The position numbers were made by a program, and so were the translations under genes. Shown here piece after piece: positions 1-64,000 of a stretch of DNA of 64,000 nucleotides (positions within the stretch are counted from its first letter, which is position 1; the number at the start of each line of letters is the position of its first letter). Under the pieces are notes generated by a model. That model ran no database searches, was not told the DNA's origin, and worked only from the letters and a program-made list of their open reading frames with translations. Source of the stretch: Methyloversatilis universalis EHg5 (GTDB lineage Bacteria; Pseudomonadota; Gammaproteobacteria; Burkholderiales; Rhodocyclaceae); the NCBI RefSeq assembly GCF_000378945.1, contig NZ_KB900539.1, positions 3,298,122-3,362,121 on the forward strand, in the 5' to 3' direction.

Positions 1-2
1 TG

Positions 3-485
3 TCGCACAAGGGTGGCGCGCCCGGCTTCGTGCGGGTGATCGACGACCGCACGCTCGCATTCCCGAGCTTCGACGGCAACGGCATGTTCCTGTCCATCGG
101 CAACATCACCGCCCACCCGAAGATCGGCCTGCTGTTCATCGATTTCGAAACGCCGCACCGGGTGCGGGTGCATGGCGACGCCACGGTGAGCCGCGACGAT
201 CCGCTGCTGCAGGAGCAGCTGCCCGCCTTTCACGGCGCCGAATGCGTGGTGCGGGTGAAGCTGGCGGAAATCTTCATCAACTGCCCGCGCTACATCCACC
301 GCTACCGCCGCGTCGAGGACGCGAAGCACGTGCCGCAGCCGGGCTGCCCGACGCCGCCGGCGCAGTGGAAGCGCATCGACGGGCTGCAGGACGTGCTGCC
401 CGAACGCGACCGCCACATCGCGGACGAACTGGGCGTCATTTCGCCGGACGCCTACGCCGAACTGGTGCAGCAGGGCCGCACCTGA
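3..485 (+). CDS. PPOX-class flavin-binding protein, 5'-truncated
   Basis: The open frame runs in from the window edge without a start codon, so only the C-terminal ~160 residues are seen. The segment resembles the pyridoxamine 5'-phosphate oxidase-like split-barrel family that binds FMN: a GN-MFLSIGNI stretch followed by KIGLLFIDFETP and RVRVHGDA is typical of the general-stress/PPOX group. The tail (CPRYIHRY and a PAQWKRIDGLQ segment) is also usual for this group. A valine codon at 30 could be mistaken for a GTG start, but the same frame is open and family-like upstream (SHKGG), so it is internal. Substrate unknown. Confidence 0.75.
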   Translation, partial: SHKGGAPGFVRVIDDRTLAFPSFDGNGMFLSIGNITAHPKIGLLFIDFETPHRVRVHGDATVSRDDPLLQEQLPAFHGAECVVRVKLAEIFINCPRYIHRYRRVEDAKHVPQPGCPTPPAQWKRIDGLQDVLPERDRHIADELGVISPDAYAELVQQGRT

Positions 486-584
486 ACCGCGGCGGCCCCT
501 CGCCGCCGCCCTTTCCGCACGCCATCGCATGCAGCCCGCTCAGGGCCGCAGGGGCCGGCGCGCGCCCACCGAAGGAGTCCGCAC

Positions 585-1121
585 ATGAAACCCCTTTCCG
601 CACTGGTCTGCGCCAACGTGATGCTGGCGATCGCGATGACCTTCTCGATGCAGTCCGCACCGCTGCCGATGTGGTCCATGGTGATCGCCTGGGCGGCCTT
701 CTTCCATCTGGGCGGCATGCAGCATGCGCCGTCGGCGCTGCTGGCGGTGCTGGCTCACGCGGTATTCGGCGTGCTCGCCGGCTGGCTGGCCGCGCTCGCC
801 ATCCTGGCCAATCCGACCGCGCTGCCCGGCACCGTCTGGGTGCCGCTGGTGGTGGGCGCCGCGGTCGGCCTGATGAGCGCAGCGTCCGGCTGGTCGCGGC
901 TGGCGGTGCTGCCGGTGTGCGTCTACGGCTTCGCCGCGAACTGGGCCTTCCTCGACGTGCCCGGCCGCTTCGACCCGGCGGTGCTGACCGCGCTGCGCGC
1001 CGACAACGTGCTGGTCGCGCTGCCGCCGGCGCTGCTGATCGGCGGCCTGTTCGGCTGGGCCAACGCACGGCTGATCGTGCGGCTGTCCGCGCCCGCCGCC
1101 GACAGCGGACGGACCGCGTGA
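585..1121 (+). CDS. DUF1097-like integral membrane protein
   Basis: A 178-residue, very hydrophobic protein with about five predicted membrane segments (roughly residues 7-25, 30-48, 50-75, 82-112 and 145-165) and short polar loops. The overall pattern fits the DUF1097 inner-membrane family, whose function is not known. The start is well supported by an AAGGAG Shine-Dalgarno element about 6 nt before the ATG. It lies 112 bp upstream of the first mxaR gene on the same strand, but the gap makes co-transcription uncertain. Confidence 0.6.
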   Translation: MKPLSALVCANVMLAIAMTFSMQSAPLPMWSMVIAWAAFFHLGGMQHAPSALLAVLAHAVFGVLAGWLAALAILANPTALPGTVWVPLVVGAAVGLMSAASGWSRLAVLPVCVYGFAANWAFLDVPGRFDPAVLTALRADNVLVALPPALLIGGLFGWANARLIVRLSAPAADSGRTA

Positions 1122-1233
1122 CCGCGCGCATGCAGGGCAACTTGCCCGTGCGCGACTGCCTAGACTGCGCGACAGCCCGCAGCCGGCCGGTCAGCGCCGG
1201 ACACGCACATCGATTCCACACCGGGGAGACAGC

Positions 1234-2256
1234 ATGAGCAGTCAGGAGCAACTGCAGGACTGGCGCGACGCCGCGCTGCGCATCGAGAACGAGATCCGCA
1301 AGGCCGTGATTGGCCAGGACGGCATCGTGCGGCTGATCAATGTCGCGCTGTTCGCACGCGGCCACGTGCTGCTCGAAGGCGATGTCGGCGTTGGCAAGAC
1401 CACGGTGCTGCGCGCCTTCGCGCGCGCCATCGGCGGTGATTTCGAGCGCGTCGAGGGCACGGTGGACCTGATGCCGAACGACCTCGTCTATCACACCTAT
1501 GTCGATGCCGACGGCAAGCCGCGCATCGAGCCCGGTCCGCTGCTGCGCCATGGCGAACGGCTCACCACCTTCTTCTTCAACGAAATCAACCGCGCCCGGC
1601 CGCAGGTGCAGTCGCTGCTGCTGCGCGCGATGGCCGAACGCACGGTGTCGGCCTTCAACCGCGACTACAGTTTTCCGCACATGACGGTGTTCGCCGACCG
1701 CAACAAGGTCGAGAAGGAAGAAACCTTCGAACTCGCCTCGGCCGCGCGCGACCGCTTCATGTTCGAACTGCGCATGGAAACGCCGCGCGATCCGTCGGTG
1801 CGCCGCGCGCTGGTGTTCGACACCGCCTATCACGACGTGGACGCGCTGATCGACACCGTGTCGCCCGGCCTGATCGACGCCTTCCAGCTCAATGCCATCG
1901 CCGCCCACATCCAGCGCAGCGTGAGCGCCAGCGAGGCGATGGAGCGCTACGTGATGGACCTGTGGGACGCGAGCCAGAACCCGGCCGCCTTCGACATCCG
2001 CATCGACGGCGTAGACATGAAGCGCCTCATCCTCGCCGGCGCCAGCCCGCGCGGCATGAGCGCGCTGCTGCGCGCCGCGCGCGTGGTGGCCTGGCTGGAC
2101 GGCCGCAGCCATCTGCAGCCTGACGACGTGCGCGCCATCCTGCCCTCCACGCTGGGTCACCGCGTGTTCTTCACGCCGGTCTACGAGATGCGTCGCGCGC
2201 AGATCGCCGACGCGCTGATCGCGCAGATCATCGACAAGATCGCCACGCCGCGATGA
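1234..2256 (+). CDS. mxaR: MoxR-family AAA+ ATPase, MxaR-like (copy 1)
   Basis: A 340-residue AAA+ ATPase of the MoxR family, first gene of an mxaRSACKL-type operon. In methylotrophs this set matures periplasmic PQQ methanol dehydrogenase. The Walker A motif GDVGVGKT is at residues 49-56 and the Walker B region FFFNEINR at 113-120; most MoxR proteins have DE here, and this one has NE. The C-terminal lid continues to residue 340. The ATG follows a GGGGAG ribosome site. It overlaps the DUF58 gene by 4 nt (ATGA), so the two are translationally coupled. The paralogue at 36380 is near-identical through residues 40-180. The target complex is inferred from gene order. Confidence 0.85.
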   Translation: MSSQEQLQDWRDAALRIENEIRKAVIGQDGIVRLINVALFARGHVLLEGDVGVGKTTVLRAFARAIGGDFERVEGTVDLMPNDLVYHTYVDADGKPRIEPGPLLRHGERLTTFFFNEINRARPQVQSLLLRAMAERTVSAFNRDYSFPHMTVFADRNKVEKEETFELASAARDRFMFELRMETPRDPSVRRALVFDTAYHDVDALIDTVSPGLIDAFQLNAIAAHIQRSVSASEAMERYVMDLWDASQNPAAFDIRIDGVDMKRLILAGASPRGMSALLRAARVVAWLDGRSHLQPDDVRAILPSTLGHRVFFTPVYEMRRAQIADALIAQIIDKIATPR

Positions 2257-3116
2257 CGCACGCGGAGCAGGTGCAGGAATTCCACTACCGGCTGCCGCAC
2301 CGCAGCGCCGGCGCGCGGCCGGGTTCGCACCCGGGCAGCAGCCTGGGCGCAGGTCAGGAATTCGTGTCGCACATGAATCTGCACGACCGGCCGGACCCGC
2401 GCCGGCTCGACCTGCGCGCCAGCCTGCGCAGCATCACCGGCGACTGGCTGGTGCGGGTGAACCGGCAGAAGGTGGGCGTAGCGGTGCAGGCGCTGGTCGA
2501 CGTATCGGCGTCGATGGCCTTCGGCGCACGCCGGCGCAAGATCGACCTCGCCGCCGACTTCGTCGAATCGCTGGCGCACAGCGCCTTCCGCGTCGGTGAC
2601 GCGCTGGGCCTGCGCGCTTTCGACCATGCAGAGCGTGCCGACCTCACGATACCGGCCACGCTCAGCCGCGGCCTCGGCAACGTGATGGCGGACAGCCTGC
2701 GCCAGTGCGACACCGCCCCCGGCGGCATCGAAGGGCTGGAAGACGTGGTGCAGCAGATGGTGGGGCGCGAGGCGCTGGTGTTCATCGTGAGCGACTTCCA
2801 CTGGCCGTTGGACCGCCTGGGCGCGGTGCTCGACCTGCTGTCGCACGCCTTCGTCGTGCCCATGGTGCTGTGGGACGCCGCCGAAACCGAGCCGCCGCAC
2901 ATCGACGCAATCGCGCCGCTGCGCGACGCCGAAACCAATGTCCGGCGCACGCTGCTGCTGCGGCCGAAACTGCGCAGCCAGTGGCGCGACGCGGTGGCCG
3001 ACCGCAGAGAGGCGCTGAACGCGCTGTTCGCCGCGCACGACCTGCGGCCGTTCTGGCTGACCGGCCGCTTCGACGCCGACGCCCTGTCCGACTACTTCAT
3101 GGAGGCCTGCGCATGA
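2253..3116 (+). CDS. mxaS: DUF58 protein, MxaS-like (copy 1)
   Basis: A 287-residue DUF58 protein, the usual partner of a MoxR ATPase. The hallmark segment DPRRLDLRASLRS is at about 48-60. It is followed by VDVSASMAFG, a degenerate VWA-like metal site, and a SDFHWPLDRLGAVLDLLSHA core. No signal peptide or membrane helix is visible, so it is probably cytoplasmic. MoxR/DUF58 pairs are thought to act as chaperone-like modules; here the client would be the methanol dehydrogenase system. It overlaps mxaR upstream and mxaA downstream by 4 nt each. Confidence 0.8.
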   Translation: MTHAEQVQEFHYRLPHRSAGARPGSHPGSSLGAGQEFVSHMNLHDRPDPRRLDLRASLRSITGDWLVRVNRQKVGVAVQALVDVSASMAFGARRRKIDLAADFVESLAHSAFRVGDALGLRAFDHAERADLTIPATLSRGLGNVMADSLRQCDTAPGGIEGLEDVVQQMVGREALVFIVSDFHWPLDRLGAVLDLLSHAFVVPMVLWDAAETEPPHIDAIAPLRDAETNVRRTLLLRPKLRSQWRDAVADRREALNALFAAHDLRPFWLTGRFDADALSDYFMEACA

Positions 3117-4168
3117 CGACGTCCCGCGCAGACCGCACTGCAGATCCACGCCACGGAATGTCCCCGGTCATGAATCCGCTGATCCGCGCACTGCTGTGCG
3201 CCAGCCTGCTGCAGCTGACCCCGCTCGCGAACGCAGAACAAACGGCTGAACAGGCGGCCGCGCCGGTGGAAGGCGCCACCGCACCCGCCCCCGAAGCCCC
3301 CTCCGCGACCGAAACGCTGGCCGACAGCGCCGTCCCTGCTCCGGAGGTCGTCGAGGCTGCGCCCGCGGCACCGGCCGGGCCGGTCGCTCAGGTGCAGCCG
3401 CCGCGCGCCTGGGGCCACAGCGTCGGTGATCTGCTCACGCAGCGGGTGCTGCTGGCCATCGACGGCCGCGCCACCGGCCTGCCCAGGCTGCCGGACCCGG
3501 GCCGCATCGGCGTGTGGCTGGAGCGCCGCCCGGCGCGTCTGGACACCGATACCGACGGCCGGCGCTGGCTGGTGCTGGATTACCAGCTCATCAACGCACC
3601 GCAGACGCTGACCGCGATCACGGTGCCCGCCTTCGAACTGCGCACCGACGACGGGCCGCTGCAGGTGCCGGCCTGGACTTTCAGCGCAGCGCCGCTCACG
3701 CCGCGCACCGCCTTCGCCGGCAACGGGCTGGACGCGCTGCAGCCTGACCGCGGCGCGCCCGCGGTCGACACCGCGCCGCTGCGTCACCGGCTGCTGCTGT
3801 GGAGCGGCCTCACCGGCGCGCTGCTGCTGGCGTGGGGCGGCTGGCTGGTCTGGCGCAATGTGCGCAGCGCCCGCGCCCAGCCCTTCGCCCAGGCGCAGCG
3901 CACGCTGCGCGGGCTGAAGGACGATGCGCCGGAAGCCTGGCAGGCGCTGCACCGCGCCTTCGACCGCACCGCCGGCGCCAGCCTGCAGCCCGCCTCGCTG
4001 CACCGGCTGTTCGAACGCGCGCCGCACTTCGCGCCGCTGCGCGCCGACATCGAACGCTTCTATGCCGACTCGGCCGCGCGCTTCTTCGGTGACGGCGGCG
4101 CTGCCGCAGGTTCGCCGCGCGCGCTGGTACGTACGCTCGCCCGCATCGAACGGCGGCACGAATCATGA
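3113..4168 (+). CDS. mxaA: MxaA-like periplasmic/membrane maturation protein (copy 1)
   Basis: A 351-residue protein in the mxaA position. The ATG at 3113 overlaps the mxaS stop. In-frame ATGs at 3158 and 3170 are alternatives, and the one at 3170 would put the signal peptide (MNPLIRALL... ending ANA) at the very N-terminus. A Pro/Ala-rich linker follows, then a beta-rich domain ending RWLVLDYQLINAPQ, a membrane helix around residues 224-243, and a cytoplasmic alpha-helical tail. Classical MxaA is needed for metal insertion into methanol dehydrogenase. The low-complexity linker and poor conservation make the assignment rest mainly on synteny and on the paralogue at 38267. Confidence 0.75.
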   Translation: MTTSRADRTADPRHGMSPVMNPLIRALLCASLLQLTPLANAEQTAEQAAAPVEGATAPAPEAPSATETLADSAVPAPEVVEAAPAAPAGPVAQVQPPRAWGHSVGDLLTQRVLLAIDGRATGLPRLPDPGRIGVWLERRPARLDTDTDGRRWLVLDYQLINAPQTLTAITVPAFELRTDDGPLQVPAWTFSAAPLTPRTAFAGNGLDALQPDRGAPAVDTAPLRHRLLLWSGLTGALLLAWGGWLVWRNVRSARAQPFAQAQRTLRGLKDDAPEAWQALHRAFDRTAGASLQPASLHRLFERAPHFAPLRADIERFYADSAARFFGDGGAAAGSPRALVRTLARIERRHES

Positions 4169-5247
4169 CCTTCGCCGGTGTCGACTTCGCCCAGCCCTGG
4201 GCACTGCTGCTGTTGCCGCTCGCGGTGCTGCCGCTGCTGCGCCGCCGCCGCGACACGCTGGCTTTCCCGACGCTGGACTGGCTGCCGGCCGACCGCGCCG
4301 GCCGCATCGCCGGCTTTGCCGGGCGCGCACTGGCGGTGCTGGCCCTCGCCACCACGGTGCTGGCGCTGGCCGGGCCCGGAACGCCGGAAACCACGGTCAT
4401 GCGCACTGGCCGCGGCGCCGAAATCATGATTCTGATGGACCGCAGCCGCAGCATGGACGCCAAGATGAAGCCGAGCGACTGGCGCACCATCGATCCGCAC
4501 TCGCTGCTCTATCAGGTGGATTCGCGTGGCGAACCGAAGTCCGCGGTGGCGCGCGACCTGCTGTCGGCCTTCGTCGGCCGGCGGCCGGACGACCGCTTCT
4601 CGCTCATGTTCTTCAGCGCCGGCCCGATGCACGTGGTGCCCTTCACCCAGCATGACGAGGTGGTGCAGGCCGGCATCCGCGCCGGCGGCATGGGCCGCGG
4701 CCTGTCCGACACCAATGTCGGCCGCGCGCTCACTGGCGCGATCGACAGTTTCGAACAGCGCGCCTACACCGGCAGCCGCATCATCCTGCTGGTGACCGAC
4801 GGCGGCGCCCACCTCGATGAACCCACGCGCAAGCACATCCGCGAGGGGCTGAAAGCGCATCGCATCGCGCTGCACTGGCTCTACCTGCGCACGCTCAACG
4901 CGCCGGAACTGGGTGCCGAAGAAAGCGCACCGCCGCCGGCCGCCGACGGCGACAGCCCCGAGGCGATCGAGACGCGCAACGCCTACTACGCGCAGGAGTC
5001 GGTGCCCGAAGTGTCGCTGCACCGCTTCTTCCAGTCGCTGCCGGTGACCTACCGCCTCTATCAGGCGGACAACCCGGACGACCTGGCGAAGGCGGTGGCC
5101 GAAGTCGGCCGCCAGCAGAACTTCCCGCTCGACTACGACGAGCGCATTCCGCGGCAGGATCACAGCCGCGCCCTCTTCGCGGTGGCTGCGCTGTGCTGCG
5201 CGCTGCTGCTGGTCCATCGATCCCTGCTGTTGCGGAGCTGGCTGTGA
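4165..5247 (+). CDS. mxaC: VWA-domain membrane protein, MxaC-like (copy 1)
   Basis: A 360-residue von Willebrand factor A protein. Two N-terminal membrane helices (about 10-28 and 54-74) lead into a VWA domain whose metal site reads DRSRSMD (DxSxS), and a last helix lies near residues 335-352. The layout matches BatA/MxaC proteins, with the VWA domain on the periplasmic side. The conserved PFTQHDEVVQAGI and GSRIILLVTDGGA segments recur in the paralogue at 39402. It overlaps mxaA by 4 nt and its stop overlaps the GTG start of mxaK. Expected role: scaffold in dehydrogenase activation with MxaR, S, A, K and L. Confidence 0.8.
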   Translation: MTFAGVDFAQPWALLLLPLAVLPLLRRRRDTLAFPTLDWLPADRAGRIAGFAGRALAVLALATTVLALAGPGTPETTVMRTGRGAEIMILMDRSRSMDAKMKPSDWRTIDPHSLLYQVDSRGEPKSAVARDLLSAFVGRRPDDRFSLMFFSAGPMHVVPFTQHDEVVQAGIRAGGMGRGLSDTNVGRALTGAIDSFEQRAYTGSRIILLVTDGGAHLDEPTRKHIREGLKAHRIALHWLYLRTLNAPELGAEESAPPPAADGDSPEAIETRNAYYAQESVPEVSLHRFFQSLPVTYRLYQADNPDDLAKAVAEVGRQQNFPLDYDERIPRQDHSRALFAVAALCCALLLVHRSLLLRSWL

Positions 5248-5780
5248 AAAGACTGACCCTGCATGCCCTGTTCGGCGGTACCGCGCTGGTGTGCGCCGCG
5301 TTCGCCCTGCACTCACTGAATGCGCTGCAGGAGGCCGAGCGCGTGAATGCCGCCATCACCTCCGGCGGCGCGCCGGAAGCCGCACTGCCCGAAGCGCGCT
5401 TCGCGCATGCGCTGTCGCTGAACCGCGGTGGCGACAGCGAAACCGCCACCCGCGCCTGGAAGGCGCTGATCGCTGGCGAACGCGCCGACCTGCGGCAGGC
5501 GGCGCGCTACAACCTCGGCAACCTGCACCTGCGCGAAGCGCTGGCGCAGGGCGAGAACAATGTGTCGGACGCGCTGCCGCTGATCGAACTGGCCAAACAG
5601 CGCTACCGCGATGCGCTGCGCGACCGGCCGGACGACTGGGAGGCGCGCTACAACCTGGAACGCGCACTGTGGCTGGCACCGGAAATCGAATCCGCAGCGG
5701 TGGCCGAGGACGAGGACTCGCAGGCGCCGCGCGAACGGGTGGTCACCACGCTGCAGGGCGTGCGGCTGGATCTGCCGTGA
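5244..5780 (+). CDS. mxaK: MxaK-like TPR membrane-anchored protein (copy 1)
   Basis: The longest frame begins earlier, but the likely start is the GTG at 5244 that overlaps the mxaC stop (GTGA), giving 178 residues. An N-terminal helix (about residues 7-25) anchors the protein. The rest is tetratricopeptide-like, with a YNLGNLHLREAL segment and RYNLERALWLAPE near residues 127-140. Both are conserved in the copy at 40427. In classical mxa clusters MxaK is required for calcium insertion into methanol dehydrogenase. Function here is by synteny. Confidence 0.75.
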   Translation: MKRLTLHALFGGTALVCAAFALHSLNALQEAERVNAAITSGGAPEAALPEARFAHALSLNRGGDSETATRAWKALIAGERADLRQAARYNLGNLHLREALAQGENNVSDALPLIELAKQRYRDALRDRPDDWEARYNLERALWLAPEIESAAVAEDEDSQAPRERVVTTLQGVRLDLP

Positions 5781-5790
5781 GGGCCGTGCG

Positions 5791-6723
5791 ATGAGGATGG
5801 CCACCTTCCTGCGCCGGCTGCTCAGCAGCCTGGCCGAGCGCGAAGCGCGCACGCTGGTGCTGGCGGCGGTGCTGCTGCTGACCGCCGCGCTGCTGCCACC
5901 GCTGGACCTGAAGCGCGACAGCTGGGACACGGTGGTCGTGTTCGACCTGACCCAGAGCATGAACGTGGAGGACTACGACGTGAACGGCCAGCCGGTCAGC
6001 CGGCTCGCCTTCGCGCGCGAGGCGGCGAAGCGTGCGCTGCGCGAACTGCCCTGCGGCTCGCGCGTGGGCTGGGCCGGCTTCGCCGAATACCGCACCCTGC
6101 TGCTGCTCGCACCGGTCGAGGTATGCGCCTACTACGGCGATCTGGTCGCCGCGCTCGACAATATCGACGGCCGCATGCGCTGGGGCAATTCCAGCGAGGT
6201 GGCCAAGGGCGTGTTCTGGTCGGTGCGCGCGGCAAAGGAACTGGGCGAAGGCACCCAGGTGGTGTTCATCAGCGACGGCCAGGAAGCACCGCCGCTGCGC
6301 GACGGCGACAAGCCGGGCTTCGAGGACATCAAGCCGGGCGAGGTGCGCGGCTGGATACTGGGTGCCGGCGGCGACGCGCCCCAGCCCATCCCGAAGAGCG
6401 ACGAAGACGGCCGCACTGTAGGCGTGTGGAAGGCCGGCGAAGTGATACAGCGCGACGCGGTGCTGCCGGACGGTCGCCGCGTGCCCGGCGCCGAACACCT
6501 GTCGTCACGGCGCGAGCCTCACCTGCGCGCCCTCGCCCAGCAGGTGGGCTTCGATTACGCCTCGCTGGACGATGCCGGCGTGCTCGCCCGCGCGATGAAG
6601 CACGACGGCGCAGCCCTGCGCCGACCGGTGCCGACCGACCTGAACTGGCTGCCGGCGCTGCTGGCACTCATCCTGCTACTGATCCGCTTCCGGCCGGAAC
6701 GCGTCCGCCGAGCGGCGGCCTGA
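5791..6723 (+). CDS. mxaL: VWA-domain membrane protein, MxaL-like (copy 1)
   Basis: A 310-residue VWA protein and last gene of the operon. The frame is open upstream, but the ATG at 5791, 10 nt after mxaK, gives the expected architecture: short basic N-terminus, membrane helix at about 20-37, VWA domain with metal site DLTQSMN, then a C-terminal helix (about 285-300) with a basic tail. A CGSRVGWAGF segment and a late Cys (VEVCAYYGD) are conserved in the paralogue at 40963. In known mxa clusters MxaL acts with MxaA and MxaK in metal loading. No methanol dehydrogenase gene follows this copy. Confidence 0.8.
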   Translation: MRMATFLRRLLSSLAEREARTLVLAAVLLLTAALLPPLDLKRDSWDTVVVFDLTQSMNVEDYDVNGQPVSRLAFAREAAKRALRELPCGSRVGWAGFAEYRTLLLLAPVEVCAYYGDLVAALDNIDGRMRWGNSSEVAKGVFWSVRAAKELGEGTQVVFISDGQEAPPLRDGDKPGFEDIKPGEVRGWILGAGGDAPQPIPKSDEDGRTVGVWKAGEVIQRDAVLPDGRRVPGAEHLSSRREPHLRALAQQVGFDYASLDDAGVLARAMKHDGAALRRPVPTDLNWLPALLALILLLIRFRPERVRRAAA

Positions 6724-6983
6724 GCAGCAGCGGCGCCACGCACCCGTTTGCGCGGGTGCCGCCCGAAGCCGGTTTGCGCCGAAAAAAGACCGCAAACCAT
6801 TGATCCGAATACAAATAGAACACGGACAGGGCGGCCGCACGCCCTGTCCTGGCAGCGCCGCTGCAGCGCAGCGAACCGGACCTCCCGGTTTTCATGAATT
6901 CGCTGACGGCATATGCAGGCTTGGTGTTCACGACCGTATACGCCTAACATGCAGGAAGATGCCTGCCGCATGGAGGTCGTCAG
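6724..6983. other. Intergenic region between mxaL and the pilus operon
   Basis: A hairpin just after mxaL (6740-6746 pairing with 6753-6759, 7 bp, 6-nt loop) lacks a T-run, so termination is uncertain. The rest is more AT-rich and presumably carries the promoter of the downstream pilus operon. A GGAGG ribosome site lies 8 nt before the ATG at 6984. No convincing -35/-10 pair was identified. Confidence 0.4.
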
Positions 6984-7526
6984 ATGGTTACCCTGAAACA
7001 CCTGCCCCTGAGGTCGCTGCTGCTGATCAGCGCGCTGTCCGCGGCCCCCGCCTGCATGGCTGCAGGCAACGCGTCCGCAACGATAGCCGTCAGCGCCACG
7101 GTGCTGCCCACCTGCGCAATCGCGACCACGCCGGTCGCTTTCGGCGTCTACAACCCGGCGTCCGCCGGTGCCTCCACCGCCGCCGGCTCGGTCACGCTGG
7201 TCTGCACCAGCGGCTCCACGCCCACTGTCACGCTGAACGACGGGCTGTACGCGAATGGCGGCCAGCGCCGGATGAAGGCCTCGCTGTCAGCCAACTACCT
7301 GAGCTACGACCTGTATCAGCCGGATTCTGTCGCCGCATCCGGCGGCACCGGCTGCGCCACCCATGCCACGCGCTGGGGCAGTGGCGGCGGCCAGATACTG
7401 ACCGTCGGCAGCATCCTGAGCATCACGGCCGTGAGCTTCACCGTATGCGGCATCGCCAGCCCGGGTCAGGACGTGCCGGCCGACGTGCTCTACAGCGACA
7501 CGGTCACCGCGACCGTCACCTTCTAG
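6984..7526 (+). CDS. Spore coat U (SCPU) domain pilin subunit
   Basis: A 180-residue secreted protein with a signal peptide (residues 1-26, ending CMA-AGN) and an SCPU domain: ATVLPTCAIATTPVAFGVYN at the start, paired cysteines and a final beta strand DTVTATVTF. Such proteins are the major subunits of Csu-type (archaic) chaperone-usher pili, used in surface attachment. It heads a four-gene operon of subunit, chaperone, usher and second SCPU protein. The next gene starts 1 nt after its stop codon. Confidence 0.85.
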   Translation: MVTLKHLPLRSLLLISALSAAPACMAAGNASATIAVSATVLPTCAIATTPVAFGVYNPASAGASTAAGSVTLVCTSGSTPTVTLNDGLYANGGQRRMKASLSANYLSYDLYQPDSVAASGGTGCATHATRWGSGGGQILTVGSILSITAVSFTVCGIASPGQDVPADVLYSDTVTATVTF

Positions 7527-7527
7527 C

Positions 7528-8298
7528 GTGATCGACGGAACACCCGCCCGAGCGCGCAGGCTGCTGACTTTTGTCGCACTGTGCCTGCAGTGCGCAGGGG
7601 CGGCGGCGGGCAGCATCCAGATCAATCCGATACGCATCGAACTGAGCGCGGCCCAGCCCTCGGCCACGCTCACGCTGCGCAACAACGACCCGGCGGGCAG
7701 CCCGCCGGCAGTACTGCAGGTGGACAGCCACCGCTGGACGCAGGCCGACAGCCAGACCGACACGCTGGAACCGGCCGCCGAACTGAAAGCCACCCCGCCA
7801 CTGTTCACGCTGCCGCCGGGCGGCGAACAGATCGTGCGCATCGGCCTGCCCGGCGGCGTGCGCACATCGGCGGTCGAAACCAGCTATCGCCTCATCGTGC
7901 AGCAGGTGCCGCAGCAGGCACCGTCCTCATCCGCCGGGCTGCAGGTGCTGCTGCGCTTCAGCATTCCGGTGTTCGTCCTGCCCGCCGACGCGTCCGCCTC
8001 GGGCCACATCGAGTGGTCGCTCGAACACGACGGCAGCGCGCTGTCGCTGTCGGCGCGCAACAGCGGGAGCCGGCATCTCAGACTGGACGGCCTCGAACTG
8101 CGGCAGACCCGCGATGGCGGCGTGCTGCCACTGCGCTTCACGCCGCGCTATGTATTGCCGGGCGCGCTGCGCAGCTGGCGCATCGAGGCCACCGATGGCC
8201 AGACGCTGCCGGCCGCCGGCGAAAGGCTGAAGCTGAAGGCGCTGGCTGGCCAGACCACGCTGGAAGCCGATCTGACGATCGGTGCCCCGGCGCGCTGA
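7528..8298 (+). CDS. Periplasmic fimbrial chaperone (Csu/PapD type)
   Basis: A 256-residue periplasmic chaperone starting at a GTG right after the pilin gene. A signal peptide (about 1-27) precedes the first immunoglobulin-like domain, with INPIRIELS and SATLTLRNND at its N-terminus and the FTLPPGGEQIVRIGLP segment typical of the PapD fold. The second domain begins near residue 150. It would bind SCPU subunits by donor-strand complementation and pass them to the usher encoded next. Confidence 0.85.
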   Translation: MIDGTPARARRLLTFVALCLQCAGAAAGSIQINPIRIELSAAQPSATLTLRNNDPAGSPPAVLQVDSHRWTQADSQTDTLEPAAELKATPPLFTLPPGGEQIVRIGLPGGVRTSAVETSYRLIVQQVPQQAPSSSAGLQVLLRFSIPVFVLPADASASGHIEWSLEHDGSALSLSARNSGSRHLRLDGLELRQTRDGGVLPLRFTPRYVLPGALRSWRIEATDGQTLPAAGERLKLKALAGQTTLEADLTIGAPAR

Positions 8299-8308
8299 CC
8301 GGCATGTC

Positions 8309-10633
8309 ATGCGACTGGCCGATCGCGTTGCGTCGCTGCGCCGGATCGGACTGAAGCGGCTGCTCTGCATGCTGTGGCTGTGCGGCAGCGTGTACGCAGC
8401 CGACCCCTCGCCCCAGCTGCTGCTGGTCGATGTGAATGGCACACGCGACGACGACGCGGTCTGGCTGCTCGCGGGTGACGGCGACCAGTGGTGGGCGCCG
8501 GCTGCACGGTTCGCGCAGTGGCGACTGCAGCGGCCGGCCTCGGCCACCGGCCGCACCCAGGACGGTACGGACTACCTGCCGCTGCACGCGATCGAAGGCG
8601 CCAGCCTGCGCCTGGACGAAGCGCGGCAGATCCTGTTCATCGATGTGCCGGCGGATGCGCTGCAGCCCATCCGCATCAACGCTTCGGCGCGCGATCACCC
8701 GCTGCGCCTGTCGACCACGCTCAGCGGCTTCGTCAATTACGACCTGAGCAGCAGCCATGTCGGCGGCAGCACGCAGCAGGCCGCGGTGGTGGAAGCCGGC
8801 ATCTCCGGCCCCTGGGGCGCGCTGGTGGGTAGCGGGTTCGCGAGCCATACGCCCTTCGGCAGCCAGACCGTGCGCCTGGACACCACCTGGACGCTGGACC
8901 GGCCGGACGACATGCGCTCGCTGCGCGTGGGCGACGCCATCACGCGTGCCGGCAGCTGGGGCCGGGCTGCCCGCTTCGGCGGCCTGCAGTACGCGACCAA
9001 TTTCGCGACCCAGCCCGGCTTCATCACCTTTCCGCTGCCCACGCTGCACGGCGAGGCAGCCGTTCCCTCGACCGTTGACCTGCTCATCAACAGCGCCCGC
9101 CGGGCCCAGCAGAGCGTGCCGCCCGGGCCGTTCGCACTGACCAATGTGCCGGTCATCAGCGGCCTCAACCAGATGCAGTTCATCGTGCGCGACGTGCTGG
9201 GACGCGAACGGCTGGTCAGCCAGACCTTCTATTCCGCGCCGCTGCTGCTGCGCCCGGGGCTGGACGATTTCTCCTTCGAAGCCGGTGCGCTGCGCCGCAA
9301 CTACGGCCGCACAGACAGCCGCTATGACGACCCGGTGGCCAGCGCCACCTACCGGCGCGGCCTGCCGTCCGGCCTGACCGGAGAACTGCGCGGCGAACTG
9401 GGCCAGGGGCTGGGCGCGATCGGCGTCGGCGTGGATGGCGTGATCGGCGACTGGGCCAGCGCCGGCCTGACCGTGGCCGGCAGCCACTCGTCCGCCGGAA
9501 CCGGCGTGCTGACCGGTGCGCGTTTCGAGCGGCGCGTGCGCAGCGGGCTGTCGTTCTCGCTGCAGACCGAACGCGGGTCGACCGCCTTCCGCCAGCTCGG
9601 TCTGGCCGACGACGCCAGCGACGCGCTGCGCAGGCGCACCACCGCCAGCGCCAGCCTGCCGCTGGGCGAGCACGGCAGCATCGGCGCCGGCTATGTATTC
9701 CAGCAGCTGCAGCAGGGCCCGGCCAACGAACTGGTGTCGGCCACCTGGTCGCAGTTGATGGGCCGGCGCGCCGCGCTGTCGGTCAGCGTGATCGGCACGC
9801 TGTCGCCGGTCAGCGAACTGTCGGTATTTGCGGTGCTCACGGTGCCGCTCGACACCCAGGTGCACGCCAGCATCACCACCGCCCACCGGCGGGACGATGC
9901 CGGCCGGCACAGCGTCGAAACCACGGCCAGCCTGCAGCGCAGCCTGCCGGTCGGCCCCGGCGTCGCATACCGGATCAATGCCAGCGATCAGGGCAATTAC
10001 GGCGCCGCGCTGACGCTGCAGACCGAGCGCATGGCCGGCACCGTGGAACTGGCCGAAGCCGGCGGCACTTCGGGCCTGCGGCTCGGGCTGACCGGCGGCT
10101 TCGGCTTCGTCGGCGACCACGTGTTCGCCAGTCGGCGCATCACCGACAGCTTCGCGCTGGTCAGCGTGGACGGCCATGCCGGTGTCGGCGTTCGGGTCGA
10201 CAACCAGCTGGTGGCGCGTACCGACGAACGCGGCTACGCGCTGATTCCGCGGCTGCGTGCCTACGAGGGCAACCGCATTTCCATCGATGCCGACGCGCTG
10301 CCGCTGGACGCGCTGTTCACGCAGCTGCGCATGGACACCGCGCCGGGCTTCCGCAGCGGCGTGCTGGTACGCTTCGCGGTCAGCAGCGGCCGCAGCGCCA
10401 CCGTGTATCTGCGGCGTGCCGACGGGTCGGCGGTGCCGGCCGGCGCGGTGCTGATGCTGGAAGGCGAGGACAGCCGCTTTCCGGTCGGTTTCAACGGCAT
10501 GTCCTTCATCGTGGACATCGACGGCCCGCGCCGTGCCATCGTGCACAGCGAAGGCAGGCGCTGCCGCGCCGACATTCCCGGCCCCACCACCGGCAGCGAT
10601 GCCACCGTACTCATCTGCACGGAGATCGAATGA
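8309..10633 (+). CDS. Outer-membrane usher of a chaperone-usher pilus
   Basis: A protein of about 774 residues from the ATG at 8309; a GTG at 8282 is open in frame but overlaps the chaperone gene. After the signal peptide (ending YAADP) come an N-terminal domain, a long beta-barrel and a plug with NVPVISGLNQMQFIVRDVLGRE. The C-terminal domains carry GHAGVGVRVDNQLVARTDERG and end in a segment with paired cysteines. Length and motifs fit the archaic (CsuD-like) usher group. Its stop overlaps the start of the second SCPU gene by 4 nt. Confidence 0.88.
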   Translation: MRLADRVASLRRIGLKRLLCMLWLCGSVYAADPSPQLLLVDVNGTRDDDAVWLLAGDGDQWWAPAARFAQWRLQRPASATGRTQDGTDYLPLHAIEGASLRLDEARQILFIDVPADALQPIRINASARDHPLRLSTTLSGFVNYDLSSSHVGGSTQQAAVVEAGISGPWGALVGSGFASHTPFGSQTVRLDTTWTLDRPDDMRSLRVGDAITRAGSWGRAARFGGLQYATNFATQPGFITFPLPTLHGEAAVPSTVDLLINSARRAQQSVPPGPFALTNVPVISGLNQMQFIVRDVLGRERLVSQTFYSAPLLLRPGLDDFSFEAGALRRNYGRTDSRYDDPVASATYRRGLPSGLTGELRGELGQGLGAIGVGVDGVIGDWASAGLTVAGSHSSAGTGVLTGARFERRVRSGLSFSLQTERGSTAFRQLGLADDASDALRRRTTASASLPLGEHGSIGAGYVFQQLQQGPANELVSATWSQLMGRRAALSVSVIGTLSPVSELSVFAVLTVPLDTQVHASITTAHRRDDAGRHSVETTASLQRSLPVGPGVAYRINASDQGNYGAALTLQTERMAGTVELAEAGGTSGLRLGLTGGFGFVGDHVFASRRITDSFALVSVDGHAGVGVRVDNQLVARTDERGYALIPRLRAYEGNRISIDADALPLDALFTQLRMDTAPGFRSGVLVRFAVSSGRSATVYLRRADGSAVPAGAVLMLEGEDSRFPVGFNGMSFIVDIDGPRRAIVHSEGRRCRADIPGPTTGSDATVLICTEIE

Positions 10634-11145
10634 GCTTTCCCGTCCGGGCCTGCCTGCTGCCCGCCCTGCTTTGTCATCTGGCCTGTGGCCCGGCATGGGC
10701 CGGCGTGAGCTGTGCGCTGTCGGGGGCGGCGGTCGGCTTCGGCAATTACGACGTGTTCTCGCTGCTGCCGAACGACAGCAGCGGCACGATCACGCTCACC
10801 TGCAACCAGACCGGCGGCACCGGATCGGTGGACAGCTTCAGCTACACAGTGGCGATAGGCAGCGGCACTTACGGCAGCTTCAGCGAACGCCGCATGGCCA
10901 ACGGTCTGGCACGGATGGGCTACAACCTGTACACGACGTCGGTGCGACTGCTGGTATGGGGCGACGGCAGCGGCGGCACGGTCACCGCCGGCGGTCTGGG
11001 CTGCGTCGGCAACACGGTGATCGCCAATCCGCTGTGCCCGGGTACGCTGGCGGTGCCGCTGACCGTGTACGCCCGCATTCCGGCACGGCAGGACGTGCGG
11101 GTGGGCAGCTATGCCGACACGGTGGTGGTGACCGTCAGTTACTGA
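10630..11145 (+). CDS. SCPU domain protein, probable minor or tip pilin
   Basis: A 171-residue secreted SCPU-domain protein with signal peptide MSFPVRACLLPALLC... cut near AWA-GVS. The domain includes GFGNYDVFSLLPND, cysteines spaced for disulfides, and a terminal strand ADTVVVTVSY. As the last gene of the operon it is likely a minor or adhesive tip subunit, but that role is inferred from gene order only. Confidence 0.8.
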   Translation: MSFPVRACLLPALLCHLACGPAWAGVSCALSGAAVGFGNYDVFSLLPNDSSGTITLTCNQTGGTGSVDSFSYTVAIGSGTYGSFSERRMANGLARMGYNLYTTSVRLLVWGDGSGGTVTAGGLGCVGNTVIANPLCPGTLAVPLTVYARIPARQDVRVGSYADTVVVTVSY

Positions 11146-11305
11146 CGGTGGCCTGTCGGCGTCCGCTGACAGCGTCACAGGAACCGGCACGGCTCGGCTA
11201 CCCTGCCGCGTCGCCCTGCCCCGCACGCGCCGCGGGCAGACCTCCTGCTCGACCGAATCCGCCGGCCCGGGCTCAGCCCCGGCCGCTCCCACGGAGACCG
11301 TTCCG

Positions 11306-12469
11306 ATGGCCCGCCACTCCGTACCCCCGGCGCGCGACCTGCGCGTCGACTTCTTCCGCGGCATCGCGCTGGTCTGCATGTTCTGGGACCACCTGCCGGG
11401 CAATCCGCTCGGCTACGCCACGCTGCGCAATTTCGGCCTCAGCGACGCGGCCGAACTGTTCGTGTTCCTCGCCGGCTACGGCGCCATGCTGGCCTATGGC
11501 CGACGCTACGAACTCGACGGCTTCTTCCCGGCCGCGGTGCGCGTGCTGCGCCGGGCCTGGGTGCTGTACGTGGCCCACGTGTTCCTGCTGGCCCAGCTGA
11601 TGACGCTGGTGTTCGTCGCCAACGAGCATGTGGAAACCCGCGACTTCATCACCGAAATGGGGCTGGGCTACTTCCTCGACCAGCCGCAGTCGGCGCTGCT
11701 GGCCGGCATCCTGATGCAGTTCAAGCCGGTGCTGATGGACCCGCTGCCGCTGTATGTGGTGCTGATGACGCTGATGGCCGGTCTGCTGCCGCTGCTGGTG
11801 CGCCGGCCGCTGTGGGTGCTCATCCCGTCCGGGCTGCTGTGGCTGCTGGAAAAGCACACCGGCCTCAACCTGCCGGCCGCACCCGAGGGCGTGTGGTTCT
11901 TCAATCCGCTGGCCTGGCAGTTCCTGTTCGTGATCGGCGCCTGCTGCGCACGGCCGCGCTCGCTGCTGCGGCTGAGGCCGCTGGAGCGGCGCATCGGCCG
12001 CAACATCGTGATGCCGGTGGCGCTCACCTTCCTCTCGGCCTGCTTCCTGCTCAGCCTGTCGTGGCGCTGGCCGGACATTCACGACGCGGTGGTGCCGCAG
12101 TCGGTGGCCACGCTCATCTATCCGATCAGCAAGACCGACCTCGACCTGCTGCGGGTCACCCACTTCCTGGTGCTGGCCTGGGTGGCCACCACACTGCTGC
12201 GTCCGGGGCGCTGGCTTGAAGCCGCACCGGCGCGTGCACTGCGCTGCATGGGCCGGCACTCGCTCGAAGTGTTCTGCCTCAGCGTACTGCTCGCGCCGCT
12301 GGCTGATGCCGCCAGCGCGCTCGCCTTCGATCTGCCGCTGGTGCAGCTGGGCGCCGGCATGACCGGCGTGCTGCTGATGCTGACCCTGGCCGGGTGGCTG
12401 GACGCGGTGCGCAACCCGCAGCGCACCGCTTCGCTGCAAGGCGGCGCTGTGGCGACGGTCCGGGTGTAG
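11306..12469 (+). CDS. OpgC-like membrane acyltransferase
   Basis: A 387-residue polytopic protein of the OpgC_C family. The N-terminus reads RDLRVDFFRGIALVCMFWDHLPG, the typical first helix. A LFVFLAGYGAMLAYGRR motif and about ten membrane helices follow, with the second half containing FFNPLAWQFLFVIGA. Family members transfer succinyl or acyl groups to periplasmic glucans, or have related roles. No opgG/opgH gene lies nearby, so the substrate is unknown. It converges with the SDR gene across an inverted repeat. Confidence 0.75.
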   Translation: MARHSVPPARDLRVDFFRGIALVCMFWDHLPGNPLGYATLRNFGLSDAAELFVFLAGYGAMLAYGRRYELDGFFPAAVRVLRRAWVLYVAHVFLLAQLMTLVFVANEHVETRDFITEMGLGYFLDQPQSALLAGILMQFKPVLMDPLPLYVVLMTLMAGLLPLLVRRPLWVLIPSGLLWLLEKHTGLNLPAAPEGVWFFNPLAWQFLFVIGACCARPRSLLRLRPLERRIGRNIVMPVALTFLSACFLLSLSWRWPDIHDAVVPQSVATLIYPISKTDLDLLRVTHFLVLAWVATTLLRPGRWLEAAPARALRCMGRHSLEVFCLSVLLAPLADAASALAFDLPLVQLGAGMTGVLLMLTLAGWLDAVRNPQRTASLQGGAVATVRV

Positions 12470-12499
12470 AGAATACGGGGCGCTTCACTGCTACCGCCC

Positions 12500-12582
12500 C
12501 ATCGCGGCGGGGGCGCCGCTCCCACGGGTCTCCGGCAAAGGACTGCGCGAGTTCTTTGTGGGAGCGGCGCCCCGCCGCGATG
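12500..12582. repeat. REP-like inverted repeat between convergent genes
   Basis: Two 25-26-nt arms (12500-12525 and 12558-12582) are reverse complements apart from one extra G, separated by 32 nt. The motif (CATCGCGGCGGGG-CGCCGCTCCCAC) looks like a dispersed REP/BIME element. It sits between convergent genes and could act as a bidirectional terminator. Confidence 0.75.
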
Positions 12583-12609
12583 CGGCCCCGGGCAGCCGAC
12601 GACGCGCAA

Positions 12610-13389
12610 TCAGAACGCGCTCTTCACCGTGCCGCCATCCACCCGCAGCGCGGCGCCGGTGGTGGCCGATGCCAGCGGGCTGCACAGATAGGTCACCATG
12701 GCGGCGACCTCTTCGGTCGTGGCGAAGCGCTTGATCAGCGAGGTCGGGCGCACCTTCTCGAAGAATTCCTGCTCGAACTGCTCGAAGGTCTGGCCGCTGT
12801 CGCCGGCCAGCGCCTGCACGAAATCCTCGACGCCGCGCGAGCGGGTCGGGCCCGGCAGCACGCTGTTCACGGTGATGCCGCTGCCGGCCACGGTTTCGGC
12901 GATGCCGCGCGCGATGGCGATCTGGGCCGACTTGGTCATGCCGTAATGCACCATCTCGGCCGGAATCTGCAGGCCGCTCTCGCTCGAAATGAACACGATG
13001 CGGCCCCAGTTGCGCCGCTTCATGCCGGGCAGCACCAGCCGCGCCAGACGCGCGCCGCTCAGCACGTTCACTTCGAAGAAACGCATCCAGTCAGCATCCG
13101 GAATGTCCTCAAAGGCCTTGGGTTCGAAAATGCCGAGGTTATTCACCAGGATGTCGATGTCCGGGTAGGCCGCGGCCAGCGCCTCGGCCGCCGCCGCGGT
13201 AGCCAGGTCGCCGGCAAAGCCGATGGCCCCCGCGCCCAGCTTCGCCACCGCGGCGTCGACCGAAGCCTGCGAGCGGCCATTGACGATGACGCGCGCGCCT
13301 TCGCGCAGCAGCGCTTCGGCGATGGAATAGCCGATGCCGGCAGTACTGCCGGACACCAGCGCAAGACGGTTGTTCAATTGCAGGTCCAT
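12610..13389 (-). CDS. Short-chain dehydrogenase/reductase
   Basis: A 259-residue SDR. The nucleotide-binding motif GSTAGIG is near residues 14-20, NNLG near 83-86, and the catalytic Ser (ISSESG) with Tyr-x3-Lys (YGMTK) near 135-155. The C-terminus PLASATTGAALRVDGG is classical. A GTG two codons upstream is also open, but the AAGGAG ribosome site is correctly spaced only for the ATG at 13389. Substrate unknown. Confidence 0.85.
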   Translation of the reverse strand: MDLQLNNRLALVSGSTAGIGYSIAEALLREGARVIVNGRSQASVDAAVAKLGAGAIGFAGDLATAAAAEALAAAYPDIDILVNNLGIFEPKAFEDIPDADWMRFFEVNVLSGARLARLVLPGMKRRNWGRIVFISSESGLQIPAEMVHYGMTKSAQIAIARGIAETVAGSGITVNSVLPGPTRSRGVEDFVQALAGDSGQTFEQFEQEFFEKVRPTSLIKRFATTEEVAAMVTYLCSPLASATTGAALRVDGGTVKSAF

Positions 13390-13479
13390 GGACACTCCTT
13401 GGTAAGCGTGGCGCCACGGTCGGCGCCTTCAGGATTCAGGATGCGCGGCGCACCGCGCCGGCACGGGCTCGCAGCAGCG

Positions 13480-13809
13480 TCAGCCCCGCGGCGCGAACAT
13501 GATGATCGCCATGCCGGTCAACGCCACCGACACGCCGACGAGGTCCCACAGATGCGGGCGTTCGCCATCGACCAGCCACAGCCAGAGCACCGCCACGCCG
13601 ACATACACGCCGCCATAGGCCGCATACACCCGGCCGGCCGCGGTCGGATGCAGCGACAGCAGCCACACGAAAGCCACCAGCGAAGCGGCGGCCGGCAGCA
13701 GCACCCATGCGGGGGCGCGCTCCTTCATCCATAGCCAGGGCAGATAGCAGCCGACGATTTCGGCCACCGCGGTTGCTGCAAACAATGCGGTCGTCGTGAC
13801 GAAATTCAA
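13480..13809 (-). CDS. ynfA: YnfA-family (UPF0060) membrane protein
   Basis: A 109-residue protein with four membrane helices and the family signatures [12 protein letters not shown] near the N-terminus and [19 protein letters not shown] in the middle. The family is related to small multidrug resistance transporters; physiological substrates are mostly unproven. It is monocistronic, transcribed away from the MFS gene. Confidence 0.88.
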
Positions 13810-13934
13810 GATGCGGTACCCGGGCTGTGCGGTTCAGTCGGCAAGGTACAAGAAAAGCCGGACGAAACTGCACCGCACAGTGGATTTCGCGCATGGCGCG
13901 ATTCCTTGTAACGTGCGGCGGTGTTCCCTGAACG

Positions 13935-15161
13935 GTGTTCGCTGCACCCCGTCGTCCGATGCCTGCTGCCCTGTCCGCCGTGCTGTGCGCCGCCCTGCTG
14001 CTGATGGTCAGCATGGGCGTGCGTCAGTCCACCGGCCTTTTCATTTCGCCGATCAACACCAGCACCGGACTGGGCGTGGTCAGTCTGAGCTTCGCACTGG
14101 CCATCGGCCAGTTCATGTGGGGCGCCGTACAGCCGGTCGCCGGCGCGGTGGCCGACCGCTGGGGGCCGGGCCGCGTCCTGGCCATCGGCCTGCTGGTGCT
14201 GGCCGCCGGCTGCGCGCTCACGCCTTTCATGGACAGCCGCTTCGGCATGACGGTGACGCTGGGCGTGCTGGCCGCGGCCGGATCGGGCGCCGGGAGTTTT
14301 TCGGTGCTGATCGGCGCGGTGTCGCGCCGGCTCGACAACGCACAGCGCGGTCAGGCGGCCGGCATCATCAACGCGGGCGGCTCGCTCGGCCAGTTCGTGT
14401 TCGCACCGCTCGCGCAGAAGCTCATCACCACCGTCGGCTGGATGGGCGCGATGTACGCCATGGCCGTCGCCGCACTGGCCGCGCTGCCGCTGGCGCGCGC
14501 GCTGCGGGCACGCGAACCGCATCCGCAGCACGCCGACAGCGCGACCGACGGCGGCGTGCGCCGCGCCATCGCCGACGCGATGCGCGACCGCAGCTATCTG
14601 CTGCTGCACGCGGGCTTCTTCACCTGCGGCTTCCACATCGCCTTCCTGATCACCCATCTGCCGGGCGAGGTCGGCCTGTGCGGCCTGCCGGCCGAAGTGG
14701 CCAGCGGCGCGCTGGCGCTGATCGGCCTGTCCAACATCTTCGGCAGCCTGTTCGCCGGCTGGGCCACCGGGCGCTGGCGCAGCAAGGTGATCCTGTTCTG
14801 GATGTACGCCTCGCGCGCGGTGCTGGTGCTCGTCTACCTCGCGTCGCCGCGCACCGACCTCACCTTCTACCTGTTCGCCATCGGCCTCGGCGTGACCTGG
14901 CTGGCCACCGTGCCGCCGACCGCCGGCGTGGTCGGCAAGCTGTTCGGCACCCGTTATCTGGCCACGCTGTTCGGCCTCACGCTGCTGTCGCACCAGACCG
15001 GCGGCTTCTTCGGCGCCTGGCTGGGCGGGCTGGCGCTGGAGCACAGCGGCAGCTACCAGTGGATGTGGTACGCCGACGCTGCACTGGCCGCCGCCGCCGC
15101 ACTGGTGAACCTGCCGATACGCGAAGCGCCGGTGGTGCGCACCGCCCCCGCCACCGCGTAG
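13935..15161 (+). CDS. Major facilitator superfamily transporter
   Basis: An MFS permease of about 400 residues with twelve predicted helices. The loop 2-3 motif appears as GAVADRWGPGRV. The N-terminus MGVRQSTGLFISPINTSTGLG resembles the oxalate/formate-antiporter-like or NarK-like subgroups. The GTG at 13935 gives 408 residues; the ATG at 13959 is an equally good start and neither has a strong ribosome site. The substrate cannot be read from sequence. Confidence 0.8.
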   Translation: MFAAPRRPMPAALSAVLCAALLLMVSMGVRQSTGLFISPINTSTGLGVVSLSFALAIGQFMWGAVQPVAGAVADRWGPGRVLAIGLLVLAAGCALTPFMDSRFGMTVTLGVLAAAGSGAGSFSVLIGAVSRRLDNAQRGQAAGIINAGGSLGQFVFAPLAQKLITTVGWMGAMYAMAVAALAALPLARALRAREPHPQHADSATDGGVRRAIADAMRDRSYLLLHAGFFTCGFHIAFLITHLPGEVGLCGLPAEVASGALALIGLSNIFGSLFAGWATGRWRSKVILFWMYASRAVLVLVYLASPRTDLTFYLFAIGLGVTWLATVPPTAGVVGKLFGTRYLATLFGLTLLSHQTGGFFGAWLGGLALEHSGSYQWMWYADAALAAAAALVNLPIREAPVVRTAPATA

Positions 15162-15228
15162 GACAGCGCCGGTAGCGCGCTGCACCGGCCAGGGTGACAA
15201 TCACGCGACACCCCACGAGGAGAACACC

Positions 15229-15678
15229 ATGAGAACACTCGGCGCACTGGGCATTCTGGTACTCGGCCTGCTGGCCGCATTCGTCATTGCCAACTGGCAT
15301 GTGCTCGCCATGCCGGTCGAAGTGTCGCTGCTGGTGGCCACCATCCAGGCACCGGCCGGCATCATCCTGCTCGGCGGCACTGCGCTGCTGCTGGTGCTGC
15401 TCGCCGCCTACACGCTGAGCCTGCACACCTCCACCCTGCTCGAATCGCGCCGGCATGCGAAGGAACTGCGCGAACAGCGTCTGCTCGCCGATCAGGCCGA
15501 AGCCTCGCGCTTCACCGAACTGAGCAGCGCCATGCACAAGGAGTTCGCCGACCTGCGGGTCGAACTGCAGAAGGTGTCGAACGAATCGTCGAACTCGCTG
15601 GCCGCCGCCATCGGCGAAGTGGAAGACAAGCTGGATCGCGCACTGGGCACGCCGGGCGAACAGCGCGTGGTGCAGTAG
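15229..15678 (+). CDS. LapA/DUF1049-like membrane protein
   Basis: A 149-residue protein with two N-terminal membrane helices (about 5-22 and 43-65) and a long charged helical, probably coiled-coil, cytoplasmic tail (75-140). The arrangement and the FVIANWHV...PVEVSLLVATIQAPAGIILL region resemble the LapA domain of lipopolysaccharide assembly proteins. AGGAGA precedes the ATG. Function uncertain. Confidence 0.55.
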   Translation: MRTLGALGILVLGLLAAFVIANWHVLAMPVEVSLLVATIQAPAGIILLGGTALLLVLLAAYTLSLHTSTLLESRRHAKELREQRLLADQAEASRFTELSSAMHKEFADLRVELQKVSNESSNSLAAAIGEVEDKLDRALGTPGEQRVVQ

Positions 15679-15689
15679 GCTTCAGGGCG

Positions 15690-16313
15690 TCAGGGTTCGT
15701 CCGCGAAGATGGAGAAGGAGAAGTCCTCCAGCCGCGGCGCATCGATGCGCGCCTTGCGCTTGTTCACGGCCACCACCTTGCCCTGGCGCAATGTGGTCAC
15801 CACCACTTGGCCGGTCAGCAGATTGGCCGAATAGGTCCGGGCGCGAAAATTGACATCGCAGCTCTGCACGTCAGGATCTTCGCGGTCGTAGCCGGACACG
15901 CGCCACTGCCCGGACGCGCGGTAGAAGCGGAAAGTGTCCACCCGTACGCCGCAGGTCGAGTGCGCCGCCACGTCCATCGAAAACCGTCCCCGGCCGTTGT
16001 GCTCGACAACTTCAAGGTCATAGCCGCTGCCGAAATCGTTGCGGAAGGGGGCGCTGGCTGCCTCGACCTCGTAGCGCCCGGCGGTGCTCCTGCGCAGCAC
16101 CAGCAGCCGTCCCGACTCGCGGCCCAGCACCGCGCCCAGCACGAGATCGCCGTCCGGTGTGCTCGCATGGAACACCCGGGGCTGCGCGCCGACCGCGGCG
16201 CGTTCGCTGAGCACCTGATCGACCGTGGCCTCCGCCGCCGCAAACCGGCCGCACGACGCCGCGCACACCAGCAGTGCGAGCGCGAGCCGGCGCATCAACC
16301 CATGGTTCAGCAT
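15690..16313 (-). CDS. Secreted protein of unknown function
   Basis: About 207 residues. The longest frame extends upstream through the preceding gene, but the ATG at 16313 overlaps that gene's stop by 7 nt, and an alternative ATG at 16295 directly begins a signal peptide (MRRLALALLVCAAS... AAA). The mature part is beta-rich, with an FRNDFGSGYDLEVVEHNG segment and two cysteines. It pairs with the upstream FG-GAP-like gene. Not recognised beyond this. Confidence 0.55.
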   Translation of the reverse strand: MLNHGLMRRLALALLVCAASCGRFAAAEATVDQVLSERAAVGAQPRVFHASTPDGDLVLGAVLGRESGRLLVLRRSTAGRYEVEAASAPFRNDFGSGYDLEVVEHNGRGRFSMDVAAHSTCGVRVDTFRFYRASGQWRVSGYDREDPDVQSCDVNFRARTYSANLLTGQVVVTTLRQGKVVAVNKRKARIDAPRLEDFSFSIFADEP

Positions 16314-16975
16314 CCGACACCGCCGTGGCAGCCCGCCAGCCGGACCGGCGTGCCGGCCGGTGCGCCTGACGAAAGGTAAAGACACACGCCGCCCCGGTTG
16401 TAGCCGCTGTAGGAAAACAGCAGATCGAGCCGGCCGTCGCGGTCCAGATCGCCCGCCCACAGCAGCGACGCCGCGTCTTCGCTGTCCGGCCGCGCGGCGG
16501 CAAGATCGGACAGCACGGCGCGCATCGCACCGGTACGCACCTCGATACCCGCCTTCCGGCCCTCGATCACGTACTCGTCCGATCTGAACTGCAGCTTCAG
16601 CGGCGCCTCACCGAGCGAAATGAGCCGGGCACCGCCACTGAACTTCATCGCCGGCGTATCGACCTTGCCCGGCTGCAGATCCGGAAGACGCAGCAGCACC
16701 AGGGTATCGCTGCGACTGGAGGTCAGCGCAATGCCGGTCCGGTCGCCCTCGGCATCCAGCACCGGGTCATGCACCCGCGTCGCCCGCACGATCGCGGGTT
16801 CGAGCCGCCACACCCCACCGACCGGAACCAGCGCCAGCCACCCCGGCCCGGGTCGCGCCGGCGCTTCGTCGCCGTGGTATTCGCCGGGCACCAGCACGCG
16901 CCATTCCGGGAAAGAAGTCTGGGCAGAGGCGCTGAGGGAGACAAGGAAAGCAGCGGCGATGAGAAGTGAGCGCAT
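16307..16975 (-). CDS. Secreted FG-GAP/VCBS-like protein
   Basis: About 222 residues from the ATG at 16975, chosen because it begins a clear signal peptide (MRSLLIAAAFLVSLSASA-Q); the frame remains open further upstream. Near the C-terminus, AGDLDRDGRLDLLFSYSGYN matches the calcium-binding-like loop of FG-GAP/VCBS repeats, here as a single copy. No strong ribosome site is visible. It overlaps the downstream secreted protein, suggesting a two-gene unit. Function unknown. Confidence 0.55.
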   Translation of the reverse strand: MRSLLIAAAFLVSLSASAQTSFPEWRVLVPGEYHGDEAPARPGPGWLALVPVGGVWRLEPAIVRATRVHDPVLDAEGDRTGIALTSSRSDTLVLLRLPDLQPGKVDTPAMKFSGGARLISLGEAPLKLQFRSDEYVIEGRKAGIEVRTGAMRAVLSDLAAARPDSEDAASLLWAGDLDRDGRLDLLFSYSGYNRGGVCLYLSSGAPAGTPVRLAGCHGGVGC

Positions 16976-17089
16976 TGATTGATACGGAGCGAAACCCGGG
17001 GGCAAGCCACATCCATCCAAGACGAAGGCGGCGGCGGTTATCAAAAAAGCATACCCACGAGCGCAAAGTGCCAAACGCTCGGGCCCAAC

Positions 17090-17917
17090 TCACGCCGGCA
17101 CATGCACGGTAGCCTTGATGTGCTTCAGATTTGTAACGATGGTGAAGCTCATGAGCACCAGCAATGACCAGGCGCTCCACTTGGTCACATGAACGGCCGC
17201 CCACGCACCGAGCTGATGCGGATACGCCCACAGACCGAAGAAGGTGCCGATGTTCTCGGCGAGCCAGATGAAGAACCCGATCAGCACCAGCGCCAGTGAC
17301 AGCGGCATGCGGCGATCGACGCGGTGCGGCCGGAAGACCACCTGCGCCCGTGCGTACAGTCCCAGCGCAGCGGCGGCCAGGTACCACCGGTAATCACCGA
17401 TGAAGTGGTGGGTGAAGAAGTTCAGGTACAGCGCAGTCGCCACCAGCCCGGCCATCCAGTACGGCGGGTGATGTTCGACCCGCAGCTTCAGCAGCCGCCA
17501 CGCCTGGATGATGTAGCTACCCACCGCCGCGTACATGAAGCCGGAAAACAGCGGAACGCCCAGGAGCTTCGTGTACGCGAAGTCCGGATAGGACCACGAA
17601 CGGATGCCGCTGGACGTCTTGAATACCTCGAGTGCGAAGCCAAGCAGATGGAACAGACAGATGGCCTTCAGTTCATCGAGCGTTTCGCGGCCGCTCCAGA
17701 GCATCCACCCCTGAATCACCAGCGCGATCAGCAGCAGCAGATCGTAACGCGGCAGCCCCAGCACGCCAGTCCGCGGAACGCAGAAAACCGCGACAAAGAA
17801 CAGCCCGGCAAACAAGCATGCCTGAGCCTCCTTCCAGGTGAACTGCAGGAACTCGACGCCTATCCCGACGATGCGCGCTCGCGCATCCGTGGCAGGTGAA
17901 AATGAGGCTTCAGGCAT
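17090..17917 (-). CDS. DUF817 integral membrane protein
   Basis: A 275-residue membrane protein with about eight helices. DELKAICLFHLLGFALEVFKTS followed by GIRSWSYPD and FTHHFIGDYRWYL are signatures of the DUF817 (YoaT-like) family. Function unknown. It marks the left chromosomal flank of the cassette array: the last cassette's attC remnant lies only about 20 bp upstream of its ATG, so cassette readthrough could reach it. Confidence 0.75.
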   Translation of the reverse strand: MPEASFSPATDARARIVGIGVEFLQFTWKEAQACLFAGLFFVAVFCVPRTGVLGLPRYDLLLLIALVIQGWMLWSGRETLDELKAICLFHLLGFALEVFKTSSGIRSWSYPDFAYTKLLGVPLFSGFMYAAVGSYIIQAWRLLKLRVEHHPPYWMAGLVATALYLNFFTHHFIGDYRWYLAAAALGLYARAQVVFRPHRVDRRMPLSLALVLIGFFIWLAENIGTFFGLWAYPHQLGAWAAVHVTKWSAWSLLVLMSFTIVTNLKHIKATVHVPA

Positions 17918-17950
17918 CAGTCCGTGCCGAACGATGGTTAGCGCCCGCGG

Positions 17951-18544
17951 TCATGCAATTTGCTCAACGCGGCACTGCTCGCACAGAGGGTAAGTCGCGA
18001 TGAATTCGGAAAGCCGGCCCTTCATTTCGTCGAACGACCGGCCATACATGTAAAGGGCAGTCTCTCGCGGGCCTTGCCAATAGCTCAAGACACGGCCTTC
18101 GCCCTCCAGGAGCCGACCAAACTCGGCATAGACGTGGTTTGAGTCGCAGTCGCGATATGTCTCGGCAGGGAGATCAGTGCCGTTCAGGTAGACGGCCAGT
18201 CCTTCTGTTGCACCGAAGGCGAACTCTTCGCCAGAAGCTTCAATCGTGAGTTTTGATCCCTTCGGCGCGCCCAGTGCTTCCACGGTGGATGCAACCAGAG
18301 AAGCCACATCGGAGGAAGAGGCTGGAAATTGAATCTCGATGTCGCAGTACTCAATTTCGCCGCTCTTGGCCTGCATCGTTCCGCCACCGCAAACTTCACC
18401 GACCCCGTGCTTCTTCAACACCGCGTCGAGTGGATCTTCGAAGAACTCACCGCGATGCGTCGGCTGAAGTCTCGCGTTCAAACGTACGACGAGAAACTGG
18501 CCAGCGGGCGGAGTCTTTTTCTTGTTGAACAGGCGACCGAACAT
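17951..18544 (-). CDS. Cassette-encoded protein of unknown function
   Basis: A 197-residue soluble protein starting with a basic MFGRLFNKKK segment. It contains scattered cysteines (GEVCGGG, EYCDIEIQF, LCEQC) and an acidic, mixed alpha/beta body. No family recognised. Its ATG lies 22 nt after a GTTAGCC core (18567-18573, minus strand) and its stop is followed within 10 nt by a GCTAACC partner (17936-17942), so it is the last cassette of the array. Confidence 0.65.
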   Translation of the reverse strand: MFGRLFNKKKTPPAGQFLVVRLNARLQPTHRGEFFEDPLDAVLKKHGVGEVCGGGTMQAKSGEIEYCDIEIQFPASSSDVASLVASTVEALGAPKGSKLTIEASGEEFAFGATEGLAVYLNGTDLPAETYRDCDSNHVYAEFGRLLEGEGRVLSYWQGPRETALYMYGRSFDEMKGRLSEFIATYPLCEQCRVEQIA

Positions 18545-18568
18545 TGTGTGAACTTCCTATCAAGGGGG

Positions 18569-18677
18569 CTAACGACGCTGTAGCCCCCATTTCGGGGCAA
18601 GCGCTTACTTCCGTCCTTCGCCGGCTCAAAGTCGTTCATCATTACGTCAGCCTTCCGACCTTCGCGTCATCGTCGTC
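18569..18677. repeat. ~110-bp dispersed repeat, copy A
   Basis: This stretch begins CTAACGACGCTGTAG and ends near CATCGTCGTC. By eye it is roughly 80% identical to 19812-19925. It lies directly upstream of a cassette start (minus strand) and its ends are partly complementary (ACGACG against CGTCGT). It may be an unusual long attC or the leftover end of an IS. Confidence 0.5.
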
Positions 18678-18747
18678 CTCTAACGTGCGCAGTGGCTGAC
18701 GCTGGGCGCCCTTGCGGCGGTGGCCGTTCCGCCCGAGAGATTACCCA
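18678..18747 (-). other. Degenerate attC site
   Basis: CTCTAAC at 18678-18684 is a perfect R' core on the minus strand. The opposite end near 18737-18747 (GAGAGATTACCC) is only loosely complementary. The site sits directly after the stop codon of a truncated cassette frame. Confidence 0.45.
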
Positions 18748-18869
18748 ATTCGCCAACACATGTTGCCCGAGTACGACGGCTGCCAGCCCAGGTAACAGCC
18801 TTTGGGCAGAATGACCGCAGGAATTCCCTCCTGCACGCCATTGATGTAGACGCCGCAGGACGTTCGAGC
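18741..18869 (-). pseudogene. Remnant of a decayed cassette gene
   Basis: A 43-codon frame without a start codon, bounded upstream by a TAG. It encodes SCGVYINGVQEGIPAVILPK and, further on, GCYLGWQPSYSGNMCWRIG before TAA. Composition and position just before a core site suggest the C-terminal piece of a cassette protein whose 5' half has been lost. Product unknown. Confidence 0.4.
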
Positions 18870-18917
18870 CTAGCGAGGAATAAGGGTCGCGCCCGCGGCC
18901 TCCAGTCATAGGTTAGT

Positions 18918-19793
18918 TCACATGCCGTAGTACTTACTGCTGAACCCGACCATCAACGGTCCACCGTCCTCCAGACAAGAGACACTAACCTTCAACTTCC
19001 TGCGATGGTCGCTGTAGTGATGATAGTGAGTCGCAGACCTCACGAGCTCAAGTTCGGCCGGGTTGACGCTAAGCGCGCCAAGAGCGGGTACGGGATCGAA
19101 CGGACGATCCCGATACTGTGGCGCAGAACGCTTTAAATCGACACTCACGTAGTTGATGAAGTTGCCTTCTGCTTCGAGCAGCATGTGGCACTCATCGGAG
19201 TCGACAATGATATTTCCAACACGATTGGGCTCGCTGCCGACCGCGGCAGCCACGGCCGTAACCGTCATACCCATATACTGAAATGGGCGGTGAAAGGGGC
19301 GAGACAGCATGGGCAGTCCAACTGACCACGCTTGATCGATAGCGCTTCCAATGTTGTGTGCCGGGCGAGTCGTCGAGAGCGCATTTCGTCTGAAGACAAC
19401 GCCAACGCTGTGCACGAGTTCTTTAAGCGCAGCTTCATATCGGGTTGGATCGGTAAAGTCTGCGTACTTCTTGCCCAGAAGAAAGCCGGGAAGATCGCAC
19501 ATGCGGTACATGACCGGCAGCACCTTGACGCGGCGCCCTTGAATCTCTTGGTTAATTGCCACGTCAACTTCTCGCTGCACCCAGAGCGATTTCACTGAGT
19601 CGGGCGAGAGGATCACAGCCACATAGGCAGCGTCATCAATGCCCTCCCGAATCCTCTCGATCAGCGATTCTCCGACCTTGATCTCGGCTTCATCCAGCCA
19701 GTACCCGACTCCCTGCGCCTCCAAGTCTGACGCAAGGCGGCGTGCGAAGGGTTTGTCGGCAGAGTTGTGGCTTAGAAAGATGCAGGTCTTCAT
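18918..19793 (-). CDS. TIR-domain protein in a gene cassette
   Basis: A 291-residue protein with an N-terminal TIR domain (about 1-130): MKTCIFLSHNSADKPFARRL, then YWLDEAEIKVGESL, ILSPDSVKSLW and the acidic VQREVDVAI, where Glu75 is in the position of the catalytic glutamate of NAD-cleaving TIR enzymes. Residues 150-291 form a second, unrecognised domain with VTAVAAAVG and a His-rich patch (THYHHYSDHRR). Bacterial TIR proteins often act in anti-phage defence by NAD depletion; that role is inference. The ATG lies 17 nt after a GTTAGGT core and the stop abuts GTTAGTT (18912-18918), consistent with a cassette. Confidence 0.8.
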   Translation of the reverse strand: MKTCIFLSHNSADKPFARRLASDLEAQGVGYWLDEAEIKVGESLIERIREGIDDAAYVAVILSPDSVKSLWVQREVDVAINQEIQGRRVKVLPVMYRMCDLPGFLLGKKYADFTDPTRYEAALKELVHSVGVVFRRNALSTTRPAHNIGSAIDQAWSVGLPMLSRPFHRPFQYMGMTVTAVAAAVGSEPNRVGNIIVDSDECHMLLEAEGNFINYVSVDLKRSAPQYRDRPFDPVPALGALSVNPAELELVRSATHYHHYSDHRRKLKVSVSCLEDGGPLMVGFSSKYYGM

Positions 19794-19811
19794 GGGCGTA
19801 AGTCCGCTAAC

Positions 19812-19925
19812 CTAACGACGCTGTAGAAATCCCCATCTCGGGGCAAGCGGTTGCTGCCGGCCTTGGCCGGATAGAAATCGTTCATCATCATTTCAGCCTG
19901 CCGACCTTAGTTTCATCGTCGTCTC
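19812..19925. repeat. ~110-bp dispersed repeat, copy B
   Basis: Counterpart of 18569-18677, starting CTAACGACGCTGTAGAAAT. It lies between the TIR cassette and the IS1182-type remnant. The CTGTAGAAA at 19822-19830 matches the inverted TTTCTACAG that ends at 20700, so part of this copy may be the terminal sequence of that IS. Confidence 0.5.
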
Positions 19926-20700
19926 CTGACCTCAGCCGTGGCCTGTGACCAGCGCGATGCTGCCGTCGTGGCCTGCCCGCGAGCTTACATAATTTGCATA
20001 GCCCTGGTGCCCGAGCTTTTCGATGTTGTGCAGCAAATTGCCGAACACCGGCTCGACGGTGGCGAAGCCGGCGGCATCGCGCGCATTCTGCTCACCGATC
20101 ATGCGCTGCACGGCCGCTTCCATCTTCGCGGCTTCGCGCTCGAAGTCGGCACGCGTGCCGCTCTTCGCCTTGGATGCATTCGACGGCAGCTTGACGCCGT
20201 CGATGGCGAAGAGCTGTCGCCCGATCAGCCCCTGGCGGTCGCACACCAGCAGTACCTGGGTGAAGAGCGCCCGGGCCTCATCGCCCAGATGGCTGACGAA
20301 GTGGGCGACGGTGGTGAAGTGGGGCGCGCTGTCGCCGGAGACGGCCATGAACAGCACGTTGTGGCGGCAGGCGGTGGCGATGACGCGCGAACTGATCAGC
20401 CCGCGCGAGTAGCCGAGCAGCACGATCTTGAGCAGCACTGCCGGATCGAAAGCCGGGGCACCGCCCGCGTCGTTGGCATAGCGGGCGCGGAGCGTGGAGA
20501 GATCGAGGTCGTTGTCCACCAGATGGCAGAGCGCGAACTCGAAGGTGCCGGGCAGCACCTGCTGCGCGAAGTCGACCGGGATGAGCTTCAGGCCGTAGTC
20601 GGGCGTCTTGAATCGCGGCATCGCAGGGCTCCGGAGAGGCGATGCGCAATCATAACGACGGCATGTGAACGGCGGCGGGATGGGTGGGTTTTTTCTACAG
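19822..20700 (-). mobile_element. Internally deleted IS1182-type element
   Basis: About 880 bp bounded by short inverted ends (CTGTAGAAA at 19822; TTTCTACAG ending at 20700, preceded by a GTTTTTT run). IS1182 elements are usually nearer 1.5-1.7 kb, so roughly half is missing. No clear target duplication is visible. It interrupts the cassette array between the TIR gene and the attC at 20701. Confidence 0.55.
19932..20621 (-). pseudogene. IS1182-family transposase, internally deleted
   Basis: 229 codons. The N-terminal 180 or so residues are typical: MPRFKTPDYGLKLIPVDFAQ, DPAVLLKIVLLGYSRGLISSR and LFAIDGVKLPSNASK (the first catalytic Asp region). After ATVEPVFGN the expected central catalytic segment is missing, and the frame jumps to a LLHNIEKLGHQGYA-like C-terminus before a non-homologous tail. 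Family members are about 450-500 residues, so this enzyme is almost certainly inactive. Confidence 0.7.
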
Positions 20701-20758
20701 CCTCAACGTTTGAGTTCAACGGCCGCCGAAGGCAGTCCGCTGGAAAGATTGGTTAGAC
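20701..20758 (-). other. attC recombination site
   Basis: About 58 bp: CCTCAAC (degenerate core) at 20701-20707 and GTTAGAC at 20752-20758, with inner arms CGGCCGCCG / GGCAGTCCG that can pair. It follows the stop of the 20766-21074 cassette gene on the minus strand. Its distal core abuts the IS1182 remnant. Confidence 0.65.
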
Positions 20759-20765
20759 GGCATCA

Positions 20766-21074
20766 CTAGAGCCAACGCACAAAGTACGAGAGGTGCTCTT
20801 GCGCCCAACCTTTGGCTTCGGCGAGCGACGCGAAGGTTCCCATGCTGCTAACGCCAAAGGGCCTAGTCTGCGGCAGTGCGCCAAAGAGCAAGTAGTAAGC
20901 CTTGCCCTCGGAGTTAAGTTGAGGCATCTCTCCACTCTCGAGCATGCCGTCAGCCTCGTACATGGCGTGAAAGTAGTCGTAGTTCTGCTCGATGACGAAG
21001 ACAGGGTACTCAGCCGCTCCGTCATAGGAACAGACACCCTCCGAGACAGGGCGCTGATACGGGAGGGCAGCCAC
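20766..21074 (-). CDS. Small cassette protein of unknown function
   Basis: 102 residues from a GTG located 3 nt after a GTTAGAC core. No other start codon is available before residue 39, so the GTG is likely real. The protein is soluble, aromatic-rich and acidic in its middle (EQNYDYFHAMYEADG). It ends with a TFASLAEAKGWAQEHL helix, a pattern seen in small DUF-type cassette proteins. No family recognised. Confidence 0.6.
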   Translation of the reverse strand: MAALPYQRPVSEGVCSYDGAAEYPVFVIEQNYDYFHAMYEADGMLESGEMPQLNSEGKAYYLLFGALPQTRPFGVSSMGTFASLAEAKGWAQEHLSYFVRWL

Positions 21075-21077
21075 GAC

Positions 21078-21146
21078 GTCTAACGTTGAAGCTGAGCCAC
21101 GAGCGGCGGCCTGCCGACGCGAGTCGGCTCGAGCAACTGGTTAGAC
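21078..21146 (-). other. attC recombination site
   Basis: A well-formed 69-bp attC: GTCTAAC (21078-21084) and GTTAGAC (21140-21146) are perfect complements. Inner arms GAGCCACGAGC.. and CGACTCG/CGAGTCG fold to a hairpin. On the minus strand it reads TCTAACCAG...TTCAACGTTAGAC, so it belongs to the 21174-21467 gene. Confidence 0.85.
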
Positions 21147-21173
21147 CACAGCCTTTGCGCAACCAAGACCAGC

Positions 21174-21467
21174 TTAGACATACAAGACCTCAACCTCGTG
21201 CGTTTGCTCTGTGTGGAACGCCTCCGCGAACGCCAACACCTCTTCCAGTGTTTCGCCCGGGTGGGAAGTGGTGACGATCAAATGGTTCGACCTTCGCAGT
21301 TCATCAGTGCAGAGCCAGTCCAGAGCCTCTTCCCATGCAGGCGCATCGCGACCGACCGCACAGACCAAACTGACTTTGCTCGCCACGAGTTCGGCCAGCA
21401 CAGGATCCCCGCGTTCCGGCGAGTACCCGGTGGTAGATACGAGGACAACCTTTCCAGGATGGTGCAT
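21174..21467 (-). CDS. Small cassette protein of unknown function
   Basis: 97 residues with a compact alpha/beta pattern: KVVLVSTTGYSPERGDPVLAEL, KVSLVCAVGRDAPAWEEALDW and LIVTTSHPGETLEEVLAFAE. This looks like a small Rossmann-like fold, and similar short proteins occur in cassettes and near toxin systems, but I cannot assign a function. The ATG follows a GTTAGAC core by 7 nt; an attC lies 28 bp beyond the stop. Confidence 0.65.
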   Translation of the reverse strand: MHHPGKVVLVSTTGYSPERGDPVLAELVASKVSLVCAVGRDAPAWEEALDWLCTDELRRSNHLIVTTSHPGETLEEVLAFAEAFHTEQTHEVEVLYV

Positions 21468-21474
21468 TGCTGCG

Positions 21475-21531
21475 GTCTAACGTGAAATTGGGCGGCCGCC
21501 GCAGGCGGTCCGCTTGAATGACAGGTTATGC
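21475..21531 (-). other. attC recombination site
   Basis: 57 bp from GTCTAAC (21475-21481) to GTTATGC (21525-21531), with GGGCGGCCGCC / GGCGGTCCGC inner arms. It follows the stop of the DUF5071 cassette gene by 7 nt on the minus strand. Confidence 0.8.
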
Positions 21532-21538
21532 GGCTGGT

Positions 21539-21922
21539 TCACTGTTGGCCCAGCGCTTCGCGGGCGATGTTGGAAACTTCTTCAGCACGCTCGGATGGTG
21601 TTGGTTCATACGCGATGCGTTCGAGTTCTGAGCGGAGAGCCAGAACTAGGTCTTGTGAGTGCGCCACGACCGATCCAATGAGGCTGTATTTCCACACTTC
21701 GTCGTCACCCGCCAATACTCGACGGATGTGAGGAGCGAGCGGTGCACCGATGCCCGCTAGGAATGGGGCCAAGACTCTCGCCACAGGCCAATTGACGTCC
21801 TGAACCCACTGCAAGAGTTGCTCTGCGACCTGCTCAATCTGCGACCAGTCTGCCCCGGCAGCAGCGTTCGCTGCCACTAGATCAAACTTGTCGTGTGGAA
21901 TGAATGCGGAATCAGGACGCAT
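21539..21922 (-). CDS. DUF5071 domain protein (cassette)
   Basis: 127 residues from the ATG at 21922. An in-frame ATG at 21934 exists, but it overlaps the imperfect cassette core GTCAAAC (21929-21935, minus strand), so the inner start is preferred. The motifs FIPHDKFD, LLQWVQDVNWPVARVLAPFL, LAPHIRRVL and DDEVWKYSLI match the DUF5071 family, a short helical-repeat domain often found in immunity-like or cassette genes. Biological role unknown. Confidence 0.75.
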   Translation of the reverse strand: MRPDSAFIPHDKFDLVAANAAAGADWSQIEQVAEQLLQWVQDVNWPVARVLAPFLAGIGAPLAPHIRRVLAGDDEVWKYSLIGSVVAHSQDLVLALRSELERIAYEPTPSERAEEVSNIAREALGQQ

Positions 21923-22068
21923 AGCGTTTGACATGAGAGGCCCGACCCGGCTTGCCGGGGCATGTCCGCTCGATTGATGGGATGGACTCCCCCGTTCTTT
22001 GCGCGCCCAATGTGCGCAGCCGGTGCTCGCGGGAACGGGGATCGGCCTTCACACGGAGGAGTCCATTC

Positions 22069-23154
22069 ATGAATGCTACGACCGTTGCAGTGGATCTGGC
22101 CAAGAGTGTATTTCAACTTGTCGTTGCCCATGACGATTGGAAACCGGTCGAATCTCATCGGCTGAACCGTCGCCAGTTCGAAGCCTTCTTCAACAACCGC
22201 GCCGTCTCGCTCGTCATCATGGAAGCCTGCGGCTCGGCGCACCACTGGGCGCGCTGGCTCGGGGCGCGCGGCATCGAGGTTCGCCTGCTGCCCGCGGCCT
22301 ATGTGCGCGCCTACGTCCGGCGCAACAAGACCGACGCCGCCGATGCGCTCGCGCTGCTCGAAGCCGCCCGCAATGCCGACATCACTCCCGTGCGAGTGAA
22401 GTCGGTCGAGCAGCAGGCGCTGCAGGGCCTGCACCGCATCCGTTCGCTGTGGATGAGCACGCGCACTTCGCGCATCAATGCGCTGCGGGGCTTCTGCCGG
22501 GAGTTCGGCCTCATCGTGCCGGTCGGCGCCCGTACCGGGCTGGAGACGATGGGCCGGCTGCTGGCCGACCCGGACAGCGCCCTGCCGGCGCTCATCCGCG
22601 AATCGATGAAACTGCTGCTTGACGAGATCCGTCTGCTCGAAGCACGCATCGCGCGACTGGAACAGGAACTGTCGCAGCTCGCGCGGCAGAGCGCAGCCTG
22701 CACCCGGCTGCTCACCATTCCCGGCATCGGGCTGCTCACTGCCACCGCGATGGTCGCGGCCACCGGCGGCTCGGTCAGTCACTTCAGGGATGCCCGCCAC
22801 TTCGCGAGCTGGTTCGGGCTCACGCCACGCGAACACTCGTCGGGATTGACCCGCAAGCTCGGACGCATCTCGAAGCAGGGCGACAAATATCTGCGCATGC
22901 TGCTCACGCACGGCGCGCGTGCCTGCCTCAGAGCCGCCACGCTCGCCGCCAGGGCCGACCGTCACCTGGACGCGCTGCGCCAGTGGGCGGTGAATATCCA
23001 GGCGCGTACCCACCACAACAAGGCCGCATGCGCGCTGGCCAACAAGCTCGCACGCATCTGCTACAGCGTGCTGCGCGATGCCACCGCCTACGGTGAACCG
23101 CAACCCCGGCTGGCAAGAAAGGCAGACCGGGCTTCGTTCGCTGTGGCTCCCTGA
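22069..23154 (+). CDS. IS110-family transposase (RNA-guided type recombinase)
   Basis: 361 residues from the ATG at 22069, preceded by ACGGAGGAG 8 nt upstream; the frame is open earlier, but that part lies in the IS end. The N-terminal RuvC-like DEDD domain shows AVDLAKSVFQ (Asp9), IMEACGSAHHW and NKTDAADALAL. The central part is helical and coiled-coil-like. The C-terminal Tnp20 domain has LLTIPGIGLLTATAMV and the serine-bearing HFASWFGLTPREHSSG. All key motifs appear intact, so the enzyme may be functional. Related proteins recombine DNA using a bridge RNA made from the element's own end. Confidence 0.88.
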   Translation: MNATTVAVDLAKSVFQLVVAHDDWKPVESHRLNRRQFEAFFNNRAVSLVIMEACGSAHHWARWLGARGIEVRLLPAAYVRAYVRRNKTDAADALALLEAARNADITPVRVKSVEQQALQGLHRIRSLWMSTRTSRINALRGFCREFGLIVPVGARTGLETMGRLLADPDSALPALIRESMKLLLDEIRLLEARIARLEQELSQLARQSAACTRLLTIPGIGLLTATAMVAATGGSVSHFRDARHFASWFGLTPREHSSGLTRKLGRISKQGDKYLRMLLTHGARACLRAATLAARADRHLDALRQWAVNIQARTHHNKAACALANKLARICYSVLRDATAYGEPQPRLARKADRASFAVAP

Positions 23155-23700
23155 GCAGAGTCACCCCCTCCCGCCACCGCTTGCCACGAGACAGATCGCC
23201 CATCATGGCCAACCGGGTCACACCCACGGGGACGAACGCCGATAACTCTTCCGGCAGCGAAATGCGTGCCGTTTGTATCGATTGGCGCGCCCCGCGCAGA
23301 TTCCATGTCGGCACGGGTCACTCAGAACCCACTACGGATGCCGGATATACGACTGCAAGTGATCTACCCGGGAAAACCAGACTATCGGTCAGTCTTGATT
23401 TTGGGGGGAGTCCATATACGCTGTGGCTCCCTGAGCAGAGTCACCCCCTCCCGCCACCGCTTGCCACGAGACAGATCGCCCATCATGGCCAACCGGGTCA
23501 CACCCATGGGGACGAACGCCGATAACTCTTCCGGCAGCGAAATGCGTGCCGTTTGTATCGATTGGCGCGCCCCGCGCAGATTCCATGTCGGCACGGGTCA
23601 CTCAGAACCCACTACGGATGCCGGATATACGACTGCCAGTGATCTACCCGGGAAAACCAGACTATCGGTCAGTCTTGATTTTGGGGGGAGTCCATATACG
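23141..23700. repeat. Tandem 280-bp duplication of the IS right end
   Basis: Copies span 23141-23420 and 23421-23700. I see two differences between them: C/T within CACCCAYGGGG and A/C within CGACTGCMAGTG. The unit begins inside the last codons of the transposase and ends with the GGAGTCCATATACG terminus. A CG dinucleotide at both junctions suggests slippage, or recombination between two element ends. Confidence 0.95.
23155..23420 (+). ncRNA. Candidate bridge RNA region in the IS right end
   Basis: In IS1111-type elements the guide (bridge) RNA is encoded in the non-coding right end. This element has a 265-nt right end with no supported gene, and it is repeated at 23421-23700. No promoter or fold could be computed here; the call rests on position and on the known biology of the family. 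Confidence 0.35.
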
Positions 23701-23712
23701 ACTGGTTAGAGC

Positions 23713-24075
23713 TCACTTTCGCACCCCACGCTCATAGGTGTGATTGAGGCAAAAGGCTGACCCAAGAAGGGCCAAACTGACGCAGCCGGCGCAGATGCAC
23801 TCATCGGACCCAAGACCAGTTCGACTCTCCAGCAGAAGCTGCTTCTCTAGCGCCGAAGAGTCGAATGACTCCCAGCCACCAAGTTCATCGATTTGGACGA
23901 GGTAGCGCTGTTGGAACTTGTCTTCAGCGTCAAGGCGCCAGTGTGTTCCGTCCTCGACCCGGCGATACAGCTCATACCAATTCTTGCGATCGACGAGCTC
24001 GAGCTCGCGCATGACATTTCTCGCCGCGGCAGTGCCCGAGTTGAAATAGCTTGCGCGTGGCCAATTGTTGGGCAT
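23713..24075 (-). CDS. Small cassette protein of unknown function
   Basis: 120 residues, ATG 6 nt after a GTTAGAG core. The N-terminal half is polar with RKNWYELYRRVEDGTHWRLD; the C-terminal half contains CICAGC and a downstream Cys-x3-His (CLNH) that could form a small zinc site. No family recognised. The stop codon is 1 nt from the R'' core of the attC that the IS110-type element split. Confidence 0.6.
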   Translation of the reverse strand: MPNNWPRASYFNSGTAAARNVMRELELVDRKNWYELYRRVEDGTHWRLDAEDKFQQRYLVQIDELGGWESFDSSALEKQLLLESRTGLGSDECICAGCVSLALLGSAFCLNHTYERGVRK

Positions 24076-24080
24076 GTGAG

Positions 24081-24146
24081 CTCTAACGTAGAGTTGAGGC
24101 GCCTGCGCGGCTTTTCGCGCAGGTCGCCTCGAACGCAGGGTTAGAG
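24081..24146 (-). other. attC recombination site
   Basis: 66 bp: CTCTAAC (24081-24087) and GTTAGAG (24140-24146) are perfect complements. The inner hairpin GAGGCG-CCTGCGCG / CGCGCAGG-T-CGCCTC has one bulged base, as attC sites do. It belongs to the split gene at 24150-25988. Confidence 0.9.
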
Positions 24147-24391
24147 ATACTATTCCGCATGGGTACTGGCTGGCACGGAAGATAGCCCATATGTAAGTTC
24201 GCTAGACATCGCGAGTGCTACGTTTTCGACATATTTGGCGTCTGCTTTCCATACCTTTGGATTACTTGCAGAAAGGAGCGCATCGATTGCCTTCCTGGTT
24301 TCCGGGCCGAAGATTGCCTTTGCCATCGTAATAACAGTGATGTACTCGGCCTTAAGCGCGCTGTATTTCTCAGTTTCTTGAATTCCGCTAG

Positions 24392-25602
24392 GGAAACACT
24401 GATTTAACCCCGTCCCCGTAGAATGCCCAAGTCATCCCGATACGCTCAACCCTCCCGATGAAACAGCAAACCAGCTTCGCCGATCTCGAGTACTCGGCGC
24501 GCCGCAAGCCGACGCGGCGGGAGAAGTTTCTGACCGACCTGGATCGTCTGGTGCCGTGGTCGCAGCTGGTGGCATTGATCGAGCCGCACTACTACCGCGG
24601 CGAGCGCGGTCGTCCGCCGGTCGGGCTGGAAACGATGCTGCGCATGTATCTGTGCCAGAACTGCCTGGGCCTGTCGGACGAAGGAATTGAAGATGCCATC
24701 GTCGACAGCATCGCGGTGCGTCGCTTCGTGGGCATCGACCTGATCGAGCGTCAGGCACCCGATGCCACCACGCTGCTGAAATTTCGCCGCCTGCTCGAAC
24801 GTCACGAGATGCCGGTGCGCATCTTCGCGCTGATCCGCGAACAGCTCGGTCAGCAAGGGCTGATCCTGCGCGAAGGCACGATCGTCGACGCCACCTTGAT
24901 CGCTGCGCCCCCCTCGACGAAGAACAAGGAGGGCGAGCGCGACCCCGACATGCACCAGACGAAGAAGGGCAAGCAGTGGTATTTCGGCATGAAAGCGCAT
25001 ATCGGTACGGATGCGCACACCGGCATCGTTCATTCGCTTGCCGCCACGGCGGCGAACGCGTCCGACGTGAGCCAGACGCACAAGCTGCTGCATGGTGAGG
25101 AGAAGCACGTGCATGCCGACGCTGGTTACCAGGGTGCAGGCAAGCGTCCCGAACTGAAAGACTGCCCGGCCGAATTCGTGATCGCACGCCGGCGTACGAC
25201 TTACAAGAGGCTGGACAAGACGGACCCGAGACGCCAACTCATCGAGCAGGCGGAGCACGCCAAGGCGAGCATCCGCTCGAAGGTCGAGCACGCGTTCCAT
25301 GTGGTGAAGAACCTGTTCCGGCATCGCAAGTGCCGCTACAAGGGTCTGGCGAAGAACGCGGCGCAGTTGCATGTGCTGTTCGCGATGGCGAATCTGGTGC
25401 TGTCGCAGAGAAGTCTGTGCGCGCCCTACAGGACAGGTGCGTCCTGAGGGCGAGAAATCGGGGCGATGAACCCCGAAAGGGCCTCGGGTCGATGATTCGG
25501 GGCTGAAAAAGAGCCGAAATTCGATGTCATGACGATGCGAATTTCGGAGTTGCTGCCTCACGGACGAAAAATCCCGGAAGGGTGGCTTTGATCAGCGTTT
25601 CC
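24392..25602 (+). mobile_element. IS5-family insertion sequence
   Basis: 1211 bp with inverted ends GGAAACACTGATT (24392) and AATCAGCGTTTCC-like (ending 25602), flanked by a 4-bp direct repeat CTAG (24388-24391 and 25603-25606). Length, transposase and a YTAR-type target agree with the IS5 subgroup. It lies inside a cassette gene in the opposite orientation. Confidence 0.88.
24458..25447 (+). CDS. IS5-family transposase
   Basis: 329 residues. An N-terminal DUF772-type domain (MKQQTSFADLEYSARR, LETMLRMYLCQNCLGLSDEG, DATTLLKFRRLLE) is followed by the DDE catalytic core: GTIVDATLIAAP (first Asp), HADAGYQGAGKR (second Asp) and RSKVEHAFHVVKN (Glu). All three acidic residues are present and the frame is intact, so the element may be active. 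Confidence 0.9.
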   Translation: MKQQTSFADLEYSARRKPTRREKFLTDLDRLVPWSQLVALIEPHYYRGERGRPPVGLETMLRMYLCQNCLGLSDEGIEDAIVDSIAVRRFVGIDLIERQAPDATTLLKFRRLLERHEMPVRIFALIREQLGQQGLILREGTIVDATLIAAPPSTKNKEGERDPDMHQTKKGKQWYFGMKAHIGTDAHTGIVHSLAATAANASDVSQTHKLLHGEEKHVHADAGYQGAGKRPELKDCPAEFVIARRRTTYKRLDKTDPRRQLIEQAEHAKASIRSKVEHAFHVVKNLFRHRKCRYKGLAKNAAQLHVLFAMANLVLSQRSLCAPYRTGAS

Positions 25603-25988
25603 CTAGCAATCTTCTTCGTAGCTTCAGCAGCATTTTTCGTCTTAACGGAATTTTGAAGGTCAAGGAGATGAAGCTGCTCATTCATATCAAGGGAGTTCAG
25701 GATGATGTCTTTTTGGCTGATTTGGATGAAACGCTCCATCAACGTGAATCGCTTGTCCAATAGGTCCTTTTGAACTCCAAAGTACTTCTCACTCTTGAAG
25801 GCAATTTCCTGCTGTGTTGCCGCAAGCTTGGACCCGAGAAGGGTTGTACCAGCCGCGATGAAGCCGCCAAACAATGCGATAAGTAGTTGCTTCCAAATTG
25901 AATCGCCAGCAGAAACATTTTCGGATTTAGCTGGCGACTCCTGATTGTCAGTTGGGTTTGTACGCTGTTGTTGATGTGGACGTGCCAT

Positions 25989-26230
25989 GGGTATCTCTAA
26001 CGTGAGGTGGACGACATATTCGTCCAATAAGACGGACGCTGTCCGGATAAGCGAACAAACCGGAAAACGGATTTCACATGCATTTCAACGAGCTCCGCTC
26101 GACACGACGTTTACTCACGCTACGAAAAAAGCACTGAAACCGGACACCCGCCCACCGGCGCCCGCAGCCCCAGGAAATTCCATTCAATTATGCACGGAAT
26201 GTATAAGCAAGCGGCGGTGGCGCAGACGCC
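25989..26230. other. Right edge of the cassette array
   Basis: A GTTAGAG core on the minus strand (25995-26001) precedes the first cassette gene. No complementary R'' partner is found to its right, so this could be the inner edge of a lost attI or a truncated attC. The remaining 230 bp up to the tamB stop codon is AT-richer and contains no integrase or other gene; a cassette promoter was not identified with confidence. Confidence 0.45.
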
Positions 26231-29200
26231 CTACTTGAACGAGAACACGTACCGCACATCCACCGCCTGTTCGGTGCCGGTGCTGCCGATCAGCGCGAGG
26301 TGGCGGGTGAGGTTCCAGGTGAGCTTGACGATGCTGGTGGCGCCGGCCACGCCCTGTTCGTAGGTGAGCAGGGCGTTCGATGACAGGCGCTTGCCGACGC
26401 TGACGACCTGGCCGCCGACGGTGCTGGTGCTGCTGGATGAACTGACCACCTGGCTGCGCGGACCGGTGCTGGTGCTGCTCTGGGTGAGCGCGATCTGGTC
26501 CAGGCCCAGGGCCTGGGCGAGCGAGCCGGTGACGCCTTCGCCCTCGCCGCCGAGCAGCGCGCTGGCGGCGGTGGCGAGCAGCGACAGGTCGGAGCCGCCG
26601 GCGCGGTCCTGACCTCGGCCGAGCACGATCCACGACAGCTTTTCGCTGTCCGGCATGGCGGAGTCGGACACCAGCCGCACGCGCGGCTTCTGCACGGTGC
26701 CGCTGACCTCGACGCCGGCCTGCACCGGCAGATTGGGCCGAATGGCGCGCACATTGAGGCCAGGGTTGGACACCGAGCCCTGGAAGCTGATGATGCCGCG
26801 TTCGATCACCAGGTCCTGCCCGTAGGCGCGGTAGCGGCCGTCGGCGGTGCGGATGTTGCCGGTGGCGCGCAGGCCTCGGCCTTCATCGCGCAGGGCGAGC
26901 TGGCCGGCGAGCCGGGTGTCCAGCCCGCGCCCCTTGAAGTAGAGCCGCTCGCCGAGGTCGATGTCGATGGCCAGCCCGAGCGGCGGGCCGGCCGGCTCGT
27001 CGACCGTGCGGCCCTTGACCACCACGTCATCCCCCAGCGCAGGGGCGGACTGTTCGGGCACGGTAAAGAGGCCGGCGTCGGCCTTGAGCCCGAGCTGCAG
27101 CTTCAGCCCGTCCTTCGCCGAGCCGCGCAGCCGGCCGTCGCCGGACAGCATGAGCCACTGTTCGCCGCCCTGCAGCGGCACGAAGCGGCGGATGTCCAGT
27201 TCGATGTCGGCGGCGGTGGTGGCGAGCGCGACACTGCCCCGGGCCGACAGCCGGCCCGGTTGGCGCGTGAGCGCGCTGCCGCCGAGTCGCGCGTCGGGCG
27301 GCGGACGGCGGTTGTCGCTTTCGAAGCTGAGCGACTGCAGCGTGAGCCGGTCGCCGTCGAACTGGGCGCGCAGGCTGCCGCGCTCCAGCCGCACGCCGGC
27401 GTCGACCAGCGCGAAGGCGAGCGCGTCGCCATCGACCCGGCCGGACAGGCGCGGCGTGCGCAGCGTGCCGGCCAGCGTGACGTCGCCATTCATGCGGCCG
27501 GCGGTGCTCATGTCCAGCCGCAGCGTGCGGCCTATCCAGGCCAGCGAAGGCACGGCCAGCGTGGCCTTGCCACCCACCGGTGCGTCGAGGTCGGGCAGCC
27601 ACAGGCTGCCTTCACGGCGCAGCGGCAAGGCAATTTCCGCCTTCATTTCGCCGATGTCCGGCCCGGCCAGCACCGCCTGCACATTCGCACCGCGACCGGC
27701 CAGCCGTGCATCGACCCGTGCCGCCGACAGCGCCAGCTCCGCCCGGGTGTCGCCGGACACCACCACGTCACCGGCCTCGCGGAACAGCGCCAGCGTGCCC
27801 TCCACCCGCTCGTCGCCGGCCAGCAGTGCGGACAGCGACCAGTCGGCGCCGAGCTTCAGCGGCGCACGCACCGCGATGCCGGCGGCGCGGTCGCGCCACA
27901 CCAGCCGCAGCGGCACGCCGCGGGCACGGCCGACGGCTTCGATGCGCTCGGGTGTCCAGGCGGTGCGCGCCAGCGTCAGTTCGCCGCCGCCGGTCAGCGC
28001 GAAGCCGGCGCCTTCCAGCGTGACCGCCTGCGGCGAAGCCGCGAGCCGCGCCGGTGCGCCCAGCGTGGCACTCAGTTCGGACGACAGTACCAGCGCCAGC
28101 CGGTCCAGCGTGCCGGACCACGCCGGGCCGGTGGCGTCGCTGCCTGCAGACAGCCCGCCGCGGGCGGCGAGTTTCAGCGAGGGCTTGACCGGCGTGTCGC
28201 CGCGCTCGGCCGGCGGTGCGGCGGCCAGCACATCCAGCGTGAGCGCATGGGCGGCGCGGGTGCCGGTGAGGTCGGCCTTCAGGCGCTCGACCGACTGCGG
28301 CAGCTGCGGCGCGCGCAGATCGGCCGCGTCGAGCGACAGCGTCATGCGGCCCTCGGCGCCCGGCGCCAGTTCGGCGGCCAGGTCTGCGCTGGCCACACTG
28401 CCGAGGCTGCCCAGCGAAAGCGCGCGCGCGGCGAGCGTCATGCGGCCATTGGGTGCAGCCAGCGTGCCTTCGAGCCGGCCGCTGCCGCTGAGGCTGCCGG
28501 CCAGCGTCTGCCCGGTGAATGATTTGAGCGCGCCGAGGCGGCGGGCGTCGAGCGTCCAGTCCAGCGCGTCCTGTGCGCCACCCGACTTGTTTCCGCCATT
28601 GCTCCCACCAAACGCGCCCTGCGCGGTCAGCGTGTTGCCGCCCCAGTCCAGCGCGATGTCGACGCCGGACAGCCGCTGCCCCTGCAGCCGCGCGCGAGCG
28701 CGGCCGGCCAGCGGCTCACCCGCCAGCACGCTGGGTTCGATGTCGACCGCGGCCTGCAGATCGGGCTGCGGGCGCAGGCGGCCGGCGGCGTCGAAGCGGG
28801 CCGACAGCTTCGCGGCCGGCGCCTTCACGAAGGCGGACGGATCGAACTGCTGCAGCCGGCCTTCGGCCTTGAACGCCAGCGTGTCGTCCAGCGCCAGCGT
28901 GCCGCTCAGGGTGGCTTCGGCGCCCCGGGCGGCCAGCCGGGCCGACGCCAGCGTGAGCTGGCTGCCGTCCACCGCGCCCTCGGCCTTCAGTGCGAGCCGG
29001 CTGCTGCCGCGGTCGTCCAGCGTGAGTTCGAACTGCTGCCGGGTGTCCGACGCCTGCACCGCCACCTTGCCACCGATGCGGGTGCGCAGGCCCTGCCGGT
29101 GCAGCGCGGCGGTGTCGATGTCGTGCAGCGTGAGCAGCGCTTCGAGCGGCAGCGTGCCGGCGCGCCGCCAGCCCACATCACCCCGGATGCCGCCCCCGCC

Positions 29201-30280
29201 GGCGAGCGCGATCGCCAGTCCGCGCAGGTCGACCGCCTCCGGTGCGGCTTCGATGTCGGCGGCGACCGAGGTGACCGGCGCCCGGCCCTGGTCGATGCGG
29301 CCGGGCTCGGCGTTGCGTGCCTCGATACGGCCGACCAGCGGCGTGGGCGTGTCGCCGCGCGGCGCGAGCTCGGCATTCACCGTCCAGCGGCCGGCCGGCG
29401 CCGCCGGGTGCAGGCTGTGCGGGTCGAAGGCGTCGAGCGCCAGCGCAGCCGATTGCAGCGGCTGAACGGCAAAGGGTCGCGCCGCCACCCGGGCGCTGCC
29501 ACTCAGACCGTGGCCCTGCGCGGTGAGCGCGACGTCGGTGCGCTCGGCCAGCGTGCCGCCCAGCACCGCCTCGACCGCGTACTGCTCGGCCTTCAGCGCC
29601 AGCCGGCCCTGCAGCGGGAAGGGCGCGCTGCCCTTGAGGCCTGCTTCGCCACTCAATGCGCCCCAGGGCGTGGCGAGCGACAGTTCGCCGACGCGGTGAG
29701 CGCTGCCGTCGGAATCGACAGAGAGCTGCAGCGGGCCGAGCTTCAGCGCCTCGGCGGCCGGCGCACCGTAACTGCCAACCTCGATGCGGCCGACATCGAT
29801 CCGGGCCTGCAGCGCCAGCGGCAGTTCGAGGCTGGCCGGCGTGGTCGGCGGCGCGTCGCTGGGCGATGTGGCGACGCGCAGCACATCCGCCGCCAGCCGG
29901 TCGATCACCAGCCGGCCGCGCAGCAGTGCGGACGGTTGCCAGTCGAGCGCCAGCGCGCTCAGTTCGATGCGGGTGCTGCCGTCGTCATGCAGCACGCGCG
30001 ACAGGCGCGGCGATGACAGCAGGCTGCCGGAGGCGACCTCGATCTGCAGGCCGCTCACCGCGCGCCCGGCCACCGCCGCCACCGTACGCAGACCGGTTTC
30101 GGTGGCGAGCAGCCCCCAGCCCGCGGCAAAAGGCAGCGCGAGCAGCGCCAGATCGGTCAGCGCGAGCCCGAACAGCCGGGGCCGCCGGCGCTTCGCGGCG
30201 TCCGGCGATGCGGGAGACGGGGCAGCCGGCGGTTCGGGCGGTGAGCTGGGCAGTGAGGTGGGCGGAAGCGGTTCAGTCAT
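26231..30280 (-). CDS. tamB: TamB-like translocation and assembly module protein
   Basis: A 1349-residue giant AsmA-like protein. A membrane anchor near residues 40-60 (LFGLALTDLALLALPFAAGW) follows a Pro-rich N-terminus. A long beta-helical periplasmic body runs through residue 1000, and the conserved DUF490/TamB domain at the end includes GRYRAYGQDLVIERGIISF, RPNLPVQAGVEVSGT and SDSAMPDSEKLSWIVLGR. It ends with a phenylalanine (DVRYVFSFK). TamB spans the periplasm and, with TamA, helps insert outer-membrane proteins and move lipids. Two secretion genes separate it from tamA here. Confidence 0.92.
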   Translation of the reverse strand: MTEPLPPTSLPSSPPEPPAAPSPASPDAAKRRRPRLFGLALTDLALLALPFAAGWGLLATETGLRTVAAVAGRAVSGLQIEVASGSLLSSPRLSRVLHDDGSTRIELSALALDWQPSALLRGRLVIDRLAADVLRVATSPSDAPPTTPASLELPLALQARIDVGRIEVGSYGAPAAEALKLGPLQLSVDSDGSAHRVGELSLATPWGALSGEAGLKGSAPFPLQGRLALKAEQYAVEAVLGGTLAERTDVALTAQGHGLSGSARVAARPFAVQPLQSAALALDAFDPHSLHPAAPAGRWTVNAELAPRGDTPTPLVGRIEARNAEPGRIDQGRAPVTSVAADIEAAPEAVDLRGLAIALAGGGGIRGDVGWRRAGTLPLEALLTLHDIDTAALHRQGLRTRIGGKVAVQASDTRQQFELTLDDRGSSRLALKAEGAVDGSQLTLASARLAARGAEATLSGTLALDDTLAFKAEGRLQQFDPSAFVKAPAAKLSARFDAAGRLRPQPDLQAAVDIEPSVLAGEPLAGRARARLQGQRLSGVDIALDWGGNTLTAQGAFGGSNGGNKSGGAQDALDWTLDARRLGALKSFTGQTLAGSLSGSGRLEGTLAAPNGRMTLAARALSLGSLGSVASADLAAELAPGAEGRMTLSLDAADLRAPQLPQSVERLKADLTGTRAAHALTLDVLAAAPPAERGDTPVKPSLKLAARGGLSAGSDATGPAWSGTLDRLALVLSSELSATLGAPARLAASPQAVTLEGAGFALTGGGELTLARTAWTPERIEAVGRARGVPLRLVWRDRAAGIAVRAPLKLGADWSLSALLAGDERVEGTLALFREAGDVVVSGDTRAELALSAARVDARLAGRGANVQAVLAGPDIGEMKAEIALPLRREGSLWLPDLDAPVGGKATLAVPSLAWIGRTLRLDMSTAGRMNGDVTLAGTLRTPRLSGRVDGDALAFALVDAGVRLERGSLRAQFDGDRLTLQSLSFESDNRRPPPDARLGGSALTRQPGRLSARGSVALATTAADIELDIRRFVPLQGGEQWLMLSGDGRLRGSAKDGLKLQLGLKADAGLFTVPEQSAPALGDDVVVKGRTVDEPAGPPLGLAIDIDLGERLYFKGRGLDTRLAGQLALRDEGRGLRATGNIRTADGRYRAYGQDLVIERGIISFQGSVSNPGLNVRAIRPNLPVQAGVEVSGTVQKPRVRLVSDSAMPDSEKLSWIVLGRGQDRAGGSDLSLLATAASALLGGEGEGVTGSLAQALGLDQIALTQSSTSTGPRSQVVSSSSSTSTVGGQVVSVGKRLSSNALLTYEQGVAGATSIVKLTWNLTRHLALIGSTGTEQAVDVRYVFSFK

Positions 30281-30347
30281 CGGTCATGAAACGGAGTCCA
30301 GCGGATACCCGGAGGCTGACCACCTCCGGGCCGGTGGGTTCGCCACC

Positions 30348-31646
30348 TCAGCTTTCGCGCATCGAGCGGCGGGTGACGTTGATGACCGGATCGAGCAGAT
30401 AGTCGAGCATGCCGCGCTCGCGGGTGCGCAGAAAGGCCTCGACCGGCATGCCCGGCTCCACCCGCTCGACCGGCTTGCGATCGAGCTGCACATGCACGAC
30501 GTAATAGGGCATGCCACGAGCGGAATCGACCAGCCGGTCGGCCGACACGTAGATGACCCGCCCGGGCATGAGCGGCGTGGTGCGCGCGTTGTAGGCGGAC
30601 AGCCGCACTTCGGCCGGCTGGCCGGCATGCACCTCTTCCACGTCCTGCGGCGCAACGCGCAGCTCGACGATGAGGGCGCCGGCCTCGGGCACGATGTCCA
30701 CGATGGGTTCGCCCGGCCTCACCACGCCACCGACCGTGTGCACCTGCAGATTCACCGCGCGGCCGGCCACCGGCGCCACCACCTCCTTGCGCCGCTGGCT
30801 GTCCTGCGCCGGATGCAGGCGCGCCTGCAGATCGAGCAGCTTGCGGCCGGACAGCTGAGCTTCGTCGGTGGCGCGCTGCACGAATTCGGCGCGCACCTGG
30901 GTGCGGCGCAGCCGGAAGTCACCGATGTTCTGCCGCGTGCGTGACAGCATGGCCTGATGCTCGGCCATGTCGGCTTCGCGCACCGCGAGGTTGCTGCGCA
31001 GTTCAAGCAGCCGGGTGTGCTGGATGAATTTCTGCTCGGCCAGCTTTTCCGACGCCTGCAGCTGTTCGCGCAGCGCGGCCACCGCGCGCTGGTCGGCCTC
31101 GACCTGGCGCTGTACCTCGCCCGCTTCGCGCTCGGCTTCGCCGGCCTGGGCTTCGAGCAGCGAAAGCTGTTCGCGCAGATTGCTGCGGCGGGTCTGGAAC
31201 AGCCGCTGTTCGCCCTCGATCAGGCTGCGGTAGCGCGGCGATGCCGCCTGCGCGGTGAGGTCCTGCGGCAACGCGAGCGCGGGCAGTTCGCGCTTTTCCG
31301 ATTCCAGCCGCGCCAGCGTCAGGCGCTCGGCCACGATTTCGTTCTGCAGCGCATCGACCGAGGCGTCCACCCGGGCGTCGCCCAGCACCAGCAGCACCTG
31401 ACCGGCCTGCACCACGTCGCCGTCGGCCACCTTAAGTTCGGCCACGATGCCGCCTTCGAGGTGCTGGACGGTCTTGCGCTCGCCCGACACCCTCACCTCG
31501 CCGGCCGCCACCACCGCACCGGACACCGGCGCCAGTTCGGCCCAGACCAGCATGGCAGCCAGCGTGCCGGCGATCACCCACAGGCCGGCGCGCACCACGC
31601 GCTCGCGGGCCAGGCCGGGCAGACCCGCATCAAGCTCGATGGCCAT
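30348..31646 (-). CDS. HlyD-family type I secretion membrane fusion protein
   Basis: A 432-residue adaptor. The open frame extends further upstream inside the ABC gene, but the ATG at 31646 has a GGAGGAGG ribosome site. One N-terminal helix (about 20-40), then GEVRVSGERKTVQHLEGGIVAELKV (the lipoyl/biotinyl half), a long coiled coil (about 95-290), and the second lipoyl half ending in VAGRAVNLQVHTVGGVV. It should link the inner-membrane ABC protein to an outer-membrane TolC-type channel, which is not encoded here. It overlaps the ABC gene by 17 nt. No substrate gene is obvious. Confidence 0.88.
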   Translation of the reverse strand: MAIELDAGLPGLARERVVRAGLWVIAGTLAAMLVWAELAPVSGAVVAAGEVRVSGERKTVQHLEGGIVAELKVADGDVVQAGQVLLVLGDARVDASVDALQNEIVAERLTLARLESEKRELPALALPQDLTAQAASPRYRSLIEGEQRLFQTRRSNLREQLSLLEAQAGEAEREAGEVQRQVEADQRAVAALREQLQASEKLAEQKFIQHTRLLELRSNLAVREADMAEHQAMLSRTRQNIGDFRLRRTQVRAEFVQRATDEAQLSGRKLLDLQARLHPAQDSQRRKEVVAPVAGRAVNLQVHTVGGVVRPGEPIVDIVPEAGALIVELRVAPQDVEEVHAGQPAEVRLSAYNARTTPLMPGRVIYVSADRLVDSARGMPYYVVHVQLDRKPVERVEPGMPVEAFLRTRERGMLDYLLDPVINVTRRSMRES

Positions 31647-33345
31647 GGCCGCCTCCTCCGATCTGAGCCGGCCGCTCGCCCACCGCAGCAACCTTGGCAC
31701 CGCGGGCGAAACGGGCGGCGATGTCGGCGTAGTCGCCGAACTGTTCGACCATGCCCTCGCGCAGCACCAGCAGCTTGTCCATGCCCTGCAGCATGCGCGG
31801 CCGGTGCGCGACCACCACCACGGTGAGGCCGCGCTCGCGCAGCCGCGCCAGCATGTCGACCAGCGCGTCTTCGCCTTCGGCGTCGAGGTTGGCGTTCGGT
31901 TCGTCCAGCAGCACCAGCGCCGGCTGGCCGTACAGCGCCCGAGCGATGCCCACCCGGGCGCGCTGGCCGGCGGACAGCTGGGCGCCGCCCTCACCCACCT
32001 CGGTGTCGTAGCCCTGCGGCAGACGCAGGATGAGATCGTGCGCGCCGCACAGCTGGGCGGCGGCGATCACCGCGTCGGCGTCCGGCTGCGGCTGCATGCG
32101 CGCGATGTTCTCGGCCACCGTGCCGGGGAACAGTTCGACGTTCTGCGGCAGGTAGCCGATGGCGGCACCCAGCGTGTCGGCCGGGTAGTCCTGCAGGCGC
32201 GCTCCGTCGAGCCGCACCGCGCCGCCGGCCGGTGTCCAGATACCGGCCAGCAGACGCAGCAGCGCGGTCTTGCCGGCGCCGCTGGGGCCGATCACCGCCA
32301 TCTGCTGGCCGGGCTGCAGCGCGCAATTCACGCCGCGCAGCAGCACGCGCGGACCGGCGGTCATGGACAGCGCCTCGACCTCCAGCCGGCCGGTCGGTTT
32401 CGGCAGCGGATGCGGCTCGCGCACCTGATCGCTGCCGTCGAGCAGCACGGACAGGCGGTCCACCGCCTCGATGAATTCGAACAGACCGCGCCAGCTCGAC
32501 ACGATGGCTTCGACCGGCGCCAGCGCGCGCGCCAGCACCAGGGTGCCGGCCATCATGACGCCGGAGCCGAGGTCGCCGGTCACCACCAGCCAGGCACCGC
32601 AGCCCAGCATGAGCACCTGCAGGTACTGCCGCACGAAACGGGTGAGGCCGGTCCAGGGGGCGCCGGCCGCCTGCGAGGCGGCAGCGGTGCGCAGCACCTG
32701 GTCGTTCAGTGCGCTCCAGCGGCGGCCGAGGTCGGCCGACATGCCCATGGCGCGCACCGCGTCGGCATTGCGCACCGAGGCGTCCATGAACTGCGACGAC
32801 GCGCGACCGGCCCGCGCCGACACCTCGTTGTAGTGACGGGTGACCCGGCTGTTGAGCCAGGCACAGGCCAGCAGCACCAGCGCGCCGGCGGTGGCCAGCA
32901 CGCCCAGCAGCGGGTGGAACACGAAGATGAGCAGCAGGAAGAGCGGCGCCCACGGTGCATCGAACAGCGCGATGACGCCAGGGCCGGTGAGGAAGCCGCG
33001 CACCGTAGCGACGTCGCGGATGCACTGGGTCTGCGCCGCATGGCCGGGCGAACCGGCCACCGCGAACAGCCGGGTCACCACCTGCGGGCCGAGCGCGCGG
33101 TCCAGCCCGAAGGCGCAGGACATGAGCAGGCGCGCCCGCACCTGATCGAGCAGGGTCATGCCGACCAGCGCGATGGTGGTGACCAGCGTGAGCATGACCA
33201 GCGTGGGCACGCTGTGGCTGGCGAACACGCGGTCGAACACTTCCAGCGTGTAGAAGGGCAGCGCCAGCACGAGCACGTTCAGCACCAGACTGAACACGGC
33301 CGCCCAGAACAGATGGCGGCGGCAGGCCTGAATGAAGGCGTTCAT
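31630..33345 (-). CDS. Type I secretion ABC transporter (PrtD/LapB-like)
   Basis: 571 residues from the ATG at 33345; the upstream 35 codons are open but unlike the family. The six-helix transmembrane domain covers about 10-290 without a C39 peptidase or CLD N-terminal domain, as in PrtD-type exporters. The ATPase domain has Walker A GPSGAGKTALL, a signature read as LSAGQRARVGIARAL, Walker B LVLLDEPNANLD and a switch His in VVAHRPRM. Works with the downstream HlyD protein to export an unfolded repeat protein or protease in one step; the cargo is not in the window. Confidence 0.88.
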   Translation of the reverse strand: MNAFIQACRRHLFWAAVFSLVLNVLVLALPFYTLEVFDRVFASHSVPTLVMLTLVTTIALVGMTLLDQVRARLLMSCAFGLDRALGPQVVTRLFAVAGSPGHAAQTQCIRDVATVRGFLTGPGVIALFDAPWAPLFLLLIFVFHPLLGVLATAGALVLLACAWLNSRVTRHYNEVSARAGRASSQFMDASVRNADAVRAMGMSADLGRRWSALNDQVLRTAAASQAAGAPWTGLTRFVRQYLQVLMLGCGAWLVVTGDLGSGVMMAGTLVLARALAPVEAIVSSWRGLFEFIEAVDRLSVLLDGSDQVREPHPLPKPTGRLEVEALSMTAGPRVLLRGVNCALQPGQQMAVIGPSGAGKTALLRLLAGIWTPAGGAVRLDGARLQDYPADTLGAAIGYLPQNVELFPGTVAENIARMQPQPDADAVIAAAQLCGAHDLILRLPQGYDTEVGEGGAQLSAGQRARVGIARALYGQPALVLLDEPNANLDAEGEDALVDMLARLRERGLTVVVVAHRPRMLQGMDKLLVLREGMVEQFGDYADIAARFARGAKVAAVGERPAQIGGGGHGHRA

Positions 33346-33513
33346 GCGGTGATCTCGGGCATGTCGCAGGAATGGGGCTGGCAGGGAGGGACTGCCACCG
33401 GTTCTCGGGGCTGCCATCTTCGCACTGCTTGCCCGGATTGCATCAAGCAATCCGTCCCGAAGTCAGCGCGAAAGCGGGGCGGAGAAGGCGCATGCGGGGG
33501 CTCATGAAAGGGA

Positions 33514-35322
33514 TCAGAACGCGATCGACAGCGAAAAATGCGGCCGCCACTGCCGTTCGCGCTCGCCGTAGGCCAGATCGAAGGCGATCGGGCCGGCCGG
33601 CGAGCGCCAGCGCACGCCGGCGCCGGCGCCCCAGGCCGGATTGAAGTCCTTGCGGCTGTCGGCGGCATCGCCGGCATCGACGAACACCGCCGCACCCCAC
33701 TGATCCCAGCCCCAGTGCACGTATTCGACGCTGGCCACGCCGAGCGCGCGGCCACCGACGATGGCACTGCCCTGACGCACGCCCAGTTCGAGGTAGTCGT
33801 AGCCACGCACCGTGGTCGCGCCGCCGGTGCGGAACAGGAAGTCCTGCGGCAGTGATCCGGTGGCGCCGCCGGTCAGGCCGGCTTCGCCGCGCAGGATGAG
33901 CTGGTCGCGCCGGCCGACCGGAATGAACCACTGCGCCTTCAGATAGCCGCGCAGGAAGTTGGCGTCGGACAGCACGCCCTTGAGGCCACCGCCGATCTGG
34001 GCATTGAGCACCCAGCCGTCGTGCGGATTGAACAGGTCATCCACCCGCCGCCAGGTCCAGGAGGTGTTGGCGGCCAGCGACTGCTGGGTGCTCTGCACCA
34101 GCCCGTCGATCTCACGCTGTTCGCGCTGCAGCGACAGCGAGTGGCGGATTTCGATGTCGCCGCGCAGCCGCGCGCGCACCACGCCAACGCCGACGCGCTT
34201 GGTAATCAGGTCCTGGATGTCGGCGTTCTCGGCCAGCACGCCGAAGCTGTCGCGGTAGCCATCGGCGTGCGGCGGCAGCATCACGTCGGCAAAGGCGATC
34301 TGGCGCAGCTGTTCCAGCCGCACCGCACTGTTCAGCAGCCAGGACTGGCCGAACAGATTGTTGTCGGACCAGCCGACCTCGCCGCGATAGCCGGTATTGC
34401 TGCTCAGGCCGGCGCCGAAAGACAGCCGGCGCGACGGCGCCTCGGTCACCGCCACCCGCACCGGCGTGGCGCCGGCGCGCGTCGGGTCCGGGTCGGCCAG
34501 AATCTGCACCGAACTGAAATAGGGCGACGCCAGCAGCGCGCGCTCGAAAGCCAGCACCGCTTCGGTCGAATACGGATCGCCGGCCCGGATCGTGGCGTAG
34601 CGCTTCACCAGGTCGAGGTCGTGCAGCGCCAGCCCGGTGGCTTCGATGTCGCCGAAACGGAAGGCCGGGCCGCTGTCCAGCGCCACCGTCAGTTCGGCGC
34701 GGGCGCTGTCCGGGTCGATGTCGGCCCGGCTGTCGGCGATCACGCCAGAGGCGTAGTCGCGCGCGGTCAGCTCTTCCAGCAGCACCTGTTTGGCGGCGGA
34801 CCAGTCGGCCTGACGGAAGGGCTCGCCGGCCGGCAGCCGCCAGCCCGCTCGCAGGGCCTCGCGCCGTTCGGCCTGTTCGCGCCGCTCGCCGGCCAGTTCG
34901 CCGCTGAATTCGATATTTACTGCGGCGATGGTGGTGCGCACGCCCGGCTCGATGCGCAGCACGGGTGGCGTGCCGACGACGTCGAACTGCGGGCTGAACC
35001 AGCCTTCGGTCGCCAGCAGTTCGGTGATTTCGCGGCGCACCCGGCGCAGCGTTCGCCGCTCGGCGCGCTCGTCGTCCAGCGGCTCGCGCAGTTCAAGCGA
35101 ACGGGCGTGGCGCTCCAGCATTTCGAGCACCGGACCGGGCAGGTCCGGTGCCTCGATCACCAGCCGGCCGTGATCGACCGCCAGCGGCGCCTCCGGCAGC
35201 GGCAGATCGCCGCTGTCGGCTGCGTCGGGGACGTCTTCAGGGTCGACCGCCTCCTGCCCGTGCGCCGGCAGTCCGGCACCCAGCAGGCAGGCCAGCAGGA
35301 GAGGGAGCAGCGTCGGGCGCAA
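33514..35322 (-). CDS. tamA: TamA-like Omp85 outer-membrane protein
   Basis: 602 residues. The start is a TTG immediately following the stop of the FKBP gene, giving a signal peptide that ends AHG-Q. Three POTRA domains (about 45-270) lead into a 16-strand barrel with the Omp85 signatures GYDYLELGVRQGSAIVGGRALG and VFVDAGDA; it ends in phenylalanine (LSLSIAF). Partner of TamB in outer-membrane assembly. The tight spacing with the isomerase gene suggests they are co-expressed. Confidence 0.9.
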   Translation of the reverse strand: MRPTLLPLLLACLLGAGLPAHGQEAVDPEDVPDAADSGDLPLPEAPLAVDHGRLVIEAPDLPGPVLEMLERHARSLELREPLDDERAERRTLRRVRREITELLATEGWFSPQFDVVGTPPVLRIEPGVRTTIAAVNIEFSGELAGERREQAERREALRAGWRLPAGEPFRQADWSAAKQVLLEELTARDYASGVIADSRADIDPDSARAELTVALDSGPAFRFGDIEATGLALHDLDLVKRYATIRAGDPYSTEAVLAFERALLASPYFSSVQILADPDPTRAGATPVRVAVTEAPSRRLSFGAGLSSNTGYRGEVGWSDNNLFGQSWLLNSAVRLEQLRQIAFADVMLPPHADGYRDSFGVLAENADIQDLITKRVGVGVVRARLRGDIEIRHSLSLQREQREIDGLVQSTQQSLAANTSWTWRRVDDLFNPHDGWVLNAQIGGGLKGVLSDANFLRGYLKAQWFIPVGRRDQLILRGEAGLTGGATGSLPQDFLFRTGGATTVRGYDYLELGVRQGSAIVGGRALGVASVEYVHWGWDQWGAAVFVDAGDAADSRKDFNPAWGAGAGVRWRSPAGPIAFDLAYGERERQWRPHFSLSIAF

Positions 35323-35997
35323 TCAGCCCGCGCTCAGCAGCTCGACCTCGAACACCAGCGTCGCGTTCGGCGGAATGACACCGCCTGCACCGCGACGGCC
35401 GTAGCCCAGGTGGGCCGGAATGGTGAGCTTGCGCACGCCACCTTCCTTCATGCCGACCACGCCTTCGTCCCAGCCGCGGATGACCTGACCGCCACCGAGG
35501 TGGAAGCTGAAGGGCTGCTTGCGGTCCTTGCTCGAATCGAACTTGCGGCCGTCGGTCAGCCAGCCGGTGTAATGCACCGTAACGCGCTGACCCGGCTGCG
35601 CTTCCTTGCCAGTGCCCGGGGTTACGTCCTCGATCACCAGTTCGCCGTCGTTGCGCACCACCGCCAGCAGCTCAACCTCGAACACCAGCGTGGCATTCGG
35701 CGGAATGACGCCGCCGGCACCGCGCTCGCCATAACCCAGCTGCGGCGGAATGGTGAGCTTGCGCACGCCGCCTTCCTTCATGCCGGCCACGCCTTCGTCC
35801 CAGCCGCGGATCACCTGCCCGGCGCCGAGCTGGAAGCTGAAGGGGTCGTTGCGGTCCTTGCTCGAATCGAACTTGCGGCCGTCGGTCAGCCAGCCGGTGT
35901 AATGGACGCTGACTTCCTGGCCCGCGGCCGCTTCGTGGCCGGTGCCCGGCGTGGTGTCTTCGTAGACGAGGCCGCTTTCGGTGGTGATGGCAGTCAT
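35323..35997 (-). CDS. Tandem two-domain FKBP-type peptidyl-prolyl isomerase
   Basis: 224 residues made of two nearly identical FKBP domains (about 1-112 and 113-224). Each contains [44 protein letters not shown] and [19 protein letters not shown]. No signal peptide, so probably cytoplasmic. Most small bacterial FKBPs of this group have one domain; the high identity between halves points to a recent internal duplication. It would speed proline isomerisation during folding. First gene of the run leading into tamA. Confidence 0.9.
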
Positions 35998-36379
35998 GGT
36001 TCAGACCTGTTGAGGTTAAAGGTCGGCAGTTTACCCAGCCACAGGCGGTCTGGACGCTCTTGCAGGACAAACAGCGCATCCGGCGGCCCGGACGCGGCGC
36101 CGGCCACGGGCATTTTCCACGCGCACCGGCGGGCGGATCCGGGCAAGCCGAGGGCGTGTGGACGGGCGGTGGCCGCGATACGGAAAGGGCCGGCCGCGCC
36201 AACTGCGCGCCGCGGCGCGGGGCACGCCCGCAGGCCATGTCGTAAGGATATGCAGGGCGGTCGCCGGACGGCTTTACCGATGAGACAGATGACTCGCACT
36301 GCAACATGCAGGCGGGGCGCAAACCTTGTATCTTGCGACGCGTTTTCCCGTCCCATAAACCGTGCCGGAATCTTCGCTA
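35998..36379. promoter_or_regulatory. Divergent intergenic region upstream of the second mxa operon
   Basis: About 380 bp between the minus-strand FKBP gene and plus-strand mxaR copy 2; it must hold promoters for both. A TTGCGA...17 nt...TAAACC pair near 36336-36364 is a weak promoter candidate for mxaR. No known operator motif was recognised. Confidence 0.35.
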
Positions 36380-37399
36380 ATGCTCTCCCAGGAAGCCCTC
36401 CAGGACTGGCGCAGCCTCGCGCTGCGCGTGGAAGAAGAAGTGCGCCGCGCCGTCGTCGGTCAGGACGACACGCTGCGCCTGATCAATGTCGCGCTGTTCG
36501 CCCGCGGCCACGTGCTGCTCGAAGGCGATGTCGGCGTCGGCAAGACCACGGTGCTGCGCGCCTTCGCGCGCGCCATCGGCGGTGACTTCGAGCGCGTCGA
36601 AGGCACGGTGGACCTGATGCCGAATGACCTCGTCTATCACACCTATGTAGACAGCGAGGGCAAGCCGCGCATCGAGCCGGGCCCGCTGCTGCGCCATGGC
36701 GAGCGGCTCACCACCTTCTTCTTCAACGAAATCAACCGCGCCCGCCCGCAGGTGCAGTCGCTGCTGCTGCGCGCGATGGCCGAACGCACGCTGTCGGCCT
36801 TCAACCGCGAATACAGCTTCCCGCACATGACTGTGTTCGCCGACCGCAACCGGGTGGAGAAGGAAGAAACCTTCGAACTGGCTTCCGCCGCGCGCGACCG
36901 CTTCATGTTCGAACTGCGCATGCTGACGCCGTCGGACGACGACACCCGTCGCGCGCTGGTGTTCGACCCGCGCTTCCACGACACCGACGCGCTGATCGAC
37001 ACCGTGACGCCGGGCGTGGTCGACTGGTTGCAGATGAACACCATAGGCGCCGCCATCCAGCGCGCGGTCAGCGCGTCGGACGCGCTGCAGCGCTACGCGA
37101 TGGACATCTGGGCCGCCACCAGCAATCCGTTGAAATACGGCCTGCAGATCGAGGGCGTCGACATGTCGCGCCTCATCCTCGCTGGCGCCAGCCCGCGCGG
37201 CATGGGCATGCTGATGCGCGCCGCACGCGTGGTGGCCTGGTTCAGCGGCCGCGATTACCTGACGCCGGAAGACATCCGCGCGGTACTGCCCTCGACGCTG
37301 GTGCATCGCGTGTTCTTCACGCCGGTCTACGAACTGCGCCGCGCCGAACTGGCCGACGCGCTGATCGAACAGATGCTGGAGCGGGTCGCCACGCCCTGA
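36380..37399 (+). CDS. mxaR: MoxR-family AAA+ ATPase, MxaR-like (copy 2)
   Basis: 339 residues from the ATG at 36380. A GTG at 36362 is open, but MLSQEALQDWRSLALRVEEE aligns end to end with copy 1 (MSSQEQLQDWRDAALRIENE). Walker A GDVGVGKT and the variant Walker B FFFNEINR are identical to copy 1, including the Asn where most MoxR proteins have Asp. The copies diverge mainly after residue 180. It heads the operon that runs into xoxF, so this copy is the better candidate for methanol dehydrogenase activation. Confidence 0.88.
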   Translation: MLSQEALQDWRSLALRVEEEVRRAVVGQDDTLRLINVALFARGHVLLEGDVGVGKTTVLRAFARAIGGDFERVEGTVDLMPNDLVYHTYVDSEGKPRIEPGPLLRHGERLTTFFFNEINRARPQVQSLLLRAMAERTLSAFNREYSFPHMTVFADRNRVEKEETFELASAARDRFMFELRMLTPSDDDTRRALVFDPRFHDTDALIDTVTPGVVDWLQMNTIGAAIQRAVSASDALQRYAMDIWAATSNPLKYGLQIEGVDMSRLILAGASPRGMGMLMRAARVVAWFSGRDYLTPEDIRAVLPSTLVHRVFFTPVYELRRAELADALIEQMLERVATP

Positions 37400-37413
37400 A
37401 CACGGCTGCCGCC

Positions 37414-38265
37414 ATGAGCTTCCAGCGCGATTTCCATTACCGCATTCCGATGCGGGTCGGCGGCCAGCGCCCGGGCGCCCACCGCAGCTCGACCACCGGC
37501 AGCGGCCAGGAATTCATTGCCCACCAGACGCTGTTCGACCGGCCGGACCCGCGCCGGCTCGACCTGCGCGCCAGCATCCGCGACCCGGAAGGCCGCTGGC
37601 TGGTGCGGGTGAACCGGCAGCGCGCCGGCATTCCGGTCTATCTGGTGGCCGACGTGTCGGCCTCGATGGCTTTCGGTTCGTCCGACACCAAGCTGGCGCG
37701 GCTGGCGCAGTTCGCGCTGTCGCTGGGCGATTCGGTGTTCCGCACCGGCGACGCGCTGGGCATGCTGGGCTACGACGGCAGGGAGCGCACCGACCTCATG
37801 CTGGCGCCCATGCATTCGCGCGGTGCCGGCGTCATGATGTCCGAAGCGCTCGGCCGCGCCCGCGCCGACCAGGCCTCGACCGACGGTGTGCTTGAAGCGT
37901 GTGCCCGCATCGCCGGCAAGCAGGCGCTGGTGTTCCTCGCCTCAGACTTCCACGCGCCGCTGGCCCAGACCTCGGCCGCACTCGATCTGCTGTCGCACGC
38001 CTATGTCGTGCCCATGGTGATCTGGGACGAAGCCGAACCGCGCGCCCCCGATGGCGAAGGTCTGCTCGCGCTGCGCGACATCGAAACCGGCCGCCGGCGC
38101 GGCCTGTGGCTGCGGCCGCAGATCCGCCGCCGGTGGGAGGACGCGTTCGCGCAGCGGCGCGAAGCGCTGGACAAGATGTTTTCGGCGCGCGGTACCCGCC
38201 CCTTCTACATGACCGGCCGCTTCGATGCCGACGCGCTGTCACGCTATTTTTTCGAGGCTGTCTGA
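37414..38265 (+). CDS. mxaS: DUF58 protein, MxaS-like (copy 2)
   Basis: 283 residues. DPRRLDLRASIRD, VADVSASMAFG and FLASDFHAPLAQTSAALDLLSHAYVVPMVIWDE parallel copy 1. Soluble, no signal peptide. It begins 14 nt after mxaR and is followed 1 nt after its stop by mxaA. Expected to work with the MoxR ATPase. Confidence 0.82.
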   Translation: MSFQRDFHYRIPMRVGGQRPGAHRSSTTGSGQEFIAHQTLFDRPDPRRLDLRASIRDPEGRWLVRVNRQRAGIPVYLVADVSASMAFGSSDTKLARLAQFALSLGDSVFRTGDALGMLGYDGRERTDLMLAPMHSRGAGVMMSEALGRARADQASTDGVLEACARIAGKQALVFLASDFHAPLAQTSAALDLLSHAYVVPMVIWDEAEPRAPDGEGLLALRDIETGRRRGLWLRPQIRRRWEDAFAQRREALDKMFSARGTRPFYMTGRFDADALSRYFFEAV

Positions 38266-38266
38266 C

Positions 38267-39319
38267 ATGAAACCGCTGCCCGCACTCCGGCTTCTGGGCA
38301 CGCTGCTGGCGCTGGCCTGCACGCTGCCGGCCGGCGCCCAGGACACCAGACCGGCCGATGCCGCCCCCGCTCCAGTCGCTGATGCACCGCCCCAGCCCAC
38401 CGGCCCGGTCATTCCGCCGCAGACCGATCTGAGCAAGCCGGCCGGCTCCAGCGACGAAGCGCCCGCCGCCGCGCCAGCCACACCGGACATGCCCGTCGCG
38501 CCGGCCACACCGGTGCTGGCGGCGATCACGCCGGAGGTGATCGCACCGCGCCCGTTCGGCTACGTGATCGGCGACATGGTGGAGCAGCGCATCGCCCTCG
38601 ACCATGATGGCGCACCGATCGAACCGGCCACGCTGCCGCCGCTCGAACGCGCCGGCAACTGGTTCGAGCGGCGCGACGCACGCATCGAACAGGACGCCTC
38701 CGGCCGCCGCTGGCTGGTGATCGATTACCAGATCATCAATGTGCCGGACGAACTGCGTGCGCTCGAACTGCCGGCGCTCGACCTCGAACTGACCGATGGC
38801 AAGCGCCGGCTGCAGACCACGCCGCTGCCGGTAACCGTGGCGCCGCTGACACCTGAAGTGGTGCTGGCGCGCGCCGGGCTGGAAGCGATGCGCCCTGACC
38901 TGCCGGCGCCGCACATCGACCCCGCACCGTTCGAGCGCGGCCTGCACGCGGCGCTGAGCGCCGGCGCCGCGCTGGTCGGCCTGTGGCTGCTGCTGGCGCT
39001 GCTGCGCCAGCTCGCCGCCCGCCGCCGCCTGCCTTTCTCACGCGCCCAGCGCGAGCTCAGCCGGCTGGACAGCGGCTCGCCCGACAGCTGGCGACGGCTG
39101 CACCGCGCGCTGGACGACACCGCCGGTCAGGTGGTGCGCGACGGCAATCTGTCTGTGCTGCTGGCGCGCGCGCCCTGGCTGGCGCCACTCGAAGCCGATC
39201 TGCGCCGCTTCTTCGAAGCCTCGCAGGTTCGTTTCTTCGCCGATCGCCCGGCCGGCGACGTGGATCCGCGCAGCCTCTGCGCCCGCGCCGCAAAGCTGGA
39301 ACGCCGGGCGCTTGCATGA
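38267..39319 (+). CDS. mxaA: MxaA-like maturation protein (copy 2)
   Basis: 350 residues. Signal peptide MKPLPALRLLGTLLALACTLPAGA, a Pro/Ala/Thr-rich linker (about 27-85), a beta domain ending in RRWLVIDYQIINVPDEL, one membrane helix near 230-255 and a cytoplasmic helical tail with FSRAQRELSRL. Same layout as copy 1. Likely part of the metal or cofactor loading complex for the dehydrogenase. Confidence 0.78.
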   Translation: MKPLPALRLLGTLLALACTLPAGAQDTRPADAAPAPVADAPPQPTGPVIPPQTDLSKPAGSSDEAPAAAPATPDMPVAPATPVLAAITPEVIAPRPFGYVIGDMVEQRIALDHDGAPIEPATLPPLERAGNWFERRDARIEQDASGRRWLVIDYQIINVPDELRALELPALDLELTDGKRRLQTTPLPVTVAPLTPEVVLARAGLEAMRPDLPAPHIDPAPFERGLHAALSAGAALVGLWLLLALLRQLAARRRLPFSRAQRELSRLDSGSPDSWRRLHRALDDTAGQVVRDGNLSVLLARAPWLAPLEADLRRFFEASQVRFFADRPAGDVDPRSLCARAAKLERRALA

Positions 39320-39401
39320 AAAGGGCCCCCACGCTCACTGCGTTCGCTGCTCCCCGAGGGGGCTGCACTCGCCCTTGGGACGGTCCGGCGGAGGTCGAGA
39401 C
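39320..39401. repeat. Palindromic intergenic repeat inside the mxa operon
   Basis: An 82-bp insert absent from copy 1. It contains CCCCCACGCTCACTGCG followed by CTCCCCGAGGGGG, a motif common as a dispersed element in betaproteobacterial intergenic regions. It breaks the stop/start overlap seen between mxaA and mxaC in copy 1. The GGAGG ribosome site of the next gene follows it. Confidence 0.7.
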
Positions 39402-40430
39402 GTGAATGGATTCACTCTGAATCTGTGGCCGGGCGCGCTTGAACTGGGTGCGCCGTGGTGGCTGCTGTTGCTGCTGCTGGCGCTGCTGCCGCTGTGGCCG
39501 CGCCGGCGCCATACGCTGGATTACGCCTGCATCGACTGGCTGCCGGCGGACCCGCTGGGCAATGCCCTGCTGCGCGCCGGCCGCATTGCTGCGGCAATTG
39601 CGATGGCGGCAGCGGTGTTCGGGCTGGCCGGGCTGGCGCAGCCGGCAACAGAGGTGCAGCGCACCGGCCGCGGCGCGGAAATCGTGATCGCGCTCGACCG
39701 CAGCCGCAGCATGGACGAGGCGCTGCTGCCCAAGGGGCGGCAGCCGTCGATCGACACCACGGCCGAAGCCAAGGGCAAGGTGGCGCGGCGCCTGCTCGCC
39801 GACTTCGCCGAACGGCGGCCGGACGACCGCTACTCGCTGCTGCTGTTCAGTTCGGCACCGATGCCGGTGGTGCCCTTCACCCAGCACGGCGACGTGGTGC
39901 AGGCCGGCATCCAGGCCGGCGGCATCGGCCGCGGACTGTCGGAAACCGACATCGGCCGCGCACTGCTGGCCGGCGCCGAACAGTTCGACCGTCGCGCCTA
40001 CTCCGGCAGCCGCATCCTGTTGCTGGTGTCGGACGGCGGCGCGCAGATCGACGAAGCGATGCGCGAAAAGATACGGCGCGCACTGCAGCGCAACCGCATC
40101 GCGGTGTACTGGATTTTCATCCGCTCGGCGCTCAGCCCCGGTCTGAACGCCGACGCCGGCGACGGCAACATTCCGGAAGTGGCGCTGAACCAGTTCCTGA
40201 AATCGGCCGGTGTGCCCTATCAGGCCTTCGAGGCGGAAGACCCGGAGGCGGTGAAGGAAGCGGTGGCCGAAGTGGATCGCCAGCAAAACCTGCCGCTGGA
40301 TTACGTTGAACGGATTCCCCGCCGGGACTTTTCCGGCTGGTGTTACGCGCTGGCCTTGCTCGCGGGCGCGGCGGCGCTGGCCTGCCGCCTGATTACGCGG
40401 CCGGCCTGGAAGGAGGAAGTGCAGTCATGA
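39402..40430 (+). CDS. mxaC: VWA-domain membrane protein, MxaC-like (copy 2)
   Basis: 342 residues from a GTG at 39402 preceded by GGAGG; the longer open frame upstream is repeat sequence. Two N-terminal helices (about 13-30, 60-80), a VWA domain with metal site DRSRSMD, shared segments PFTQHGDVVQAGI and GSRILLLVSDGGA, and a C-terminal helix near 310-330. Its stop overlaps the mxaK start (ATGA). Confidence 0.82.
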   Translation: MNGFTLNLWPGALELGAPWWLLLLLLALLPLWPRRRHTLDYACIDWLPADPLGNALLRAGRIAAAIAMAAAVFGLAGLAQPATEVQRTGRGAEIVIALDRSRSMDEALLPKGRQPSIDTTAEAKGKVARRLLADFAERRPDDRYSLLLFSSAPMPVVPFTQHGDVVQAGIQAGGIGRGLSETDIGRALLAGAEQFDRRAYSGSRILLLVSDGGAQIDEAMREKIRRALQRNRIAVYWIFIRSALSPGLNADAGDGNIPEVALNQFLKSAGVPYQAFEAEDPEAVKEAVAEVDRQQNLPLDYVERIPRRDFSGWCYALALLAGAAALACRLITRPAWKEEVQS

Positions 40431-40966
40431 GGATGCGCAGTCTGTCGTCGCTGATCGCGGCGGGCATTGCAGTCAGCATCGCGGTTGCCGGCTGGGAGGG
40501 TTACCGCCTGTCCAGCGCCCGCGATTTCAACCGCCTGGTCGACAGCGGCGTTGATGCCGCCGCCACCCAGGGCAGCCCGGAAGCGGAGTTCGCACGGGCG
40601 CTGTCGCTGGCAGCGCACAACGACTATGACGGTGCGGTGCGAGCCTACAAGGAGCTGTCGCGCAATACCGACGGCGCGCTGCTGCAGGCGGTGCTGTACA
40701 ACCTCGGCAACCTGCATCTGCGCGAGGCGCTGCAGTTCGGGCCGGAAAGCATCGGCAAATCGCTGCCGCTGGCCGAACTGTCCAAAACCAGCTATCGCGA
40801 ACTGCTGCGCCTGAATCCGCAGCACTGGGACGCCAAGTACAACCTGGAGCGGGCGCTGCGGCTGGCGCCCGAACGGGAGGCCTCTGACGAGGAAGCGCCG
40901 CCGCTGCCGCAGAACAGCGAACGGGCGGTGACCACGATGAAGGCGTTCACGCTGGGCCTGCCATGA
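40427..40966 (+). CDS. mxaK: MxaK-like TPR membrane-anchored protein (copy 2)
   Basis: 179 residues from the ATG overlapping the mxaC stop, with AAGGAGGAAG just upstream. An N-terminal helix (8-25) and TPR-like repeats including YNLGNLHLREAL and KYNLERALRLAPE, closely matching copy 1. Overlaps mxaL by 4 nt. Confidence 0.78.
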   Translation: MRMRSLSSLIAAGIAVSIAVAGWEGYRLSSARDFNRLVDSGVDAAATQGSPEAEFARALSLAAHNDYDGAVRAYKELSRNTDGALLQAVLYNLGNLHLREALQFGPESIGKSLPLAELSKTSYRELLRLNPQHWDAKYNLERALRLAPEREASDEEAPPLPQNSERAVTTMKAFTLGLP

Positions 40967-41940
40967 TCGCGACCACGCGCCAGCTGCTGGCCCGGGCACG
41001 CAGCCCGCACTCGCGTCCGCTGGCCATCGCGGTCGCGCTGTTCGCACTCGCCGCGGTGCTGCCGCCGCTGCCGCTGCCCGGCCGCAGCTATACCCACATG
41101 ATCGTGCTCGACATCACCCAGAGCATGAACACGCTGGACTATGAACTGGATGGCAAGCCGGTCGACCGGCTGACCTACGCCAAGCACAGTCTGGGTCAGG
41201 CGCTGCGCAGCCTGCCCTGCGGCTCCAGCGTCGGCTGGGGCGTGTTTTCGGAATACCGGCTGCTGGCGCTGATGACGCCGGTCGAGGTGTGCAGCAACTA
41301 CCATGAGCTGCTGGCTACGCTGTCCAACATCGACGGTCAGATGTCCTGGGCCGGCGCCAGCGAAGTGTCCAAGGGGCTGTTTTCGTCGATCCGTGCGCTG
41401 AAGGATCTCGACCCGAAACCTTCGCTCATCTTCGTCACCGACGGACACGAGGCGCCGCCGCTGCACCCAAAACTGCGGCCGTCCTTTGACGGAGAACCGG
41501 GTGTAGTGAAGGGCCTCATCGTCGGCACCGGTGGGCCAACCCTCAGCCCCATCCCGAAGTTCGATCCGGACGGCCGGCCGCTCGGCGTGTGGCGGGCGGA
41601 CGAGGTGGCACAGATCGACACCGCCACCCGCGGCCGTGCCGGCTCGTCCGGCAACAGCGAAGCCATGGTCGATGAAAGCGGCAACCAGATGGCGCAGGTG
41701 CAGAGCGCGGGCACCGAACACCTGTCCAGCCTCAAATCGGTCCATCTGCGCGACCTCGCTTCGCAGACCGGCATGAGCTACCACACGCTGGCCGATGCCG
41801 AAGGTCTGGCCAGCGCCATGACCGACGCTGATTTCGCCCGCACCCAGTCGGTACCGACCCGGGTGGGCTGGCTGCCTGCGCTGCTGGGCGTGCTCGCGCT
41901 CGCCTGGGCCTTCCGGCCGGATCACCTGCGCCGCCGCTGA
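40963..41940 (+). CDS. mxaL: VWA-domain membrane protein, MxaL-like (copy 2)
   Basis: 325 residues: helix at about 20-35, VWA domain with DITQSMN, the PCGSSVGWGVF and VEVCSNYHELL segments shared with copy 1, and a C-terminal helix. Compared with copy 1 it carries a short insert with TRGRAGSSGNSEA near residue 225. Last gene of the maturation operon, 219 bp upstream of xoxF1. Confidence 0.82.
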   Translation: MIATTRQLLARARSPHSRPLAIAVALFALAAVLPPLPLPGRSYTHMIVLDITQSMNTLDYELDGKPVDRLTYAKHSLGQALRSLPCGSSVGWGVFSEYRLLALMTPVEVCSNYHELLATLSNIDGQMSWAGASEVSKGLFSSIRALKDLDPKPSLIFVTDGHEAPPLHPKLRPSFDGEPGVVKGLIVGTGGPTLSPIPKFDPDGRPLGVWRADEVAQIDTATRGRAGSSGNSEAMVDESGNQMAQVQSAGTEHLSSLKSVHLRDLASQTGMSYHTLADAEGLASAMTDADFARTQSVPTRVGWLPALLGVLALAWAFRPDHLRRR

Positions 41941-42159
41941 GCCCCTCCCGCCAGCGGGCGCCCGGCCCGGTCCGGGATGCACTCCCGAAATCTCAGTGAA
42001 GTCATCCCGACATCAGGGCATCCGGCGCCCGGAACCGGGGATTCCCTCCCCTGCGTTGTATAAGTCCATAACCCGCACAAAGCCTGTTGCTTATGGGCTC
42101 TGCGGGCAGGTGGCCGGCGTGCCTGCGCCGGTCCGTCCGACGCAAAAGAGGAGAACACC
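41941..42159. promoter_or_regulatory. Region upstream of xoxF1
   Basis: Contains a gapped inverted repeat CCATAA (42066) / TTATGG (42091) and a TTGTATAAG segment. These could be operator or promoter parts but match nothing I can name. AGAGGAGA lies 8 nt before the xoxF1 ATG. Confidence 0.35.
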
Positions 42160-43959
42160 ATGTCCGCTCGAAAAACACTTCCACTCTGGATCGCAGCACT
42201 CGCACTGCCCGGCGCAGCGGTCGCCAACGCCGATCTGGCGAAACTGATCAAGGATCCGAAGAACTGGGCCATGCAGGCCGGCAACTTCGAGAACCAGCGC
42301 TACAGCACGCTGAACCAGATCAACAAGTCGAACGTGAAGAACATGAAGGTGGCCTGGACCTTCTCGACCGGCGTGCTGCGCGGTCACGAGGGCGGCCCGC
42401 TGGTGATCGGCGGCATGCTGTTCGTGCATACGCCCTTCCCCAACAAGGTGTTCGCGATCGATCTCGAAACCCAGAAGATCAAGTGGAAGTACGAACCGAA
42501 GCAGGATCCGACCGTGATTCCGGTCATGTGCTGCGACACGGTGAACCGCGGCCTGGCTTACGCCGAAGGCAAGATCCTGCTGCAGCAGGCGGATACGGTG
42601 CTGGTCGCGCTGGACGCCAAGACCGGCAAGAAGCTGTGGGACGTGAAGAACGGCGACCCGAAGATCGGTGAAACCAACACCCAGGCGCCGCACGTGTTCA
42701 AGGACAAGGTGATCACCGGCATTTCCGGCGGCGAATTCGGCGTGCGCGGCCGCGTGACCGCCTATGACCTGAACACCGGCAAGATGGTGTGGAAGGGCTA
42801 CTCGACCGGCCCCGACGCCGAAATGCTGATGGATCCGGACAAGACCATGACCTGGACCAACGGCAAGATGGCGCCGGTGGGCAAGGATTCGTCACTCAAG
42901 TCCTGGCAGGGCGACCAGTGGAAGATCGGCGGCGGCTCGACCTGGGGCTGGTATTCCTACGACCCGCAGGAAAACCTGATGTATTACGGTTCGGGCAACC
43001 CCTCGACCTGGAACCCGTCGCAGCGTCCGGGCGACAACAAGTGGTCCATGACCCTGTGGGCACGTGATGTCGACAACGGCAAGGTCCGCTGGGTCTACCA
43101 GATGACCCCGCACGACGAGTGGGATTTCGACGGGGTGAATGAAATCATCCTTGCCGACGTCGACGTGAAGGGCAAGAAACGCAAGGTGGCGGTGCATTTC
43201 GACCGTAACGGCTTCGCCTACACGCTGGATCGCGTGACCGGCGAACTGCTGGTGGCCGAGAAATTCGACCCCAAGGTGAACTGGGCAACCCATGTCGACA
43301 TGAACACCGGCCGTCCGCAGGTCGTGGCCAAGTATTCGACTCGCCAGAACGGCGAGGACGTGAATACGAAGGGCATCTGCCCGGCCGCACTCGGGTCCAA
43401 GGATCAGCAACCGGCCTCGTTCAACCCGAAAAATGGCCTGTTCTACGTGCCGACCAACCATGTCTGCATGGACTACGAGCCGTTCCGCGTCGAATACACC
43501 GCTGGCCAGCCGTACGTCGGCGCAACCCTGTCGATGTTCCCGGCCCCGGGCAGCCACGGCGGCATGGGCAACTTCATCACCTGGGACGCAGGCAAGGGCA
43601 AGATCGTCCAGTCCAAGCCGGAGAAGTTCTCGGTGTGGTCGGGATCACTGGTCACTGCCGGGGGCATCGCCTGCTACGGCACGCTTGAGGGCTACCTCAA
43701 GTGCGTGGACGCCGACGACATCAACAAGGAACTGTTCAAGTTCAAGACCCCATCCGGCATCATCGGCAACGTAACTACCTGGGAATTCAAGGGCAAGCAG
43801 TACATCGGCCTGCTGTCGGGCATCGGAGGCTGGGCCGGCATCGGTCTGGCGGCCGGGCTTGAGAAGTCCACCGACGGCCTGGGTGCGGTGGGTGGTTACG
43901 CCGAACTGGCCAACTACACCGAACTGGGTGGCGTGATGACGGTGTTCGCCTTGCCCTGA
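42160..43959 (+). CDS. xoxF: XoxF-type PQQ methanol dehydrogenase (copy 1)
   Basis: 599 residues, periplasmic, signal peptide cut near AVA-NAD. An eight-bladed PQQ propeller: the vicinal disulfide Cys124-Cys125 (MCCDTVNRG) and tryptophan-docking repeats such as [20 protein letters not shown]. The active site [11 protein letters not shown] has catalytic Asp322 and an extra Asp324; this second aspartate marks lanthanide-dependent XoxF enzymes and is absent in calcium MxaF. Oxidises methanol to formaldehyde or formate and passes electrons to a cytochrome c (xoxG, not in the window). Followed by a strong terminator. Very similar to copy 2 but with more GC-ending codons. Confidence 0.92.
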
Positions 43960-44009
43960 GCGACCGTTTCACCCCGCAGGACACCTGCCCCGGCACACGG
44001 GGCAGGATG

Positions 44010-44044
44010 ACGGCGCCCGGTATCTTCCGGAGCGCCGTTTTTTT
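44010..44044 (+). terminator. Rho-independent terminator after xoxF1
   Basis: Stem ACGGCGC (44010-44016) with GCGCCGT (44032-44038), extended inside by CCGG/CCGG, followed by a run of seven T. Separates xoxF1 from xoxF2 transcription. Confidence 0.9.
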
Positions 44045-44413
44045 CGTCCGGACTGCCTCATTTTTAGGCAAAACCAAGTGTTCCGTTCCGGAACGCTGGG
44101 GCGGTACACCCTGCCCGGCAGCGCGTTGCGCGCTGCAACATCTGGCGATTTCATCCATGTTGCAGCGCGCCACTAACGGCCCCTTCAACCGCCTCAAACG
44201 CAATAAAGATAGCCAGAGAGCGAAAAATCAAAAACACGTCAAGTTTAAAATTTTAAGAAGATGAAGGGAAAACTTCCCGCTGTTCAAAAATCGTGTGCTA
44301 TATCTTCATTACCTCGACGCCCGGGGGCACTTATGGGCGTTGTAGGGCAACAGCGGCCGGAGCCTTCGACATGGGGTGTCCGGTCACATTTTGGTAGCAA
44401 TGAGGAGGAGCCT
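44045..44413 (+). promoter_or_regulatory. xoxF2 upstream region, AT-rich
   Basis: About 370 bp, distinctly AT-rich around 44200-44310, with A-tracts (GCGAAAAATCAAAAAC) and a TATATC near 44298 that may be a -10 element. No supported gene. An inverted repeat at 44128-44170 lies upstream. GAGGAGGAG precedes the ATG. The length and composition suggest strong, regulated expression of xoxF2. Confidence 0.55.
44128..44170. promoter_or_regulatory. Perfect 14-bp inverted repeat upstream of xoxF2
   Basis: GCGCGCTGCAACAT (44128-44141) and its exact reverse complement (44157-44170), 15 nt apart. Too far upstream and without T-run to be a terminator for xoxF1; the spacing suits a dimeric regulator or an RNA hairpin. 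It matches no motif I can name. Confidence 0.6.
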
Positions 44414-46216
44414 ATGTCTAGCAAGATGAAACAACTGCCCCTGTGGGTCGCCGCACTGGCCATCCCGGGCACCGCTCTGGCCAATGCCGACGTCGCCAAG
44501 CTGATCAAAGACCCGAAAAATTGGGCAATGCAAGCCGGTAACTTCGAAAACCAGCGCTACAGCAACCTGAACCAGATCAACAAGAGCAACGTCAAGAGCC
44601 TCAAGGTGGCCTGGACCTTCTCGACCGGCGTGCTGCGCGGTCACGAAGGCGGCCCGCTGGTCGTCGGTGACACCCTGTTCGTGCACTCCCCCTTCCCCAA
44701 CAAGGTTTTCGCGATCGATCTCGAAACCCAGAAGATCAAGTGGAAGTACGAGCCGAAGCAGGATCCGTCCGTGATCCCGGTGATGTGCTGCGACACGGTG
44801 AACCGTGGTCTGGCCTACGCCGAAGGCAAGGTGTTCCTGCAACAGGCTGACACCGTGCTGGTCGCGCTCGACGCCAAGTCCGGCAAGAAGCTGTGGGACG
44901 TCAAGAACGGCGACCCGAAGGTTGGCGGCACCAACACGAACGCCCCGCACGTGTTCAAGGATAAGGTTATCACCGGTATTTCCGGCGGTGAATTCGGTAT
45001 CCGCGGCTACGTCGCTGCCTACGACATCAACACCGGCAAGCAGGTGTGGAAGGGCTACTCGACTGGCCCCGACGCCGAAATGCTGATGGATCCGGAAAAG
45101 ACCGTCACCTGGACGAACGGCAAGCTGGCTCCGGTCGGCAAGGATTCCTCGCTGAAGACCTGGCAAGGCGACCAGTGGAAGATCGGCGGCGGCACGACCT
45201 GGGGCTGGTACTCGTACGACCCGCAGGAAAACCTGATGTACTACGGTTCGGGCAACCCCTCGACCTGGAACCCGTCGCAGCGTCCGGGCGACAACAAGTG
45301 GTCCATGACCCTGTGGGCACGTGATGTCGACAGCGGCAAGGTGCGCTGGGTCTACCAGATGACCCCGCACGACGAGTGGGACTTCGACGGCATCAACGAA
45401 GTGATCCTGGCTGACGTCGACGTCAAGGGCAAGAAGCGCAAGGTCGCGGTTCACTTTGACCGCAACGGCTTCGGCTACACGCTGGACCGCGTGACCGGCG
45501 AACTGCTGGTGGCTGAAAAGTACGATCCGAAGGTGAACTGGGCGACCCACGTCGACATGAACACCGGTCGTCCGCAGGTCGTGGCCAAGTACTCGACCCG
45601 CCAGAACGGTGAAGACGTGAACAGCAAGGGCATCTGCCCGGCCGCTCTGGGTTCGAAGGACCAGCAGCCGGCAGCGTTCAACGCCAAGAACGGTCTGTTC
45701 TACGTGCCGACCAACCACGTCTGCATGGACTACGAGCCGTTCCGCGTCGAATACACCGCTGGTCAGCCGTACGTCGGCGCAACCCTGTCGATGTTCCCGG
45801 CCCCGGGCAGCCACGGCGGCATGGGCAACTTCATCACCTGGGACGCAGGCAAGGGCAAGATCGTCCAGTCCAAGCCGGAGAAGTTCTCGGTGTGGTCGGG
45901 CGCTCTGGTCACCGCCGGTGGCATCGCCTGCTACGGCACGCTCGAGGGTTACCTCAAGTGCGTCGATGCTGACGACATCAACAAGGAACTGTTCAAGTTC
46001 AAGACCCCGTCCGGCATCATCGGCAACGTGAACACCTGGGAACACAAGGGCAAGCAGTACATCGGCGTGCTGTCGGGTATTGGTGGCTGGGCCGGTATCG
46101 GTCTGGCAGCCGGTCTCGAAAAGCCGACCGACGGTCTGGGTGCCGTGGGTGGTTACGCCGAGCTGGCCAACTACACCGAACTCGGTGGCGTGATGACGGT
46201 GTTCGCACTGCCGTAA
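44414..46216 (+). CDS. xoxF: XoxF-type PQQ methanol dehydrogenase (copy 2)
   Basis: 600 residues from the ATG at 44414 (GAGGAGGAG ribosome site; the frame is open 50 codons further upstream but unlike the family). Signal peptide cut near ALA-NAD. Vicinal disulfide Cys125-Cys126 and active site [11 protein letters not shown] with Asp323 and the lanthanide-type Asp325. It differs from copy 1 by scattered conservative changes. Codons are enriched in GGT, GCT and GTC types relative to copy 1, as in highly expressed genes. Own upstream region and own terminator, so it is likely the main, separately regulated enzyme. Confidence 0.92.
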
Positions 46217-46232
46217 TCGGCGGTCGGACAAG

Positions 46233-46253
46233 AAGGGCGCTAGAAGCGCCCTT
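46233..46253 (+). terminator. Hairpin after xoxF2
   Basis: AAGGGCGCT (46233-46241) pairs with AGCGCCCTT (46245-46253) across a 3-nt loop. Only short T content follows; it may stabilise the xoxF2 mRNA 3' end or assist the next terminator. Confidence 0.6.
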
Positions 46254-46267
46254 CCGCAGCACACTGA

Positions 46268-46303
46268 ACGGGCACTTCGCGGTAACGCAGGTGCCCGTTT
46301 TTT
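46268..46303 (+). terminator. Rho-independent terminator between xoxF2 and xoxJ
   Basis: ACGGGCAC (46268-46275) pairs with GTGCCCGT (46291-46298), followed by six T. xoxJ therefore probably depends on partial readthrough or its own promoter. Confidence 0.88.
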
Positions 46304-46456
46304 CATCCTCCAGCACACCTCGGGAAAGCGACACTTTCGCGATTTTCTCAAAACAAAATCACTGTTCCCGGTGTCAGCCTGTCGGCTCGGGATGCAGCCT
46401 GCGCGCGCTTCCCGCTACAACAACACGAGCCCTGCCACCGGAGGAGAAACCCCAAG

Positions 46457-47332
46457 ATGAAGCTTCGACTGTCCGCTGCCGTACTCGGCCTCGCCGCCAC
46501 CTTCGGCCTGCCGTCGGCCCACGCCCAGGAAAGCGTGACCGGCGACGACAAGGTACTGCGCGTCTGCGCCGACCCGAACAACATGCCGCTCTCGAACGAA
46601 AAGGGCGAAGGCTACGAAAACAAGATCGCCGAACTGCTGGCCAAGGATCTCGGCTACAAGCTGGAGTACGCTTTCTTTCCGCACCGCATGGGCTTCGTGC
46701 GGATGACGCTGAAGGCCAAGCACCCGGAAATTCCAGGCAAGTTCCGCTGTGATCTCATCGTCGGCGTACCGGTGGGTTTCGACCTCGGCGCGACGATCAA
46801 GCCCTACTACCGCTCCACTTATGCGATGGTGTTCAGACAGGGCCGCGGCTTCGACAGCGTGAAAACCCCGGACGACCTGCTCAAGCTGCCGCCGGAAAAG
46901 CTGTCCAAGATCCGCTTCGGCGTGTTCCAGCAAACACCCCCGGTCGACTGGCTGCTGCGCAACAAGCTGTTCGACCAGGCCATTTCCTATCAGCGCCAGT
47001 CCGGCGACCCGGGCGCCTATCCGGGCGAAATCGTCGAGAAGGATCTGGTCGGCGACAAGCTGGACATCGCGATGGCCTGGGGGCCGATCGCCGGTTACTT
47101 CAGCAAGAACTCGGGCGCCCGGGATCTGGTGACCGTCGCCTTCCCGCCGGAGAACGAGATCAAGTTTGACTACGCGATCACGATGGCGGTCCGCTTCGGC
47201 GAAAAGGACTGGAAGAACAAGATCGACGAAACCGTGCAGCGCAATCTGCCGGCGATCGAAGGCATCCTGAAGTCCTACGGCGTACCGCTGGTCAGCGAAG
47301 CACAGGCCAGTCACACCGCTGCCGACCGCTGA
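46457..47332 (+). CDS. xoxJ: XoxJ, periplasmic binding-fold partner of XoxF
   Basis: 291 residues, signal peptide 1-23 (ending AHA-Q). A type 2 periplasmic binding-protein fold of the MxaJ/XoxJ family: VLRVCADPNNMPLSNEKGEGYENKIAEL at the N-terminus, YAFFPHRMGFVRMTLK, CDLIVGVPVGFDLG, and the C-terminal DIAMAWGPIAGYF. MxaJ/XoxJ proteins are thought to help activate or dock the dehydrogenase. A GGAGGAG site lies 8 nt before the ATG. The next gene follows after 10 nt. Confidence 0.9.
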   Translation: MKLRLSAAVLGLAATFGLPSAHAQESVTGDDKVLRVCADPNNMPLSNEKGEGYENKIAELLAKDLGYKLEYAFFPHRMGFVRMTLKAKHPEIPGKFRCDLIVGVPVGFDLGATIKPYYRSTYAMVFRQGRGFDSVKTPDDLLKLPPEKLSKIRFGVFQQTPPVDWLLRNKLFDQAISYQRQSGDPGAYPGEIVEKDLVGDKLDIAMAWGPIAGYFSKNSGARDLVTVAFPPENEIKFDYAITMAVRFGEKDWKNKIDETVQRNLPAIEGILKSYGVPLVSEAQASHTAADR

Positions 47333-47342
47333 ATCACCGGCC

Positions 47343-48386
47343 ATGCGCAAAGCCCAGCCCCTGCTCTGCGCCACGCTTGCCTGTGTGCTGCCGCTGCCGG
47401 CCAGCGCGCTGGGCGAGCGTGACATCGCCGCGCTGATCAGCCTGCGACCGAGCGTGCTCAAGGTCGAGGCCTCGGACGCGCGCGGTAATGTCGGCGTCGG
47501 CACCGGCGTGGCGGTGGCGCCCGGCGTCATCGCAACGGCCTGTCATGTGACCGCCCACGCCACCACGTTGCGAGTGGTGTCCAATGGCGAACGCATGCAG
47601 GTGAGCGGCCAGCGTGCCGAGGTCACCCGCGACCTGTGTCTGCTGGACGTGCCCGGTGCGTCGCAGGTACCGCCGGTGCCCCTGCGCGACACCCCGCTCA
47701 GGCCGGGCGAGGAGCTGGTGGCGCTGGGCTACATCCTGGGTGCGGCACCGCGGGTGAGCAACGGCACCGTGCTGCGGCTGCACGATCACGATGGTGGCAA
47801 GGTGATCCAGAGCACCACGCCCTTCACCTCGGGCGCCAGCGGCGGCGGCATGTTCGACCGCGACGGCCGCCTGGTAGGGCTGATGACATTCAAGTTCAGG
47901 GCCGGCAACGACAACCAGTTTTCAGTGCCGTCCGCCTGGATCGCCGAGGCGCTCCGGCTGCCGCCGGGCCCGGAGGTCGCGCCGCTTGCCGGCCGCGCCT
48001 TCTGGGACGCGCCGGAAGCCGGTCTGCCGCCCTTCCTGCAGACGTTGCGCATGGAAGCCGAAGGTCGCTGGCCAGATCTGGAAGCGCTGGCCCGGCGGTG
48101 GATTGCCGGCGAACCGGCCAGTGCCTCCGCCTGGCATGCGCTCGGCCGCGCCCAGGCTGGCAGCGGTCGCGGCAGCGAGGCGCTGGAGTCATTCGCGCGC
48201 GCGGACGCGCTCGAACACGACAATCCGGTCTTTCTGAGCGACCTCGCGCTGGCACACTACAGGCAGCACGATGATCAGGCTTACGCCCGCACCCGGGCAG
48301 AACTCGAACGCATCGCACCGTCCGCGCTGCCCACGCTGGATGCACGCGCCGGTGCCTGCAAACCCGATATTCCCCAACCCTGCTGA
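47343..48386 (+). CDS. Secreted trypsin-like serine protease with TPR tail
   Basis: 347 residues. Signal peptide 1-22 (ending ASA-L). A trypsin-like fold at about 25-205 with a full catalytic triad: His68 (ATACHV), Asp97 or Asp102 (TRDLCLLDV) and Ser166 (TSGASGGGM). Residues 230-330 form TPR-like helices (AWHALGRAQAG, ALAHYRQHDD). It begins 10 nt after xoxJ, so probably one transcript. The family includes periplasmic DegP-like proteases without PDZ domains. A role in XoxF processing or quality control is only inferred from position. Confidence 0.75.
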   Translation: MRKAQPLLCATLACVLPLPASALGERDIAALISLRPSVLKVEASDARGNVGVGTGVAVAPGVIATACHVTAHATTLRVVSNGERMQVSGQRAEVTRDLCLLDVPGASQVPPVPLRDTPLRPGEELVALGYILGAAPRVSNGTVLRLHDHDGGKVIQSTTPFTSGASGGGMFDRDGRLVGLMTFKFRAGNDNQFSVPSAWIAEALRLPPGPEVAPLAGRAFWDAPEAGLPPFLQTLRMEAEGRWPDLEALARRWIAGEPASASAWHALGRAQAGSGRGSEALESFARADALEHDNPVFLSDLALAHYRQHDDQAYARTRAELERIAPSALPTLDARAGACKPDIPQPC

Positions 48387-48429
48387 ATTCACCAACGGGC
48401 ACAGACCCGGCACCACGAGAGGAGTCGTC

Positions 48430-49110
48430 ATGAAGTTCCGCAACACCCTGCCCGCCCTGCTGTGCGCCCTGCTGGTCCACGCCGGTATGGCCCGGGCCGA
48501 ACCGAGCCAGGAAATCACCGAAGCCGAAAAGCAGCTGTTCATGAACGATCAGCTGTCCGGCCTGAAGGCGCCAACCACGCTGAGCTATTCGTTCAAGCGC
48601 AGCGGCAGCCAGGAGGCCGCTTTTCAGGACACGGTGGAAGTGCGCATCAGCGAGGACAAGGGTGCTCGCAAGGTGAGCACCAGCTGCCTGAGCGGCGCTC
48701 GCAAGACCGAAATTCCGGAGATCGACTCGGCCCAGAGCAATCCGGCGCTGATGTGTTTCCTGGAGCGCGACATCCGCGAAATGGAGCGGCTGACCGGCGG
48801 CAAATCCAACTACTTCCGCAAGCGCATCCGTCTGGCGCTGTCCGAAGGCCCGAAGGGCACACCGGTCAAGGTGAGCTTCAACGGCAAGATGGTGGACGCG
48901 AAGGAATACCGGATCACGCCTTACACGAACGATCCGAACAAGCAGAAGTTCTCAAAGTACCTCGGCAAGACCTATCTGTTCGTACTGTCGGACGCGCTGC
49001 CCGGCGGGCTGTACCGGGTCGACACCGTCGTGCCCGACGGCGGCAAGGACGGCAAGTCCGCGCTGATCGACGAGGACATGGTGCTGGCCGGCGTTTCGGC
49101 AAAGAACTGA
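48430..49110 (+). CDS. Periplasmic protein of unknown function
   Basis: 226 residues from the ATG at 48430 with AGAGGAG upstream. Signal peptide MKFRNTLPALLCALLVHAGMARA. The mature protein is beta-rich with PTTLSYSFKRSG, an isolated CLSG and CFLERDIREME, and an acidic C-terminus. I do not recognise the family. Third in line after xoxJ with a 43-nt gap. Confidence 0.65.
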   Translation: MKFRNTLPALLCALLVHAGMARAEPSQEITEAEKQLFMNDQLSGLKAPTTLSYSFKRSGSQEAAFQDTVEVRISEDKGARKVSTSCLSGARKTEIPEIDSAQSNPALMCFLERDIREMERLTGGKSNYFRKRIRLALSEGPKGTPVKVSFNGKMVDAKEYRITPYTNDPNKQKFSKYLGKTYLFVLSDALPGGLYRVDTVVPDGGKDGKSALIDEDMVLAGVSAKN

Positions 49111-49150
49111 GGCCCGACCGGGCCGGCGGTCCGCGGCAACGCGGACCGCT

Positions 49151-51247
49151 TCACTCCCGCTGCAGCACTCCCTCCCGCAGCAAGCCGGCGAACGTGACGG
49201 CCGGCTGCGGGCGGGAATACAGATAGCCCTGCATCAGGCCGCAGTGCCGGCTGCGCAGGAAGTCGCGCTGCGCCACCGTTTCCACGCCTTCCGCCACCAC
49301 GCCCAGTCCGAGCGCGTGAGCCAGCGCGAGTATCGCCTCGACGATGGACGCCCCGCTCGCATCGTCCGGCAGGTCGCGCACGAAGCTGCGATCAATCTTG
49401 AGCAGGTCGATCGGAAACTGCTTCAGCGTGGACAGCGACGAATAGCCGGTGCCGAAATCGTCGATCGACAGCATCAGTCCCAGCGACTTGAGCGCCCCCA
49501 GCGTGGTCATGGCCTGCTCCGGCTCCTGCATGACCGCGCTTTCGGTCAGTTCCACGTGCAGGTAGCGCGACGGCAGGCCGGTGCTTTCCAGCGCATAGGC
49601 AATCGAGGTGAGCAGGGAGTCGGAGCGGAAGTTGTGCGCCGACAGATTCACCGCAACCGGCACCACCGGCAGACCTTCAGCCAGCCAGGCCGCCATCTGG
49701 CGGCAGGCCTCCAGCACCACCCATTCACCGAGCGGCACGATGAGTCCGGTTTCTTCGGCCACCGGAATGAACTGCACCGGCGACACCGTGCCGCGCTGCG
49801 GATGTTCCCAGCGCAGCAGCGCCTCGGCCGACACGATGCGACCGCTGGCGGCGTCCACCTGAGGCTGGTAGTGCAGCACGAACTGCGACTGTTCCACCGC
49901 GCGCACCAGATCCTGCTCCAGCGACAGGCGTTCGACCGCCTGCAGCTGCATCGCTTCGGTGAAGAATTCGTAGGTATTGCGACCACGCTGCTTGGCGGCA
50001 TACATGGCCATGTCGGCATGGCGCAGCAGCGTTTCCGGATCTTCGCCATTGTCCGGAAACACCGCGATGCCGATCGAGGCGGTCACCGCCAGTTCGACAT
50101 GGGCCACCTGCAGCGGCGCACCCAGTTCGGCGCAGATGCGCGCAGCCACCCGGGCCGCATCGTCGACGCGCGCCAGATCGGTCAGCAGCACCGTGAACTC
50201 GTCGCCCCCCAGCCGCGCCACCACCTCTTCCGGCGCCTGGTCTTCGCGCGCCACGATGTCGGCGCTGCGGATGGAACCGACCAGCCGGCTCGCCACTTCG
50301 CGCAGTATCTGGTCGCCCAGCGTGTGGCCGAAGCTGTCGTTGATGCGCTTGAGCCGGTCCAGATCCAGGTACAGCAGCGCACAGCGCGAGCCGGTGCGCT
50401 GCGAACGCGCCAGCGTGTGGTCCAGCATTTCGCGGAACATCTGGCGGTTGGCCAGCCCGGTCAGGCTGTCGTGATAGGCCAGGAAGCGGATGCGACGTTC
50501 CGCCTGCTCGCGCTCGGTCACGTCCTGGGTCACGCCCTCGACACGCACCACGCGGCCGAACTCGTCGCGCTCCGGCACCGCGTGTTCGTGCAGCGACACG
50601 ATGATGCCGTCGCCGCGCTGCACGCGAAAGCTCATCTGATAGGGCTCGCCCGCGCGCGCGTGCTCCATCGCCTCGCGCAGGTGCTGGCGATCCGGACTGA
50701 GCACGCGAGCCAGCAGGCCGAAGGGCACGGTGTGCAGCGCCGCCGGCACCTCGCCCCACAGGTCCAGGCAGATGGCGCTGCGTTCGCAGCGGTCTTCATC
50801 GACATGCCAGACCCAGCCGCCCAGCCGCGCCACCCGCTGCGCCACCGCCAGCCGGCGCTCGGAAGACTGCAGTTCGCTTACCGTCTGCGCCGCACGCAGC
50901 GCGTAACGGATGCGATAGACCAGCAGCGTCCAGTTCAGCGGCTTGGTGACGAAGTCGGTCGCGCCATGTGCATAGGCACTGTCGATGGATGTGGTGTCGT
51001 CCATGCCGGTGAGCATGATGATGGGCAGCGTGCGGCCGTGCGGATGGGCGCGCAGCCGCCGGCACACCTCGAAGCCGTCGATACCGCCCAGGCTCACGTC
51101 CAGCAGCACCAGCGAAAACTCGTGCCGCCCGAAAAGCTCGAGCGCGCTTTCGCCGTCGGCCGCTTCCATCACCTCGAATCCGGAAGCAATCAGGGCTTCG
51201 GCCGCGAGCAGCCTGACCATCACATCATCATCAACCAGCAGTATCAC
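49151..51247 (-). CDS. Response regulator with PAS, GGDEF and EAL domains
   Basis: 698 residues. Receiver domain 1-120 with phospho-acceptor Asp50 and LTGMDD; a PAS domain about 130-255 introduced by [26 protein letters not shown] domain about 260-430 with the motif intact at 347-351 (LGGDEF); EAL domain about 440-690 with EAL at 475-477 and the [10 protein letters not shown] and K-DRSFV segments of active phosphodiesterases. It should make or break c-di-GMP under control of the hybrid kinase encoded just upstream, whose stop it overlaps by 4 nt. Confidence 0.9.
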
Positions 51248-53976
51248 GTGCGGACTCCCGGGGTCTGCGCGTCGCCGGCCAGCCGGTCGAGCGCGTCGAA
51301 AGTGTGCAGCAGAATGCCTTCCAGATCACGCTGCGCCTGTGCGTCGAAACGTGCATCGCCGGCTCGCGCCGACGTTTCCACCCCGCGGGCGCTTTCGAAG
51401 GCGCGGCGCGCACCCAGCGCGCCGCTCGAACTTTTGAGGCGGTGCGCCGCCTCGCGCAGCGCCTCGGCATCGCCCGCGGCAGACGCGTCTGTCATGCGCG
51501 CAAGACTGGCGCCCGCCTCGCGCCGGTACAGCACGGCCATGCGCGCCAGCAGATTGCTGCCCGGGCTGCGCATGCCAGGTACGCTGAACAGCTGTTTCTC
51601 GTCGATCAGCACGACGTCGGCCGAAGGCACCGGCAGCAGCGGCGACGGGTCGGCCGGGGGCCGGGCGCGCAGGCCGATCACTCTTGCCAGTTCGCGCAGC
51701 GGTATGGGTTTGGGCAGGTAGTCATCCATGCCGGCCGCAAGGCAGCGCTCACGATCGCCGCTGAGGGCGTTCGCGGTCAGCGCGACGATGGGTACCGGCG
51801 GCCGCGACAGTTCCTGCTCCAGCGTGCGGATGCGGCGGCAGGCTTCGAAACCGTCCATCACCGGCATCTGGCAGTCCATCAACACCAGATCGAAAGACTC
51901 GCGCGACACGGCGCCCAGCGCGATCAGCCCGTTCTCCGCGGTATGCACGCCGCAGCCCAGTTCGGTCAGCATGTCGAGCGCTATCTCGCGATTGACCGGG
52001 TGGTCCTCGACCAGCAACACCTTCATCCGCGGCGTGGTGGCGCGGCTGGCCGGTGTCGCCGACGGCGCCGCTGCCTCGCCGAGCATCAGCACCAGTTCGC
52101 CGCGCAGCACCGGCTTGCGTATGACGGGCAAGGTCGACAGCACCAGGTCCGGGTCAGCGAAGCCCTGCACGCAGATCAGCGGCGGCGGATTGCCGAGGCG
52201 CTCATCGAGCAGGCGCGCCAGCTCGACCGCTCCGCCGTCGCTCAGCTGCTGGGCGCACAGCACCAGTTCGAAAGGCACGCCGCACAATTCGGCCCGCATC
52301 AGCGCCGCCATCGCCTGCGTGGCATCGGTGCAGAGCGCGCTGTCGATGCCGCCTTCCGCCAGCAGCGTGACCAGGTTCTGCGCGCTGCGCACCGCCTGAT
52401 CGACCACGAGGGCACGTCGCACCGCACCCGCCTGCCAGCTGACCGGCTCGGTTTCCGCGCGCTCGAAGGTCAGGCTGAAACGGAAGTGCGACCCGTAGCC
52501 CGCCACGCTGCTGAAACCCAGGGTGCCGCCCTGAGCCGTGATCAGTTCGCGGGTGATGGCCAGACCGAGACCGGTGCCGCCGAAGCGCCGGGTGGTCGAA
52601 CTGTCGGCCTGGGAAAAGGCATCGAACACCCTGGCCGCAGCGTCCGCCACGATGCCGGTGCCGGTGTCGATCACGCCCACCTCCAGCCGGACTCGTCCGG
52701 GCGACGGTTCGGAACGCGCCACCGACACTTCGATCATCACTTCTCCGACGGCGGTGAACTTGACCGCGTTCGACACCAGATTGATCAGCACCTGGCGCAG
52801 CCGGTGCGGGTCGCCGATCAGCGCATGCGGCAGCGCCGGAGGAATGCTCAGCGCCAGTTCGATGCCCTTGCTGCGCGCCGGATCGGCGAACAGCATCACC
52901 ACATCCTCCAGCACCTGGCGCGGCTCGAACGGCACGTGTTCGAACTGCAGTTTGCCGGCCTCGATCTTGGAAAAATCGAGCACGTCGTTGATCACCCGCA
53001 GCAGGGATTCCGCCGAGCCGGAAATGCCGTCGAGATAGCGCCGCTGCCGCTCGTCCAGCGGTGTGCGTTCAAGCAGGCCGGCCATGCCGATCACGCCATT
53101 CATCGGCGTGCGGATTTCATGGCTCATATTGGCCAGGAAGCGGCTCTTCGCCTCGCTCGCCGACTCCGCCTGTTCCTTCGCCTCGCGCAGTTCGCGGGTG
53201 CGCGCCTCGACTTCGCTTTCCAGCCGGTCGCGGTGCGCGCGCAGTTCGCCGTCGCGCAGCGCGATCTCGCGCAGCATTTCGTTGAAGCGGTCGGTGAGCT
53301 GGCCGATCTCGTCATTGCCCGGTCGCGGTACGGTCACGTCGTAGCGTCGCTCGTCGACCACCGCCCGCGCCGATTCGATCAGCGCCTGCACCGGGTCGGT
53401 GATGCGGCGCTGCAGACCGGCCGACAGCCGGTAGGCGAGCAGGAATGACAGCCCGGTGAGCAGCGCATTGAGCAGCAGGATGAAAGCGGTACGCCGCCAC
53501 AGGGGCAGCAGGTCGGCCTGCAGCACGATGATGCCGAGGTGCTGGCCGTCATCCACCAGCGGACGCGCGAGCAGCAGATCGGTCGACCACGGCACGCCGA
53601 TCACCGCCAGCCGGGACAGGCCGGCCATGCCCGCAGGCGGAGGCTGCGCTGGCGGATAGGTGGCAAAGGACGAACCGTCGCTGAGCAGTATCCATGCGCG
53701 TACCACGGCCGGCACGCTGGACACCGCAGCCAGCGTCGCCGCGGCCGAGTCCGTGTCGCTGAACGCGAGTGCCGATGCGCTGTTGGCACCGATGATGCGG
53801 GCGGTCGCGTCGAGCTGGTCGATCAGGCGTTCGCGCTCGTTGTACAGGCCGCCCAGCGAATACACCGCGAAATTCAGTGCCAGCGCCGCCGCCAGGCAAA
53901 GCAGCAGGATGCGCTGCAGCTTGATGCGCAGAGGCAGGTCTACCAGTTCGGACAGGAAGCGCTCAAGCCGCCTCAT
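51244..53976 (-). CDS. Hybrid sensor histidine kinase
   Basis: 910 residues. A GTG-free frame extends to 54477, but the ATG at 53976 overlaps the YfiR-like gene by 4 nt and starts the expected N-terminus. Helix near 18-40, a periplasmic sensor (CHASE8-like) to about 150, second helix near 155-185, HAMP, then a coiled coil. HisKA contains His286 ([13 protein letters not shown]). HATPase boxes include DTGTGIV and [10 protein letters not shown] degenerate receiver follows, then a true receiver with Asp701 ([13 protein letters not shown]) and a C-terminal Hpt domain with His845 ([12 protein letters not shown]). Confidence 0.9.
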
Positions 53977-54524
53977 CGTGCCCGCCCCCCGAGGTTGCGC
54001 GCCAGCTTGAGAAGCTGCGAACTGGCGCGCAGTCCGGCCCGTTGCAGTGCCGGCTGATTGATGTCGAACTGCAGGCGGTCGCCGCTGCGCACCAGCCCTA
54101 TCATGCCGCCTTCGTCGATGAAGTCCTCGCCATCGCCCACGGTCAGCACGCCCTGCGCCGGCAGCTGTCGCAGCAGGCCGGCCAGCCGGCGCGTGCCCGG
54201 TTCGGCCAGCACGGCGACATGGCAGGCCACCGCATCGGCCGGTGCGACGTGTCGCAGCACCTGCAGGGTACGGCCGGCAAGCACGCGACCGTCGAACTGG
54301 GACAACGCGGCACCGAAGCCTTCGCCGCCGATCACGCAGATCACCAGCGGACTGCCGGCGGGCGCACCGTCCGGCCACTCCACATACTTCGCGAAATTGA
54401 ACACGAAGGCCGCCTTGAGCTGGTCCTCCGGCACGTCGGTCTGCGCAGCCGGCTGCCGCACGACCGCCAGGGCGCACAGCACGGCCAGCACCCGCAGCAG
54501 CGTCATGCCCGATCCGGAGCGCAT
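53973..54524 (-). CDS. YfiR-like periplasmic protein (DUF4154)
   Basis: 183 residues; the ATG at 54524 lies 1 nt after the TonB receptor stop. Signal peptide to about residue 28. The DUF4154/YfiR core shows [30 protein letters not shown] and [24 protein letters not shown]. YfiR in pseudomonads represses a diguanylate cyclase from the periplasm. Here it probably feeds the sensor kinase. Confidence 0.88.
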
Positions 54525-54525
54525 G

Positions 54526-56568
54526 TCAGAAAGACCACACCGCTTTCAGGTAGGCCGCGCGCTGGATGGCGAGCGGCGATGACGGCAGCGTATCCGCCAC
54601 GTACTGCGCGCGGCGCGCATGCAGCAGGTTCTGGCCGACTACCGACAGTTCAAGGTCGCGCCTGACCTGCCAGGCAAGCCGGACATCGGCATCGGTGTAG
54701 CCGCCGATGCCGCTGGGCTCCACACTGCTCACGCTGCGCAGCCAGGCGTCGAGCTGCCAGTCGGCGGCCAGGTTCCAGGACGAGCGCAGCGACAGCCGGT
54801 GCCGCGCATCGGCCGAGTAGATGAAGAAGGAGGTCAGCGGCAGCACGGTCGGGAAGCGCCGGTCCAGTGCGGTCGAATCCGTGTAGGTGTAGGCCGCGTG
54901 CAGGCTCCAGTCCATGCTGTACCGGTAATCCGCCGCCAGTTCGAAGCCGTAGGCGCGGCTGTCGTCGGTGGTGCGCACCTCGAGTTCGGTCACCCGGGTC
55001 AGCGCCGGCAGCGCCACCACGCCATCGAAGGTGACCACGTACTCCGCCTGCCGCCGGTAGCGGGTGGCGAAGGCGGCCGCATCGAGCGTGAGCGCCCCCT
55101 GCCGGTAGCGGTACCCCAGTTCGACCGTGCTGGCGGTTTCGCTGCGCATGTCTTCACCCTGACCGTTACTGCGCACCCGCCAGCCACCCGCCAGCGGTGC
55201 CGGCAGCGGGAAGGGGCCGAGGTCGGCCCTGAAGTCGCGCAGCGCGCGCGAGGGCTGGCGCGTGGTGCGCGACACGGCGGCCCAGTAGCTGTGCGCGCCT
55301 TCCGGCGTAAACATGAGTCGCGCCGTGGGCTGCAGTTCGGTCCGCGCCAGGCTGCTTCCTTCGACCCGCGCCCCGAGCACCAGATTGAGCCGCTCGGGCA
55401 GCAGCGTGATGTCGTCCTGCACGAACAGGCTGGTCCAGGTGATGGTGCGTCGCGGTGGCTGTATTGCGCCACCGATCAGTTGTACGTTCAGATCGTCGCG
55501 GGTATGCCGGTAGCCCAGCCCCCACACGATGTCGTGCCGGCCCTCGCCGCGCGCCTCCCGACGCTGGAAGTCGATGTCCAGCGTGTTGCGCTCGTCATCT
55601 ATCGGCCCGACCGGATTGGCGATCTCGAATGCGGCGTAAGCGTAGGAGGCCTGCAGCGAATAGTCGGCCCCTTCAGCGGTATTGCCGGCGTAGCGCGCCA
55701 TCAGATGGTTTTCGCGGGTTTCGATGCGGCCGGGCACCGGCACGGTGCCGAACTGGAAACGGGTGAGATCCAGTTCTTCGCCGTGGCGGGCACTGCTGAC
55801 TCCGCCGCTCAGCGCCAGCGTGTCGCCGCCGGGCAACCGGGTTTCCCAGCTGAAACCGCCGGCCGAACTGTAGCCGCCGTCATAGCCGATGCGGCCGTCC
55901 GGCCGTTCGCTCTGGCCGACCACCCGACGCTTGCCCCAGATGCGCGCGCTCTGGCCCTCGCCCGGCTGAAAGCCGTAGCGCACCGCCAGCCAGTCGAGTT
56001 CGCTGCCAGCCCCGGCGCTCACCAGGGTGCCCTGCGTGTCCTGCGGGCGACGGGTGATGATGTTGATCACGCCATTCATCGCGTTGCTGCCCCACAGCGC
56101 ACCGCCTGGACCGCGCACCACCTCGATGCGGTCGACGTCTTCCAGCATCAGGTCACGGTCTTCCCATACCGTGCCGGAGAACAGTGTCGAATAGACGCTG
56201 CGGCCGTCGATCAGCACCTGCAGCTTGTTGGCGAAGCGGCCGTTGGCGCCGCGCAGCGAAATCGCCCAGGTGCCGGACGAAATGCGGCCCACCTGCACAC
56301 CGGGCGCCATCTGCAGTGCTTCGGGCACTGAGGTGGCACCCGAACGCTGGATGTCTTCCCGGGTGATTACGAACACGGCCGCCGGGGTATCGCCCAGCGA
56401 CTGAGGTTTGCGTGCGGCCGTGGTGATCTTGATCTGCAGAAGGTCTTCGAGCGCCAGTCCGCCCAGATCGGGCGCTGACTGGGCGACTGCCTGTGACGCG
56501 GAGCACAGCAGCAGAACAGGCAGCCAGGGGCTCAGGGAATCAACAGAGGTTAGCAACGGTCTTCTCAT
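54526..56568 (-). CDS. TonB-dependent outer-membrane receptor
   Basis: 680 residues from the ATG at 56568, which starts a proper signal peptide (ending AVA-Q); the open frame runs further upstream. TonB box region DLLQIKITTAARKPQSLG, plug domain with AVFVITREDIQRSGA, RVEVVRGPGGALWG-type motif (RIEVVRGPGG) and GVINIITRR, then a 22-strand barrel ending in an aromatic residue (KAVWSF). Such receptors with a YfiR, hybrid kinase and GGDEF/EAL neighbour form a recurring cluster. The ligand is unknown. Confidence 0.85.
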   Translation of the reverse strand: MRRPLLTSVDSLSPWLPVLLLCSASQAVAQSAPDLGGLALEDLLQIKITTAARKPQSLGDTPAAVFVITREDIQRSGATSVPEALQMAPGVQVGRISSGTWAISLRGANGRFANKLQVLIDGRSVYSTLFSGTVWEDRDLMLEDVDRIEVVRGPGGALWGSNAMNGVINIITRRPQDTQGTLVSAGAGSELDWLAVRYGFQPGEGQSARIWGKRRVVGQSERPDGRIGYDGGYSSAGGFSWETRLPGGDTLALSGGVSSARHGEELDLTRFQFGTVPVPGRIETRENHLMARYAGNTAEGADYSLQASYAYAAFEIANPVGPIDDERNTLDIDFQRREARGEGRHDIVWGLGYRHTRDDLNVQLIGGAIQPPRRTITWTSLFVQDDITLLPERLNLVLGARVEGSSLARTELQPTARLMFTPEGAHSYWAAVSRTTRQPSRALRDFRADLGPFPLPAPLAGGWRVRSNGQGEDMRSETASTVELGYRYRQGALTLDAAAFATRYRRQAEYVVTFDGVVALPALTRVTELEVRTTDDSRAYGFELAADYRYSMDWSLHAAYTYTDSTALDRRFPTVLPLTSFFIYSADARHRLSLRSSWNLAADWQLDAWLRSVSSVEPSGIGGYTDADVRLAWQVRRDLELSVVGQNLLHARRAQYVADTLPSSPLAIQRAAYLKAVWSF

Positions 56569-56760
56569 GGCCTGGGCACCGCCAGCAGGTTCAGAGCCTG
56601 TCTCTCCATACCGTGAAGGGCACGGAAAACGAGGTGTATCGCTTGCTTTCGGCATGGCGGAGCCCAACTTGAACATGAAGGACGCGCCAGCCGGCTAGAA
56701 TCGGCCGCTGGCCTGCCCATTTCCGGGCGAAAGCTCGTCTAACAGAACCGCACAACGACC

Positions 56761-58839
56761 ATGAATACCAATCCGCTGCTCGACTTCTCCGGCCTGCCCC
56801 GCTTCGATGCGGCGCAGCCCGAACACGTGGCGCCGGCCATCGGCGAACTGCTTGCCCGCTATCAGGCACTGATTGACGACCTGACAGCCCGCCCGGACAC
56901 CCCGACCTGGGACGCTTTCGCCGCACCGATCACCGACATGGGCGAGCAGGTGAACCGCGCCTGGGGCATCGTCGGCCACCTGCACGGCGTCAATGACGTG
57001 CCGGCCTGGCGCGAGGCCTACAACGCCACGCTGCCCGACATCACCCGCTTCTACAGCGCGCTCGGCCAGAATCTCGCACTGTATGCCAAATACAAGGCGC
57101 TGCGCGATTCGGCCGAATACGCCACGCTGTCTCCGGCCCGCCAGCGCATCCTCGACAACGAAGTGCGCGATTTCCGCCTGTCCGGCGCCGAGCTGGCCGA
57201 AGAGCAGAAGCCGCGCTTCAAGGAAATCCAGGAAGAGCTGGCCGCGCTGTCGGCGAAGTTCAGCGAGAACCTGCTCGACGCCACCAACGCCTTCGCCGAA
57301 TACGTGGCCGACGAAGCGCTGCTGGCCGGCCTGCCGGAAGACAGCATCGAGGCCGCCCGCGAAGCCGCCCAGCGCGACGAGCGCGACGGCTGGAAGTTCA
57401 CGCTGCACATGCCCTCCTACCTGCCGGTCATGCAGTACGCCGACAACCGCGAACTGCGTGCCCGCATGTACCGCGCCTACGCCACCCGCGCCTCGGAATT
57501 CGGTGAAAAGGAACGCGACAACACGCCGCTGATCGCGCGCATCCTGGCGCTGCGGGTGGAGGAATCGAAGATGCTGGGCTTCGCCAGCTTCGCCGAACTG
57601 TCACTGGTGCCCAAGATGGCCGACACGCCGGAACAGGTAATGGACTTCCTGCGCGACCTGGCCAAGCGCGCCCGCCCACACGCCCAGCGCGACCTCGACG
57701 AACTGCGCGCATTCGCCCGCAACGAATTCGGCCTCGACGACCTGCAGCCCTGGGACATGGCCTGGGTGTCGGAAAAGCTGCGCGTGCAGCGCTACGACTT
57801 TTCGGAACAGGAAGTGAAGCAGTATTTCCCGGAGCACAAGGTGCTGGAAGGCCTGTTCCGCGTGGTCGAAGGGCTTTACGGCGTCACCATCCGGCCGGAC
57901 ACCGCGCCGGTCTGGCACCCGGACGTACGCTTCTTCCGCATCGAGCGCGCCGGCGCGCAGGGCCCGGAACTGGTGGGGCAGTTCTATCTCGACCTCTACG
58001 CGCGCGAAACCAAGCGTGGCGGCGCCTGGATGGACGAAGCCATCACCCGCCGCGCAGTCAGCGGCGGCGTGCAGACGCCGGTCGCCTACCTGAACTGCAA
58101 CTTCCCGTCGCCGATCGGTGAAAAGGATGGCAAACCCCGGCCGGCCACCTTCACCCATGACGACGTGATCACGCTGTTCCATGAAACCGGCCACGGCCTG
58201 CACCACCTGCTCACCCGGGTCGAGGACCTGCCGGTGTCCGGCATTCACGGCGTCGAGTGGGACGCGGTCGAACTGCCCAGCCAGTTCATGGAGAACTTCT
58301 GCTGGGAGTGGGACGTGCTCACCGGCATGACCGCTCATGTCGACGCCGGCGAACCACTGCCGCGCGCGCTGTACGACAAGATGATCGCCGCGAAGAACTT
58401 CCAGAGCGGCATGCAGACGCTGCGCCAGATCGAGTTCTCGCTGTTCGACCTGCGCCTGCACCACGACTTCGTGCCCGGCGGCGACCGCACGCTGCTGCAG
58501 CTGCTGGAAGAAGTGCGCGACGAAGTGTCGGTGGTGCGCCCGCCGGAGTGGAACCGCTTCGCCAACAGCTTCAGCCACATCTTCGCCGGCGGCTACGCAG
58601 CCGGCTACTACAGCTACAAGTGGGCCGAAGTGCTGTCGGCCGATGCCTTCGAAGCCTTCGAGGAAGCGCGCGGCGCTGCCGGCACCGTGCTCGACACCGC
58701 CACCGGACGCCGCTTCTGGGACGAAATCCTGGCGGTGGGCGGCTCGCGCCCGGCGCTTGAATCGTTCAAGGCCTTCCGCGGCCGCGAACCGCGCCCGGAT
58801 GCGCTGCTGCGCCACAGCGGCATGGCCGAGGCCGCCTGA
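56761..58839 (+). CDS. prlC: Oligopeptidase A (M3 metallopeptidase)
   Basis: 692 residues, full length for the family. The zinc site HETGH is at 474-478 (LFHETGHGLHHLL), with the downstream glutamate in GIHGVEWDAVELPSQFMENF. The C-terminal FANSFSHIFAGGYAAGYYSYKWAEVLSADAF is characteristic. Cytoplasmic, degrades oligopeptides including cleaved signal peptides. Single gene on the plus strand, divergent from the TonB receptor. Confidence 0.95.
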   Translation: MNTNPLLDFSGLPRFDAAQPEHVAPAIGELLARYQALIDDLTARPDTPTWDAFAAPITDMGEQVNRAWGIVGHLHGVNDVPAWREAYNATLPDITRFYSALGQNLALYAKYKALRDSAEYATLSPARQRILDNEVRDFRLSGAELAEEQKPRFKEIQEELAALSAKFSENLLDATNAFAEYVADEALLAGLPEDSIEAAREAAQRDERDGWKFTLHMPSYLPVMQYADNRELRARMYRAYATRASEFGEKERDNTPLIARILALRVEESKMLGFASFAELSLVPKMADTPEQVMDFLRDLAKRARPHAQRDLDELRAFARNEFGLDDLQPWDMAWVSEKLRVQRYDFSEQEVKQYFPEHKVLEGLFRVVEGLYGVTIRPDTAPVWHPDVRFFRIERAGAQGPELVGQFYLDLYARETKRGGAWMDEAITRRAVSGGVQTPVAYLNCNFPSPIGEKDGKPRPATFTHDDVITLFHETGHGLHHLLTRVEDLPVSGIHGVEWDAVELPSQFMENFCWEWDVLTGMTAHVDAGEPLPRALYDKMIAAKNFQSGMQTLRQIEFSLFDLRLHHDFVPGGDRTLLQLLEEVRDEVSVVRPPEWNRFANSFSHIFAGGYAAGYYSYKWAEVLSADAFEAFEEARGAAGTVLDTATGRRFWDEILAVGGSRPALESFKAFRGREPRPDALLRHSGMAEAA

Positions 58840-58855
58840 CACGACCTGCACCCGA

Positions 58856-58884
58856 TGACCCGCGGCGGCCCGCGCCGCGGGTCA
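58856..58884 (+). terminator. Strong hairpin after prlC
   Basis: TGACCCGCGGCG (58856-58867) pairs perfectly with CGCCGCGGGTCA (58873-58884) over a 5-nt loop. No T-run follows, so it may be a rho-assisted terminator or an mRNA stabiliser. Confidence 0.6.
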
Positions 58885-58940
58885 GCCCGCGTGGGTAGAA
58901 TCAGGGCTTCACCGAGCGGCCGTCACCGAGGAGAGCACGC

Positions 58941-59477
58941 ATGAAGCTGCACCGACTGATCTGCATCGTGCTAGCCGGCGCCCTGTGCGCAGGCACCGCA
59001 ATCGCCCAGACCTACAAGTGGAAGGACGCGCAGGGCCGCACCCACTACACCGACACCCCGCCGCCGCCGGACGCGCGCTCGGCCACCGAGAAGAAGCTGC
59101 AGCCCAGCGTGGTCGAACAGGGCGCGAGCTACGCCGAGCGCGAAGCGATGAAGAACGCGCCGGTCACCGTGTGGTTCGGCAACGAGTGCGACAAGCTGTG
59201 CGAGTCTGCCCAGGCACTGCTGCGCGAGCGCGCCATCGCCTACACCGAACAGCGCATCACCTCCGAAGAACAGAAAGCCGCCCTCGTCGCCCGCTTCAAG
59301 GTGAAAGAAGCCCGCGTGCCAGCCATCGCCGCCGGCGCCGACCAGCTCATGGGCTACAGCGCCGACGCCTGGAACCGGCTGCTCGACCGCGCCGGCTATC
59401 CGGCCAAAGGCAGCGCCAAGCCGCCCGCGCCCAAGCCTGCGGCGGCCGAGCCGACCGACGGCGCAGCAAAACAGTAA
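58941..59477 (+). CDS. Secreted DUF4124/glutaredoxin-like protein
   Basis: 178 residues. Signal peptide to about residue 22, then a DUF4124 segment (TYKWKDAQGRTHYTDTPPP) and a glutaredoxin-like domain from about 73 (PVTVWFGNECDKLC...ALLRERAIAYTE) in which the usual CxxC is spread to Cys-x3-Cys. A Pro/Ala-rich tail ends the protein. Possibly a periplasmic thiol protein; activity uncertain because of the altered motif. Confidence 0.7.
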   Translation: MKLHRLICIVLAGALCAGTAIAQTYKWKDAQGRTHYTDTPPPPDARSATEKKLQPSVVEQGASYAEREAMKNAPVTVWFGNECDKLCESAQALLRERAIAYTEQRITSEEQKAALVARFKVKEARVPAIAAGADQLMGYSADAWNRLLDRAGYPAKGSAKPPAPKPAAAEPTDGAAKQ

Positions 59478-59491
59478 CGGAGCCGTCTCTT

Positions 59492-60250
59492 TTGAAAATC
59501 GCCTGCTGGAACGTCAATTCGCTGAAAGTCCGCCTGCCCCACCTCACCGACTGGCTCGCCGCCGAGCAGCCGGACGTGGTGTGCCTGCAGGAAACCAAGA
59601 CCGAAGACGCCACCTACCCGCGCGCCGAACTTGAAGCCACCGGCTATCACAGCGCCATCAGCGGCCAGAAGACCTACAACGGCGTGGCCATTCTGTCGAA
59701 GTCGCCCGCAAGCGACGTGCAGATCGGCATTCCCGGTTTCGAGGACGAACAGAAACGGGTGATCGCCGCCACGGTCGATGGCGTGCGCATCGTGTGCACC
59801 TATTTCCCGAACGGGCAGGCGGTCGGCTCGGAGAAGTTCGAATACAAGATGCGCTGGCTGGCCGCCCTCACCGGCTGGCTGCGCGACGAACTCACCCGTC
59901 ATCCGCAGCTCGCGCTGCTCGGCGACTACAACATCGCGCCCGAAGACCGCGACGCTCACCCGGACTGGAAGGACGACATCCACGTGTCGCCGCAGGAGCG
60001 CGCAGCTTTCGCCGACCTGATCGCGCTCGGCCTGACCGACGCCTTCCGGATGTTCGACCAGCCGGAAAAGAGCTGGTCGTGGTGGGACTACCGCGCCGGC
60101 GCCTTCCGCCGCAACTTCGGCCTGCGCATCGACCACATCCTGCTGTCCGCCCCGCTGGCCGCGCGCTGCACTGCCTGCACCGTGGACAAGGCCCCGCGCA
60201 AGCTGGAACGCCCCTCTGATCACGCCCCGGTCATCGCCACCCTGTCATGA
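59492..60250 (+). CDS. xth: Exodeoxyribonuclease III
   Basis: 252 residues from a TTG at 59492, preceded by GGAG 10 nt upstream. The frame is open much earlier, but the family begins exactly here with KIACWNVNSLKVRLPHL. Active-site motifs: CLQETKTED (metal-binding Glu), LLGDYNIAPEDRD and the C-terminal RIDHILLS with PSDHAPVIA. DNA repair exonuclease and AP endonuclease. Its stop overlaps the Crp-family gene by 4 nt. Confidence 0.92.
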   Translation: MKIACWNVNSLKVRLPHLTDWLAAEQPDVVCLQETKTEDATYPRAELEATGYHSAISGQKTYNGVAILSKSPASDVQIGIPGFEDEQKRVIAATVDGVRIVCTYFPNGQAVGSEKFEYKMRWLAALTGWLRDELTRHPQLALLGDYNIAPEDRDAHPDWKDDIHVSPQERAAFADLIALGLTDAFRMFDQPEKSWSWWDYRAGAFRRNFGLRIDHILLSAPLAARCTACTVDKAPRKLERPSDHAPVIATLS

Positions 60251-60909
60251 ACGGCCACGCCGACGCCCTCACCGCCATCTATCCGCTGCTGTCCGGCCTG
60301 TCGCCGGCAGCCCGCGCCCTCATCGAGAAGGAAGGCCGGATGATGGAGGTGCCGGCCGGCACCCACCTGTTCGACGAATACCAGCCCTGCGGCGGCTTCC
60401 CCTTCGTGCTCGAAGGTCAGGTCAAGGTGGCGAAGTCATCCGCCAACGGCCGCGAACTGCCGCTGTACCGGGTGCATGCCGGTGAAACCTGCGTCATTTC
60501 CAGCGCCTGCCTGCTCGGCCACATCGAATACAACGCGCACGCGGTGGCCGAAACACCGGCCCGGCTGCTGGTGCTGCCCACCGCGCTGTTCGACCGCCTG
60601 CTGTCCGAACCCGCCTTCCGCACCTTCGTGTTCAGCCTGTTCGCCGAGCGGGTCGCCGAACTGATGCAGCTGGTCGAAGCCATCGCCTTCCAGCGCCTCG
60701 ACCAGCGCCTGGCCAGCCTGCTGCTCGGCCACGGCCAAACGCTGCACACCACCCACCAGCAGCTCGCCGACGAACTCGGCAGCGTGCGCGAAATCGTCAG
60801 CCGCCTGCTGAAGAGCTTCGCCGAACAGGGGTTGGTGGCACTGGGGCGCAACCAGATCGACATACTGGATCCGGCGGGGCTGCGGGCGCTCGCCGCCGAA
60901 CGCAAGTAA
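60247..60909 (+). CDS. Crp/Fnr-family transcriptional regulator
   Basis: 220 residues. An N-terminal cyclic-nucleotide-binding-like barrel (GTHLFDEYQPCGGFPFVLEGQVKV) and a C-terminal winged helix with THQQLADELGSVREIVSRLLKSF. Cysteines near 48, 80 and 86 (CVISSACLLG) do not form an FNR cluster pattern. Resembles regulators annotated as Crp/Fnr, ligand unknown. Confidence 0.85.
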   Translation: MNGHADALTAIYPLLSGLSPAARALIEKEGRMMEVPAGTHLFDEYQPCGGFPFVLEGQVKVAKSSANGRELPLYRVHAGETCVISSACLLGHIEYNAHAVAETPARLLVLPTALFDRLLSEPAFRTFVFSLFAERVAELMQLVEAIAFQRLDQRLASLLLGHGQTLHTTHQQLADELGSVREIVSRLLKSFAEQGLVALGRNQIDILDPAGLRALAAERK

Positions 60910-60940
60910 GGCCGCGACACCCCGCACGACGCCCGCCTCG

Positions 60941-61693
60941 ATCCCCGACATCGAAGTCGGCTTCTTCGACACCCACCAGCACATCATCGCGCCCGGCTTT
61001 CTGCTCATCCCGAACCAGGGCTACACGCCGGATTTCTTCACCGTCGACGACTACCTCGCCCGCGCCAGGCCGCTGCGCATCACCGGCGGGGGCGCCGTAT
61101 CCGGCAGCTTCCAGGGCTTCGACCACACCTGCCTGCTCGACGCACTCACCTGCCTCGGCCCCGGTTTCATCGGCGTGACGCAACTGCCAGCCAATACGCC
61201 GGACGACGTCATCCTCGGCCTGGATGCCGAAGGCGTGCGCGCCATGCGATTCAACCTGCAGCGCGGCGGCTCGGAAGACGTGTCGCTGCTCGAACGCATG
61301 GCGCTGCGCGTGCATGAACTGTGCGACTGGCATGTCGAGCTCTACGTCGCCAACCGTCATCTCGCCGGCCTGCGTGCCCTGCTCGCGCGCCTGCCGAACG
61401 TGTCCATCGATCATCTCGGACTCACCGCTGAAGGCTTCGACGATCTGCTGTGGCTGGTCGAGCGCGGCGTCAAGGTGAAGGCGACGGGTTTCGGGCGGTG
61501 TGACTTCGATATTGCAGAGGCGCTGAGCCGGATCGATGCGGTGAATCCGGAGGCGCTGATGTTCGGGACAGATTTGCCGTGTACGCGGGCGCCGAGGGCG
61601 TTTGAGCCGGCGGATATCGAAAGGCTAAGCCAGGCAGTTCGGACGGCGGCGTCATTCAGAGCAAACGCCAAGGGCGTCTATTGCACGACCTGA
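60941..61693 (+). pseudogene. Amidohydrolase-2 family frame without a normal start codon
   Basis: The frame encodes FFDTHQHIIAPGFLL (metal-binding HxH), GGGAVSGSFQGFDHTCLLDAL, VRAMRFNLQRGG, NVSIDHLG and ALMFGTDLPCTR: a nearly complete amidohydrolase of the dicarboxylic-lactonase type. No ATG, GTG or TTG exists in this frame between the upstream stop near 60811 and the homology start; the first in-frame GTG is at 61175, mid-domain. Either a rare start (an ATC at 60941 or 60950) is used, or the start has been lost. It follows the Crp-family gene by about 30 nt. Confidence 0.65.
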
Positions 61694-61883
61694 GTGTCTG
61701 CCTCGATTTTCAGTGTTTCCGCAAACATGCGGAGCGCTTCATTTCGCACTCACCGAGCTCACAAAAAACGACTTCACCACGTAGTATGGAGTGAAGAAAA
61801 CGTCGTACAACGGGCACGGGCGTCATGAAATCCGTGACCTGCCTCCTATTTTATTATTCACCTTGCCTGAGCTTCCTACCGAG

Positions 61884-62423
61884 TCATCGAATCCCACTAT
61901 TCAAGCGGGCAGTCGCAGCGAAGACCAAGTACGAACAGACCAGCGCATCTGCAACTACCAAGTGCGCTACAGCCTCGGTAAACGAGGACGCTGTGCCGAA
62001 GCGGTTCAGCGTCAAGCGAAGAACCTCTGCCCAAGTTCGCAACCAATTTCTCGCGTCGTCATGCGATGCATCCACCCCTATGCGAGCTGTTGCCAGGAAG
62101 CTCGCTGCGTCCGCAACCACACACCCGGCCATCGCCTGGCGATCACATTCGAACGTCCACGAAGAATGAACTCGGTACGGGGAGACTGTCGCCTCAACGT
62201 CTGAGAACCCGCCCATGATGGACATCGCGTCGAGCTCGATGTCATCGATCGCATCAAGCAGTCCCGCGCCTTCCGTCTTCGCAGCGCAGCCCCCTTTCGC
62301 CGCAACTTCCGCGCAATGGCGCAGTCGTGCCGCGAAGTTGCTTCGCTGCTCCGCATTAAGCGCTTTGTAGTCCTCACTCTCTATGAGCGAGAGGGGAAGA
62401 TCGGTCCAGGCATCGTTGTCCAT
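61884..62423 (-). CDS. Putative immunity protein for the RHS toxin
   Basis: 179 residues, helical and acidic, beginning MDNDAWTDLPLSL. Regular helices with HLVVADALVCSYLVF near the C-terminus. No family recognised. It starts 6 nt after the RHS gene stop, the standard place for a cognate immunity gene, and its GC is lower than the flanking genes. Role inferred from position. Confidence 0.55.
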   Translation of the reverse strand: MDNDAWTDLPLSLIESEDYKALNAEQRSNFAARLRHCAEVAAKGGCAAKTEGAGLLDAIDDIELDAMSIMGGFSDVEATVSPYRVHSSWTFECDRQAMAGCVVADAASFLATARIGVDASHDDARNWLRTWAEVLRLTLNRFGTASSFTEAVAHLVVADALVCSYLVFAATARLNSGIR

Positions 62424-62429
62424 GTTCGC

Positions 62430-63800
62430 TCAGTGCCGAGGGGCGATAGGTTCGTTGGCAGCCCGTTCCCACTCCGCGATCTCTGCAGGAAGAGGGTTGC
62501 AGTACAAACGAACCCGACGTACCGCATCCCGCAGGGACTGCTGCAACTCCAAGATCGCTGCATAGTGCCCTGCGTCCGGGCCGTTCACACCACCGCTTTG
62601 GTACTGCGGAATGCGCTTTGTCGTCAACTTCCAATACCGCGACTGCGCGTCTCGCTTCGCCTTCTCGCACCTCTCCGAGTCATCGGGCTTGCACAGATCA
62701 CCGATTGCATTTGCGGCGTCCTTGATAGCCCGCCGCCCGGGCTCGGACATCAAGATGATGGCCGCTCCAAGTGCCTCACAACCACCAGCAGCACAAACCC
62801 CCGGTATTGCCAGCGGCACGAAGAGCCCACTGGGATCGGTGTACCTGATGGGCTGATTAAGCGCGTAAGCGTAGGTATTCCCCCCGCCTTCAACCCCGAT
62901 AGGGTCACTGGACAGATACCTCCCGAGCCTCGGCACATAGTACCGATGCCAGTTGTAGTGCAGCCCCGACTCTTCATCAAAGTACTGGCCGGGGAAGCGC
63001 AGATACACGTAGGTCTTCTGTCCGTTGCCGTCGGGGTCCTCTTCGGGCAGCGTGTTGCCGTAGCCATCCGACTCCCAGCGCCACACTACGGGACCGGCAC
63101 GTTCTCTAGCCTGCCGGGGTGTGCCTAGGTGATCAAAGCCATAGTAGAGGACTCGCCCGACCGCGTACCCCGTGTTCGTCGCGTTCGGCACGTACTCGAC
63201 TTGACCCAGCAGGTTCCCATCCGACCATGCGTAGCTACGAATAGGCACACCCGCCGGTGTCGTCTCCGCGATCAGCCTGTCCTGATCGTCGTAGTGATAC
63301 ACCACCGTCTGGGCGCCCTGAGGGGCGGCCGCCGTCGTCACCTTTCTCGTCCGACGGTGCTTGTGATCGTAGTGGTACGTCGCCCTGAGCTGTCCGCCTC
63401 GGCTCACTGTCTTCAGCCGCCCGGCGTCGTCCCACGTGTAGCTGTTCAGCCCGTCGTTCGTGATCTGACCCGCTGCGTCGATCGTCACCGCCGCACCGTT
63501 GATCGTCGCGATCCGGTTCGTGTTCGAGGTGTAGGTCGCCGTGGTCGGCGTGCCCGGTGCGCTGGCTCCGTCCGTCGTACGGTTGCCGTTCAGGTCGTAG
63601 GCGTGATCCCGATTGCCGCTGTAGCCCGTCTCCGTATCCAGCCGCTGGATCTCGTCATAGGTGTAACCGCGTACTCCACGCGGCGTCGTCTGGGTCTTCA
63701 GGTTGCCCAGTTCGTCGTACTCGTAGCTGTCCGCGCGCACCGCGCCGGACAGCACGAGCACCATGCACAGCATCCACGCGTACCTCAGTGCTCGTCTCAT
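62430..63800 (-). CDS. Short RHS-repeat protein with variable C-terminal domain
   Basis: 456 residues. A Sec signal peptide (MRRALRYAWMLCMVLVLSGAVRA) precedes several YD/RHS repeats (YEYDELGNLKTQT, YTYDEIQRLDTETG, YTWDDAGRLKTV) and the RHS-associated core ending GRYLSSDPIGVEGGGN...YTDPSGLF. After residue 330 is a unique tail (KAKRDAQSRYWKLTTKRIP...) that would be the toxin part; it matches no toxin fold I can name. RHS proteins of this size with their own signal peptide are much shorter than classical ones. No ribosome site stands out. Confidence 0.75.
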   Translation of the reverse strand: MRRALRYAWMLCMVLVLSGAVRADSYEYDELGNLKTQTTPRGVRGYTYDEIQRLDTETGYSGNRDHAYDLNGNRTTDGASAPGTPTTATYTSNTNRIATINGAAVTIDAAGQITNDGLNSYTWDDAGRLKTVSRGGQLRATYHYDHKHRRTRKVTTAAAPQGAQTVVYHYDDQDRLIAETTPAGVPIRSYAWSDGNLLGQVEYVPNATNTGYAVGRVLYYGFDHLGTPRQARERAGPVVWRWESDGYGNTLPEEDPDGNGQKTYVYLRFPGQYFDEESGLHYNWHRYYVPRLGRYLSSDPIGVEGGGNTYAYALNQPIRYTDPSGLFVPLAIPGVCAAGGCEALGAAIILMSEPGRRAIKDAANAIGDLCKPDDSERCEKAKRDAQSRYWKLTTKRIPQYQSGGVNGPDAGHYAAILELQQSLRDAVRRVRLYCNPLPAEIAEWERAANEPIAPRH

Positions 63801-63819
63801 GGAGAGGCTCGCTGTCTTA

Positions 63820-64000
63820 CTAGTTGGTCAGCGTCGTCGGTGCATCCGCCGCACCGTAGCTGCCCATGCCTGAGCAGCTTGCCGCTGCCGTGCTGCCGTA
63901 ATACACCTGCAGTGCCTGTTGCGTCGTGCGCGCCAGCAGCGCCGCCGCATGCCAGCGCTTGCACGCTTCCGTCGGCACAGACTTCCACGCTGTCACCGTA
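63820..64000 (-). CDS. 3' end of an unknown gene
   Basis: An open frame runs in from the right edge and ends at TAG (63820-63822). It encodes VPTEACKRWHAAALLARTTQQALQ and ends AADAPTTLTN. It contains a Cys pair spacing (EACK...ASCSG) and looks like a secreted or pilin-like tail. It lies just upstream of the RHS gene on the same strand. Too short to identify. Confidence 0.45.
   Translation of the reverse strand, partial: TVTAWKSVPTEACKRWHAAALLARTTQQALQVYYGSTAAASCSGMGSYGAADAPTTLTN

Follow-up and report, generated by a model that had tools for sequence, protein, structure and literature searches.

The window, a stretch of 64,000 nucleotides from Methyloversatilis universalis EHg5, contains two adjacent genes for XoxF-type methanol dehydrogenases, here called xoxF1 and xoxF2 (Table 1). 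We hypothesise that they arose inside Methyloversatilis by tandem duplication of a unit made up of core promoter, leader with a 5' hairpin, xoxF and terminator, and that the two copies have divided the labour between them. We give this proposal as a whole a probability of about 45%. xoxF2 would have retained the control region found throughout the genus, including a putative upstream inverted-repeat operator, one half-site of which also stands in front of the mxa accessory operon, while xoxF1, without the inverted repeat, would be a duplicate that evolves faster. Transcription of each copy would start at a promoter of its own and end at a terminator of its own. Our best guess for the division itself is that xoxF2 is induced by lanthanides, through a putative and probably lanthanide-responsive regulator that acts at the inverted repeat and would raise expression of xoxF2 and the accessory genes, and that xoxF1 is the copy expressed when no lanthanide is added.

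To our knowledge, binding sites that underlie the lanthanide switch have been described in few organisms, in most cases where the cell chooses between MxaF and XoxF. In the window genome, which lacks MxaFI, a near-identical XoxF pair differs mainly in its control DNA, and the conserved sites are sharply bounded, which makes these cis-elements open to direct reporter assay.

Table 1. Features of the xoxF region (positions within the window)
Feature	Position	Strand	Basis or remark
Half-site CGCACTGCAACATG upstream of moxR	36295..36308	+	Common to the xoxF2 inverted repeat
mxa accessory operon: moxR, mxaS, mxaA?, mxaC, mxaK, mxaL	36362..41940	+	AAA_3, DUF58 and VWA domains; block conserved in the genus
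xoxF1 module: palindrome, TATAAG, CCATAACC, hairpin with CTTATG	42016..42115	+	Promoter-like, with 5' hairpin
xoxF1	42160..43959	+	XoxF-type methanol dehydrogenase, 599 aa
Terminator after xoxF1	44010..44044	+	Hairpin -31.2 kcal/mol, z -5.8
xoxF2 control region and 5' leader	44104..44413	+	Conserved on comparison with relatives
Inverted repeat GTTGCGCGCTGCAACAT .. ATGTTGCAGCGCGC	44125..44173	+	At xoxF2 only
Palindrome GGGAAAACTTCCC of xoxF2	44266..44278	+	Conserved sequence
Extended -10-like TGCTATAT of xoxF2	44296..44303	+	Putative promoter
Predicted 5' RNA hairpin of xoxF2, loop CACTTAT	44312..44346	+	Folding
xoxF2	44414..46216	+	XoxF-type methanol dehydrogenase, 600 aa
Terminator after xoxF2	46265..46304	+	Hairpin, by folding
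xoxJ-like periplasmic binding protein	46457..47332	+	TIGR03871 above cut-off

The two xoxF genes

In pairwise alignment the proteins are identical at 554 of 600 aligned residues (92%) and the genes at 1593 of 1797 aligned bases (89%). Both proteins belong to the PQQ-alcohol dehydrogenase family (TIGR03075 scores 728.9 and 726.5 bits, cut-off 480), and their top PDB matches are the XoxF chains 6dam and 6oc5. XoxF enzymes carry an extra aspartate that serves the lanthanide, where MxaF has alanine. The original prediction held that both copies keep this aspartate and the vicinal cysteine pair, and both are seen: the aspartate, eighth residue of PHDEWDFDG, is D324 in xoxF1 and D325 in xoxF2, and the cysteines are at 124-125 and 125-126 respectively. 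The same column, read by alignment at 13 loci, holds alanine in five MxaF loci of the genus (L116, L117, L118, L099 and L108). The relevant passages of PMC5784242 place the extra aspartate, which marks XoxF, two residues past the catalytic one, and give alanine for MxaF. Judged by sequence, xoxF1 and xoxF2 are XoxF-type, and lanthanide-dependent methanol oxidation is predicted for them. XoxF relatives outside the genus comprise 77 loci at 69–83% identity; the two proteins may belong to the XoxF5 clade.

Both reading frames are intact, and a dN/dS of 0.07–0.11 for both copies indicates purifying selection, which rules out a pseudogene. This divergence analysis, which also covered unique residues, was run without the partial copies of G007, G009, G010 and G011. 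An N-terminal extension of xoxF2 through the upstream open frame (from 44261) was rejected, since leader lengths vary by one or two bases among relatives and the conserved AATGAGGAGGAGCCT matches the ATG at 44414.

Neighbourhood and control regions

The names of the mxa accessory genes are ones that we take from gene order and domains, that of mxaA being doubtful. PF02315 (MxaI) is absent from the window genome (G000) and present in 7 of the 13 genus genomes, and no PQQ dehydrogenase of the window genome falls in the range of 40% to 92% identity to XoxF2; MxaF is therefore missing from it. The 240-bp gap between xoxF2 and xoxJ leaves no room for a cytochrome gene, xoxJ itself being present. 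A strong terminator and an AT-rich region of 370 bp had been predicted between the two xoxF genes. The terminator stands, as does its distance of about 370 bp to the xoxF2 ATG, within an intergenic space of 454 bp, but the AT-richness is confined to about 44200-44300 (36% GC). A consensus terminator scan listed neither xoxF terminator, though both were found by folding. The same scan, which thus missed two real terminators, gave none in the 219-bp gap between mxaL and xoxF1, and folding of 41925-42000 in this gap is no better than that of shuffled sequence. Read-through from mxaL into xoxF1 may occur.

That xoxF1 is tied to the mxa operon, as had been proposed, is not borne out: it has a conserved promoter-like and 5'-hairpin module of its own, homologous to that of xoxF2, and the half-site found again at the mxa operon is that of xoxF2. 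A profile of the module (R1) gave 18 matches in 12 of the 13 genus genomes, every one upstream of xoxF; 17 of the 18 matched sequences had served to build R1, so that the independent parts of this result are the match in G007 and the lack of further matches. Across 146 other genomes of the family, searched with stricter Infernal filters, there were two weak partial matches (E 0.008–0.009). A leader profile search over the collected loci found the same leader at xoxF within the genus only and none in other genera, and the string [ACT]TTATG is present in 5 of the 49 non-genus relatives scanned (77 in total). In three other PQQ dehydrogenase regions of the window genome there are two ACTTATG-type hairpins, which we judged to be chance.

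A sigma-70 consensus scan gave no sites and did not list TGCTATAT at 44296..44303. The sole Rfam match over 41900-46500 (E up to 5) is RF02241, on the terminator and below the gathering score (19.2 bits against 45), and therefore the leaders are not a known Rfam structured RNA. Among eight xoxF2-type leaders, two-sided changes affect only 1 of the 34 predicted hairpin pairs, and hairpin z-scores range from -0.6 to -3.9. The shared hairpin probably stabilises both xoxF messages.

The two copies had also been predicted to differ upstream, and here the comparison agrees, the inverted repeat being found at xoxF2 only. About 290 bp upstream of xoxF2 are 65–83% identical, and the 219 bp upstream of xoxF1 44–53% (six pairwise comparisons each, among G000, G001, G012 and G004). 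The spacers 3' of either xoxF are 33–61% identical, against 12–36% in a shuffled control (one shuffle per pair). The exact first arm of the repeat occurs once in the window genome. The half-site YGCARCATGC lies at about -65 of moxR in 11/11 genus genomes (without G005 and G007). G000 has 8 exact half-sites, where the reversed control gives 0; over the 13 genomes the counts are 67 and 12. Besides those at xoxF2 and moxR, the six others in G000 comprise three inside ORFs, one across an ORF start and two between ORFs (ORFs called by script); with sites partly within ORFs, a clean regulon defined by the half-site alone was rejected. We consider it quite unlikely that a more ambitious scheme applies, in which a lanthanide-responsive double-inverted-repeat operator would govern xoxF2 and the mxa accessory operon, a 5' hairpin RNA would gate both xoxF messages, and the two copies would form a switch between lanthanide-starved and lanthanide-replete states within one enzyme type, without MxaFI.

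Duplication history

Among the 13 genus genomes, six have tandem xoxF genes and two a single gene; in four the xoxF is cut by contig ends (G007, G009, G010, G011), and G005 has no xoxF match above 56% identity. The region upstream of the single genes (G006 and G008) is an xoxF2-type leader, and the core copy therefore appears to be xoxF2, with xoxF1 as a faster-evolving duplicate. Silent divergence is larger in xoxF1 than in xoxF2: 0.384 against 0.238 to G001, 0.455 against 0.363 to G012, and 0.529 against 0.342 to G004.

The trees comprised 15 sequences from the genus, one of them partial, and 8 of the 77 outgroup loci; neither they nor the gene conversion test included the partial copies of G007, G010 and G011, and the test also omitted that of G009. 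The 5' segment sets F1 apart from F2 across five genomes. The first copy of G004 groups apart from the other F1 copies, and its upstream region has no BLAST match to theirs; there may have been a separate duplication in this lineage. From column 961 onward G012's two copies group with each other, as do those of G004 from column 1291 onward, whereas in the first 570 columns they do not pair in this way. Gene conversion tracts are supported in three of the six tandem genomes: G003 (0/2000 permutations), G004 (p 0.001) and G012 (p 0.009). Our literature search found no paper on xoxF and gene conversion.

These conversion tracts and within-genome 3' groupings, together with the core module common to both genes and the equally low dN/dS, argue for a dosage pair, that is, one enzyme under one control, kept by selection for total XoxF with occasional gene conversion. 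We regard this as possible, yet clearly less probable than not. Conversion is not significant in the window genome (p 0.051), G001 (0.35) or G002 (0.68), nine positions divide five F1 copies (without that of G004) from all eight xoxF2 or single copies, and the restriction of the inverted repeat to xoxF2 and the roughly 5-fold difference in published transcript levels described below also speak against it.

Codon use and published expression

The division of labour proposed here differs from the original prediction, taken here to mean that xoxF2 is the main highly expressed enzyme in all conditions and xoxF1 a minor one read from the mxa operon, a view which now appears rather unlikely. The more conserved control region of xoxF2 and the mxaL-xoxF1 gap with no scan-listed terminator are in its favour, as is part of the codon evidence. 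Against a reference of 28 ribosomal-region genes, the CAI is 0.759 for xoxF1 (82nd percentile) and 0.840 for xoxF2 (98th percentile) among 185 script-called ORFs from sampled stretches and the window. The ribosomal-versus-background codon log-odds are -0.077 and +0.055, and 80 of the 125 synonymous differences favour xoxF2 by log-odds and 45 xoxF1 (p 0.002), against 67 and 58 by CAI weights (p 0.47). With G000 as reference for all, log-odds are higher for xoxF2 in 6/6 tandem genomes, but by CAI xoxF2 is ahead in two, with two ties and two reversed. The claim of more optimised xoxF2 codons is supported, with CAI mixed among relatives. By codon bias, xoxF2 would be the more strongly expressed copy, contrary to the expression data.

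These come from RNA-seq of M. universalis FAM5 on methanol (PMC5023235, section 3.1/Table 3; reads GSE63822), with RPKM of 2023 for METUNv2_590217 and 10,962 for METUNv2_590218, and 48,100 for mdh2, above both. By synteny in relatives, the two tags are ordered opposite to xoxF transcription, and therefore the higher transcript is that of the upstream copy, the counterpart of xoxF1. With this orientation, the values tabulated in PMC5023235 make the upstream copy 5.4-fold higher on methanol and 5.0-fold on methylamine. In this other strain, and with orientation by synteny, the result runs counter to the prediction of a highly expressed xoxF2, as does the own module of xoxF1 to the idea that it is read from the mxa operon. 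The reads in that study are described as 36 bp long (PMC5023235), and near-identical stretches may blur the counts of the two genes. The main text of PMC5023235 does not contain 'lanthan', 'cerium' or 'rare earth', and our literature search found no lanthanide-dependent expression of Methyloversatilis xoxF. If the orientation holds, it corrects which FAM5 xoxF owns the published values.

Compared with relatives, the xoxF1 module of the window lacks 11 bp between its palindrome and the -10, and therefore FAM5 may not predict window xoxF1. These missing 11 bp, and a CAI below the 0.813–0.849 of the five other xoxF1, would fit decay of xoxF1 in the window species, with a damaged promoter and relaxing codon bias. 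We think this very unlikely, as the ORF is complete, dN/dS against orthologues is 0.08–0.11, only one unique residue (S119T) falls at a site otherwise invariant among 14 copies, and codon bias still reaches the percentile given above.

Comparison with known systems

The XoxF pair in Methyloversatilis is already published. From the tags and tag distances to ppc2 and gk in PMC5023235, the adjacent FAM5 XoxF1 and XoxF2 (METUNv2_590217/590218) are from the same genus and the same neighbourhood, and by synteny FAM5 'XoxF1' is the downstream copy, our xoxF2. The available text of PMC5023235 describes neither a promoter nor a leader for these genes, nor how they respond to lanthanide. Methylorubrum extorquens AM1 likewise has two XoxF, with 87% amino acid identity and unequal roles; as reported in the relevant parts of PMC3507691 and PMC5784242, its xoxF1 is induced by light lanthanides, and its mxaF expression needs XoxF, whereas the window genome has no MxaF. 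In Lake Washington Proteobacteria, the pertinent sections of PMC6028718 describe multiple XoxF5 per genome that cluster by taxon, likely through within-taxon duplications; to this Methyloversatilis adds gene conversion, in half of its tandem genomes, and a 5' segment that splits F1 from F2 over five genomes. Finally, mxaRSACKL occurs in Methylophilaceae genomes without mxaFJGI, according to the corresponding part of PMC4109929, as does the accessory cluster in the window genome, which differs in lying directly upstream of xoxF and in being preceded by the xoxF2 operator half-site.

Organisation of the xoxF locus

The window takes up positions 3298122-3362121 of contig C1 in a genome of 4.09 Mb, whose nearest named relatives among the matches listed are M. 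thermotolerans 3t (93%) and a Methyloversatilis MAG (93%). The gene order is FKBP (reverse strand), moxR-mxaS-mxaA(?)-mxaC-mxaK-mxaL, xoxF1, xoxF2, xoxJ, a trypsin-like/TPR protein and a 279-aa ORF, followed on the opposite strand by a response-regulator-PAS-GGDEF-EAL protein and a hybrid histidine kinase. The mxa genes are presumably those named, judging by their order and by the domains AAA_3, DUF58 and VWA. The GGDEF-EAL gene is found in every genus locus that extends that far.

Features of the xoxF region (window coordinates unless stated)
Feature	Position	Remark
mxa accessory operon	36362-41940	
xoxF1 module	42033-42110	palindrome, -10-like element, 5' hairpin
xoxF1	42160-43959	upstream gene, 599 aa
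xoxF2	44414-46216	downstream gene, 600 aa
xoxF2-xoxJ gap	46217-46456	240 bp
Signalling genes beside the cluster	49151-54524	response-regulator-PAS-GGDEF-EAL protein; CHASE8/HAMP hybrid histidine kinase with Hpt; YfiR-like protein
Gap between the xoxF genes, M. thermotolerans	10644-12091 (locus L009)	1.45 kb

In relatives outside the genus the gap between xoxF and xoxJ, measured at 71 of 77 loci, is 621 bp in the median (300-1100 bp in 65 of the 71), which is space for xoxG. The gap in the window is much shorter, and xoxG therefore appears no longer to be part of this locus. In M. thermotolerans, translations of the stretch separating the xoxF genes contain recurring phrases, suggesting a DNA repeat array.

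The two genes and their codon usage

Both genes are complete, with 92% protein and 89% DNA identity. As originally predicted, both keep the XoxF-type aspartate and the vicinal cysteines, and a strong terminator lies between them, 3' of xoxF1; another follows xoxF2. Five genus MxaF loci have alanine at the lanthanide-aspartate column. Values of dN/dS among orthologues are 0.07-0.11 for xoxF1 and xoxF2 alike, so that at the protein level there is no decay of either gene. When another six PQQ dehydrogenases from the same genome were aligned to XoxF2, four (L001, L002, L006, L007) had Asp at the lanthanide column and two (L005, L008) had Ser, so that several lanthanide-type enzymes may coexist.

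The more optimised codon set proposed for xoxF2 is borne out in the window, with a CAI of 0.840 vs 0.759 and log-odds of +0.055 vs -0.077, nearer to ribosomal usage. By log-odds, 80 of the 125 synonymous differences favour xoxF2 (p 0.002); scored by CAI weights instead, the same differences split 67 to 58 in a sign test (p 0.47). Across the six genomes with a tandem pair, log-odds favours xoxF2 in all six, and CAI in two, with two ties and two reversals.

Control regions

The region of about 290 bp 5' of xoxF2 shows 65-83% identity in six pairwise comparisons between the window's genome (G000) and three other Methyloversatilis genomes (G001, G004, G012). In the same genomes the 219 bp 5' of xoxF1 are 44-53% identical and the downstream spacers 33-61%. 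The xoxF2 footprint comprises an inverted repeat (arms GTTGCGCRYTGCAACAT and ATGTTGCAGYGCGC), a block GTCAA..TTAAAATTTT, a palindrome GGGAAAWCTTCCC and an extended -10-like TGCTATA, together with a leader in which a hairpin is predicted. The first arm matches exactly once in the G000 genome, and its half-site recurs about 65 bp 5' of moxR in 11 of 11 genomes examined.

The xoxF1 module is homologous and shorter: it has a palindrome, TATAA and CCATAACC, its hairpin carries the same CTTATG, and the inverted repeat is missing. The window's version is also 11 bp shorter, or about one helical turn, from palindrome to -10; the aligned relatives have these bases in their xoxF1 modules. A sequence profile of the module gave 18 matches in 12 of 13 genus genomes (E <= 0.05), every one 5' of xoxF; 17 of these trained the profile, the G007 match being outside the training set. 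Among 146 other family genomes there were two weak partial matches. A hairpin is predicted in all 17 leaders (z -0.6 to -3.9), and its stems differ between the paralogues, with two-sided change within the xoxF2 set at only 1 of 34 predicted pairs. This hints at an RNA element without proving one; a DNA operator would be expected to give a similar picture.

Distribution and history of the pair

The tandem pair is present in 6 of 13 genus genomes, and two (G006, G008) have a single gene with a leader of the xoxF2 type. G005 was the one genome of the 13 searched with no xoxF above 56% identity. In the remaining four (G007, G009, G010, G011) xoxF is broken by contig ends, 7 of 8 falling inside 90-bp windows where the G004 copies are at least 98.9% identical. 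Contig breaks inside a gene present only once would hardly be expected in 4 of 12 genomes, so these four likely carry a second near-identical xoxF, probably a collapsed duplicate. Flanking gene order is constant across all genus loci read, to the limit of each contig. Of more than 594 stretches from relatives the 80 best were compared (three within the genus, L009-L011, and 77 outside); none of the 77 showed two xoxF within the DNA compared, several contigs being short.

Over the first 570 alignment columns, the upstream copies of G000-G003 and G012 cluster (support 90), separate from their downstream copies (72). From column 961 onward the two G012 copies pair together (97, 98), and from column 1291 onward so do those of G004 (97), joined by a partial G009 copy. 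The first copy of G004 lies outside the other upstream copies in every tree segment, and a separate duplication there is thus possible. Tested by permutation over 287 silent polymorphic codons, tract sharing between the copies is backed in G003 (0 of 2000), G004 (p 0.001) and G012 (p 0.009), and is not significant in G000 (p 0.051), G001 (0.35) and G002 (0.68). Gene conversion is thus supported in three of the six tandem genomes; in the window it is only hinted at, despite identical runs of 137 and 91 bp.

Expression and roles

The most parsimonious view takes xoxF2 as the conserved copy under core regulation and xoxF1 as the derived one. The original prediction further held that xoxF2 is the highly expressed enzyme. 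Published mean RPKM values (two replicates, methanol/methylamine) for M. universalis FAM5, whose gene numbering is not that used here, are 2023/3380 for "XoxF1" (METUNv2_590217), 10,962/16,742 for "XoxF2" (METUNv2_590218) and 48,100/34,793 for Mdh2 (PMC5023235); the 36-bp reads may be common to near-identical stretches of both copies. In G001, G002, G004 and G012 the order is gk-xoxF-ppc, with xoxF pointing to ppc; gk-xoxF and xoxF-ppc span 114-115 kb and 56 kb in G001 and G002, against FAM5 tag distances of 113 and 47 (Gk 590331, Ppc2 590170; PMC5023235). In G000 gk is relocated and ppc is in its usual place; G003 is uninformative, with gk and xoxF on separate contigs. Assuming monotonic tags and conserved order, the FAM5 tags therefore run against transcription, and by synteny in relatives the FAM5 "XoxF2", with the higher values of the two, would be the upstream copy. 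The RNA thus runs counter to the codon bias. This conflict would disappear if xoxF2 were induced by lanthanide, which natural habitats would supply and laboratory medium perhaps lacks; the main text of that paper mentions no lanthanides, cerium or rare earth.

The tandem pair itself is already published. In titles and early abstracts of largely non-subscription literature, nothing was found for this pair on gene conversion, on an operator or on conservation of the leader. M. extorquens AM1, with two XoxF of 87% identity, offers a precedent for unequal roles (PMC5784242). MxaI is absent in 6 of 13 genus genomes, including G000, which also has no MxaF. Since the mxa accessory operon is retained in all six, its genes may serve XoxF; accessory clusters without mxaFJGI are likewise known in Methylophilaceae (PMC4109929).
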